Positions 1 to 40,478 of a DNA stretch of 40,478 nucleotides are shown piece after piece. The stretch's first letter is position 1. The number at the start of each line of letters is the position of its first letter. Both the position numbers and the translations under genes were made by a program. This DNA is from a virus. The stretch covers positions 1 to 40,478 of IMG/VR virus record IMGVR_UViG_3300028384_001321; one strand, written 5' to 3'. Below the pieces are notes generated by a model, which did not search any database, was not told the origin of the DNA, and was given only the letters and a program-made list of their open reading frames with translations.

Positions 1-852
1 CTTGCTACCACTGCTTTTGTACAGACTGCGGTAAGTGGTGTTTCGGGATATACTGATGAGGAGGCTCGTGATGCGGTTGCGACAGCACTTGTAAACGGTG
101 CTCATACAACAGGTGTATCGTTTACTAATGACGATACCAACAATGAGATCGACTTAACAGTAAGTTTGGCATCGACTCAGTTGACCGATACTGCCGATCT
201 AGCAAGATTGGCAAGTCCTGCTTTAACAGGTACCCCGACTGCCCCGACTGCTAACAGTGGCACGAATACTACTCAACTCGCAACCACTGCTTTTGTACAG
301 ACTGCGGTAAATACTAGCGCAACAACAGATACAGAGGGGCGAATAGAGATTGCAACGAATGCAGAGGCAGGTGCGGGGACAGCTGCGGATAAAGCACTTG
401 TTCCCTCAAACATAAGTTCGATCGAGTTAAACCAACTCAAGTTTGTGAATTATACTGCAGGCGAATCAATTGATAACTACGTATTGACTTATGACCATAG
501 TACCTCCTCATGGGGAGCAGAAGAGGCAAGTGGCGGAGGTGGCGGAGGTGGCTCGCGTCCTACAGTGACAGAGATTATAGCTGCATCATATACAATTTCC
601 AATCCTTCGGCATCGACTTTGGAGGAAATCTATATGTGCGATACAGGTGCTTCCGCTGTTACGCTTCCGACAGCAGTAGGAAACGAGGGACTTAAGATTC
701 AAGTGAAGAATAGAATCTCTTCTGCAATTACTGTAAATGCCCCTAACCCGGGTACTCAACAGACTATTGATGGGTCAAACTCTGTCTCGATCACGAGTCA
801 ATATGAGAGTCTTACTTTCGTTTCAGATAATACGAATTGGAACATAATCTAA
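1..852 (+). CDS. Tail fibre protein, 5' end cut off by the window
   Basis: The reading frame is open from base 1 with no stop before 850-852, so the start lies upstream and only the C-terminal part is visible. The visible protein carries fibre-type modules with the motif PALTGTPTAPT followed by TTAFVQTAV, which is widespread in phage side-tail-fibre proteins. A glycine-rich linker (about 532-553) separates these modules from a C-terminal beta-rich domain of about 100 residues containing a stretch resembling 'TLPTAVGNEGLKIQVKN', a pattern seen in fibre tip domains. It lies directly upstream of three small paralogous proteins and shares a TAATG stop/start junction with the first. Receptor contact or fibre assembly is the likely role. 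The TTG at 166 is not a credible start because the module it interrupts continues upstream. Confidence 0.75.
   Translation, partial: LATTAFVQTAVSGVSGYTDEEARDAVATALVNGAHTTGVSFTNDDTNNEIDLTVSLASTQLTDTADLARLASPALTGTPTAPTANSGTNTTQLATTAFVQTAVNTSATTDTEGRIEIATNAEAGAGTAADKALVPSNISSIELNQLKFVNYTAGESIDNYVLTYDHSTSSWGAEEASGGGGGGGSRPTVTEIIAASYTISNPSASTLEEIYMCDTGASAVTLPTAVGNEGLKIQVKNRISSAITVNAPNPGTQQTIDGSNSVSITSQYESLTFVSDNTNWNII
278..310 (+). repeat. Second copy of a 33-bp fibre repeat (first copy at 1-33)
   Basis: Bases 278-310 match bases 1-33 except at two positions. Both encode LATTAFVQTAV in the same frame. This is an internal repeat of the fibre shaft, so more copies may lie upstream of the window. 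Confidence 0.7.
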
Positions 853-1343
853 TGACGTACTTAACAACAGTTTTAACAGATCAGAAAACGAATCTAAGTT
901 TTCAAAAGACAACTGTGACTTCTTCTCAAAATGTCACCACAAGTTGGGTTTTAGTTGAAGGCGGTCAGATGTCCTACACTCCCACCTCGGCAACTGCCGA
1001 AGTGATGGTAGAGTTTACAACTGCATTCGGTAAAAAAGACGCTGATAATTCTATTATGCTTCGTTTGCAAATTGGCGAAACAGTGGCAACTTTGGGAGAT
1101 GTAGTGACAGACAATATAGATTATCATAATGACTTTGGGGCAGGTAGCAACTCAAACTCAACAAATACGTCCGATAATATAACTGTAAAATACAAGTTAA
1201 GTGGATGGAGTGGCGAAAAGATTATACAGATACAATGTAAAACATACGCATCACTTGCATCTACGGAGAGTGTTGTGAATGCTACACGCCCTGCATCTAC
1301 AGACTTACTTTATAACCCGTTTATGATGATGTACGAGGTTTGA
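852..1343 (+). CDS. Fibre-associated small beta-rich protein, paralogue 1
   Basis: Not recognised from a named family. The ATG at 852 overlaps the stop of the fibre gene (TAATG), which is a better start than the in-frame TTG at 837. The protein is about 163 residues and rich in Thr and Ser. An N-terminal 'SSQNVTTSW' segment is followed by 'MSYTPTSATAEVMVEF', and it ends with a short aromatic tail (MMMYEV). The two genes that follow share this layout (Q-N/T-V-S-T, then I-x-Y-x-P, then a V-x-Y/E-F strand), so the three are probably diverged tandem duplicates. Position after a tail fibre suggests a fibre-tip, decoration or receptor-binding role. That is inference from context only. Confidence 0.6.
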   Translation: MTYLTTVLTDQKTNLSFQKTTVTSSQNVTTSWVLVEGGQMSYTPTSATAEVMVEFTTAFGKKDADNSIMLRLQIGETVATLGDVVTDNIDYHNDFGAGSNSNSTNTSDNITVKYKLSGWSGEKIIQIQCKTYASLASTESVVNATRPASTDLLYNPFMMMYEV

Positions 1344-1344
1344 T

Positions 1345-1848
1345 ATGACTTATCAAATACAGTCTTCTTTTGACGAAAACTTCAAGATCATAGCGAATCA
1401 CGACCCTACAGGCCAAAATGTCAGTACTAGTTACCAAGAGATAGCAGATTCTAAAATCGATTATATCCCATCCGTCAATTCCTCTTTTGTTATTTATCAC
1501 TTCTCTGTACATATGGACAGGCACATTACTTTTAACTCAGAATTAAATTGCACTTTTCAGTTACAATACAGTGACGACAACGGCGTTACTTGGGCGAATT
1601 GGGGAGATAATACACAGACTTACGTAGGGCATACAAGTTCCTTTTTAAGAAAAAGAAGTGTAGTAGATCTGAAATGGTGCTTGAATGCGTCAGGGTGGAC
1701 TTCTGTCAAGCGTTTGAGAGTTCGCGTTAAAGAAAGAAGTGGCAGTTCGATACGCCTTCATGAATTACAGTCTTTTTACGATGAAACAGGAGAATTAGCA
1801 GGTTCGCATAAATATGCATGTTCTGTCTCCTGTCACAGCGTGGAGTAA
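1345..1848 (+). CDS. Fibre-associated small protein, paralogue 2
   Basis: This 167-residue protein starts at the ATG just after the TGA of the previous gene. It repeats the layout of its neighbours: 'GQNVSTSYQEI' near residue 25, 'KIDYIPSVNSSFVIYHFSVHMDR' spread over about residues 37-60, then a beta-rich body with 'FQLQYSDDNGVTWANWG'. The C-terminus, rich in Ser, His and Cys, differs from both neighbours. No signal peptide, membrane helix or coiled coil is visible. Function unknown. The fibre context and the clear but diverged similarity suggest variants of one receptor-interaction or fibre-decoration module. Confidence 0.6.
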   Translation: MTYQIQSSFDENFKIIANHDPTGQNVSTSYQEIADSKIDYIPSVNSSFVIYHFSVHMDRHITFNSELNCTFQLQYSDDNGVTWANWGDNTQTYVGHTSSFLRKRSVVDLKWCLNASGWTSVKRLRVRVKERSGSSIRLHELQSFYDETGELAGSHKYACSVSCHSVE

Positions 1849-1852
1849 TAAA

Positions 1853-2302
1853 ATGAGTTATACAAGACGAAAGAAACCACAAGGGTTACAAACTACTTTT
1901 ACAGCTAACACTTCTAGCCAAACTGTAAGCACCACCGTTCTTGATATAAATAATTCAGAGATTTCCTACACTCCCCCTACGGGTAACTTTGAATATGTTG
2001 TCTATGAATATACTATTCAAATGAATCGTGACCCCGACTCAAATACAAGAGTCTCTTTTGAACTTAGAGAGAAAATTGGAGCAGGGTCTTACTCTCAATT
2101 AGGTAGCGGTTACCGCACAAATGAGGCACTTGATAACAATCAACAAACTACATTGACGGGAAGATTTTTAATTCCCATTTACAGCGGTACAAGAACTTAC
2201 AAAATGACAATTCGATCCTTTGCAGACAATACAGAGGCAACTCTGCACACTACTAGGACGCCCGATGTTTACTCTCCGATTTTTCAAATGTACTGTATAT
2301 GA
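1853..2302 (+). CDS. Fibre-associated small protein, paralogue 3
   Basis: The start is set at ATG 1853 (MSYTRRKK), four bases after the preceding stop, with a GGAG eight bases upstream. The longer frame from 1814 would run into the previous gene. The 149-residue product repeats 'SSQTVSTTVLDI', then 'EISYTPPTGNFEYVVYEYTI' and 'MNRDPDSNTRVSFELREKIG', aligning by eye with paralogue 2. It ends in FQMYCI, reminiscent of the MMMYEV end of paralogue 1. Its stop overlaps the start of the next gene (ATGA). Function is inferred only from fibre context. Confidence 0.6.
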   Translation: MSYTRRKKPQGLQTTFTANTSSQTVSTTVLDINNSEISYTPPTGNFEYVVYEYTIQMNRDPDSNTRVSFELREKIGAGSYSQLGSGYRTNEALDNNQQTTLTGRFLIPIYSGTRTYKMTIRSFADNTEATLHTTRTPDVYSPIFQMYCI

Positions 2303-2556
2303 TTATGATTCAAAAATATAAATATCACATCTTCGTTGTCGTAGCGATCATTCTTCTTGTTATCAGCTATAAACTTGCCATCGCCTTGCTCTCTTTTTTT
2401 GGTGCGTTCCTTATCTCTAAAGAAGATCAGATGAGAAAAGAGATCGAGGAGATTGAGAAAGAAAGTATTTCACTGCAAGAACAAATTAAGGTATACAAGG
2501 AAGATCCTAAAATTAACGAAGATGAGGTCGACTCATGGTTAGACGATGGTTTATAG
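2299..2556 (+). CDS. Small membrane protein with cytoplasmic or periplasmic coiled coil
   Basis: This 85-residue protein has a short N-terminus, one long hydrophobic stretch (about residues 10-40, rich in Ile, Val and Leu) and a charged, Glu-rich helical tail likely to form a coiled coil. The start overlaps the previous stop (ATGA); a second in-frame ATG at 2305 is also possible. The layout suits an inner-membrane lysis accessory such as a holin or i-spanin, and two more small membrane genes follow. No family motif proves this, so the lysis role is a guess from size, topology and neighbours. Confidence 0.5.
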   Translation: MIMIQKYKYHIFVVVAIILLVISYKLAIALLSFFGAFLISKEDQMRKEIEEIEKESISLQEQIKVYKEDPKINEDEVDSWLDDGL

Positions 2557-2948
2557 TTGTATGCTTTCTTTTACTTGTTGGTTTCGACACAACGTATAGA
2601 GGGAATTGGGTAGACGCTGAGGGGCGATACCATAATGTGGTATGCCCTGCACCTTCTGATTTTGTTGAACGCTCTCGCATGCCTCAAAACTGTGTTGCCC
2701 ATCGCATGGGCGTATGGTTGGAACGAGGGTATTACAAGAACTTCATTATTGCTAAAAAGAAGGCAGAAAAGAAGAGCGAAAACTTGGAGAAAGTGGTAAA
2801 ATTGCAGGAACAGCGCATTCGCGATTTGGAGACTCGACTAAAACTAAAAATAGTCCTCCCCGAAACAAAATGCAGTTGTCTCACTGAAATCTTTTCTTCC
2901 GCTTTAGTCTCCACAGCAGGGTGCGTCTTATGGAATCAATTACCTTAA
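2535..2948 (+). CDS. Unknown exported or membrane-anchored protein, possible spanin-like
   Basis: The ATG at 2535 lies inside the end of the previous gene (22-base overlap). The N-terminus reads like a signal peptide or anchor: two Arg, then a hydrophobic run to about residue 17. The middle holds Cys residues in 'VVCPAPSDF' and 'NCVAHRMG'. Residues about 70-105 are a Lys/Glu-rich amphipathic helix. A Cys-rich segment (KCSCL) and a short hydrophobic tail end the protein. An overlapping pair with the preceding membrane protein is the arrangement of spanin genes, but no clear lipobox is present, so this stays tentative. Confidence 0.45.
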   Translation: MVRRWFIVVCFLLLVGFDTTYRGNWVDAEGRYHNVVCPAPSDFVERSRMPQNCVAHRMGVWLERGYYKNFIIAKKKAEKKSENLEKVVKLQEQRIRDLETRLKLKIVLPETKCSCLTEIFSSALVSTAGCVLWNQLP

Positions 2949-3157
2949 CAAGTTTAGTCAGTATCGTAGCCGTTCTCACCTTTTTTTATTCCTATATTAA
3001 AGATCGGTACGAGTCCGGTAAAGCGATTGGACAACTAGAACAAAGAGTCTCCTCACTTGAAGGAGATAAACAAAAGATTCAAGATCTCATTAACAGTGTC
3101 GGTGAGATTCAAGTTCAACTTGCTCGATTAGAGCAGAAGATGGATAATTTGCAATAA
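2930..3157 (+). CDS. Small membrane/coiled-coil protein, holin-like
   Basis: The start is set at ATG 2930 (MESITLTSL). A GTG at 2921 is in frame but less likely. The 75-residue protein has one N-terminal hydrophobic segment (about residues 4-22) and then a heptad-rich helix ending in 'LARLEQKMDNLQ'. This resembles XhlA-type haemolysin or holin accessory proteins in size and layout only. It overlaps the preceding gene by 19 bases and its stop overlaps the thyX start (TAATG). It also resembles in design the minus-strand protein at 8270-8587. Confidence 0.45.
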   Translation: MESITLTSLVSIVAVLTFFYSYIKDRYESGKAIGQLEQRVSSLEGDKQKIQDLINSVGEIQVQLARLEQKMDNLQ

Positions 3158-3822
3158 TGGAAATCTATTTAGATGGAATTGGAGATGTCCGACTCATTAA
3201 TGTGATGGGGACGGATCGAACGGCAGTAGAGTCTGCTCGTGTTTCTTTTAATAGTGACTCGTTCAATGGTTTCGACGACGAGCCTTTGGATGATAGGGAC
3301 GAGAAACTCCTTAAGTTCCTAATCCGAAGTGGGCATACAAGTGTACATGAACATAGTGTCCTTACTTTTCGGATCACCTGTCCTATGTATATCCGAAGTC
3401 AAATCATGCGTCATAGGACATTCTCATATAATGAGATCAGTCGGAGATACACATCGAAGGGGATTGAGTTCTTCACTCCTCAACACTTTCGGAAACAAGC
3501 AGAGAAGAATCTTCAATGTAGTTCAGAAGAAGGTGTCGATAATCAAATCGAAGTGTTAAATGTATACGAAGATGCAATTCAGCAATGTAAAAAAGCATAC
3601 GATAAACTGCTCTCCCTTGGTGTATCGCGAGAACAAGCACGAGGTGTTTTACCTACGTGTACATATACCTCCTTCTACATGACGGGTAATTTAAACAATT
3701 GGTTTAAGTTTCTCAAACTCCGTCTCGACGATCATGCACAAGAAGAGGTGAAAGTGATTGCCCAAGAGATTCAAAGGGTGATTAGTGATTATTTTCCGAT
3801 TACAAGTAAGTACATGTTATGA
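3157..3822 (+). CDS. thyX: Flavin-dependent thymidylate synthase ThyX
   Basis: Converts dUMP to dTMP using methylenetetrahydrofolate, FAD and NADPH. The diagnostic ThyX signature RHR-x7-S is present at residues 85-95 (RHRTFSYNEIS), followed by RRY. 'GHTSVHEHSVLTF' (residues 59-71) and the C-terminal 'LDDHAQEEVK' are other conserved ThyX segments. At 221 residues it is of normal length and appears intact. Its ATG overlaps the previous stop, and its own stop overlaps the start of the dCMP deaminase. The pair forms a two-step route dCMP to dUMP to dTMP feeding phage DNA synthesis independently of the host thymidylate synthase. Confidence 0.95.
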   Translation: MEIYLDGIGDVRLINVMGTDRTAVESARVSFNSDSFNGFDDEPLDDRDEKLLKFLIRSGHTSVHEHSVLTFRITCPMYIRSQIMRHRTFSYNEISRRYTSKGIEFFTPQHFRKQAEKNLQCSSEEGVDNQIEVLNVYEDAIQQCKKAYDKLLSLGVSREQARGVLPTCTYTSFYMTGNLNNWFKFLKLRLDDHAQEEVKVIAQEIQRVISDYFPITSKYML

Positions 3823-4346
3823 AGATAAAACACCTCCGTTATTGGGTGGAGCAAACAATTGCACTCTCCAAATTAAGTGAATGTGTAAGGGCTAAGTTCG
3901 GGTGTCTCATTGTTGATCCCGAAACAAACTGTGTACTTGTTAACGGCTACAATGGTGGGGCTCGCGGTGGAGATCGACTCTGTGGAGGAGAATCTTGTCT
4001 GCGAAACACTCAATGCATTGAGTCGGGGAAACAGAATGATATCGGTTGCAATCATGCAGAGGCAAATGCAATTGTAAACTCTGCTCGACTTGGTATTTCG
4101 ATCGAGGGGAAGTGGCTCTTCGTCAACGGTGCCCCGTGCATCAATTGTGCAAAACTCATCACTCAATCGGGGATTGCTCGTGTTATCTATCTCGAAACAC
4201 AAGATAGGTCTAATGATGGAATTGCATATCTCTTACGTAATCACGTAGGTGTCTTCCCTGTGTCCCTTGGGGATGTCAGTTCCCTACGTTCGGTGTTGCA
4301 ACCTGCATTTAAAGAGGTTAATATAGAGAGGTCACCCTTCAAATAA
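3819..4346 (+). CDS. Deoxycytidylate (dCMP) deaminase
   Basis: A zinc-dependent cytidine/deoxycytidylate deaminase fold of 175 residues. The catalytic signature is complete: HAE at residues 79-81 (Zn-ligand His and proton-shuttle Glu) and PCxxC at 106-110 (two Zn-ligand Cys). An insertion between strands contains further Cys and 'GESCLRNTQC', typical of dCMP deaminases rather than free cytidine deaminases. The gene overlaps thyX by four bases (ATGA), so dUMP made here is probably used directly by ThyX. An exact substrate other than dCMP cannot be excluded. Confidence 0.9.
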   Translation: MKIKHLRYWVEQTIALSKLSECVRAKFGCLIVDPETNCVLVNGYNGGARGGDRLCGGESCLRNTQCIESGKQNDIGCNHAEANAIVNSARLGISIEGKWLFVNGAPCINCAKLITQSGIARVIYLETQDRSNDGIAYLLRNHVGVFPVSLGDVSSLRSVLQPAFKEVNIERSPFK

Positions 4347-4357
4347 AGGACTTAATT

Positions 4358-5872
4358 ATGGGTTTTTTCGACTTTTTAAAAAAGAAAGAGGAGGTTATTA
4401 AAGCCCTTCCTCCCCCACCGGTAAAAAAACCGGAATCTAAAGCCTCTCAATTCAGTGTTGCCGATGTGTCGAATGCGAATATCACAGCCGACACAGGGTA
4501 TGATGGAAACCCCGATGCCGAATCGGTACGGGGTTTAGGTTACGATCAATTATTAGCAATGAGTCGTGTACCTATTATCTCTGCAATTGTTCAAACACGT
4601 GTAAATCAAATTGCGGAGTTCTCAACCCCAAGTCGGGATGGGCAGGATATCGGTTTTCAAATCCGGTTAAAAGACCGCAAAGAGACACCCTCCGAAGAGG
4701 ACCTTGAAACAATAGATCAACTCTATGATTTCATGATTTCATGTGGGGATAACAGAATCAGTTTTGAGACGAACTTTGAAGCATTCCTTAGAATGCTTGT
4801 TCGGGACAGTTTGATATACGATCAAGCATGTTTTGAGATTATTAAGACACGTGGGGGACAGATTGCGGGTTTCATTAATGTAGACTCTGCAACAATTCGT
4901 CGTACTAAGCGGACAAAAGAAGAACTAAAAGAAGGAAAACGGGACACAAAACGTGCCCAATTTGTGCAGGTTGTAAAAAATAAAACCATTGCTGAGTTTC
5001 AAGCGGATGAACTCTGTTTCGGGATCCGTAGACCGCGATCTGATCTACGGTATCACGGGTATGGTTTCCCCGAACTTGAAGAGTGTGTAGGACTGATTAC
5101 AAACCTGCTGAACTCCGATATGTACAACGCATCTAATTTCACAAATGGGATTAGTGCATCCGGTATTATTGCAGTAAGAAGTAAGATGCAACCTCAACTC
5201 TTTAGGTCTTTTCGAAGAGAGTTCTATAACATGTTAAGCGGTCCTGCATCTGCAAAGAAAACACCGTTAATTCAACTTGACCCCGATTCTAACGAAGATG
5301 TGCGTTCAATTAACCTAACAGCATCAAATAAAGATATGGAATACACAGAGTGGAAAAACTACATGATTAAAAGTATCTGCTCTTTATTTCAAGTTGATCC
5401 GATGGAAATAGGGTTCAAGTTCGGGAATGAAAACCAAAAATCATCTTTCTCCCAAGAGAGCAGTCGTGAAAAAGTTCTTCTCTCAAAAGAGAAGGGGCTA
5501 AGACCTCTCCTCCGTGCCATCCAAAGTTGGTTAAACAAATACGTGGTAAACGAGTTAGACCCTCGTTTTGAACTTGTGTTCACAGGACTTGATTCTTCAC
5601 CTCCCGAACAAATCCTCAAGGTTGCCATCCAAAAGGTAAAGACCTTTATGACGGTAAACGAGGTTCGGGCATTATATGACCTTGAACCTATTGAAACAGG
5701 CGATATCATTCTTGATCCTACTTATTTGAAGACACTATCAAGTACCCCTGCAACTGTTAAAGAAGAAGAAGACGAGTTACAAGAACAAGAGGAAGAACAA
5801 GAGGAAGAACAAGAGGAAGAACAAGAGGAAGAACAAGAACAAGAGGAGGAGATTCTCGATGAAGACATTTAA
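4358..5872 (+). CDS. Portal protein
   Basis: A 504-residue protein that would form the dodecameric DNA-entry ring at the capsid vertex. It starts with 'MGFFDFLKKKEE' and has the alpha/beta portal core with features such as 'RVPIISAIVQTRVNQIAEF' (about residues 70-88), 'PRSDLRYHGYGFPELEE' and 'KSSFSQESSREK' (crown/stem region). It lies upstream of the protease and capsid genes, as expected. The C-terminal ~35 residues are almost all Glu and Gln, encoded by a 12-bp tandem repeat, and are probably disordered. The gene is preceded by a weak ribosome-binding site (AAAGGAC) and overlaps the next gene. Confidence 0.85.
   Translation: MGFFDFLKKKEEVIKALPPPPVKKPESKASQFSVADVSNANITADTGYDGNPDAESVRGLGYDQLLAMSRVPIISAIVQTRVNQIAEFSTPSRDGQDIGFQIRLKDRKETPSEEDLETIDQLYDFMISCGDNRISFETNFEAFLRMLVRDSLIYDQACFEIIKTRGGQIAGFINVDSATIRRTKRTKEELKEGKRDTKRAQFVQVVKNKTIAEFQADELCFGIRRPRSDLRYHGYGFPELEECVGLITNLLNSDMYNASNFTNGISASGIIAVRSKMQPQLFRSFRREFYNMLSGPASAKKTPLIQLDPDSNEDVRSINLTASNKDMEYTEWKNYMIKSICSLFQVDPMEIGFKFGNENQKSSFSQESSREKVLLSKEKGLRPLLRAIQSWLNKYVVNELDPRFELVFTGLDSSPPEQILKVAIQKVKTFMTVNEVRALYDLEPIETGDIILDPTYLKTLSSTPATVKEEEDELQEQEEEQEEEQEEEQEEEQEQEEEILDEDI
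5783..5830 (+). repeat. Four perfect copies of a 12-bp coding repeat
   Basis: The unit GAACAAGAGGAA occurs four times in a row (a partial unit follows) and encodes the repeating Glu-Gln-Glu-Glu tail of the portal protein. Copy number is likely to vary between related phages. Confidence 0.85.
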
Positions 5873-6995
5873 TGTACCCCAAAATGTAAGACGACAAGCT
5901 GAACTTGGACTAAAGCTCCGAAAGGAGCATGGACGTGGAGGACTCACTACCCAACAAGCCGGGAAACTCGGTATTGGGAGCGGTGTTCAGAGAGCTTCTG
6001 ACCTTAAATCGGGATCTGTTTCATATAAGACAGTTAAGAGAATGCTTGCATTTTTTAATCGTCATAAGGCGTATAAGAAGAATCATACAACGAATCCACC
6101 CTCAAACTCCAACATTAGTTGGTTACTTTGGGGAGGGGATGCAGGCTTTGCGTGGGCAAAGCGGATCGTTGCAAAAGAGGAGAATGTTGAGAAAGGAAGT
6201 TTTCTTGCTCTTTCTCTGTTTGGTGATGATTTCCCCGAAGAAGAAGAAGGGGGTTTTCTCGATCTCATTCGGAAAAGCCGACAGGTAGAACCCGAACCCG
6301 AACCCGAACCCGAACCCGAACTAGACCTTGAGTTTAATATTTCGCTTGATGATTCGATCATGCCTATCATTAAAAAAGGACTCAAAGTCCGTAAAAAGAC
6401 AGAGTTCACCCTTGCAAAGAATGTAGGTCAAGCAATCCGTCGAGGGCATTTTGAGGATCTCAATCTTGAAGAGATTGAAAAGTGTCTTGATGGTTTAGGC
6501 ACAGAAGAAGGTGCTGTCGAGGCTTCACTTGTGGGTGCCCATATTATGCTTGAAGCAATCGAGAAGGCTGAACCTAAAGTGCCCGAAAAGTATCTCGAAG
6601 GTTTAACCGGTAAAGAGAGGGCAAAACGGAAGAAAGAGATTATTGCACGAATCCGAGGAAAACAATCCTATAAACCGATGACCGGCGATGATCGAAAAAC
6701 AAAACCGAGTAAATACACAAAGACCGCTATTGCAAGTGCTATCCGTGAGGAAATTAAAGGTAAAGGGAAGGATGAGTTCCTTCGTGCATCGGCAAAAGTG
6801 AGTGGTGTCTCCAAAAAAATCCTTGAACAAGTATACGATCGTGGTTTAAAAGCATGGGCAACGAGTGGGCACCGGGTAGGTGCTACTGCTCAACAATGGG
6901 CAAAGGCTCGTGTTTACTCCTTCCTTTCGGGAGGTAAAACCACTAAGACAGCAGACAAGGACTTATATGAGAAAACGAAAGGACGCAATCGTTAG
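5859..6995 (+). CDS. Two-domain phage structural/head protein (DUF6321-like and DUF5824-like)
   Basis: A 378-residue protein overlapping the portal gene. The N-terminal ~110 residues contain 'GRGGLTTQQAGKLGIGSG', 'VKRMLAFFNRHKAYK' and 'WLLWGGDAGFAWA', a pattern I associate with a phage domain of unknown function (DUF6321-like). The C-terminal ~110 residues contain 'KPSKYTKTAIASAIREEIK' and 'SGHRVGATAQQWAKARVYSF', matching a second unknown phage domain (DUF5824-like). A Pro-Glu dipeptide repeat (about 6286-6320) and acidic linker join them. Such proteins usually lie next to portal genes and may be injected or head-associated. The family names are from memory and function is unknown. Confidence 0.6.
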   Translation: MKTFNVPQNVRRQAELGLKLRKEHGRGGLTTQQAGKLGIGSGVQRASDLKSGSVSYKTVKRMLAFFNRHKAYKKNHTTNPPSNSNISWLLWGGDAGFAWAKRIVAKEENVEKGSFLALSLFGDDFPEEEEGGFLDLIRKSRQVEPEPEPEPEPELDLEFNISLDDSIMPIIKKGLKVRKKTEFTLAKNVGQAIRRGHFEDLNLEEIEKCLDGLGTEEGAVEASLVGAHIMLEAIEKAEPKVPEKYLEGLTGKERAKRKKEIIARIRGKQSYKPMTGDDRKTKPSKYTKTAIASAIREEIKGKGKDEFLRASAKVSGVSKKILEQVYDRGLKAWATSGHRVGATAQQWAKARVYSFLSGGKTTKTADKDLYEKTKGRNR

Positions 6996-7275
6996 ATGCG
7001 GATCGGATCGGGAATTAGCCCTCATCTTCAACGGAGATTTAAGGGATCTTTACGCAAAACTGAGTGTAGGTATACCTCTCCCGTTATTTCGAAGCATTAT
7101 TCACCTAGTAAAACCGTCTGATATACAAAAGGCCCACCCTAACGTCCCTTTTTTCGATATCATTGCCTATACCGAGTTGATTAGAGAGCGTAACTACGGA
7201 GAATTACCTCCAACGATGATTCCGGTTGATACGATGAGAACAAGCACTGCCACTTTCACAGCAGAGAAACCGTAG
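6967..7275 (+). CDS. Hypothetical protein
   Basis: The start is set at ATG 6967 (MRKRKDAIV), overlapping the previous gene by 29 bases. An upstream in-frame start at 6880 would overlap by over 100 bases. The product is 102 residues with a basic N-terminus and no recognised motif, membrane helix or signal peptide. Its 3' end overlaps antisense with the minus-strand membrane protein (7194-7275). It is the last rightward gene before the minus-strand island. Confidence 0.5.
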   Translation: MRKRKDAIVRCGSDRELALIFNGDLRDLYAKLSVGIPLPLFRSIIHLVKPSDIQKAHPNVPFFDIIAYTELIRERNYGELPPTMIPVDTMRTSTATFTAEKP

Positions 7276-7517
7276 TAAACTGAGTTCATCATTACGGTCA
7301 CAGATAGCCCAATTATCGAATATACAATGGAAGTGGTCCATGCTCCACAACGCTCAAGAAGTTGCCAATATGCCCACAAACCAAGAAGGGATATCGGTAT
7401 ACTCGTATATATCGCCCATTCTAGGAGGCTCCAACTACAAATCTCAAGTTTGTTTGCATTCCCCTTGTACCACGAAAAAACGGAGATACAGATCAAGGTA
7501 CATATTGGTATAACCAT
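7194..7517 (-). CDS. Small multi-pass membrane protein (SMR/DMT-like topology)
   Basis: A 107-residue, very hydrophobic protein with probably four membrane segments (about residues 2-17, 30-50, 58-78 and 84-104). Length and layout resemble small multidrug resistance or DMT-type transporters, and the segment 'KVAVLVLIVSTGIIVGG' resembles their last helix. The Glu expected in the first SMR helix is absent, so active transport is doubtful. On the minus strand its ATG lies inside the end of the cyclase gene (25-base overlap), with GGAAGAG upstream, so the two are translationally coupled. It could be the membrane output of the cyclase signal; that is inference. Confidence 0.6.
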   Translation of the reverse strand: MVIPICTLICISVFSWYKGNANKLEICSWSLLEWAIYTSIPISLLGLWAYWQLLERCGAWTTSIVYSIIGLSVTVMMNSVYYGFSAVKVAVLVLIVSTGIIVGGNSP

Positions 7518-8269
7518 TTTGAGTACTCTTCCATTAAGTTAAGATAGTGTGTGAATCGACTGAAAGGGTAGAATATGGTCAAGGAAGAAACAAGTTTAAA
7601 AACTATAAAAAAACTGAACATATGTATAGGGTAAATAATAAACCACCTAACTCTACGTTTATAGATCTCTTTAGGTGTTAATTTAGGACGAGAAACCTGT
7701 TTCACTTTCTTATTCCCTCTAGGTACGTAAAGCCGTGAGCGATCCCATGATATAGCATATAACTGCATAGGGGATTTTACCCCTTTGAAACTCCATTTTC
7801 CAATATCCGCCATTTTTAGCCTTTGACGGATAGAGAATGCAATTTGCCCGGCACGTGAGGATAAAAGAGTCTGTCCTCCACCGGCAAGGGACATAATCCG
7901 GGCACATATCGACTTTTGAATCCCTTCGACTTCTATGGGTTTTGCCCCTCTTGAAACAAAAAAACTATCATTAGAATGCATGACCACGACACCGGCATGT
8001 ATCCCCACTCTTGATTTAAAACCCGTATGTTTCTCGATAAGTTTATGGTACTCCGTAGAATATTCCAAAGCTTCACGCATTGACTCAAAGAGGAGCAGAT
8101 ACCCATCTGTTCGATCAATTTCAAGGCCGTTCCATTTTATCAATAAACCTCGTGCTATCCGATCGTATAGACGCATCTTCATACTCATCCGAAGATCACC
8201 AAGTTGCTGTGTGGTTTTCGTTGAGTCGATGATGTCGATCATTACGAGGATGGCAAAAGTCTGATCCAT
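7493..8269 (-). CDS. Class III nucleotidyl (adenylate/guanylate-type) cyclase, membrane-anchored
   Basis: Predicted to make a cyclic nucleotide from an NTP. The 258-residue protein has the class III cyclase core at residues 5-172: 'MIDIIDST' with metal-ligand Asp12, 'DRTDGYLLLF' with the second metal Asp55, 'RVGIHAG' (87-93), 'ARIMSLAGGGQTLLS' (123-137) and 'GKWSFKGVKSPMQLYAI' (157-173). A basic linker follows, then one hydrophobic helix (about 209-235), so the enzyme is probably tethered to the membrane from its C-terminal side. The transition-state Asn normally four residues before the conserved Arg is Ser120. The usual adenine-selecting Lys before the second Asp is not obvious, so the base cannot be told. 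The gene is the second of a three-gene minus-strand unit, unlike every neighbour. Confidence 0.85.
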   Translation of the reverse strand: MDQTFAILVMIDIIDSTKTTQQLGDLRMSMKMRLYDRIARGLLIKWNGLEIDRTDGYLLLFESMREALEYSTEYHKLIEKHTGFKSRVGIHAGVVVMHSNDSFFVSRGAKPIEVEGIQKSICARIMSLAGGGQTLLSSRAGQIAFSIRQRLKMADIGKWSFKGVKSPMQLYAISWDRSRLYVPRGNKKVKQVSRPKLTPKEIYKRRVRWFIIYPIHMFSFFIVFKLVSSLTIFYPFSRFTHYLNLMEEYSKWLYQYVP

Positions 8270-8587
8270 TTATTTAGCAATCTCCGCTTCAATTTTTGCA
8301 AGTCGGGTATAAACCTCAGAAGGGGCCACAACCTGCACTTCAACTTTAGCAAGTCTCTCGCTCATCTCGTTATCTTTTGGTTTTAGCGTGCCGTTGATGA
8401 CACCGAAGATCTCAAGTCGCCCTTGGCGGTTACTTTCGATGGCTTTTTTGCAATCTTCTATTTGATGTTCAAGTGCCTGTAATTTTGCCTCGATTCGTGT
8501 AATGCTCTTTGAAAAGTTCCATAGAAGTCCTCCACAGAATATCAAAGCAGGCATAATTTCAGTTATAATCGATGTGAAGTCTTGCAT
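8270..8587 (-). CDS. Small membrane protein with coiled coil, first gene of the cyclase unit
   Basis: The start is set at the ATG whose first base is 8587 on the minus strand (MQDFTSII), with AAAGGT about 11 bases upstream. The longer frame to 8644 would run through the promoter. The 105-residue product has an N-terminal hydrophobic segment (about residues 6-24) and then a long helix with heptads ('RIEAKLQALEHQIEDCKKAIE') and a second coiled-coil stretch near the C-terminus. Its stop directly abuts the cyclase start. It is similar in design to the protein at 2930-3157, so a holin-type ancestry is possible, as is a sensor or scaffold role for the cyclase. Confidence 0.55.
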   Translation of the reverse strand: MQDFTSIITEIMPALIFCGGLLWNFSKSITRIEAKLQALEHQIEDCKKAIESNRQGRLEIFGVINGTLKPKDNEMSERLAKVEVQVVAPSEVYTRLAKIEAEIAK

Positions 8588-8612
8588 TTTAATTTTACCT
8601 TTGGAGTAGATC

Positions 8613-8786
8613 ATGACACGTATATTATATAAGTATATGGACACTGAGACAAAAAAGTATTTTTTATCTACAAAAAAAGAAACTCCAAAAAAAGGATGGG
8701 TTCGATTTCTAATTTGTAGTTACGAGATGACTCCCGAACAGTATATCGAAATGTGTATATTTTTCGACCCTTTATGTATTAACTGA
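8613..8786 (+). CDS. Possible small ORF, 57 residues
   Basis: An open frame from ATG 8613 to TGA 8786 with a good GGAG six bases upstream. The product starts MTRILYKYMDTETKK and contains 'GWVRFLICSYEMTPEQYIEM', with a composition that looks protein-like. Against it, no rightward promoter is visible upstream and the frame covers the leftward cyclase promoter. No family recognised. Confidence 0.28.
   Translation: MTRILYKYMDTETKKYFLSTKKETPKKGWVRFLICSYEMTPEQYIEMCIFFDPLCIN
8624..8652 (-). promoter_or_regulatory. Sigma70-like promoter of the cyclase unit
   Basis: On the minus strand: TTGTCT (8652-8647), 17-bp spacer, perfect TATAAT (8629-8624). Transcription would start near 8617, about 30 bases before the first gene of the unit. 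A perfect -10 with ideal spacing suggests use by the host RNA polymerase without phage factors. Confidence 0.6.
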
Positions 8787-8793
8787 TTTTTTG

Positions 8794-8812
8794 TGTGAAC
8801 CACGTGAACCAC
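8794..8812 (+). promoter_or_regulatory. Left arm of 19-bp perfect inverted repeat (operator-like)
   Basis: TGTGAACCACGTGAACCAC, the exact reverse complement of 8904-8922. Each arm holds two tandem GTGAACCAC half-sites joined by a CACGTG palindrome. It lies about 50 bp upstream of the rightward -35 element, a position suited to a second operator and DNA looping. Confidence 0.6.
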
Positions 8813-8860
8813 AGTATATAGGAGCGTCAGAAAAATAAATAAAAATACAGAAGTAGGGGG

Positions 8861-8889
8861 TAGACAGGTATTTTTTATTTAGTTACAGT
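8861..8889 (+). promoter_or_regulatory. Promoter of the HTH-head operon
   Basis: TAGACA (8861-8866), 17-bp spacer, TACAGT (8884-8889). The -10 is embedded in the near-palindrome AGTTAC-A-GTAACT (8881-8893). The predicted start near 8896 puts the right inverted-repeat arm just downstream of +1. The same TACAGT -10 with 17-bp spacing occurs before the DNA polymerase gene. Confidence 0.45.
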
Positions 8890-8903
8890 AACTCATAGGG
8901 ACA

Positions 8904-8922
8904 GTGGTTCACGTGGTTCACA
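8904..8922 (+). promoter_or_regulatory. Right arm of 19-bp inverted repeat, next to ribosome-binding site
   Basis: GTGGTTCACGTGGTTCACA, the exact reverse complement of 8794-8812, 91 bp away. It ends one base before the AGGAG-type ribosome-binding site of the gene at 8932. A bound protein would block transcription just after the start. An RNA hairpin between the arms would need transcription from upstream of 8794. Confidence 0.6.
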
Positions 8923-8931
8923 GGAGTAATT

Positions 8932-9660
8932 ATGATAAAGAAATTTTTTGGCGTTCCGGTTTACAGAGTCGATAATCTATCAGATATGTTTTTCACCATT
9001 AAAGACATGGCAAAGACACTTGGGGTTAAAGATAAAACAATCCGTCGGATGATTAACCAATGTAATGAGGCACGGGTACTCGCCCTCCCTCGTAAACAAA
9101 GGGGACAACCTAAAGGAGATATGCGGAATATCTATACATTGAAAACATGCATCTCCTTGTTGTTTGCAACGCACCATGAGTATACAAGCGAAAAGAACAC
9201 ACAGATCCGGGAGTGGATTACCACCATCTTGAACAACCTTTGCTTTGATGAGTTCGTGTCTTTATACGGGTACAGACTCGACGAAGACTTAAGGCGTGCA
9301 ATTGCAACCTATGTCTGCGAGTGCGAATCTTATCATCAAATCGTACTCTCTCGCTTTAATGTCTACGAAGATTACTGCAATACCGTACTTAGGGGTAGCA
9401 TGAGTTCAAAACTAGCTCACGTTCAAAATCCCGAAGCTTATATCAATCGGTATGAAGTCATGCAGATAAAAGCAATTGATCTTGCCGTGTTCCTGCTTTG
9501 TGAATATGCCGTGAAAAGCACCCCCCGTGCCCTCTTAAAAAGATTAGGTATCGACCCGAAAAAAGGGGAATATACTGAAAAAGATCAAGAGGAAGTCCTA
9601 AATTTCTTATCAAAGTATTATAAGAATGGTATACTACGAAGAAAAAAGGAGTTTAAATAA
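8932..9660 (+). CDS. Putative helix-turn-helix DNA-binding protein
   Basis: A 242-residue protein of no named family that I recognise. Residues about 22-43 (FTIKDMAKTLGVKDKTIRRM) have the pattern of a helix-turn-helix like those of excisionase or MerR-type domains. A basic stretch follows, then a long helical region, and a Lys/Arg-rich C-terminus. The gene starts nine bases after a perfect 19-bp inverted repeat and shares a TAATG junction with the protease gene. It is thus first in the head/neck/tail operon. A regulator of its own operon is a natural reading but unproven. Confidence 0.55.
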   Translation: MIKKFFGVPVYRVDNLSDMFFTIKDMAKTLGVKDKTIRRMINQCNEARVLALPRKQRGQPKGDMRNIYTLKTCISLLFATHHEYTSEKNTQIREWITTILNNLCFDEFVSLYGYRLDEDLRRAIATYVCECESYHQIVLSRFNVYEDYCNTVLRGSMSSKLAHVQNPEAYINRYEVMQIKAIDLAVFLLCEYAVKSTPRALLKRLGIDPKKGEYTEKDQEEVLNFLSKYYKNGILRRKKEFK

Positions 9661-10796
9661 TGCCTTATCCTAATTATCACACGGCTCGTTTACACGATCC
9701 GAGTAAGTACCGTTCATTTCGTACGATGAAACCCAAGAATTTCCCCGAAGGGATCTCTGTTGTTGTTGGAATAAAAGAAGACGACAGTTCTGAGTTTCAA
9801 TCTATCCGGGCAGATAAAAAGAAGTTTAGTCTTGAAGACTTTAAAAACTTCCTAAAAGAGAACAACTTCGCAACATCTAAAATTGAAGAGGCACGTAAAA
9901 GTTTACAAATGTTCTCTGCATGGGTGCCTGCGGTTGTTAAATCCGAAGAAAGCCGTGCGAAAATTGGAGGTATCATCTCAACAGAGACTGTCGATCAACA
10001 AGGCGACGTTATCCTCCAAGATGGGATGGACTTCTCCTATTTCCTCGATAAAGGCTACTTCAACTATGAACATAAGGGTGGAGTCGAGTATATCGTCGGT
10101 GCCCCCACGAAAGTAGAGCGTGTCAATATCGATGGGAGACAGGCTACACGGGTTGAAGGCTATCTCATGACTGAGAAAGCACTTGCAAAGAACATCATGG
10201 AAACAGCACAAGCAATGCAAAAAGCAGAGATCAATCGAAAAATCGGATTCTCTGTCGAAGGGCAAGTGCTACAACGTGATCCTGCAAATCATCATATTAT
10301 CACGAAGGCAAAAATCCTTAATGTTGCAATCACGTCTGCCCCTGTTAATCCGGAGGCACACCTTGAAATCCTTGCGAGGTCTTTAATGAATCCAAAACAA
10401 ATGGCACAGTCGATTATTGACTGCCACCCCGAAATCCGAAATGAAGAGGTAATGGCTGAACTCCATAAATCTATCGGTTATCAAACCCCGGCACAACCTT
10501 CAAATGCAGGGGAATTGTCGGCACTCGTTCCTCAATCTATGGATGAGAAAGTAAGCGTACAAGATGCCCCTAAATTAGAGGAAATGATGTACGATCGACT
10601 AAAAATCGAGATGGAAAAGATGATGGGGGAAAGAATGGCTCTTATGCTTAATCCCAAAGGTAAAGAGGCACCTTCGATCTCAACTTCTCAGATTCGGGAT
10701 GTTTTAATGCGTGTTTTTCCTCAATTAGATCCAAAGAAAGCACGTCAACTTGCTAATAACCTTGTCAACTCGGCAAAATCTTATTATAATTCCTAA
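9660..10796 (+). CDS. Prohead protease (S78/XkdF-like) with scaffold-like C-terminus
   Basis: A 378-residue protein expected to cleave capsid and scaffold proteins during head maturation. Residues 1-75 are an N-terminal phage module ('YHTARLHDPSKYRSFR', then 'FSLEDFKNFLKENN') common ahead of such proteases. Residues ~95-240 are the protease: His138 in 'NYEHKGG' and Ser198 in 'KIGFSVEG' are the likely catalytic pair, followed by 'KILNVAITSAPVNPEAHLEIL'. The C-terminal part is helical and scaffold-like. Residues 286-293 (LSALVPQS) recur in the N-terminus of the major capsid protein, possibly a processing site. Confidence 0.8.
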   Translation: MPYPNYHTARLHDPSKYRSFRTMKPKNFPEGISVVVGIKEDDSSEFQSIRADKKKFSLEDFKNFLKENNFATSKIEEARKSLQMFSAWVPAVVKSEESRAKIGGIISTETVDQQGDVILQDGMDFSYFLDKGYFNYEHKGGVEYIVGAPTKVERVNIDGRQATRVEGYLMTEKALAKNIMETAQAMQKAEINRKIGFSVEGQVLQRDPANHHIITKAKILNVAITSAPVNPEAHLEILARSLMNPKQMAQSIIDCHPEIRNEEVMAELHKSIGYQTPAQPSNAGELSALVPQSMDEKVSVQDAPKLEEMMYDRLKIEMEKMMGERMALMLNPKGKEAPSISTSQIRDVLMRVFPQLDPKKARQLANNLVNSAKSYYNS

Positions 10797-10821
10797 AGTT
10801 TATTTCTGTGGAGAATGGAAA

Positions 10822-11316
10822 ATGTCTGAACAAACACTTGTTGAAGAGACTGTTGACACTCAACGTCTTGAATCATTAATTGAAGATCTCAGCAAATCCT
10901 TAAACAAAGATGATGAAGCAATTGAAATCATCTCTAAAGGTGCTGACGCTATCGTGGAACAAAACAAGGCACTCGTTGAAGCTGTTCAAAAGTCTATTGA
11001 AGGCATCAATGAGAAACTTGACACTTTCGTTGCACGGCTTGAGTCTTTGGAAGGAAATCTTGAAAAAGGACTTGGTGAAATTGCGAACCAACCTATCAAG
11101 AAAGCAATCACTGCTGAGGCAGAAGTTGCACCTGCCGAAGTTAAAGAAGAAGAAAAAGTCGTAATCTCTAAGAGCATGGTTATTAATGCCTGTCTTGCGG
11201 AATTACAAAATGAAATCAATCCATCACGATTGGCAGACTTGCGAAAAGGGATTGCTCGTTTAGAGAGTAACTATGATCCTCAAGTTGTTGCTAAATCTCT
11301 AAACATCAATATTTAA
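10822..11316 (+). CDS. Capsid scaffold-like coiled-coil protein
   Basis: The start is set at ATG 10822 (MSEQTLVEE), with GTGGAG and GGA upstream, rather than an upstream frame that overlaps the protease. The 164-residue protein is highly charged and helical, with a heptad region around residues 20-85 ('NEKLDTFVARLESLEGNLEK'), an Ala/Glu-rich linker and a short conserved-looking C-terminal segment. Its position between protease and major capsid protein is where scaffolding or head-assembly proteins lie. No sequence signature proves it. Confidence 0.5.
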   Translation: MSEQTLVEETVDTQRLESLIEDLSKSLNKDDEAIEIISKGADAIVEQNKALVEAVQKSIEGINEKLDTFVARLESLEGNLEKGLGEIANQPIKKAITAEAEVAPAEVKEEEKVVISKSMVINACLAELQNEINPSRLADLRKGIARLESNYDPQVVAKSLNINI

Positions 11317-11326
11317 GGGAGTTGTC

Positions 11327-12766
11327 ATGTTTCAACCAAACGAACTTGTTCCTGTACAAGACTTAGTACGCCTTAATGAAGCACTTCGCAAGAATCTCGA
11401 AGGACCTGCCGGTTTCATCGATCACCAAACAGGTGCTGTTCCTTCTGCTGACGGTTCTTTATCCGCACTCGTTCCTCAATCAATCGAGGGTATGCTTTCA
11501 GTAGCAACTCACACGATGGATGAGATCAAATTGTGGAAGAATATGCCTAAAGTAAATGTTAACAACACCTTGCATGAGTATGTACGTGTTGATGAGCATG
11601 GACTTGACCTTGACCCGTTCATCGCAGAAGGTGGCGGAGGAACTGACTTTACCACCGGTCAAGCGAACTACTCTCGTGAATCTGTAAAGATCAAGTACAT
11701 GGCAGAACGTCGTCAAATCTCTGACGTTGCGTCTATGGTTGGTTTAATCGGCGATAACCGCAATGCTCTTGCAGAAGAAACCGAGCGTGGTACTCTTGCT
11801 CTTATGCGTAAAGTAGAAACTGCATTATGGCATGGTGACGAGAGTTTGAATGATAACGGTTTTGACGGAATCATTAAGCAAATCAAAGACGGTGGAAACT
11901 CTCTCGATCTTAAAGGCTCTGTTCCTTCTCCTCTTCTTCTTCAAGAAGTTCTTGGCGAAGTCTATGCAAGTCCTAACTTCGGTCGTCCGGACACCATCTA
12001 TGTTGAACCACGCATCCACTCAGAATTGATCCGTCAATCTGTGGAGAATGGTCGTCACGACATGTTCGTTCGTAATCCTGCTCAAGGAATCACTTTCGGA
12101 CAACAAGACATCTTCATTTCTGCTCCTTATGGTAAAGTTAAGGTTGAGTCTGCTCCATTCTTGCACACAGCAAAGAACTTCCCAAGTGCTGACATCGGAG
12201 ACGTTACAGGTGTGGCCTTCGGTAATGCTCTTGGTGTAGCACTAAATGCTAACGCTACCTCCTCACAACTTCCCCAAGGTGTTTACAAAGTAGCAGTTGT
12301 TGCAGTAACCAAGAAGGGTGCGAAGAAAAGTTCCGTTCTTTCTATTAATGTTAATCTTGATGACAAAGACATTCGATTAACTACTGATGATGCGAACAAT
12401 ACCGGAGACATCTTGTACTACCGCATCTACCGAAGTAGCAAAGACGGTGGAAACTCTACGCTTAAGAAAATTGCAGAAATCCCTGCGGGAACTGCTACTT
12501 TCGACATCACTTCTGATCTTGCGTATAACAGTTCTCCGATTGTTTTTGCTCAACACACCCCCGACGCGATGCAATTTGTCCGATTGATGGATCTTATTCG
12601 TCGTCCGCTTGCAGAGACTTCTACCGTTAAGCCTTTCCTTCTCATGCTTTTCGGAAGTCCTCTCATCAAGTTGCCTAAGAAAATGTTTGTTCTTGAGCAT
12701 GCCGGATTTACTGAGACTGCAAACCTCGGTGATGATGGAGTTAACTACTTAAATGCTAACTTCTAA
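11327..12766 (+). CDS. Major capsid protein with Ig/FN3-like insertion
   Basis: The main head shell protein, 479 residues, probably HK97-fold. It has an N-terminal arm (1-~50) ending in LSALVPQS (45-52), then a core with 'VKIKYMAERRQISDVASM' and 'ALWHGDESLNDNGFDGIIKQI', followed by 'PDTIYVEPRIHSELIRQ'. Residues about 315-400 ('GVYKVAVVAVTKKGAKKSS' to 'GTATFDIT') look like an inserted Ig or fibronectin III domain that could be exposed on the capsid surface. The C-terminus 'IKLPKKMFVLEHAGF' is also typical. The start has a good AGGGAG ribosome-binding site. Confidence 0.88.
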   Translation: MFQPNELVPVQDLVRLNEALRKNLEGPAGFIDHQTGAVPSADGSLSALVPQSIEGMLSVATHTMDEIKLWKNMPKVNVNNTLHEYVRVDEHGLDLDPFIAEGGGGTDFTTGQANYSRESVKIKYMAERRQISDVASMVGLIGDNRNALAEETERGTLALMRKVETALWHGDESLNDNGFDGIIKQIKDGGNSLDLKGSVPSPLLLQEVLGEVYASPNFGRPDTIYVEPRIHSELIRQSVENGRHDMFVRNPAQGITFGQQDIFISAPYGKVKVESAPFLHTAKNFPSADIGDVTGVAFGNALGVALNANATSSQLPQGVYKVAVVAVTKKGAKKSSVLSINVNLDDKDIRLTTDDANNTGDILYYRIYRSSKDGGNSTLKKIAEIPAGTATFDITSDLAYNSSPIVFAQHTPDAMQFVRLMDLIRRPLAETSTVKPFLLMLFGSPLIKLPKKMFVLEHAGFTETANLGDDGVNYLNANF

Positions 12767-12777
12767 GGATTTTAACC

Positions 12778-13014
12778 ATGTGGAAATATAAAAGACGACT
12801 CTCACTTGTTCCGGAAGCGATGGTTATTCTCTTTGCAGGGCAACGTCTTAATATTGATCCGAATGGTTATGTTCTCACTTCTGTTGACGAAGAACTTGCA
12901 TTAAAGTTTAAAAAAGCTCCTCACGTGTTCTCCTACGATGCCACTAGAAAAAAAGAAGAAAAGGTGGTATCATCTCCAAAACGTAGTAGAACACGAAAGA
13001 AAAAAGAAGACTGA
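12778..13014 (+). CDS. Small basic head-associated protein
   Basis: A 78-residue protein directly after the major capsid gene, with a short structured part ('EAMVILFAGQRLNIDPNGYVLT') and a very basic tail rich in Lys, Arg and Ser. Not recognised. Location suggests head completion or DNA contact. The 36 bp before the next gene hold only its ribosome-binding site region. Confidence 0.55.
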   Translation: MWKYKRRLSLVPEAMVILFAGQRLNIDPNGYVLTSVDEELALKFKKAPHVFSYDATRKKEEKVVSSPKRSRTRKKKED

Positions 13015-13050
13015 TTGGTACCGCCATCTTCTTCTTTTAGGAGTTGAACG

Positions 13051-14019
13051 ATGGCCAAGTCGATTTTTGACATCTTAACTGTTGATCTTCTTAAGAAAAC
13101 AACCATTACGGGTGTTGATTTAACTCTTGATGACGGATCCGATTTTCCGGATGAAGTTTTCAATGAGTCAATTCAGCAAGCAGTTGCAATGATCGAGGCA
13201 GAACTCGGCATTGTAATTGATGCTTTCTCCTTAAAAGGGGAGAGACATGACGTTGATCTTGAAATGAGACACAGCCACTACCTCATGTCTCTCGACTTGA
13301 AACCTCTTCAAAAAGTCGATAAGATTAGTATCCGAGTAGGGAACACTGAAAAAGCGGAACTCCCGGTTGATTATGTGACAATAGGTAGTCATCTCCACTC
13401 AAAGATTAATTTGATACCTACGTCCTCAACAGCCGGATCTTTACGTTTTGTTTCGGGGGTTCCCTTTCTTGTTGGGGATGTTTTCAGCCCCTACTCAAGT
13501 TTCCCTCTATATTTCTCTATTGATTATACCGTGGGGTTTACCTTTGAAGAAGGGTCAGCTACGATCCCTAATGGGGAAACAGAAGTGACCATTAATTTAG
13601 GAAAAACATTCTACGGGAAGACATATTCGGACATAACAGTGACAGATGCCCAAGGAGGATCCGGAGTGCGAGTGGTCGAATCCGGATCTGACTATATAAA
13701 AGTCGAGGCAAGACAAGGGCCAAGTACCGGAGATCTAACCTTTGATTACACGGTTAACAATCTCGATCCCTTAATACTTCGTGCCTGTCAACTTGTAGCA
13801 AGTTTTCTTCCTCTGAACATCGCAGGTGATTTGATTGCAGGTGCAGGTATTGCACAACAACATGTGGGTATTGATGGTTTATCTCAAACGATTAGTACAA
13901 CAAGTAGTGCAACAAACGCAGGATACGGTGCCCGTCTTCGAGCATATGAGCGAGAGTTGAAAATGATTATGACTCAACTTAAATCAAAATACCGTCAAAT
14001 GAACGTATTTAGTAGGTAA
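13051..14019 (+). CDS. Head-tail connector (neck) protein
   Basis: A 322-residue protein with an N-terminal helical part ('FPDEVFNESIQQAVAMIEAELGI'), a beta-rich middle of about 120 residues that may be an inserted domain, and a helical C-terminus ('LILRACQLVASFLPLNIAGDLIAGAGIAQ' region, then a long Arg/Lys helix). The helix-rich ends and the position between capsid and neck genes suit a connector adaptor that docks on the portal. The assignment is by context and general pattern rather than a diagnostic motif. Confidence 0.55.
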   Translation: MAKSIFDILTVDLLKKTTITGVDLTLDDGSDFPDEVFNESIQQAVAMIEAELGIVIDAFSLKGERHDVDLEMRHSHYLMSLDLKPLQKVDKISIRVGNTEKAELPVDYVTIGSHLHSKINLIPTSSTAGSLRFVSGVPFLVGDVFSPYSSFPLYFSIDYTVGFTFEEGSATIPNGETEVTINLGKTFYGKTYSDITVTDAQGGSGVRVVESGSDYIKVEARQGPSTGDLTFDYTVNNLDPLILRACQLVASFLPLNIAGDLIAGAGIAQQHVGIDGLSQTISTTSSATNAGYGARLRAYERELKMIMTQLKSKYRQMNVFSR

Positions 14020-14021
14020 AC

Positions 14022-14843
14022 ATGCAATTTCGATTACCCTCCCAAAGTTTAACAAAAACACGAGCCGATTTCCGTGATGTTGAGTTCCGAAAACTCATTG
14101 CTCAAAAAGGTCTGAATGTCCGATGGACGCAAACGGCTCAATGCCCCTGTAGTACAAAGACAACAGACTTGAACATGGATATTGACTACATTGGGGCAGA
14201 CGCCCCCGATAAAGCGGTAGATGCAAGTTTCAATACCGATTGCCCTGTATGCGACGGTGAAGGTAAGATCTACCACTCTGCTCAAAACATCCAAGCGGTA
14301 GTAACCGGTGCAGAAGGTGATTTCCTCAACGCTCGTTTTGGTGGCTACAGGGACGGTGTAATTAATCTCACACTGAATCCGGAACATTTACCTGCCTTTG
14401 GAGATCGTTTTGAGTTGCTCGATTCTGTTATGCTCTATCAAGAGATAGTAGAGGAGAACGGTGAGGACACACTTGCACTTCGTTTTCCGATTCAGCAACG
14501 AACAATGAAACTTATAGACGATAACAACAATCCTGTAGATGTCACCGTTGGGGTTGTTTACGCATCTTACTCATTAAACACAAGTCTTGTCACGCAGAAT
14601 ACGGAACTTGTTGAGGATGAGGATTTTGAGATTGTTGATAACGAGATTAGATGGCTCAATCGGCCCAATAACGTAAACAAATACACGTTCTCCTACTACA
14701 TCCATCCGAGTTATACCTGTGTCGGTTTCCCAAATTCTGTTCGAGACACACACGTTCGTTTCAAGCAAACAAGCGAAGTGAACACGCCCCTCCCCGTTAG
14801 GATACAGGCGAAACTTGAGTTCTTGGAGCAGTCCAATGTTTGA
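14022..14843 (+). CDS. Neck/head-closure protein with zinc-binding Cys cluster
   Basis: A 273-residue protein starting two bases after the previous stop. Two Cys pairs, CPC (41-43) and CPVC (74-77, followed by DGEGK), suggest a zinc knuckle. The rest is beta-rich. Proteins with this Cys arrangement occur in the neck region of large myovirus genomes and probably act as adaptor or stopper between connector and tail. It overlaps the next gene by eight bases. Confidence 0.55.
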   Translation: MQFRLPSQSLTKTRADFRDVEFRKLIAQKGLNVRWTQTAQCPCSTKTTDLNMDIDYIGADAPDKAVDASFNTDCPVCDGEGKIYHSAQNIQAVVTGAEGDFLNARFGGYRDGVINLTLNPEHLPAFGDRFELLDSVMLYQEIVEENGEDTLALRFPIQQRTMKLIDDNNNPVDVTVGVVYASYSLNTSLVTQNTELVEDEDFEIVDNEIRWLNRPNNVNKYTFSYYIHPSYTCVGFPNSVRDTHVRFKQTSEVNTPLPVRIQAKLEFLEQSNV

Positions 14844-15438
14844 TCTTTATTTGATGCATATTGTCCGTAACGGGATCCATTATTACTCGTCAAATCGTAC
14901 ATTGTTCGATCCCTTATTCCCATATGTAGCTGCCGAAATGCGGAATAGAATGTGGAATACCCTACAGAATGAAACAGTCACTTTTGATTCAAGTTTTCAA
15001 AGTAGGACCGCAGGTAAACTCCCACTTATCACGATTCAAGCAAGTGAGCAGTTTTACGATCAACAGGGGATTGCACAACACGCCGGGGTTAGTGAAAACC
15101 GTGTAGAATATGCACACATTTTCACATCACAAGAGGCTGTTATTAATGTTTATACTGAGAACATTGAGACAGTAAGACTGTTACAACGCATCATCCAAGC
15201 AAGTGTTCTTCTTTTCAAGGACATACTTGTAAAAGGGGGATTTCAAAACATCTTCTACATTGGAGCCACACCCTTAATTCCCGAAGTTTTACTCCAAGGT
15301 GAGAACCTTGCAACCTATGGACGGCAAATAAGATATAGCGGTTTACATCTTCTTGAAGTTCCATTAAAGATCGAGCAACTAGATGATATTGGTGCATCTA
15401 CTACTTTAAATACCATAAATGTAAGTGATGATGTATAA
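14836..15438 (+). CDS. Neck/tail-terminator-like protein
   Basis: The start is set at ATG 14836 (MFDLYLMHI), with GGAG about eight bases upstream. An upstream TTG-type start would extend it by only seven residues. The 200-residue protein is mixed alpha/beta with no recognised motif. It sits directly before the tail sheath, where tail-terminator or tail-completion proteins are usual. Confidence 0.5.
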   Translation: MFDLYLMHIVRNGIHYYSSNRTLFDPLFPYVAAEMRNRMWNTLQNETVTFDSSFQSRTAGKLPLITIQASEQFYDQQGIAQHAGVSENRVEYAHIFTSQEAVINVYTENIETVRLLQRIIQASVLLFKDILVKGGFQNIFYIGATPLIPEVLLQGENLATYGRQIRYSGLHLLEVPLKIEQLDDIGASTTLNTINVSDDV

Positions 15439-15439
15439 T
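15434..15439 (+). promoter_or_regulatory. Possible -10 element before the sheath gene
   Basis: A perfect TATAAT lies at the end of the previous gene, 32 bases before the sheath ATG, but no convincing -35 is found 16-18 bp upstream. A good AGGAGA ribosome-binding site follows. Confidence 0.22.
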
Positions 15440-15470
15440 ATACCTACTTTTATTAACAGGAGACAGAATC

Positions 15471-17402
15471 ATGCCTTCAAGTATCAATTTTAATGGGCAA
15501 CGTTTTCGCCCTAATGTTTATACGAGAGTGCTTGTCAGTGAAGGGCCGGCAACTGCATCAACCGGTGCCGTTGCCGTCGTCGGAGATTTCCCCGAACTGA
15601 AACAAGCAACCCCCATCACTTTTACCAATAAATTGGATCAAGAAGATTACTTCTTAGGCTCAAGTGCTACGCTTCAACGCATTGCAGACCTTGTGTATCG
15701 TCCTCTTGAAGATCGAGATGCCGGGATTCAATCATTAACAATTGTATCTGCAAACGAGAGTACTCAAGCAAGTCTTTCAAATGCCGGAATCAAAGTTAAA
15801 AGTAAATTGTACGGTGCTTTCGGTAATCGTTTACAAGTGCTTATCAACGCAAATGCTGACGACGCAGATCTTTACGACTTAAAAGTAAAACTTGGATCAC
15901 GAGAAGTTGAAAAAGTTGAAGCACTCGGTGATGGAGACATTGCATCTCTTGGATATACCGCAGGCTCTACTTTTGATGAAATGCTCGTTGAAGTTGATGC
16001 AACTACTTTCAAAGTCACCGGAAAAATCACTAAGGTGAATGCTGATGTCATTGCAGGAGGCGATCTCGTTGCAGAGACTTCTGTTGCTGATGGTGCGGTC
16101 ACGTTAACAAGTGATGCTAATCAAGTAGGCACCGACACCGTGTTCACCATTACAGGTTTAAATCTTGCCGGATCCACAGACACCGAAACTGTGACAATGG
16201 CCGGAGGTTCAGACACCGCCACCTCAACAAAGAGTTTCAGTCGTATCGACAGTATCGTGTCTGATGCTAACTTTGACGGGGACCTCACAATCACCTTCCC
16301 TATTTACTCAAAACTTCTTTCTGAGATTTCAGACTTCGGTGCTGAACTCGAAGATATTGAGAACTTAAATGGTGACATTGATGGGTCTTTTGCAATCACC
16401 AAACCCTCAACAAGAACGACAGGAAATCAAATTGATCGACTTAGTTCAACAAACGCACTTGGGGGAACTGTTAATTTCAACAATGATGTGGATACCATTG
16501 TATCTTGGTTCAAAACTTCTTCTCATGTAACTGCTGAACGAGGAAGTAATGATGCCTCCATCACGAAATCCTCATCGTTCAGCCGGTTAACAGGAGGTTC
16601 TGCGGATAGTTCTGTTTCAAATGATGACTTCCAATTAGCATTCGACTCTATTGAACGTGAACCGATTAACATCGTTGTGCCTTTCACCTCTGACATTAAC
16701 ATTCATAAGATGGCGAAAACACACGCAGAAGATTCTGCGAGTAGTGCCGGATACGACCGCAATGTTTGGGTCGGATCAACAGCAGGTCAAACAGTAGAAC
16801 AAGTTGCAAACGGTTTTTCTAAAGTCCTTAATGACCGAAATATGGCTGTTGTATGTCAGCAAATCGAGTTAGATGATGGTGAAACCTATGATCCTTACTA
16901 CCTTGCTCTTGTCCTCGCAGGCATGCAGGGTGCAACCGCAGTAGGTACCCCACTTACACGTAAACGACCTACACCCTTAATTAAGAAAACGGTTCAAACA
17001 TTTGATGTCGAGAAAAAAGCAAGTCTTGCAATCCGGAGAGGAATCGTTCTTCTTACTGATCCTCGGAATACAGGACTTAATATCGAGCGTTCTGTTAGTA
17101 CATACACAGATACACCAAACCCTGTTTACTCAGAAGTAAGTGCTAACGAGAGTCTAAACATCTGTGTTCGTACTGTCCGTTCGGACCTCCAATCCCAAAT
17201 TGGAGAACGGATTCTTGGTGGGACTAAGAATGATCTTGCACGTATAACAACAAATACACTAATAGATCTACAAAAGGTGGGAGCGATTCTTTCCTTCAAC
17301 AATGTATCCGTAAGCATCACAGGTGATCGTGCGGACATTAGTTTTGGAATTGAAGTCACTCAACCTCTCAACTTCATTGTTGCAACCATTAACGTAGGTT
17401 AG
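15471..17402 (+). CDS. Contractile tail sheath protein
   Basis: A 643-residue protein that forms the outer contractile tube. The N-terminus ('FRPNVYTRVLVSEGPATASTGAVAVVGDFPE') and the C-terminus ('TNTLIDLQKVGAILSFNNVS', then 'DISFGIEVTQPLNFIVATINV') are typical of sheath proteins. In between, 'YDPYYLALVLAGMQGATAVGTPLTRK' matches the domain bridging adjacent subunits. A Thr/Ser/Asp-rich insertion of about 200 residues near residues 150-320 probably forms an extra surface domain. It is the clearest evidence for a myovirus-type tail and is followed directly by the tube gene. Confidence 0.93.
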   Translation: MPSSINFNGQRFRPNVYTRVLVSEGPATASTGAVAVVGDFPELKQATPITFTNKLDQEDYFLGSSATLQRIADLVYRPLEDRDAGIQSLTIVSANESTQASLSNAGIKVKSKLYGAFGNRLQVLINANADDADLYDLKVKLGSREVEKVEALGDGDIASLGYTAGSTFDEMLVEVDATTFKVTGKITKVNADVIAGGDLVAETSVADGAVTLTSDANQVGTDTVFTITGLNLAGSTDTETVTMAGGSDTATSTKSFSRIDSIVSDANFDGDLTITFPIYSKLLSEISDFGAELEDIENLNGDIDGSFAITKPSTRTTGNQIDRLSSTNALGGTVNFNNDVDTIVSWFKTSSHVTAERGSNDASITKSSSFSRLTGGSADSSVSNDDFQLAFDSIEREPINIVVPFTSDINIHKMAKTHAEDSASSAGYDRNVWVGSTAGQTVEQVANGFSKVLNDRNMAVVCQQIELDDGETYDPYYLALVLAGMQGATAVGTPLTRKRPTPLIKKTVQTFDVEKKASLAIRRGIVLLTDPRNTGLNIERSVSTYTDTPNPVYSEVSANESLNICVRTVRSDLQSQIGERILGGTKNDLARITTNTLIDLQKVGAILSFNNVSVSITGDRADISFGIEVTQPLNFIVATINVG

Positions 17403-17412
17403 GAGTTAAAAA

Positions 17413-17907
17413 ATGGCAAACTTTAATAATATCCGTTCCATTAATGGTGCTAACGCTGTAGTAAAACTAGCAGGCAAAACCATCGGGTACGCTACCGGTG
17501 TATCCGTGAACGAGGTTTATGGACTGCAACGGATTGATGTACTCGGTGAGATCGACAGTCGGGACATTGAACCAATCGGACGTGTTGTGAATGTCGTTAT
17601 TACCTTCATTCGGATGGTAAAAAATAGTTCCGACGCAGAAGATGGAAACCGTGGTGGTGGTGCTGTAGCACGAGGAATGATCCCTAACGTCGGTGCGGAG
17701 GCAACTTTTGAAGACACCACAGAATCAATCACTACCTTCTTTCAAAACGGTTTTGATTTAGAGATTCAAGATAGTTTTGGCGATGATACTCCTCGTTATC
17801 GCATCGAAGGCTGTCGCCCATCTTCTCAATCCTTTGCTTTAACACGTGGAACCTTGATGGGTGTTAACGTCAGTTGTGAAGCAATTAGACTAATCGAATT
17901 AGATTAG
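17413..17907 (+). CDS. Tail tube protein
   Basis: A 164-residue protein after the sheath, as in most myoviruses. It has the small beta-barrel pattern of tube proteins: 'VKLAGKTIGYATGVSVNEVYGLQRIDVLGEI' region at the start and 'SSQSFALTRGTLMGVNVSCEAI' at the end. It would polymerise inside the sheath and carry the DNA. The next gene has its own promoter. Confidence 0.82.
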   Translation: MANFNNIRSINGANAVVKLAGKTIGYATGVSVNEVYGLQRIDVLGEIDSRDIEPIGRVVNVVITFIRMVKNSSDAEDGNRGGGAVARGMIPNVGAEATFEDTTESITTFFQNGFDLEIQDSFGDDTPRYRIEGCRPSSQSFALTRGTLMGVNVSCEAIRLIELD

Positions 17908-17911
17908 ACGC

Positions 17912-17940
17912 TTGATATTGTAATACATCTTCTGTATAAA
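17912..17940 (+). promoter_or_regulatory. Promoter of the tail-assembly operon
   Basis: TTGATA (17912-17917), 17-bp spacer, TATAAA (17935-17940), in a 62-bp gap; five of six consensus bases in each box. The tail-assembly chaperone ATG follows 29 bases later after an AGGAGA ribosome-binding site. Confidence 0.55.
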
Positions 17941-17969
17941 AAGATCACCTTTTATTACAGGAGACAATC

Positions 17970-18449
17970 ATGTCAAAAAAGAAACTCGATTTAAGAGAAG
18001 TCGCACAAGAAGAGACTTCAAATACCTCAGACGCACGTTTTGAACTCTGTCCTCGAATTCTTGAGTTCTCTATCTCGTACGATGCCCCTACCGGGGAAAG
18101 TTTCACAGATACCCTCACAAGTGTCGTTATGAACAGTGATTCCCGGCTTACAATGCAACGCATTATCCAACGCTTATGCACAGGGCTTGTATACGACAAT
18201 CTATCTTATGCAGAGCGACTACGGGTTGATGCAATTGCACGTGCAATCGTTCAAATCCAAGAAGTCCCCGATTGGTTGAACGATCACATTGGAGAAGACG
18301 ACCAACTCCTTTCTGAGGTGAACAGCATGCTTGTGGAGCATGAAAACCGGTACTTTCGCGGAAATGCTAGAAAGAGTGCAGAGGGAACGGCAGAGAAACG
18401 AGTATCCATTAATAGCCCCTTTTTTAAAGCGGATGGATCTCCCGAATAA
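17970..18449 (+). CDS. Tail assembly chaperone, upstream frame (gpG-like)
   Basis: A 159-residue protein before the tape measure gene, the fixed position of tail assembly chaperones. It starts with a charged segment, then 'CPRILEFSISYDAPTGESFTDTLTSVVM', then a helical region 'MQRIIQRLCTGLVYDNLSYAERLRVDAIARAI' over about residues 55-87. The 3' end overlaps a second frame by about 110 bases, as in the G/GT arrangement where a ribosomal frameshift yields a longer fusion. The normal stop is at 18447-18449. Confidence 0.72.
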   Translation: MSKKKLDLREVAQEETSNTSDARFELCPRILEFSISYDAPTGESFTDTLTSVVMNSDSRLTMQRIIQRLCTGLVYDNLSYAERLRVDAIARAIVQIQEVPDWLNDHIGEDDQLLSEVNSMLVEHENRYFRGNARKSAEGTAEKRVSINSPFFKADGSPE

Positions 18450-18651
18450 GCGTGACTATTTCTGTAATGAAAACATTGAGTTTGCCCTTCTTACCCTTGA
18501 TTCTGATTTATGGGACCAAATCGTAAAAGACGCTTTGATAAATCAAGAAATTAAGTTAAACTCAGATGATAATTTCATTAACGAGATGGAAAAAGCGCTA
18601 AACGAGGGAGAAGACTTTAATGCAATCCTCAAACGATTCGATAACAGCTAA
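18340..18651 (+). CDS. Tail assembly chaperone, downstream frame (gpT-like extension)
   Basis: This frame is shifted by +1 (equal to -2) relative to the chaperone gene and overlaps it from about 18331 to 18449. No start has a properly spaced ribosome-binding site: the GGAG before ATG 18340 is only one base away, and ATG 18433 has none. The product is therefore probably made as a fusion by frameshifting, giving a protein of about 226 residues. The sequence after the shift ('DLPNKRDYFCNENIEFALLTLDS') is acidic and helical. Its end overlaps the tape measure start by 32 bases. Confidence 0.6.
   Translation: MKTGTFAEMLERVQRERQRNEYPLIAPFLKRMDLPNKRDYFCNENIEFALLTLDSDLWDQIVKDALINQEIKLNSDDNFINEMEKALNEGEDFNAILKRFDNS
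18416..18428 (+). other. Candidate +1/-2 ribosomal frameshift site
   Basis: The run CCCCTTTTTTAAA is read agC-CCC-TTT-TTT-AAA in the upstream frame. A proline tRNA slipping +1 from CCC to CCT, or a slip on the T run, would enter the gpT-like frame. Both frames are open here. A +1 slip at CCC-U is known from other phage tail genes; use here is inferred. Confidence 0.45.
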
Positions 18652-20713
18652 TTCCCCCTTTGGGGTTGCACAGACTGACTTTAAACAACCCGATTTTACA
18701 TTTGATGCACCAAAGGTACCTCAGAATGTGATTATCGGGGGTCAAAACCCCCCTCAACACGTTTTTGTCCCACAGCAACAGCAACAACCACCGTTGATTG
18801 CAGGGACTGCAAAGATTCAACAGGCACCGGCACAAACCAATATCCAAGAATCTATGCGTCTTGTTCAAGAGATGCCTCAAATCTTTAAAGATCTATCTAA
18901 GGATATGAACAAGATCTTGACCGAGATAAAGGCTCCCGAAAGCATCATACCTTCCCCATCTTCTTTTGAGGCACCTCAACAGCAGGACTATGCTACAAAG
19001 CGAGAACGGGATGATGCAAGACATGCCCAAAATATAGAACGAGATCTAAAAAGACATGAGCAGTTAAAAGAAAGACAAGAACGTCAACATGAAAAGACGA
19101 TGGAGAAACAAGAAAAGAGGAATGAGCAAGCAAAAGACCGACAGGCTGATCGTATCCACGCCCAACAACAACGCCAAGACGAGAAAATCGAGGCAGATCG
19201 ACAAAAGCAAATCGCAAAAATTGAAGCAGGTCGAGAGAGATTACAACAATCTCACGCATCCCGTATGCAGATTGAAAGTTTCAGATTCACGCAACGAGAA
19301 AAATTACAACTTGGTAGACAGGCGTTTGAACGTGAGATGCAGGAAATGTATGGCCGGCCTAAAGAAACAGCAGGTAGGGCATTCATGCGAGGAGTACTTG
19401 GTCGTGGTGGTGGATTCGGGGCATCCAATGAAGCAGGTCGACTCTTACGTGCCGGTTTTGGCACCGCAATGGGTATTGCAGGTGGAGGATCAATAACTGA
19501 GAGTTTAAGTACAATTGCTCCTTTTGGTGTACCGATTGGTGCATTGACTGCAATGCCTCTAAACATGATTCAAGGTCTTGCTAAAAAAGGGGGAGAACTT
19601 GAACTCGTTGCCCTCCAAGCACAATTCCAAAACTTCAACACAACAAATCCCGGAGCCATGATCCCCCAAGGTGGCGGAGAATCGTACACCACACAGGAGA
19701 TATTTGGTTTAAGTAATGACTTAGGGATTTCCCCGGCACAATCTGCATCTTTACTAAAAGATGTTGGTTTTGCCGACCCTATGGGTAACAGTGGGGCACT
19801 TACAAGGCAAGATGTGAAAGGTTTAACGGTTCGTGGATTTGATGCGAGACAAGTTGCACAACTTGGTGGGCAATTCCGTTTCATGGGTATGGGGGGATCC
19901 GAAGACGTTCTTCGACTGATGGGCGGTGCAAAAGCACAAGGAATGAGTGGTCAAAATGTGATGGCCTTCACGCAGAGACTTGCAGAGTTTACACGTGGAA
20001 GACTTGTCTCCGGTTTAAGAACACGTCCTAACTTCATGCAACAAACAATGGGTCGGATACAGGAGATGGATGTACCTCCCGAAGTAGGACTTGCAACTTT
20101 AGGTAAAGCCCAAGGAATCGTAACACAAGCCGGTGCAGGATTGACTCGAATGTTTGGCGGTATGGCTGAACTTGCGATCCAATCCATTGCTTTTGATGAA
20201 GCAGGCGGTGATCTATTTAGGGCACAGGAAATCACGGAGGAACTGAGTGGATCTCCGGAAACACTTATGCGAAAACTAACAACGCGCGGTATGGATCGGG
20301 ATTTAAGAAGAGTTGTACTTGCAGGTGCCGGATTCACAACACAACAAGTTAGGCAACTTGAAAAAGTCAAAGGGAAAGATTACGAACTTGATCGCCCGGA
20401 TCTTTCAGTCGAGACAACACAATCACTAAAAGTGTCAAAACGACTTGCTAAAGCACAACAAGAGGATATTAAACTCCTTTATTCAACAGATGGACAACCG
20501 GGAGGAGATTCTGTGTTTAAAAAGCTTGATGCCTTATTGACAGCAAACACAAAATACCAAGAACAGATGGTTAAGAATAGTGTAACAAGCGATCAAATCA
20601 CGAAATTAGCTGATACTGTCACCTCGATCACAACAACGGCACAACAAACGTCAGAACTCCTTGTTAAGTCTTTTGATGTACTCAATAAAATCTACGCTTG
20701 GATAACTAAATGA
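18620..20713 (+). CDS. Tape measure protein
   Basis: A 697-residue protein after the chaperone frames; the length is expected to set the tail length. The start ATG 18620 has GAGGGAG about nine bases upstream and overlaps the chaperone extension. Order of parts: Pro/Gln-rich N-terminus with a Gln run (about residues 52-58), a very charged coiled coil (about 125-235), then a Gly/Ala-rich hydrophobic segment (about 270-320, likely able to enter membranes), and a helical C-terminal half. Short for a myovirus, so the tail is probably of moderate length. Confidence 0.75.
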   Translation: MQSSNDSITANSPFGVAQTDFKQPDFTFDAPKVPQNVIIGGQNPPQHVFVPQQQQQPPLIAGTAKIQQAPAQTNIQESMRLVQEMPQIFKDLSKDMNKILTEIKAPESIIPSPSSFEAPQQQDYATKRERDDARHAQNIERDLKRHEQLKERQERQHEKTMEKQEKRNEQAKDRQADRIHAQQQRQDEKIEADRQKQIAKIEAGRERLQQSHASRMQIESFRFTQREKLQLGRQAFEREMQEMYGRPKETAGRAFMRGVLGRGGGFGASNEAGRLLRAGFGTAMGIAGGGSITESLSTIAPFGVPIGALTAMPLNMIQGLAKKGGELELVALQAQFQNFNTTNPGAMIPQGGGESYTTQEIFGLSNDLGISPAQSASLLKDVGFADPMGNSGALTRQDVKGLTVRGFDARQVAQLGGQFRFMGMGGSEDVLRLMGGAKAQGMSGQNVMAFTQRLAEFTRGRLVSGLRTRPNFMQQTMGRIQEMDVPPEVGLATLGKAQGIVTQAGAGLTRMFGGMAELAIQSIAFDEAGGDLFRAQEITEELSGSPETLMRKLTTRGMDRDLRRVVLAGAGFTTQQVRQLEKVKGKDYELDRPDLSVETTQSLKVSKRLAKAQQEDIKLLYSTDGQPGGDSVFKKLDALLTANTKYQEQMVKNSVTSDQITKLADTVTSITTTAQQTSELLVKSFDVLNKIYAWITK

Positions 20714-22194
20714 AAACTCTGATCCCCCGTACCCTTGATATCCGTATTTTAGATAGTGATTACACATTTAGTGGGGTTGTCCGATCTCTCATAATATCAG
20801 AGAACTTAAATGTTTTACCCTTCGGTTCCTGTACTCTCGAAATAGAGTATAAACATGAGGACCTTAAGCACTTTGTTGTGGGGAATTATATTACGATTAA
20901 GGTGTCCGACGGTAGTTCTTTCTTTGGTGTCTTGACTGAGGTCAGTCACACCATTCAAAGAGATATTCATGGGGTGCCACTGAACACGGCGTCCCTGAAA
21001 TGCCAACCGTGGGGATATATGTTTCAAAAGGGCGAGTTTAAACAAACCCTTAACCGAGAAATAGGTAAACTAAAGAATACAAGTACGAGTGCTATCTTTA
21101 AAGTTTCAGATTATAATGAGGGAATCTTAAAGGTTTTAAGGGAGCAACTATCTCTTAAGGATGATCCTGCGGAGGTACTCCAACAGTTCATTAATACCCT
21201 AGGCCATTACCTCCTCCCAAAAAACTTAGGGAAACTCGGCCAATACATTAAGGTTTACGATGGAAGTAATCTTTCAGACCTAGACCTATATGCAGATGGT
21301 GATACTGCGGACATCATCCAAGGGATGCTCCTCACACAATATCAAGGGGCATATGTTAATAACATGTCTCATTGGAAAATTATTTCCCAACTCTTCAACA
21401 CTTTCTCAAGGTTATTTGAGTTGTTCTGTTTCACAACAACTACAGATGACCCTCAGAACCGTTTTGAAGAAGTTACAGGGCTTCGGTTAGGGATTATGTA
21501 TCGGTATAAACCGTACAACCCGAAGTTCCCACCTACAAAAGCAGGACTCTCGAAATATACAAAGAACGTAGCATCAAAATACTTTTTTGAGGATCATTTT
21601 AAAGTGCAGTCCGATGCAAAGAGGTTTAGAAATCTTTTTCCTGAAAATATCACACAGTTTAACTACCGTTTCGATGAATCCGACCATGTGAACCTTGTGT
21701 TCATCGAGAACCCGTTTGCGAACTCTGACGGGCATAAGCACAACATGTTTAGAAATAATACAATCCCGGTATTTGATGCTGACGATATTAATAAAAAAGG
21801 TTTACGCTCTTTCTCAACAGTTACTCCTTTCGTACCTTCTAAGAGCAGTCCTCAAAAGAAACTCACGATTCAAAATGCACTTGCGGAGAGAGCCTACATC
21901 ACGTTTGCTAAAGGGAGCGAGTTCTGCACAGGTCGATTGACATTAGTACCTGTTGAGAATGATCTTCCTCTTCCTGTAGGGCAGTGGTTTTCTATCCTCG
22001 ATTACGATTTCTACGCTTACTGTACCGAAGTTCAGAAGATATACCGCATGACACCACAAGGTGTTCTTCGCATCGAGTATATATACAATTATGAACGAGG
22101 AAGTTTCGGAGATCTTATTGCGTTCTTTGAGCATGGGGAAATAAGTGAGGAGGACCAATCAACTCAACGAAGAAAGAATGGGAGGAAAACATGA
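20710..22194 (+). CDS. Baseplate hub/tail protein
   Basis: A 494-residue protein overlapping the tape measure stop (ATGA). Its N-terminal ~100 residues are beta-rich ('FGSCTLEIEYKHEDLKHFVVGNYITI' region, then 'FFGVLTEV'), resembling the first domain of gp27/gpD/XkdQ-type hub proteins, which measure the field between tail tube and spike. The rest is mixed and not recognised. It is followed by a spike-like gene, as hub genes usually are. Confidence 0.55.
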   Translation: MKTLIPRTLDIRILDSDYTFSGVVRSLIISENLNVLPFGSCTLEIEYKHEDLKHFVVGNYITIKVSDGSSFFGVLTEVSHTIQRDIHGVPLNTASLKCQPWGYMFQKGEFKQTLNREIGKLKNTSTSAIFKVSDYNEGILKVLREQLSLKDDPAEVLQQFINTLGHYLLPKNLGKLGQYIKVYDGSNLSDLDLYADGDTADIIQGMLLTQYQGAYVNNMSHWKIISQLFNTFSRLFELFCFTTTTDDPQNRFEEVTGLRLGIMYRYKPYNPKFPPTKAGLSKYTKNVASKYFFEDHFKVQSDAKRFRNLFPENITQFNYRFDESDHVNLVFIENPFANSDGHKHNMFRNNTIPVFDADDINKKGLRSFSTVTPFVPSKSSPQKKLTIQNALAERAYITFAKGSEFCTGRLTLVPVENDLPLPVGQWFSILDYDFYAYCTEVQKIYRMTPQGVLRIEYIYNYERGSFGDLIAFFEHGEISEEDQSTQRRKNGRKT

Positions 22195-22940
22195 TTTATG
22201 CAGGGACGATAACGAAAATAGAAGAAGCACTCGACGGATCCCCGATGTACACAGTTGCAACCCCTAATGGCGCGGTGTACTTCCCTTGTTTTAATGCATC
22301 TGTTTGTGGGGGTTTCGACGGGAAATATATGTTCTCCCCAATAGATCTTGACGCAGAGGTTATAATCTGTCGTGTAAACCGAGGGAGTGCTTATTTTATT
22401 GTTAGCACAATTGCAGACAGTACCGATCAAACACGCATAAGCACGTCGGCACTTACTAACTTAGATATTGAGAACGATTATAACGGACTACAACACGAGG
22501 AAACAGAGATAAGGAATACAAACAGTCGGATTAACCTCTCCCCGGTTCAAGATATGACACTCTCTGCCCCGAATATGCGGATGCAGGTGAACGGAGGCGT
22601 ACTTCGTATTAGCCAACAAGGAACAAGTGAAAACTATATTCTGAACGGGCAACCGTTCCTTGATGAACTGTTCTCTTATATTGCAGAACTTGAACAGAAG
22701 ATTAATACGATTGAGACGGCTTTCAAAGCAGGAGAAGTGGGGATAACAGGAGGCTTGGACGCAGAGATCGCAGTACAATCCGCAATTCCAAACCCGGATA
22801 AAGTTACAGAATTAACAGAGAAAAGAGTTGTTTTTACAAACGCAATGATTACGCTAAAAGCAAGCCCTTCCCTTACGCCAAGTGATAATGTAAAATCAGA
22901 TTGTGAAGACACAAAAAACACGACAATCAAGGTACCGTAG
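22191..22940 (+). CDS. Baseplate spike-type protein (OB-fold followed by beta region)
   Basis: A 249-residue protein overlapping the hub stop (ATGA). Residues 1-75 read as an OB-like barrel ('YAGTITKIEEALDGSPMYTVATPNGAVYFPC', then 'MFSPIDLDAEVIICR'). A segment with 'INLSPVQDMTLSAPNMRMQVNGGVLRISQQG' suggests beta-helix strands as in gpV-like spikes. A short coiled coil ('ELEQKINTIETAF') follows. It probably forms the membrane-piercing tip with the hub. Confidence 0.5.
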   Translation: MIYAGTITKIEEALDGSPMYTVATPNGAVYFPCFNASVCGGFDGKYMFSPIDLDAEVIICRVNRGSAYFIVSTIADSTDQTRISTSALTNLDIENDYNGLQHEETEIRNTNSRINLSPVQDMTLSAPNMRMQVNGGVLRISQQGTSENYILNGQPFLDELFSYIAELEQKINTIETAFKAGEVGITGGLDAEIAVQSAIPNPDKVTELTEKRVVFTNAMITLKASPSLTPSDNVKSDCEDTKNTTIKVP

Positions 22941-22950
22941 GAGATAACCC

Positions 22951-24639
22951 ATGGTTTCAAAAACAATCCCTTTTTTCGACTTCTTTGATTCTGATATAGT
23001 ACCTATTGACTACTACCTTGAGTTAGGGGGTGGGAATAAGTACCTACTGCCTAACCAACCAAGTAACTTTCAAGTTGCACAAAACACAAGTCATGAGCAT
23101 CTTTATGCAATAGACGGTAGCCCGTTAAAAAGAACAAGCGATAAGGTTATGTTCGACATCACTATTGAAGGGTTCTCCGGTGTGTCTCAAAGACTACATT
23201 TGATTAACCGAATTGAGAAGATTGCAACCATTAAAGAAATTCTCGAAAACTTCGAGGAGGGGTTATTCCAATTTAGAAATGAACAAAAGAAACAAGAAGA
23301 TGTCTATTTCGATTTATACGACCTGCGAAATGGTCGGAAATACCACGACGTACATCCTATCTCTTTTTCTTATGTTCAATCCGTAGATCAAAGTAGACTT
23401 GGATATAATTGGAGCCTCAATCTCGTTTGCTACTCTGAGCATACCGTAGTCCCGGACAATGTGACGGAATGGTCCGCTTTTTTCACAGATGTAAGTAATG
23501 CAGTAGATACCTTTACGGCTCAGATGACAAGAGTGAGTCGAGTCATCGACACAGTATCTAATCGCGTTAATCTCCCAATCCGTGGTTTATTACGTTCTGT
23601 TAATCAAGCAGGGGACTCTATTGTTAATATAGCCGGTTCTACTCAAGGTGCCGTTATCACGACACGAAACACGCTTATTCAAGCTATGGATACCATTCTT
23701 GGGGCAGGTATTAAGTTGTTAAACGTGGCAACCACCGTTAAAGACATCTTTACAGAGGATTTAGCAGGGGCACCTCAACTTTTTAAAAATCATTTTGAAG
23801 ACGCACTGATTGATTATAAAGAACTCATTAGCGAATTCGATACTGAGAACGAACAAGAGAATGAAGAGATACAATTAAGTGTTTTACAAATAGCACTTGA
23901 AACCGAAGAGATGGTTTACAACCTTGAGAAACTCATTGGGTTGTACGGGGCTTATTTAGCCGTCCCAACCCGTAATCTAAAAAGTAGTATTGAAGGCGGT
24001 TCTTTTTTAGACCGAAGTGATTCCTTCGCACTCCTTGCTAACGCACTTGATCCCACGGCTGTTGCTGTAAATTCAGAAACAGAACAATCGAAACAGAAGT
24101 ACGTGTTACAAACCGGGGATAACCTATACCGTGTTGCTGTTCGACTCTTTAACGATGTTAACCGATGGTACGAAATTGCATCTCTGAACAATTGGCTAGA
24201 TGCAAATACAACCGCAGACGGGTTTCCACCAAGTGCCGGCACAGAGATTTTCGTCCCTGCAAGCCCTTCCCTTCTTGGTGTATCTGCCGTTTCAAACCTT
24301 GTCAGAGATACCGTCCTGCTTGGGGATCTTCAAGTCCGACGGGATGACCTTACGTTTGATGTAGTATCCGGGGAAGATAACTTTATTCAAGCCGTTGTAC
24401 ATCGAATAAAAACAACTAAACAAGAACTTGTGGATGAGTTAGAATATGGACTCAGTGGTTTAATTGGAAACCCAACAAGACTTTCCCTCGAAGTTGTGGA
24501 CCAATTGATAAGAGATCCACGGGTCTTACGTGTTTCAGATGTAAGTGTACAACGAGATGGTGACCAAATGATACTTGATCTAAATGTCGTGCCATTTGAG
24601 GGGGACTCTGTTAATATCATTGTACCAATAGGAGAATAA
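22951..24639 (+). CDS. Baseplate/hub protein with LysM and gp25-like C-terminus
   Basis: A 562-residue protein with three parts. Residues 1-170 ('FFDSDIVPIDYYLELGGG', 'VMFDITIEGFSGVSQR') resemble tail proteins of the DNA-circularisation/gpN type. Residues about 380-440 are a LysM domain ('VLQTGDNLYRVAVRLFNDV', 'WYEIASLNNW', 'GTEIFVPASP'), which usually binds peptidoglycan or joins baseplate parts. Residues about 450-562 ('NFIQAVVHRIKTTKQELVD', 'IRDPRVLRVSDVSVQRDGDQMILDLNV') resemble gp25/gpW-type baseplate wedge proteins. No separate gp25 gene is seen nearby, which supports the fusion reading. Confidence 0.6.
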   Translation: MVSKTIPFFDFFDSDIVPIDYYLELGGGNKYLLPNQPSNFQVAQNTSHEHLYAIDGSPLKRTSDKVMFDITIEGFSGVSQRLHLINRIEKIATIKEILENFEEGLFQFRNEQKKQEDVYFDLYDLRNGRKYHDVHPISFSYVQSVDQSRLGYNWSLNLVCYSEHTVVPDNVTEWSAFFTDVSNAVDTFTAQMTRVSRVIDTVSNRVNLPIRGLLRSVNQAGDSIVNIAGSTQGAVITTRNTLIQAMDTILGAGIKLLNVATTVKDIFTEDLAGAPQLFKNHFEDALIDYKELISEFDTENEQENEEIQLSVLQIALETEEMVYNLEKLIGLYGAYLAVPTRNLKSSIEGGSFLDRSDSFALLANALDPTAVAVNSETEQSKQKYVLQTGDNLYRVAVRLFNDVNRWYEIASLNNWLDANTTADGFPPSAGTEIFVPASPSLLGVSAVSNLVRDTVLLGDLQVRRDDLTFDVVSGEDNFIQAVVHRIKTTKQELVDELEYGLSGLIGNPTRLSLEVVDQLIRDPRVLRVSDVSVQRDGDQMILDLNVVPFEGDSVNIIVPIGE

Positions 24640-24640
24640 A

Positions 24641-26050
24641 ATGCCATATACACCAAAATCACATAACGAGATTCTTCGTGATCTTCGTGCAATGATGATA
24701 GGACGAACATCACTTAATGACATCCAAGCAGGGAGCGTACTTAATACCATATTGAACGCCTTTGCACACGAAGTCGCATCTATTGAGCGTCGTATTTATA
24801 GCGTACGTGAAGCTTTCTTCTTAAACGGAGCAACAGGGGCGGAGCTTGATGAACGGGTTGCAGAACTCCCCACAGCCGGCATTCAGAGAATAGGTGCAAC
24901 AAATGGAAGTGCGTCTTGCCTAAAGATAGTACGAGGATCAAGTGTTGGAGATCTTACAATCCCTGCCGGCTCAACTGTCGCAACGGAGGCAGGCATCAAA
25001 TATCGAACGATCGATGATGTAATCATTAGTAATGGTGATTTTGATGTAGAGAATGTGCAGATTGTGGCTGTCTCTGCCGGTGCTGTGGGAAATGCGACTA
25101 TTGGTACCATTAACACGATTGTGGATATGCCCGACGATGTGATCGAGGTACAGAACACACAAGCAATCTCCAATGGTGGGGATCAAGAGACAGACGGTCA
25201 ACTCAAATCACGAGCATACAGTTATTTAAAATCTTTATCTCGATGTTCAAGATCTACACTTGAATTTTTAGCCCTCTCTTTTGTGAGTAGCAATAATGAT
25301 AGGATGCGTTTTGCCCGGATCTATGAAGATCCGGAAACACCTTCTGTCTCCGAACTGATCGTAGATGACGGAAGTGGACTCTCTATCAATTCGGTATCTA
25401 AAACAGGGCTTACAACAACCGGGACCGTTCCAAATAATGGATACAGAATCTTGTTCCATGAAGCACCGGCAACAACAGAGATCACAACGGCACACCTTAA
25501 GATAAAAGATGAAAATGATAATGAAATCTCGTTAAGTAACAACCAAATCACAAGCATTCCCGAACGGGGGATCGTGTATATTGCAGACGGTGTACTCGAT
25601 GCAAACTACACATGGGAGATTTCAAAATATCGTGTTTACACAGGGTTTATCGCTGAACTCCAAAAGGAAATCGAAGGTGACGTCGATAACCCTAGCGTTC
25701 TAACCGGTTTTAGAGCAAGTGGTACACGCTGTATCGTAAAAGTAGCAGACTCTCAATTTGTAAACTTTGAGGTAAGTCTTAAGGTGTACTCTGACATCCT
25801 TTACGACCCTGTTGAAAACCAAGTACGCAACGCGATAACAAACTTCGTAAATAACTTAGCACCAAGTGAACCCCTTTATGTTTCATCTTTGATAAAAGCA
25901 TGTAAAGACTTAAACGGTGTTGAAGATATACGTTTCTATGCACAGAGTGCTACAAATGAAAGACTTGAAAATATCTTCCCTTCATCTCCACGCAGTGCTA
26001 TAAGAGTTAATGCAGGGAGTATCACGATTACTAATGCTTCGGAGAACTAA
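24641..26050 (+). CDS. Baseplate J-like protein
   Basis: A 469-residue wedge protein. The N-terminus 'TSLNDIQAGSVLNTILNAFAHEVASIERRI', then 'GATGAELDERVAELP', followed by 'DLTIPAGSTVATEAGIKYRT' and the segment 'ISNGGDQETDGQLKSRAYSYL', are diagnostic of the baseplate J/gp47 family (P2 gpJ, T4 gp6). The C-terminal part contains 'YDPVENQVRNAITNFVNNLAPSEPLYVSSLIKAC', also typical. It starts one base after the stop of the LysM/gp25-like gene, as wedge genes are usually arranged. Confidence 0.85.
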   Translation: MPYTPKSHNEILRDLRAMMIGRTSLNDIQAGSVLNTILNAFAHEVASIERRIYSVREAFFLNGATGAELDERVAELPTAGIQRIGATNGSASCLKIVRGSSVGDLTIPAGSTVATEAGIKYRTIDDVIISNGDFDVENVQIVAVSAGAVGNATIGTINTIVDMPDDVIEVQNTQAISNGGDQETDGQLKSRAYSYLKSLSRCSRSTLEFLALSFVSSNNDRMRFARIYEDPETPSVSELIVDDGSGLSINSVSKTGLTTTGTVPNNGYRILFHEAPATTEITTAHLKIKDENDNEISLSNNQITSIPERGIVYIADGVLDANYTWEISKYRVYTGFIAELQKEIEGDVDNPSVLTGFRASGTRCIVKVADSQFVNFEVSLKVYSDILYDPVENQVRNAITNFVNNLAPSEPLYVSSLIKACKDLNGVEDIRFYAQSATNERLENIFPSSPRSAIRVNAGSITITNASEN

Positions 26051-26052
26051 AA

Positions 26053-27585
26053 ATGGCTGAAAATAAAGTAAAATTCCACGCACTCGAACGCCTAGACCTT
26101 GTTGATGTCGATGCTGTTCAAAACAATGTATACGAGTATATTGCTAAAGCATTTGGAAACCTTATCGGAGATGCCAACGGCTTGGTTCAATTACCTGTCG
26201 AGGCAAATATAGTTATTGACTCCGCAGACGAGGAAATTGATTTTCCCGATTTTGTTTTTGTTGAAGCCGTTGACGATCCCGATTATGCTGACTCTTTAGA
26301 GAATCGCATTGTTGCTTTTGATGCCGGGTTTAACTCAAACGGAACATGTTCTTATGATACTGCCCTTGCAAATGTTCAAAGTTATTATACCACGAACAAC
26401 AGTCTACCAACCGGCCCTCGTGAAGCCGGTTTCGATACTGCTAATAATAACCTCTTTCCCTACATTTGGGTGAAAAAAGTGGAGGTAGATACTGAACAGA
26501 ATAATCGACGTTTTTGGAGTGTGAGCAACAATAATGAGTATACTCAAGCGGTAGTGACCCGTCGAAAGTTCGCTGTAAACTTTGAACTAAGTTATACACG
26601 TCCGGACAGTGGCTCCACGGTTTGGACTAAAATTGCCCGTATTAAAAAATGGGGACAAAGCGGTGGGACTGTTAATCTACCGGCACCTGCAACTTCTTTA
26701 GAATACTATACACTTGCGGATTCCCTTTATTTCTCAGATGGTGATTATACACTTGATACACACAGTGGATCTCGGTTCTCAAGTCAGTTAAACAACGGGG
26801 GCGGTTTACTCACAACTCTCCAAACAATTCGTAAGCAAATTGCGGATATCCGGGGAGATGGTGAACTTGACAGTGGAATCCCTAATATAAGCACAGATTC
26901 TAATTTCTATGCTCGTCCTTATTACAGCCTTGATGGTTTATATTTTGAAACGATTGACATTAGAAATCGAATCCGACAACGAAAACGAGGACAATTCGTA
27001 AGCACCTTATTAATTGATCCGGGGAATGACTCCCACACGATTAACACAATCTCCTATTTTAATAGCAATCGAGATTACGTCCTTGAAACAAACGGTGTAG
27101 CTTTCGATTATGCCCTTATGTACCAACATAATAGTGGTATCTTCCCTCTTGACTTTTCAAGTGCAAATTTCGGAACAGACCTAGCAAGTTCACAAAATTG
27201 GATCGCAAGTTCAAGCATTCTTACCATTCGTTTTGATGATTACGAAGGTTACGGGGCAATTGTAAATGCTCATATCGTTGCAACAGAAACGGCTACGGGG
27301 GATGGGACGGCTACAGAGAACTATATTGTAGACCCTAGCGGATACCAATTTAGACCTATGGGAGCATACTCCTACACCCGTTCTCAAGTGTCGGGGGCTT
27401 TTAACGATATACTCAAAGTGACAGCCGATACACGAAGAAACAGTAGTGGGACAACAACAGCCTTTACAGGTGTTAAGATTGCACTGTACGGTTTGGATAA
27501 TATCATTGGGAGTACTAACTTCTTAGCAAACGGAAATAAACTCCGTATCTCCGTTAAAGTAGACTTTGAATTAATAGAGGCATAA
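26053..27585 (+). CDS. Baseplate- or fibre-associated structural protein
   Basis: A 510-residue, beta-rich protein two bases after the baseplate J gene. It is rich in Asn, Asp, Ser, Thr and Tyr, has no membrane helix or Cys cluster, and I do not recognise a family. A repeated aromatic pattern ('YYTLADSLYFSDGDYTL') occurs near the middle. The position between baseplate J and the fibre genes suggests an attachment or tail-periphery protein. Confidence 0.45.
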   Translation: MAENKVKFHALERLDLVDVDAVQNNVYEYIAKAFGNLIGDANGLVQLPVEANIVIDSADEEIDFPDFVFVEAVDDPDYADSLENRIVAFDAGFNSNGTCSYDTALANVQSYYTTNNSLPTGPREAGFDTANNNLFPYIWVKKVEVDTEQNNRRFWSVSNNNEYTQAVVTRRKFAVNFELSYTRPDSGSTVWTKIARIKKWGQSGGTVNLPAPATSLEYYTLADSLYFSDGDYTLDTHSGSRFSSQLNNGGGLLTTLQTIRKQIADIRGDGELDSGIPNISTDSNFYARPYYSLDGLYFETIDIRNRIRQRKRGQFVSTLLIDPGNDSHTINTISYFNSNRDYVLETNGVAFDYALMYQHNSGIFPLDFSSANFGTDLASSQNWIASSSILTIRFDDYEGYGAIVNAHIVATETATGDGTATENYIVDPSGYQFRPMGAYSYTRSQVSGAFNDILKVTADTRRNSSGTTTAFTGVKIALYGLDNIIGSTNFLANGNKLRISVKVDFELIEA

Positions 27586-27587
27586 AC

Positions 27588-29084
27588 ATGATTACAGCTT
27601 ACGCATCTGCGAACACGAACCCAACACAATCACAAGCAGATAAAACGATTGCACAATCTGCATTAACTACATCTACAATCCTTTACGGAGGTGCTGTTGA
27701 TTCTGAGGATGGGAGTGCATCTTTCTCTTTCTCATGGTCTATCGTGGGTGCCCCAAGTGGGCACGGTGCTTCACTAGTTAATAGTGCAATTCAAAACCCT
27801 ACACTACAAACCATCGACACTTGGGGTAATTATCGACTTTTCCTAATTGCTACCAATACAAGCACAGGGCAAACAAGTGAAGACGACCCGGTTCGTGCCC
27901 CTAATTCTGCCTTTGTGACCGTTCGGGTGAACAGTACTAACCGTACGCTACAAAAACCGGCAAAAACAGAACGTGATTGGCACACGCACGCCCATGCATG
28001 GGTTGATGCAATTGAAAACACAGGCGTTGATGATCTTGATGATGTTTCTTTTACAGGGTTGGCTACAAACGATCTGTTTCGGTACGACGGTACAAATTGG
28101 GTAAATGGTGCAAACCTCACACATCTTGGTGATGTTACGATAAGCAACCCCTCAAATACCCAAGTTCTCCGCTATAACGGTACAAATTGGGAGAATGGTG
28201 CAGAGGCAGTGGCAAACATCCGACTTGTAGACTCTGTGTCTGCAACCTCTGCTACGCTGAACACAGAACTCGGAGACTTAAATGTTGCCTCTTCGGACTC
28301 AAATCTTGAGTTTAATATTACCACTGCAAATAATGATCTTACACTCGATCTGAGTCTTGCGGATAATGTGGGGATTAATGGAGATCTTACCGTTAATGAT
28401 GATAACGGAGCCGTCGATTCCAAGGTCAATTTCAAACGCGGTGATGGGAATACACCAAACATCATGTACGATCAAAGTGAATCGACATTCTCCCTCAGTC
28501 GAGATGGGTCTACAAACGAAGTCATCATGACTCAAGGTGATGTCCCTACACAAACTGTCCGAGGTGGTGTTCTTCTGTCCGGTACTGCAAACACAACAGG
28601 GAAGATTCTCGATGTCGAACGCTTAATCTTCACCGGGGGTGCAGATCAAACTGTTGAAGGTAAAACAAGTGGGGTAGCCTCCATCTACGACACGATCCGT
28701 TGTGTTGACGGGACAGGAGGACTAGGAACGTCAGCGAGTAACCACTGCCATGTCATCTTCCGAAATAAAACAGGGTTCACGATTACACTCGCAAACATCA
28801 CAGTCTTAATGCTTGATAGCGGGACGGTGACAACCGATGATTACGAGTTTGCACTAGTTACTTACGCTAGTACAGGGAATATGGTATCAAATACGATTGC
28901 AAGCACTGACGATTTGGGTGCAATTACTCGAACCACGAACTACAAGACAGGGTATATTGAAGCGACAAGTACCCGTACTATCGCAAGCGGTTCATACTTC
29001 GGTATCAAATGCACACAAGAGACAGATGGTTCTCACTTAGGACATGGTTTACGAGTCACGATTGAGGCAACAAGGAGCATCTAA
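27588..29084 (+). CDS. Tail fibre protein
   Basis: A 498-residue protein. Residues about 20-115 look like a PKD/Ig-type domain ('SEDGSASFSFSWSIVGAPSGHGA', ending 'VTVRV'). Two fibre modules follow, 'LFRYDGTNWVNGA' and 'VLRYNGTNWENGA' (about residues 162-205), a pattern common in phage fibre and appendage proteins. The C-terminal part includes Thr/Ser/Asn-rich repeats and ends in a beta-rich tip domain. Probably one of at least two fibres, the other being the partial gene at 1-852. Confidence 0.65.
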   Translation: MITAYASANTNPTQSQADKTIAQSALTTSTILYGGAVDSEDGSASFSFSWSIVGAPSGHGASLVNSAIQNPTLQTIDTWGNYRLFLIATNTSTGQTSEDDPVRAPNSAFVTVRVNSTNRTLQKPAKTERDWHTHAHAWVDAIENTGVDDLDDVSFTGLATNDLFRYDGTNWVNGANLTHLGDVTISNPSNTQVLRYNGTNWENGAEAVANIRLVDSVSATSATLNTELGDLNVASSDSNLEFNITTANNDLTLDLSLADNVGINGDLTVNDDNGAVDSKVNFKRGDGNTPNIMYDQSESTFSLSRDGSTNEVIMTQGDVPTQTVRGGVLLSGTANTTGKILDVERLIFTGGADQTVEGKTSGVASIYDTIRCVDGTGGLGTSASNHCHVIFRNKTGFTITLANITVLMLDSGTVTTDDYEFALVTYASTGNMVSNTIASTDDLGAITRTTNYKTGYIEATSTRTIASGSYFGIKCTQETDGSHLGHGLRVTIEATRSI

Positions 29085-29929
29085 TGAGTGAGACAGGTTT
29101 CGGTTCCTATTCTTATCCAAATAATCCTCCCGACGAATTTGATGCCGGTTTCGGATCCCCTTTTACAAGTGGGCGAGATACAGGTTTTGGTTCTACTTTT
29201 GATACAAGTCTTGAAGGGACCGAACTTGCAGATTCTGTGTTCTACATCGGTGACGATGGTGGGACACGCATTGACATAATTGGAAATTGGTGGCAATACG
29301 CAACCACAAAACGAAGAGGATATGCGAACGACTTTAGAGTATCTTTTGTAAAAGGAGGCATCGAGACTTATGCACTTCCTGCTTTTGTAGGACATCCTAC
29401 AACCCGATCGGGCTATGTGTATACCAATCTCGATCAAACACGACTTCATGCATGGACTCCACCCCTTGCAAAAGGTGTATACTCTATTAAAATCCGATGG
29501 CCATTAAACACCATTACGTTAACCAATGCATTTGAGGTTATCACCCGTAATAGATCCCTGCCCACCTATATCATTAGAAGTCTACTACCGAGTTATATGT
29601 CTGCTACTCGTAAAATGGAAACGGAGTCCCTCTCCTCTGTAAATTATAACAACACAGATGCCCTTACACGGTCCCTAGGAGAACTTCTCCAAAATATAGG
29701 GGGTAAACCCCTTACGTTAAGTACTCTTGATTATAATGAGGGAGATGCTACGCTTAATGTGGAGACAACACTTGGTTTTCCTTCACAGGGGCATGTATAT
29801 CTTGAGGATATGCATCTCAAATATACAGGCAAGACAAATACGAGTTTTACAGGGGTATCACGAGCAGGTATCCGAAGAAAAACCATAAAGAAAGGTTCTA
29901 AGGTCGTACAGTATGATTACCCATATTAG
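29084..29929 (+). CDS. Tail protein with N-terminal GFGS repeats
   Basis: A 281-residue protein whose start overlaps the previous stop (TAATG). GFGS occurs three times at residues 5-8, 22-25 and 34-37 in a Gly/Phe/Ser/Asp-rich N-terminus, likely flexible. A beta-rich central domain follows. Near the C-terminus 'GFPSQGHVYLEDMHLKYTGKTNTSFTGVSRAGIR' resembles a small beta module found in other tail proteins. Function unknown; probably part of the tail tip or fibre attachment. Confidence 0.5.
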   Translation: MSETGFGSYSYPNNPPDEFDAGFGSPFTSGRDTGFGSTFDTSLEGTELADSVFYIGDDGGTRIDIIGNWWQYATTKRRGYANDFRVSFVKGGIETYALPAFVGHPTTRSGYVYTNLDQTRLHAWTPPLAKGVYSIKIRWPLNTITLTNAFEVITRNRSLPTYIIRSLLPSYMSATRKMETESLSSVNYNNTDALTRSLGELLQNIGGKPLTLSTLDYNEGDATLNVETTLGFPSQGHVYLEDMHLKYTGKTNTSFTGVSRAGIRRKTIKKGSKVVQYDYPY

Positions 29930-30758
29930 TAAACTAGATGAGATAAGAAACGATACCTTAATCAGTCGTGCCGAAGGACAAGCCCTTAATCGCCTTAGTC
30001 GGTTCTATGGTTTTGAACGTCCCCTTTTCATAAAAGATGAAAATTGGCGACCTGCTTTGAAATCGGCTGTTTTCGGGGCAAGAGGTACACTCGGTATCCT
30101 CTTCGATTTTATGTTTCACACTTTTAAAGAGTTTATTGATTTAAGTACATACGAAATGACATGTACCACTGCGAATCGCCTTGAATATACAGGGAGTGCA
30201 AACCCTAAAAACCTAGAAGGCCGACTAATTAAGATAAGCGGGACTACCCATTTTATCACACACACGGTATCCTCCTCAGAATCAAACGGGGAGTTCACAG
30301 CCACCTTCCATGTTGCGGAACGGGACACCACCTATTTCAAAAAACTCCCCGATCTTGTAGGGACGACATTTGACGTACAGTTCCTACCTTATGTTATTGA
30401 GGAGCATAAAGGTAAAGTAAACCTTGTTGTCGATGCCGGACTTTTCATTATCCCAAGCACCTATCTTCACGATGATGCGTCACCGGTCGGTGGTTATATC
30501 CTTGATTATTTCTCTAGTAATTCTGACCATCGTTTTGGGGATCAATCCCGCAACAAAACACCGGTATACTTACTCGACGAACTCTTCCAAGTTAGGTTCT
30601 TTGAAGTTATCATCAACCTTCTTGCATCCGGGATTCAACTGACCGGAGAAACACTCCTGTGGAGTAATGAAACAAGTATTTATGCCTCGTTAACTAACAA
30701 ATTACGTTTCGGTTCTGTTGATCCGGATACAACACAAGCCGTTCCAACAAGGAGTTAA
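29913..30758 (+). CDS. Tail protein, gpI-like position
   Basis: A 281-residue protein overlapping the previous gene by 17 bases. The N-terminus ('RAEGQALNRLSRFYGFERPLFIKDENWRPALKSAVFGARGT') has the shape of tail proteins that link the baseplate wedge to fibres. The rest is beta-rich ('NRLEYTGSANPKNLEGRLIKISG', 'FHVAERDTTYF'). No diagnostic motif was found. It is the last structural gene before the holin-like gene. Confidence 0.5.
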   Translation: MITHISKLDEIRNDTLISRAEGQALNRLSRFYGFERPLFIKDENWRPALKSAVFGARGTLGILFDFMFHTFKEFIDLSTYEMTCTTANRLEYTGSANPKNLEGRLIKISGTTHFITHTVSSSESNGEFTATFHVAERDTTYFKKLPDLVGTTFDVQFLPYVIEEHKGKVNLVVDAGLFIIPSTYLHDDASPVGGYILDYFSSNSDHRFGDQSRNKTPVYLLDELFQVRFFEVIINLLASGIQLTGETLLWSNETSIYASLTNKLRFGSVDPDTTQAVPTRS

Positions 30759-30760
30759 TC

Positions 30761-31063
30761 ATGGAGAACTTTAATTTTACGGAGCACCATTACACTCTTG
30801 CTTTTGTTTGTAGTGCAATCTCATATGCTATTACCCAAATCTGCAAACCTTTTTGGAAAGCGAAATACAAAGACAATGCGGATAAAGCGAGAGCACTGAC
30901 CAAACTATGTGCAGTGATCTCCGGTGGTTTAGTCGGATGGAGCCTCACATATGCAATCGTCGATCTGTGGTTAGGGTGTGCAATGGGTGCATTTAATGCG
31001 TTGATTGTCGCACAAATTAAGAAACGAATCGGAGTAAAAAATGAGTCAAGTAAATCAACCTAA
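30761..31063 (+). CDS. Holin-like membrane protein
   Basis: A 100-residue protein with hydrophobic segments at about residues 13-28, 48-68 and 70-85 and a basic C-terminus ('QIKKRIGVKNESSK'). Small size, two or three helices and a charged tail are the marks of phage holins. Its end overlaps the DUF3310 gene by 23 bases, and the terminase lies two genes on. The only recognisable cell-wall enzyme is far away at 39046, so lysis genes appear scattered. Confidence 0.5.
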   Translation: MENFNFTEHHYTLAFVCSAISYAITQICKPFWKAKYKDNADKARALTKLCAVISGGLVGWSLTYAIVDLWLGCAMGAFNALIVAQIKKRIGVKNESSKST

Positions 31064-31250
31064 GCACTATCAAGGAGAAGGGGGTATGACTGCCCTTGAT
31101 GTTATTGAGGCATTTGAACTGAACTTTTGTTTAGGTAATGCTGTTAAATACATTCTCCGGTGTGAAAACAAAGAAAACAAGATCCAAGACCTAGAGAAAG
31201 CCATTTGGTACCTACAGCACGAGGTGAGGAAACATGGAAGAGATTCTTAA
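31041..31250 (+). CDS. DUF3310 (SaV-like) protein
   Basis: A 69-residue protein matching the DUF3310 pattern: 'KHYQGEGGMTALDVIEAF', then 'FCLGNAVKYILRCENKENKIQDLEKAIWYLQHEV'. The family is common in phages and its function is unresolved; a nucleotide-related role has been suggested. It overlaps both neighbours. Confidence 0.8.
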   Translation: MSQVNQPKHYQGEGGMTALDVIEAFELNFCLGNAVKYILRCENKENKIQDLEKAIWYLQHEVRKHGRDS

Positions 31251-31524
31251 AATCACATGCATGTTTTGGATCAAGGGACGCCAAGATAAAGACAAGTTCC
31301 TTGAAGCTTTTCGTAAACATCTTCCTGTTGATGATATGCATATCGTGAAAGAGAGAGAGAAGATTGTCCCCGAAGGAGATCTTGTTCTTTATTCCATGCT
31401 TTCTGATAACGAGTTTGCAGAACTTGAGTTTCCCGATCAAATTGGAGAGCATTACAAACTATACTGCGTCCATTACAAAGGATGCACAACCGTGCTTTAT
31501 GGACTTGCTGATGAATGTAAATGA
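31234..31524 (+). CDS. Hypothetical protein
   Basis: A 96-residue, soluble, acidic protein between DUF3310 and the terminase. It overlaps the previous gene by 17 bases and the terminase by about 14. No motif was recognised. It lies where a small terminase subunit might sit, but it has no visible helix-turn-helix, so that role is not claimed. Confidence 0.5.
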   Translation: MEEILKITCMFWIKGRQDKDKFLEAFRKHLPVDDMHIVKEREKIVPEGDLVLYSMLSDNEFAELEFPDQIGEHYKLYCVHYKGCTTVLYGLADECK

Positions 31525-33163
31525 TCTTATCCTCACTAAAGAAGGACGACGCCTCCTTTCAATCAAGTCTCCTGTTTTCTTCGCCACCTATTATCTTGGT
31601 TTCGATTATGTCGAACACCAAGAAAAGTGGATCAACGAATGTACATTTCTGAGCCAAAAGGCGATTGAGGAAAACACGAAAGAGAAACTCCTTGTCCTCG
31701 CTCCACGGGACCACGGAAAATCATACCTTTCTATTTTGTATACGGTATGGAGACTGTGTATTGACCGGAACAGTAAGATCCTGTTTGTTTCAGCTACCGC
31801 AGGACAGGCAGAAAAGCGTCTGCGGATGGTAAAAACATTCTTAGAGTCCGATAAAATCATTGAAGATTGGGCGAGTGATGATCTTCCTCCTTTTAAAACG
31901 AAAGATACAAAATGGATCTCAACCCAAATCTATTTAAATCGAAGTATCGAATCCATCGATCCGAGTCTTGAATGCGTAGGTAGTGGCGGTGCAATCACCG
32001 GTGGCCACTTTGACGTTCTCATTCTCGATGACGTTGACGATGACAAAACCACATTTAGTGCAGGAGTCCGTCGAAAGACACGAGAGTGGTTATCCGGAAC
32101 GATGCAACCCGTACTGACCCGAAAAGGTTTCATGCTCGTTGTAGGCACCCGTAAACATATGGACGATGTTTATTCACATATGATTAAAGACCCTACTTTC
32201 ACGGTTCTTCACGATAAAGCCATTATTCAGTTCCCGGAATCTTTCACGTTTGAAACAGAGATCGATAAGCAAGGACGGGACGTGATTAAGGGTGTTAAAG
32301 TTGTCGGCGAGTCCAAGGTTTTATGGGAAGAACAACGCCCTATTGAGTATCTTCTTAAAGAACGTGCTACAGTGGGAACACGCTTGTTCACACGTGAGTT
32401 TCAAAACGAAGTACAAGACTCCGAAGATCAAATGTTCAAGAATGATTGGATTGATCGAGCAATGCAACGAGGTCGAAGTCTTGGTATGCGTGAAATCCCA
32501 CAAGTGGGAAACCTTCGTGTAATCCAAGCATGGGACCTTGCGTTGGTATCCGATCCAAGCAAAGCAGAATCTAACGACTCTGACTACACAGTCGGCATCA
32601 CATGGGCAAGTGATAGTAACGGAAATAGATACCTGCTTGATTTTACTCGGTTTAGAGGTGTATCTCCGAACGAGTTATATCGCAGAATCGAAATGTTCTA
32701 CAAAAGGTGGCAACGGAGCGTAACCGTGGTTGCTGTCGAACGTAATAACTTCGGTCAATTACACACCCTCAACTTGAAGAACCGTTCAGACATCCCTTTG
32801 AGGGAACACCAAACCACGAATAGAAGTAAAAACAGTGTTTTCACCGGTGTTCCGAGGTTAACCGTCCTTTTTGAGAACGATAAAATCACACTCCCTTCTC
32901 GTGATAAAGATGATCGTGATGCACTCGACCCCTTGGTGCAGGAACTTGTTGGTTTCGGTGTAGAGAAACACGATGATACGGTGCTTTGTCTCTCTATTGC
33001 CGAGGCTACACTACAGAACACAAGTTTTGAATACTCCGTTTCGTTTGGAGAAAAAGAACTCGACATGTGGGGGCAAACTAATGAACAATATTTCACCGAT
33101 GCATCCGAAAAACATATGTACGAATTGTGGAACGAATTCGATTTTTATGATGAAGGAGGTTAA
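31511..33163 (+). CDS. Terminase large subunit
   Basis: The ATP-driven DNA packaging motor and headful nuclease, about 550 residues. The start is taken as ATG 31511 (MNVNDLILTKEG); ATG 31499 is also possible, and the open frame further upstream overlaps the previous gene. Motifs: Walker A 'APRDHGKS' (Lys70), Walker B 'LILDD' (Asp173), nuclease Asp342 in 'AWDLAL', and later 'VVAVERNNFGQLHTLNL' and 'DRDALDPLVQELVGF' in the nuclease half. It lies between tail and replication genes rather than before the portal. Confidence 0.9.
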   Translation: MNVNDLILTKEGRRLLSIKSPVFFATYYLGFDYVEHQEKWINECTFLSQKAIEENTKEKLLVLAPRDHGKSYLSILYTVWRLCIDRNSKILFVSATAGQAEKRLRMVKTFLESDKIIEDWASDDLPPFKTKDTKWISTQIYLNRSIESIDPSLECVGSGGAITGGHFDVLILDDVDDDKTTFSAGVRRKTREWLSGTMQPVLTRKGFMLVVGTRKHMDDVYSHMIKDPTFTVLHDKAIIQFPESFTFETEIDKQGRDVIKGVKVVGESKVLWEEQRPIEYLLKERATVGTRLFTREFQNEVQDSEDQMFKNDWIDRAMQRGRSLGMREIPQVGNLRVIQAWDLALVSDPSKAESNDSDYTVGITWASDSNGNRYLLDFTRFRGVSPNELYRRIEMFYKRWQRSVTVVAVERNNFGQLHTLNLKNRSDIPLREHQTTNRSKNSVFTGVPRLTVLFENDKITLPSRDKDDRDALDPLVQELVGFGVEKHDDTVLCLSIAEATLQNTSFEYSVSFGEKELDMWGQTNEQYFTDASEKHMYELWNEFDFYDEGG

Positions 33164-33165
33164 GT

Positions 33166-33609
33166 ATGGCTCTCTATGAAAGCGTCACCGGACAAGATGT
33201 AAAGAACTCCGCAAATAGAATCTCCCCCTATGGTCGTGCTTTTGCACCGGTATCCCCTTACGGGTTATCCGGAATGGTTGATACTGCACCATACGATGTC
33301 GAGATGAGTGGTCCCCGTCTAACAAAAGCACAGCAGTTTTTCGATAAATATGGTAATGTGAATGAGCGTATCTTTGTAATCTCATCCAATGTCGTAATGA
33401 TGGAATATAAACCTATGAAGAATGAACTCGTTGTCGAGTTTAAAAGATACGTCAGAGGTGTCGGAAAAATAACAGGGGGAGGCCCTCAATACTTTTATTT
33501 AAACATTACAAATGAAGAGTGGCGTTCCGCTAAACAGGCAGGAAGTAAAGGGAAATGGGTGTGGGCGGTACTTAGACGCGGAGGAAAACCTTACTATAGG
33601 TTACGATAA
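33166..33609 (+). CDS. KTSC-like domain protein
   Basis: A 147-residue protein with a strong ribosome-binding site (AAGGAGGT). The N-terminal half is low in structure. Residues about 72-140 ('SSNVVMMEYKPMKNELVVEFKR', 'YFYLNITNEEWRSAKQAGSKGKWVWAVLR') fit the KTSC-type domain seen in phage and bacterial proteins, often next to packaging or nucleic-acid genes. Function unknown. Confidence 0.55.
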   Translation: MALYESVTGQDVKNSANRISPYGRAFAPVSPYGLSGMVDTAPYDVEMSGPRLTKAQQFFDKYGNVNERIFVISSNVVMMEYKPMKNELVVEFKRYVRGVGKITGGGPQYFYLNITNEEWRSAKQAGSKGKWVWAVLRRGGKPYYRLR

Positions 33610-33613
33610 ATGG

Positions 33614-33642
33614 TTGACAAAAAGGTATAGTGGTATTACAGT
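33614..33642 (+). promoter_or_regulatory. Promoter before the DNA polymerase gene
   Basis: Perfect TTGACA (33614-33619), 17-bp spacer, TACAGT (33637-33642). The polymerase ATG follows 23 bases later, after AAGGAG. It probably also drives the downstream preQ0 genes, since no further gap is seen until 40358. Confidence 0.6.
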
Positions 33643-33665
33643 GAATCGTGGAAGGAGATTTAATT

Positions 33666-35693
33666 ATGAATAAATCTAAAATATGGGGCTTCGATTCCGA
33701 AACCTTTTTAATTACAAACCAAGTTGTTCCTCGTGATGTATGTTGGACATTTTATAACGGTAATGTTCGATACCTCTTTAACGATATTGATGGGGAGAAG
33801 TTTCTTCAAAGATTACTTAAGTCGGATGCCATTCTCGTCGCACAAAACGCATGTTTCGATCTTTGTGTTGCAAGTGTAAAGTCAAAAGAAACATTCACGC
33901 TGATTAATGACGCACTACAAGATAATCGCATTTACTGTACCAAACTTGCACAAATCCTCATTAACAGTGCCGACCCGCAAGTCGAAGGTGTCCGGGATGC
34001 AAAAGTCTTTATTCAACAAGCCCAAGATAAGTGGAAACCAAGTTCCTCCATCTCAATGGAAGGTTTGGCGTGGAAGTATCTCGGTTTCGACCTAAGTCAT
34101 CACAAAGCAAGTAGTGTCCGTACCGGGTATGGCGACTTGTACGGGGTTCCCGTTGAAGAATGGAGCCACGCAGAACAGGAATATGCAAAAAACGATGCTG
34201 TATACGTTCGAGACATCTTCATTAAACAAATGGATGAGCATGGACACCTCCTCAGTGATCTCAGTCGTCAAACGTACGTTGAATATATCTTGCAGATGAT
34301 GGCAACCGTTATCGGAGTCGAAATCAATAATGATAAAATCGGAGACGCAGTAGATGCTGTCATGGAGATTCATGATGAACTCATTACCCGGTGTCCAAAC
34401 CTTCTTAAAGAGAACAAGAATAACGATAGAGGCTATTCAGCAATATCTAAAGTTGTTCAAGACTATGTTATTACACTCAGTAAAATCTGTGGTGTTGAAC
34501 TTGAGACAACAAAAACCGGGAAGATCAGTACGAACAAGAACAATATGGATACCCTTTTTGAAGGTGTTGACTTTGTTCTAACTCATGGGGTAACTCTCGA
34601 CACTAAGCACCGACTGAGTAAAGAGAAACTACAAGAAGTTGCGGATAAGACAGCAGAACTCCGGGCAAAACAAGAGGCTGACTCTAAATGGAAAGAGAAA
34701 CGTACGTTCCTAGATGCTTTGAAGAACGCAGGATTGAACCCCGATAACCGACTCCGGTATAACTACAATGGATTGATGGAAACAGGCAGAACAAGTTCAA
34801 GGAACCCGAATCTACAGAATATTCCCCGAAAAGGAAAAGCACGTGCTTGTATCAAACCACGAGAAGGGCACATCTTCCTTCAAGCGGACTATTCTAACGC
34901 TGAGTTGAGAACATTGGCTCAAGCACATATAAACGAAGGTAGAAATACCCGACTTGGAGAGGAATATATCAAAGATCCAAACTTCGACCCTCACCTTTTT
35001 ATGGCTGTTAACTTATTAAGCACCGAAGGTATACACCTTAGTTATGACGAGGGGAAGGACGTTCTTTCGGATAAAGAACATGCGTTATATTATAACTTGA
35101 AAGAAAAACGCCAACTCTCCAAAATAGCTAACTTCGGCTATGCCGGTGGCCTAGGTGCTGAACAGTTTGTAGACTACGCTAAAGGCTACGGCACACATTT
35201 GAACCATAAACAAAGTCAACAGTTGCGGGACCAATGGCTTGAGACATGGACCGAAATGAAAGCCTATTTCGACGAAAGAAGTCGATGTGTGGACGATGAA
35301 GCTGAGTACCTGTTTATCTCGTCGAAACGAAAACGCTATCTCCGGAAGTTCACAATTGCGTGCAACACTCCCTTTCAAGGGATTGCATCGGACGGGGCGA
35401 AAGAGGCAATTATCATGGTATGGCGTGAATGTTTCTTCGACAAAGAAAGCCCCCTCTACAAGTGTGTACCTATCCTCTTTGTACATGATGAATTGGTGCT
35501 TGAAATCCCCTTCAAAAGCCAAGAACAAGCAACGAGATCCGCTTTACGATTGAAGCAACTCATGGAATCCGGTATGAAAGTGCATACGCCGGATATCCCG
35601 GCTGTCGCAGAACCTTGTCTCACTAAATTATGGACAAAAGATGCAGAATCAGAGATGATTGAGGGATTGTTAACCATCTATGTTTCAGAGTAG
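33666..35693 (+). CDS. Family A DNA polymerase with 3'-5' exonuclease domain
   Basis: The start is set at ATG 33666 with AAGGAG eight bases upstream; a GTG at 33648 is in frame but would cover that site. The 675-residue protein has an N-terminal exonuclease ('FDSETFLI' near residue 9, 'AQNACFDL' near 60, 'YAKNDAVYVRDIF' near 175) and a polymerase part with motif A 'DYSNAELRTLA' (Asp408), motif B 'KIANFGYAGG' (Lys486) and motif C 'HDE' (607-609). All catalytic residues are present. It is the only replication enzyme in the window; helicase and primase must lie elsewhere or come from the host. The 3' end overlaps queD. Confidence 0.93.
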   Translation: MNKSKIWGFDSETFLITNQVVPRDVCWTFYNGNVRYLFNDIDGEKFLQRLLKSDAILVAQNACFDLCVASVKSKETFTLINDALQDNRIYCTKLAQILINSADPQVEGVRDAKVFIQQAQDKWKPSSSISMEGLAWKYLGFDLSHHKASSVRTGYGDLYGVPVEEWSHAEQEYAKNDAVYVRDIFIKQMDEHGHLLSDLSRQTYVEYILQMMATVIGVEINNDKIGDAVDAVMEIHDELITRCPNLLKENKNNDRGYSAISKVVQDYVITLSKICGVELETTKTGKISTNKNNMDTLFEGVDFVLTHGVTLDTKHRLSKEKLQEVADKTAELRAKQEADSKWKEKRTFLDALKNAGLNPDNRLRYNYNGLMETGRTSSRNPNLQNIPRKGKARACIKPREGHIFLQADYSNAELRTLAQAHINEGRNTRLGEEYIKDPNFDPHLFMAVNLLSTEGIHLSYDEGKDVLSDKEHALYYNLKEKRQLSKIANFGYAGGLGAEQFVDYAKGYGTHLNHKQSQQLRDQWLETWTEMKAYFDERSRCVDDEAEYLFISSKRKRYLRKFTIACNTPFQGIASDGAKEAIIMVWRECFFDKESPLYKCVPILFVHDELVLEIPFKSQEQATRSALRLKQLMESGMKVHTPDIPAVAEPCLTKLWTKDAESEMIEGLLTIYVSE

Positions 35694-36120
35694 CAAAACA
35701 TTTAGAAACTTCCCTTGTGCGCACAGGCGATGGGAGCATCAAGGACATTGCAAACTTGTACACGGGTACTCTCGTGAATTCACCTTTTGGTTTCGATGCG
35801 AAGCACTACAGGAAGGTACAGGGTTTGTTATGGACTTCGGAGATCTAAAAGATGTAAAAGTTTGGTTAGAGCATCATTTCGACCATACTCTGCTTTTAGA
35901 CTCTAAAGATCCTCTCCTCCCCTCTTTTTTAGAACTTGAAAAACAAGGAGCATGTCGCGTCATCTCGTATAAGGACGTAGGCATGGAGGGAACCGCACAC
36001 TTTGTATACCAAAACATCAACCCTATGATCTTGGAAAAGACGAAAGGGAGAGTTTGGATCCATAGTGTTGAATGCCGGGAAAATGACAAAAATAGCGCAA
36101 TCTATATTGGAGAAACATGA
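35680..36120 (+). CDS. queD: 6-carboxy-5,6,7,8-tetrahydropterin synthase QueD
   Basis: Second step of preQ0 synthesis: dihydroneopterin triphosphate to 6-carboxy-tetrahydropterin. The 146-residue protein has the PTPS/QueD frame: 'CAHRRW' with zinc-ligand His15, nucleophile Cys24 in 'GHCKLVHGY', zinc-ligand His28, 'MDFGDLKDVKVWLEHHFDHTLLL' with catalytic Asp68-His69, and Glu131 near the C-terminus. The usual HGH motif is HGY (Tyr30), so the third zinc ligand of E. coli QueD is replaced; HGY variants are known in related proteins, but activity here is not certain. It opens a run of five overlapping genes. Confidence 0.85.
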   Translation: MFQSSKTFRNFPCAHRRWEHQGHCKLVHGYSREFTFWFRCEALQEGTGFVMDFGDLKDVKVWLEHHFDHTLLLDSKDPLLPSFLELEKQGACRVISYKDVGMEGTAHFVYQNINPMILEKTKGRVWIHSVECRENDKNSAIYIGET

Positions 36121-36728
36121 AGACTTTACTTTTACTCAGTGGCGGACTAGATTCAACCATCCTCCTTGCCGAACTTTTAAAACAAGGTAGGGTGGTCGAA
36201 ACACTTACTTTTGATTATGGACAGACGCACCCTGTTGAAATCGAAAAAGCAAAACATATTGCAGACGTATATAATGTACCCCATACTGTGCTTATCCTTG
36301 ATGCACAGAAACACAAAACCTTCGATGAAATAAGTCAAGCGTTTGTACCGGCAAGAAACCTCATATTTCTAAGTCATGCTTTGAACTATGCACTAAATAA
36401 TGGTTGTGACTGTATCGTGATTGGTGTAAACCGCACAGATGAACAAGGTTTCCCCGATTGTCGGATTCCTTTCATTGAAGCCGTTCAACAAGCGTTCAAC
36501 ACAGGTTCTCCTACACACGTTAAGATTGAAGCCCCCTTGATTGATAAAACCAAGGCCGAAATCGTTGCACAAGGACAACAACTTGGTGTTGATTTCTCAT
36601 TAACTAATACTTGCTACTTTCCCGAAAATAAGCTAGCTTGTGGTAAATGTGAGTCGTGCCTTGTTCGACTTGATGCTTTTGAAAAGAATAAACTAAGAGA
36701 TAATGTGAAATATGCAGAAAGAGATTGA
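36117..36728 (+). CDS. queC: 7-cyano-7-deazaguanine synthase QueC
   Basis: Last step of preQ0 formation: CDG plus ammonia and ATP to preQ0. The 203-residue protein has the PP-loop SGGLDST at residues 8-14, 'DYGQTHPVEI', 'VPARN' near 77-81, and the zinc Cys set 166, 175, 178, 181 ('TCYFPENKLACGKCESC'). It is slightly short for the family but all motifs are present. No amidotransferase domain is fused, so this is not a Gat-QueC. It overlaps queD (ATGA) and folE. Confidence 0.93.
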   Translation: MKTLLLLSGGLDSTILLAELLKQGRVVETLTFDYGQTHPVEIEKAKHIADVYNVPHTVLILDAQKHKTFDEISQAFVPARNLIFLSHALNYALNNGCDCIVIGVNRTDEQGFPDCRIPFIEAVQQAFNTGSPTHVKIEAPLIDKTKAEIVAQGQQLGVDFSLTNTCYFPENKLACGKCESCLVRLDAFEKNKLRDNVKYAERD

Positions 36729-37251
36729 AGCTGTAAAAACACTACTTCGTTTCATTGGGGAAGATCCCGACCGCGAAGGTTTGAAAGAAACTCCTGCACG
36801 CTTTCTTCGAGCGTGGCGGGATGAGTTTTTTAAAGGTTATGAAATAGATCCTAAGGCGTTTTTAGAAACAACTTTTTCAGAGACGGATACCTACTCTAAG
36901 ATGATTCTACTAAAGGACATAACTTTCACATCTTATTGTGAGCATCACATCGTCCCCATTATCGGTAAAGCACACATTGGATACATCCCAAATGGCGAAG
37001 TTGTAGGGATCTCCAAAATCGTCCGTGTTCTACAAGGTTATGCTCAACGCCTACAGATTCAAGAGCGACTTACTGAACAAGTTGCACAGACCCTTTTCGA
37101 GGGACTCAACGCTAAAGGTGTTATCGTACTGATCGAAGCTGAACATTATTGTATGCGCACTCGCGGTGTGAAAACAAACTCCACAATGTCTACAATGTCG
37201 ATTAAAGGGACCGTTAACCAAGAAGAGTTTTTCCATGCTATACGTCGTTAA
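36712..37251 (+). CDS. folE: GTP cyclohydrolase I FolE
   Basis: First step: GTP to dihydroneopterin triphosphate. The 179-residue protein is type I (FolE): 'DREGLKETPARFLRAW' at the start, zinc-site Cys76 and His79 in 'SYCEHH', 'GISKIVRVLQGYAQRLQIQERLTEQVA' and 'HYCMRTRGVK' with Cys147. In the middle of queuosine-type genes it clearly serves 7-deazaguanine synthesis rather than folate. It overlaps queC by 17 bases and queE by 17. Confidence 0.95.
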   Translation: MQKEIEAVKTLLRFIGEDPDREGLKETPARFLRAWRDEFFKGYEIDPKAFLETTFSETDTYSKMILLKDITFTSYCEHHIVPIIGKAHIGYIPNGEVVGISKIVRVLQGYAQRLQIQERLTEQVAQTLFEGLNAKGVIVLIEAEHYCMRTRGVKTNSTMSTMSIKGTVNQEEFFHAIRR

Positions 37252-37831
37252 AGAAATCTTCTACTCGATTCAAGGAGAAGGTTTATACTCCGGTATGCCT
37301 ACCTTGTTTTGTCGTTTCTCTAAATGCAACTTGTGGAGCGGACATGAAAAAGACAGAGGAAAAGCAATATGCCAATTTTGTGATACAGACTTTGTTGGTG
37401 GTGATTCCTTCTATCTTAATGATCTCGTTGCTAAACTCCTCCTTATGTGGCCCCACAATTCAAACCCAAGAATTGTACTTACAGGAGGTGAACCCCTACT
37501 CCAAGTTGACCAAAGACTAATTGACGAACTTAAAGAGCATAACTTTTTTATTGCAATCGAGACAAATGGTACGCGCCCAATGCTCAACCATATTGACCAT
37601 ATCTGCGTTAGTCCAAAAAATGGGAGCAAACTCGTGGTTAAAGAAGGAAACGAACTTAAACTTGTTTACCCCCAAGATCCTACACCTTATGAAAACTTGA
37701 AGTTTGACCACTTTTATCTACAACCTATGGATGGGAAAGAAAATGCCGTTGCGGATACACTAAAGTATTGTTTAAATCATCCGAAGTGGAAATTGAGTTT
37801 GCAACTCCATAAAATCCTTGGGTTACCATGA
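37235..37831 (+). CDS. queE: 7-carboxy-7-deazaguanine synthase QueE (radical SAM)
   Basis: Radical SAM enzyme turning 6-carboxy-tetrahydropterin into CDG. The 198-residue protein begins with 'YSIQGEGLYSGMPTLFCRF' and carries the atypical cluster motif C-x14-C-x2-C at Cys31, Cys46 and Cys49, as in E. coli-type QueE. 'VLTGGEPLLQ' and 'IETNGTRP' are the SAM- and substrate-binding motifs. It overlaps folE and dpdA (ATGA), consistent with one transcript. Confidence 0.93.
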   Translation: MLYVVKEIFYSIQGEGLYSGMPTLFCRFSKCNLWSGHEKDRGKAICQFCDTDFVGGDSFYLNDLVAKLLLMWPHNSNPRIVLTGGEPLLQVDQRLIDELKEHNFFIAIETNGTRPMLNHIDHICVSPKNGSKLVVKEGNELKLVYPQDPTPYENLKFDHFYLQPMDGKENAVADTLKYCLNHPKWKLSLQLHKILGLP

Positions 37832-38613
37832 AATACACTTTCTACTGCTCCGGTGTTGCCCCTATTTGTGAAATAAAAGCACTCGTAGATAGTGACATTC
37901 ACTATGGGGTATCCCTTCATACTCTCTCCAATAAATCACTTCAATATATGATTCAAAACCCTGTCGGAAAGATCTTCGTCGATAGTGGTGCTTTTGCAGA
38001 ATATGGGAAAGAAAGAATCACACACCGAGAGTGGCTCCGAAAACTCAATATCTACTCACAACTTGCAAATGTATACGGGAAAAATGCTCTTTTCGTTGCT
38101 CCCGACTGCATCGGAGATCAAACTGAAACGATTATCCGATTACTACGATATAAGAATAAAATACTCGACCTTTTGGATAAAGCAAACGTCATCGTCCCCC
38201 TTCAAAAAGGATCTCTCTCTATTAGCGCATTTTATTACCAAGTTGTTCAGATACTTGGAACATCAAACTTTGTGTGTGGTCTTCCGTTTAAGAAATCAGC
38301 CTTAAATATTGAGGATTATATCGAACTTGTTCAAACCGTAGCTCCCGAAAGAGTTCACTTTTTAGGCGTTTCCCCCCGGTCGCAAAAGTTTCCCTACATA
38401 AAGAAGGTTACTCAACAATTAGATAACCCTCCCTGTATATCACTCGATGCGGTGATGTTTAGGGCACTTGCAGGTCGAAAATATGGGGTTAAACCTTTAA
38501 CAGAGGCACAAGACTTCTTTAGAGACGGTGTAAGGACCCCAAGTGAAGTGAAATACCTTGCTATCCGCCATATTAAGCACGAAATTGTTAAGGAAAATAA
38601 TAAAGTAGTATGA
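37828..38613 (+). CDS. dpdA: DNA-guanine transglycosylase, phage DpdA-like
   Basis: Predicted to swap guanine in phage DNA for preQ0. The 261-residue protein has a compact TGT-like fold: 'FVDSGAF' (Asp52) as base-recognising Asp, 'VAPDCIGD' (Asp93), 'VCGLPFK', 'RVHFLGVSPRS' (His177) and 'SLDAV' (Asp207, probable nucleophile). The zinc site and C-terminal parts of tRNA-guanine transglycosylases are lacking, as in phage DpdA proteins. Position right after four preQ0 genes makes a DNA role far more likely than tRNA. Confidence 0.85.
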   Translation: MKYTFYCSGVAPICEIKALVDSDIHYGVSLHTLSNKSLQYMIQNPVGKIFVDSGAFAEYGKERITHREWLRKLNIYSQLANVYGKNALFVAPDCIGDQTETIIRLLRYKNKILDLLDKANVIVPLQKGSLSISAFYYQVVQILGTSNFVCGLPFKKSALNIEDYIELVQTVAPERVHFLGVSPRSQKFPYIKKVTQQLDNPPCISLDAVMFRALAGRKYGVKPLTEAQDFFRDGVRTPSEVKYLAIRHIKHEIVKENNKVV

Positions 38614-39044
38614 AGGACAATGACATCTTCCTTGCTATCATTAAAAAGTTTGGGTTGATTGACCTCGATGTTCACTTCATCGGAGTTGAACACTTGTTCA
38701 GTACCCAAATCGGAACACTCGAATGCTCGTGGGACGGCTTAAGCACCTTTGCTGACTTAGCACGTATTAAAAATAAAGTACCGTGGCTTAAGAAAGCAAG
38801 AGAGTGTGCTGAACGAAACAAAGAAGGGATTCACCTGTTCCTCCTTCTTAACGATTTGCACCGTCCACATTATGACTACATTTTTACACACGCGAAAGCT
38901 TTGTACTTTCTCGATAAACCCTACGTACTCGTCGTCTTTCAAGGTGAAACACAAGGTATCCCCCTTATCTATAGAATGAGGACCGAGGAAACCACGATTG
39001 AAAGACTCTCTTTTTTAAACCGAACATTGATAAGCGATTTTTAA
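38610..39044 (+). CDS. Unknown protein coupled to dpdA
   Basis: A 144-residue protein whose ATG overlaps the dpdA stop (ATGA). No family is firmly recognised. By eye, 'CSWDGLSTFADLARIK', then 'VPWLKKARECAERNKEGIHLFLLLN' and 'ALYFLDKPYVLVVF' resemble the order of parts in phage Dam-type N6-adenine methyltransferases (DGL, then W-x-x-K-A, then the late F-L strand), but the catalytic NPPY is absent. It could be a decayed or repurposed methyltransferase fold, a DpdA partner, or an enzyme altering preQ0. All are inference. Confidence 0.5.
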   Translation: MKDNDIFLAIIKKFGLIDLDVHFIGVEHLFSTQIGTLECSWDGLSTFADLARIKNKVPWLKKARECAERNKEGIHLFLLLNDLHRPHYDYIFTHAKALYFLDKPYVLVVFQGETQGIPLIYRMRTEETTIERLSFLNRTLISDF

Positions 39045-39045
39045 T

Positions 39046-39492
39046 ATGAATCTATATTGTTGGATTATTCTTTTTAATTTATTAGGCGCAAGCCCAAGTT
39101 ATAATCAAAAAATTATTAAACGAGTTCTCCCTAAAATGAAGATTTGCACTCAAATATACACCGAAGCTGAGAAACAAGATGTCGATCCGTTACTCGCCAT
39201 CTCGGTTGGTTGGCACGAATCCCGTTTCAAGAATGTGACGAGTGGCAAAGGGGCAAAAGGCCCAATGGGTGTCATCCCTAAGTATCATTGCCCGAAAAAA
39301 GGGAAATGCAACTACGTTAAGGCCGGAGTATCTGCCCTAAAGAAGTTTTTAGGTGATGACCTTTGTACCTCCCTTGCGAAATACAACCGCGGTTTGAAAG
39401 GACAATGTAAGAAAGGGAGAAGTGAATACGGATATGCGAAGAAAGTTATAAGAACCTACAACTCCCTTCGTGAATGTGATTACGGATGTTAG
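39046..39492 (+). CDS. Lytic transglycosylase-like (SLT) protein with signal sequence
   Basis: A 148-residue protein starting one base after the preceding stop. Residues 1-18 are hydrophobic and look like a signal peptide or anchor. The rest has the soluble lytic transglycosylase pattern: catalytic Glu58 in 'GWHESRF', 'GAKGPMGVIPKYH' in place of the usual G-x-M-Q motif, and 'LAKYNRG'. Several Cys residues (34, and others from ~83 to the end) could form disulphides outside the cytoplasm. It may be the endolysin or a virion peptidoglycan enzyme for entry. It overlaps the methyltransferase by seven bases. Confidence 0.75.
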   Translation: MNLYCWIILFNLLGASPSYNQKIIKRVLPKMKICTQIYTEAEKQDVDPLLAISVGWHESRFKNVTSGKGAKGPMGVIPKYHCPKKGKCNYVKAGVSALKKFLGDDLCTSLAKYNRGLKGQCKKGRSEYGYAKKVIRTYNSLRECDYGC

Positions 39493-40358
39493 GTCAATAT
39501 TACACGGTCGGTAACCCCTTTGAAGAGGATCTATTCAAAGAATGGGCTACACCCCTTCGTCAAATGGTGTGGCTTGAACCCTTTGCCGGGTCCGGAAATC
39601 TGACACATGTGCATGATAAATGGGAACTCTTCGATATCGACCCTAAAAGGGATGACATCGTAAAAAGAGATACAATTCAAGATTTCCCTACAGGTTTTGA
39701 CGTTGTTGTAACTAACCCCCCGTACCTCGCTAAAAACTCAGCTAAAAGAAGAGGGTGGCCCTATACATCTCCTTTTGATGACTTGTATAAACACGCCTTA
39801 GATCTCATGCTGAAAAATGCGAAATGGGTTGCTGTCATCATCCCTGAATCGTTTATCACTAGTAAACATCTTAAGAGTCGATTATGGGCTGTCATCTCCC
39901 TTGAATATCCCATGTTTAACGACACAACTTGCCCCGTGTGCCTTGCCCTGTTTACTCCAAATGTAAGTGATGATTTTATCATCCAAAAACAAGGTGTTAA
40001 ACTTAGTTATAAGTCCCTACCTAGACTCAAAGAAGACCCCATTAAGATGACATTTAACGCAGAAAACGGGGTACTTGGTTTGTACGCTTGCGACGGTAAT
40101 CACACAAGGATACGATTTGTACATGGTGATGAGATAGGAGAGGTCAAACCAAGTTCAAGATCTGTCACCCGTATCTCCGTTGAAACAGAGGACCTTGACA
40201 CCCTTATACTGCGTTGCAACTCCATATTGAACCAATGGAGACAAGACACCTATGACGTCTTCTTAACCTCGTTTAAGGGTCTTAGACCCGATGGGGTATA
40301 CCGACGCCGGCTTGATTGGAAGACTGCACGGACCATTGTAAGCAAGGCCCTTAAATAA
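39486..40358 (+). CDS. DNA N6-adenine-type methyltransferase
   Basis: A 290-residue SAM-dependent DNA methyltransferase. Motif I 'EPFAGSG' (31-37) binds SAM and motif IV 'NPPY' (77-80) is the catalytic motif of amino methyltransferases. Order (I before IV) and the following 'WVAVIIPESFI' suit the gamma/Eco57I-like class. The C-terminal ~130 residues probably recognise the target. No restriction partner is visible, so it is most likely an orphan protecting phage DNA together with the deazaguanine system. The last gene before the terminal repeats. Confidence 0.88.
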   Translation: MLGQYYTVGNPFEEDLFKEWATPLRQMVWLEPFAGSGNLTHVHDKWELFDIDPKRDDIVKRDTIQDFPTGFDVVVTNPPYLAKNSAKRRGWPYTSPFDDLYKHALDLMLKNAKWVAVIIPESFITSKHLKSRLWAVISLEYPMFNDTTCPVCLALFTPNVSDDFIIQKQGVKLSYKSLPRLKEDPIKMTFNAENGVLGLYACDGNHTRIRFVHGDEIGEVKPSSRSVTRISVETEDLDTLILRCNSILNQWRQDTYDVFLTSFKGLRPDGVYRRRLDWKTARTIVSKALK

Positions 40359-40359
40359 G

Positions 40360-40478
40360 CCCCGGCCCCCGGCTATCCGACATGTAGCATACTATCTGAC
40401 ATGTAGCATACAGGCCCCCGGCCCCCGGCTATCCGACATGTAGCATACTATCTGACATGTAGCATACAGGCCCCCGGC
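40360..40478 (+). repeat. 56-bp GC-rich tandem repeat, 2.1 copies, running off the window
   Basis: Copy 1 is 40360-40415, copy 2 is 40416-40471, and a third starts at 40472; copies are identical. Each has a C/G-rich block (CCCCGGCCCCCGGC) and two copies of GACATGTAGCATAC 19 bp apart (40379 and 40398 in copy 1). No open frame of note. The composition is unlike the rest of the window. Possible origin iterons, packaging or terminal sequence, or an assembly artefact at a contig end. Confidence 0.8.

What the first reader, a model, noticed from the sequence alone, without database searches (positions are those of the whole stretch)
7194..8587. Minus-strand class III cyclase island inside a phage head operon
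Three overlapping genes on the opposite strand split the usual portal-protease-capsid order. The centre gene has the class III cyclase motifs with both metal Asp residues and a membrane helix; it is flanked by a coiled-coil membrane protein and a four-helix membrane protein. A perfect TATAAT promoter drives it. Class III cyclases next to membrane effectors are the plan of the bacterial Pycsar antiphage system (known biology). A phage-borne version could exclude competing phages, counter host cyclic-nucleotide defence, or change host signalling. The flanking proteins do not clearly match known Pycsar effectors, so it may be a new arrangement.
Basis: partly seen in the sequence, partly recalled or inferred. 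Interest (0 to 1): 0.78.

Follow-up and report, generated by a model that had tools for sequence, protein, structure and literature searches.

The report
Phage-borne membrane nucleotide-cyclase gene pair
An uncultured phage carries, backwards inside its head-gene operon, an apparently working nucleotide-cyclase gene coupled to a small membrane coiled-coil protein, and related cyclase-plus-membrane-protein pairs turn out to be common in environmental phages and absent from sequenced cultured ones, which suggests that many phages run their own signalling circuit at the membrane of the cell they infect.

Summary
The minus-strand island is real. Its core is two genes: a small membrane coiled-coil protein (8270-8587, P0003) and a class III cyclase with a C-terminal membrane anchor (7493-8269). 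The third gene (7194-7517) recurs only in one close relative. In phages with the same head module the pair sits antisense in one spot; other relatives have that spot empty. The same pair also occurs antisense between portal and terminase in two other phage types, and elsewhere in larger genomes.

A much wider sister family emerged. At least 310 IMG/VR stretches encode this cyclase. In the 80 best, 79 have a different two-helix membrane coiled-coil protein (TMCC) next to it, mostly start-stop overlapping; the 80th contig ends there. Catalytic residues are invariant, dN/dS is 0.02-0.18, and the cyclase tree splits by partner type. None of it occurs in 50,697 cultured-phage records.

It is not Pycsar by membership: the cyclase resembles the TIGR04510 N-terminus (E 1e-34) far more than PycC (E >= 0.005), and neither partner matches a Pycsar effector. 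It may still work similarly. Most likely it is a phage-encoded membrane cNMP-signalling module whose partner acts as effector or regulator, perhaps excluding competing phages; that purpose is inferred only.

The parts
8270..8587 (-). P0003: small protein, N-terminal hydrophobic segment plus long coiled coil (105 aa), upstream partner of the cyclase
   Evidence: ORF; 15-member family A5, 59-88% identical to P0003, invariant NRQGR...FGV.N motif; adjacent to the cyclase in every contig where it was found apart from the remote L036; model is one long helix 2-68 plus two helices, low confidence
7493..8269 (-). Class III nucleotide cyclase with C-terminal membrane anchor (258 aa)
   Evidence: TIGR04510 N-terminal region E 4e-34; fold match Rv1900c, TMt 0.93; D12, D55, R124 invariant in 49 of 49 relatives; hydrophobic segment about 209-237
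7194..7517 (-). P0002: accessory multi-pass hydrophobic protein, optional third gene
   Evidence: ORF; relative only in L002, 44% identity; hydrophobic stretches
8624..8652 (-). Sigma-70-like promoter TTGTCT-17-TATAAT for the minus-strand unit
   Evidence: similar site in L002; consensus match only
6996..8931 (.). Island between DUF5824 stop and HTH-like gene start; empty or near-empty in relatives without the pair
   Evidence: gene orders of 80 protease-bearing loci
8613..8783 (+). Divergent 57-aa ORF that overlaps the promoter region
   Evidence: conserved 58% in L002; role unknown
6969..7275 (+). Plus-strand ORF between DUF5824 and the island, overlapping the end of P0002
   Evidence: ORF; a similar ORF lies in L002 at 11099-11371 by eye; not matched by tblastn at E 1e-3

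Best explanation
The island is one version of a phage-encoded, membrane-anchored cyclic-nucleotide signalling module. SHOWN: a class III cyclase with complete metal and transition-state residues and a C-terminal membrane segment, genetically locked to a small membrane coiled-coil protein (P0003 in this lineage, an unrelated 2TM coiled-coil protein, TMCC, in a much larger sister lineage), transmitted as a unit among different phages. INFERRED: after infection the pair is expressed from its own promoter and assembles at the inner membrane. The cyclase dimer makes a cyclic mononucleotide (base unknown; both base-specifying positions are unusual, D52 and E113). The coiled-coil partner either is switched by that signal or by direct contact, or controls the cyclase. 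The most likely benefit is control of the infected cell's membrane or signalling state against a competing infection (superinfection exclusion, about 0.35), with lysis timing and host-signalling takeover as alternatives.
For: Pair conserved with the same order and tight spacing in about 15 contigs. 80 loci chosen by the cyclase alone: 79 have TMCC next to it, the 80th contig ends 70 bp later. 64 of 64 non-redundant TMCC-type cyclases have TMCC, 125 of 125 on the same strand, commonest spacing a 4-base start-stop overlap. D12, D55, R124 in 49 of 49 and in every aligned row of 126. dN/dS 0.02-0.18, five of the six measurable values below 0.07. C-terminal membrane segment in nearly all cyclases and two in every TMCC. 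Cyclase tree splits by partner type; the one exception, L013, has a P0003-type cyclase beside TMCC. Present, antisense to the structural genes, next to portal and terminase in non-homologous phages. No Phage_integrase match in 12 contigs nor in 8 of 10 large ones.
Against: No biochemical data; product and partner mechanism are unknown. P0003 (105 aa) and TMCC (about 160 aa) leave little room for a recognised nucleotide-sensor domain, so a cNMP-gated effector is not shown. P0003 and TMCC are not homologous by profile comparison, so the two versions might do different things. L013's 168 kb contig has a P0003-type cyclase without any P0003. Hosts are unknown and all contigs are uncultured.
Confidence: 0.6

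Rival explanations
1. A true phage-carried Pycsar-type or Panoptes-type defence: the cyclase makes a pyrimidine or other cNMP that triggers (Pycsar) or restrains (Panoptes logic) the membrane partner, so that a second phage makes the cell collapse.
For: Two-gene layout of synthase plus membrane protein; TMCC gives sub-threshold matches to the SLATT 2TM effector domain in 18 of 24 members (best E 0.0026) and to the CBASS 2TM effector model in 3 of 24. Panoptes shows that synthase plus 2TM effector operons can work by inhibitory signalling (PMC12657218).
Against: No PycC clade membership, no PycTM or PycTIR match, no nucleotide-sensor domain seen in either partner; P0003 shows no effector match beyond coiled-coil noise.
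Confidence: 0.25
2. A host-takeover enzyme: the phage raises a host second messenger (cAMP or cGMP) to re-programme metabolism or block receptor expression, and the partner only anchors or switches on the cyclase.
For: Intact class III catalytic set; membrane anchoring; closest solved relatives are Rv1900c and Ma1120, deposited as adenylyl cyclases; coiled-coil partners could act in trans like cyclase-transducing elements.
Against: Would not need so strict a pairing with two unrelated partner families; non-canonical base-specifying residues make cAMP uncertain.
Confidence: 0.3
3. A lysis-timing or membrane-permeabilising device: the small membrane protein is a holin-like protein controlled by the cyclase.
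For: Weak P0003 matches to holin and spanin families (PHROGs E 5e-5 to 6e-4 in a minority of members); small membrane proteins.
Against: These matches track coiled-coil composition and spread over many unrelated families; the pair is not beside recognised lysis genes where checked; antisense to late genes.
Confidence: 0.12
4. A structural or assembly gene pair of the head operon.
For: Sits among head genes here and next to portal and terminase in two other phage types.
Against: Always antisense to them; related phages have the site empty; elsewhere in large genomes it lies outside head genes.
Confidence: 0.03

Closest known systems
NCBIfam TIGR04510 (mod_pep_cyc, putative peptide modification system cyclase), N-terminal cyclase domain
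   Same: Best profile match of the cyclase, residues 7-189 to model 7-202, E 4e-34 to 1e-41 across the phage family
   Different: The model is 814 residues with a 400-bit cut-off; the phage protein stops after the cyclase domain, adds a membrane anchor and never reaches the cut-off
Mycobacterial class III cyclases Rv1900c (LipJ) and Ma1120
   Same: Best solved fold and sequence matches; Rv1900c also lacks the canonical Asn at the position that is Ser in P0001
   Different: About 20-26% identity; no C-terminal membrane anchor and no paired coiled-coil gene in those entries
Pycsar (PycC plus PycTM or PycTIR)
   Same: Class III cyclase gene beside a membrane-protein gene
   Different: Cyclase not in the PycC models' range, partners unrelated to known effectors, carried by phages
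CBASS and Panoptes 2TM effectors (SLATT, S-2TM-beta)
   Same: TMCC has two membrane helices followed by a helical cytosolic part; faint SLATT similarity
   Different: Below every cut-off; class III cyclase instead of a CD-NTase or mCpol synthase
Phage anti-Pycsar nuclease Apyc1
   Same: Phage gene acting on cyclic mononucleotides (PMC9117128)
   Different: Apyc1 destroys cNMPs; this enzyme should make them

Membership tests
Class III nucleotide cyclase | Class III catalytic fold | tested here: met
   AF2 model pLDDT 86; Rv1900c domain TMt 0.93, 184 PDB matches at E<=0.001
Class III nucleotide cyclase | Two metal-binding Asp and transition-state Arg | tested here: met
   D12, D55, R124 in 49 of 49; in every aligned row of 126 TMCC-type sequences
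Class III nucleotide cyclase | Conserved Asn and canonical base-specifying pair | tested here: inconclusive
   Asn in 32 of 49, Ser in P0001; D52 and E113 at the specifying positions by alignment
Pycsar | Cyclase of the PycC clades | tested here: not met
   PADLOC PycC models: none for P0001, 0.005-0.05 for a minority of 17 members, against TIGR04510 4e-34
Pycsar | PycTM or PycTIR effector next door | tested here: not met
   No such match for P0003 or TMCC in Pfam or PADLOC
Pycsar | Product is cCMP or cUMP | not testable with these tools
   needs biochemistry
Pycsar | Protects against phage | not testable with these tools
   needs plaque assays
TIGR04510 mod_pep_cyc | Full-length match over 400 bits | tested here: not met
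   111-140 bits over the first 200 of 814 positions
SLATT 2TM effector (for TMCC) | Pfam match above gathering score | tested here: not met
   L013 member 17 bits against 26.5; best E among 24 members 0.0026
Panoptes (OptSE) | mCpol synthase and S-2TM-beta effector | tested here: not met
   Synthase matches class III cyclases; no S-2TM-beta match

The most novel reading that the evidence does not exclude
A widespread, so far undescribed phage-owned second-messenger system: uncultured phages, from small ones to those with contigs of up to 375 kb, carry an obligate membrane cyclase plus membrane coiled-coil pair (with at least two interchangeable partner families) that sets the state of the infected cell's membrane, for example as a phage-encoded equivalent of Pycsar used against rival phages.
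Probability: 0.35. Interest if true: 0.9.

Novelty: new variant of a known kind. Interest (0 to 1): 0.74.

Why it matters
Cyclic-nucleotide signalling in phage biology is known mainly as a bacterial defence that phages break by degrading or sponging the signal. Here phages themselves appear to encode the signal-making enzyme together with a dedicated membrane partner, in hundreds of environmental contigs and in no cultured phage record searched. If the pair is active, it would add signal synthesis to the phage toolkit and makes a direct test possible with two small genes: what nucleotide is made, and what the membrane protein does with it.

Tried and rejected
Close relatives by peptide scan in GTDB genomes: none for P0001; with the alignment one MAG contig that looks like a phage piece; nothing else in 287 genomes of that MAG's phylum. 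Cultured phages: no match for P0001, P0003, or for the TMCC-type cyclase and TMCC. Plasmids gave only generic cyclases at 23-32% identity and no TMCC. Homology of P0003 to TMCC was tested and not supported. A virion role was rejected because of strand, empty sites and other contexts. A lysogeny cargo was not supported: no integrase in most contigs, although the contigs may be fragments. Literature searches for phage-encoded adenylate or guanylate cyclases found nothing in the held library. Structure of P0003 is too low in confidence for a fold search.

Full report
1. The observation. The window is a linear 40,478-base IMG/VR virus record. Portal (4358-5872), a DUF5824 protein (5859-6995), an HTH-like protein (8932-9660), head protease (9660-10796), major capsid (11327-12766) and tail sheath (15471-17402) lie on the plus strand. 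Between DUF5824 and the HTH-like gene three ORFs run on the minus strand: 8270-8587, 7493-8269 and 7194-7517. The first two abut exactly; the last two overlap by 25 bases. A TTGTCT-17-TATAAT site at 8652-8624 precedes them and a similar one precedes the pair in L002, but most relatives lack that exact site.

2. The cyclase. Pfam's general model barely sees it (E 0.11). NCBIfam TIGR04510 matches its whole catalytic region at 4e-34. The AlphaFold model (17 sequences, pLDDT 86) superposes on the Rv1900c catalytic domain with target TM 0.93 and 26% identity. Both metal Asp (12, 55) and the Arg at 124 are invariant in 49 phage relatives, together with D52, K110 and K119. The position that is Asn in classical enzymes is Ser here; Asn occurs in 32 of 49. 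By alignment the two base-specifying positions are D52 and mostly E113, so the substrate cannot be predicted. A hydrophobic C-terminal segment is kept in the family although its sequence drifts.

3. The partner. P0003 has an N-terminal hydrophobic segment and a long coiled coil with an invariant NRQGR...FGV.N stretch. It is more conserved than the cyclase (88% against 69% identity between window and L002). Family matches are all weak and of the coiled-coil kind.

4. Unit and mobility. P0003 scans found it with the cyclase directly downstream on the same strand in every contig except the remote L036. In relatives with the same head module (L002, L005, L006, L007, L008, L009, L012, L020) the pair sits antisense between the DUF5824 and HTH-like genes. 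Other head-module relatives (L046, L048, L049, L051, L060-L063, L065) have that junction without it. The same pair lies antisense between portal and methylase or terminase genes in non-homologous phages (L029, L032) and among unrelated genes in L004, L010 and L019. P0002 is found only in the window and L002. dN/dS is 0.02-0.07 for close pairs of both genes and 0.06-0.18 for L006/L007. The window pair itself is saturated at synonymous sites.

5. The wider family. In L013 (168 kb contig) and L021 the cyclase is followed not by P0003 but by a protein with two membrane helices and a coiled coil, TMCC. A scan with TMCC gave 46 contigs of up to 375 kb; 45 hold a cyclase, mostly directly next to it and in a few contigs 1-4 kb away; the other contig is cut just upstream of TMCC. 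The reciprocal scan with the TMCC-type cyclase found 310 relatives; of the 80 best, 79 have TMCC adjacent and the last ends 70 bp after the cyclase. After removing near-copies 64 of 64 clusters have TMCC, always on the same strand, most often with a 4-base overlap. The 80 were chosen for similarity to TMCC-paired cyclases, so the figure holds for that clade. The tree has two deep clades that follow the partner type with full support; L013 is the one crossing, a P0003-type cyclase beside TMCC. P0003 and TMCC are not detectably homologous. Contigs of the window's broader lineage with an empty or different head site carry cyclase plus TMCC elsewhere (G300, G308).

6. Mechanism. What is shown is an intact, selected, membrane-anchored cyclase locked to a small membrane coiled-coil protein in mobile form. 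What is inferred is that the two act together at the membrane, the cyclase as signal maker and the partner as effector or regulator. TMCC's faint SLATT likeness (18 of 24 members, best E 0.0026) points to a membrane effector, but no score reaches a cut-off and neither partner shows a nucleotide-binding domain. Superinfection exclusion is the purpose I rate highest (0.35), then host-signalling takeover, then lysis control.

7. Known systems. Pycsar is the nearest in layout; membership fails on both cyclase clade and effector. Panoptes shows that a synthase plus 2TM effector can also work by constant inhibitory signalling (PMC12657218), but uses another synthase fold. Cultured phages hold no match to any of the four proteins searched, and the papers held name no phage-encoded adenylate or guanylate cyclase. 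A few uncultured viral proteins in BFVD carry cyclase folds, so phage cyclases as such are not new.

8. Limits. Every contig is uncultured and possibly a fragment; hosts are unknown; activity, product and partner role are untested; the literature library is partial.

Noticed in passing
window 35680-39492: QueD-, QueC-, GTP cyclohydrolase- and QueE-like genes, a DUF6610-like protein and a transglycosylase-like protein in a row: probably a 7-deazaguanine DNA-modification pathway of the phage, followed by an Eco57I-like DNA methyltransferase at 39486-40358.
   Followed up: no
window 4358-12766: Portal resembles SPO1-type Herelleviridae portals at about 35% identity and the capsid is even more distant: a myovirus lineage without a cultured member in the phage collection.
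   Followed up: partly
L126-L171 and L176-L255: A cyclase plus 2TM coiled-coil (TMCC) operon in a large number of uncultured phages, including contigs of 200-375 kb, with diverse neighbours (ThyX, terminase and others).
   Followed up: yes
L021 5363-5644, L010 3460-3732, L004 6044-6310: A conserved small two-helix membrane protein (about 90 aa) often lies a few genes from the cyclase; in 13 of 33 non-redundant TMCC contigs.
   Followed up: partly
window 8613-8783 plus strand: A 57-aa ORF divergent from the cyclase unit and overlapping its promoter is conserved in L002 (58%); role unknown.
   Followed up: no
L006 5271-7357, L007 10399-12485, L053 4089-6255: A gene of about 600 aa plus a gene of about 104 aa sit before DUF5824 in some relatives and after it in another, so this stretch of the head operon is rearranged between phages.
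   Followed up: no
L010 (NZBZ01000007.1): A 21.6 kb contig binned in a small-genome MAG carries the P0003 plus cyclase pair with phage-like neighbours; probably a phage contig in the bin.
   Followed up: partly
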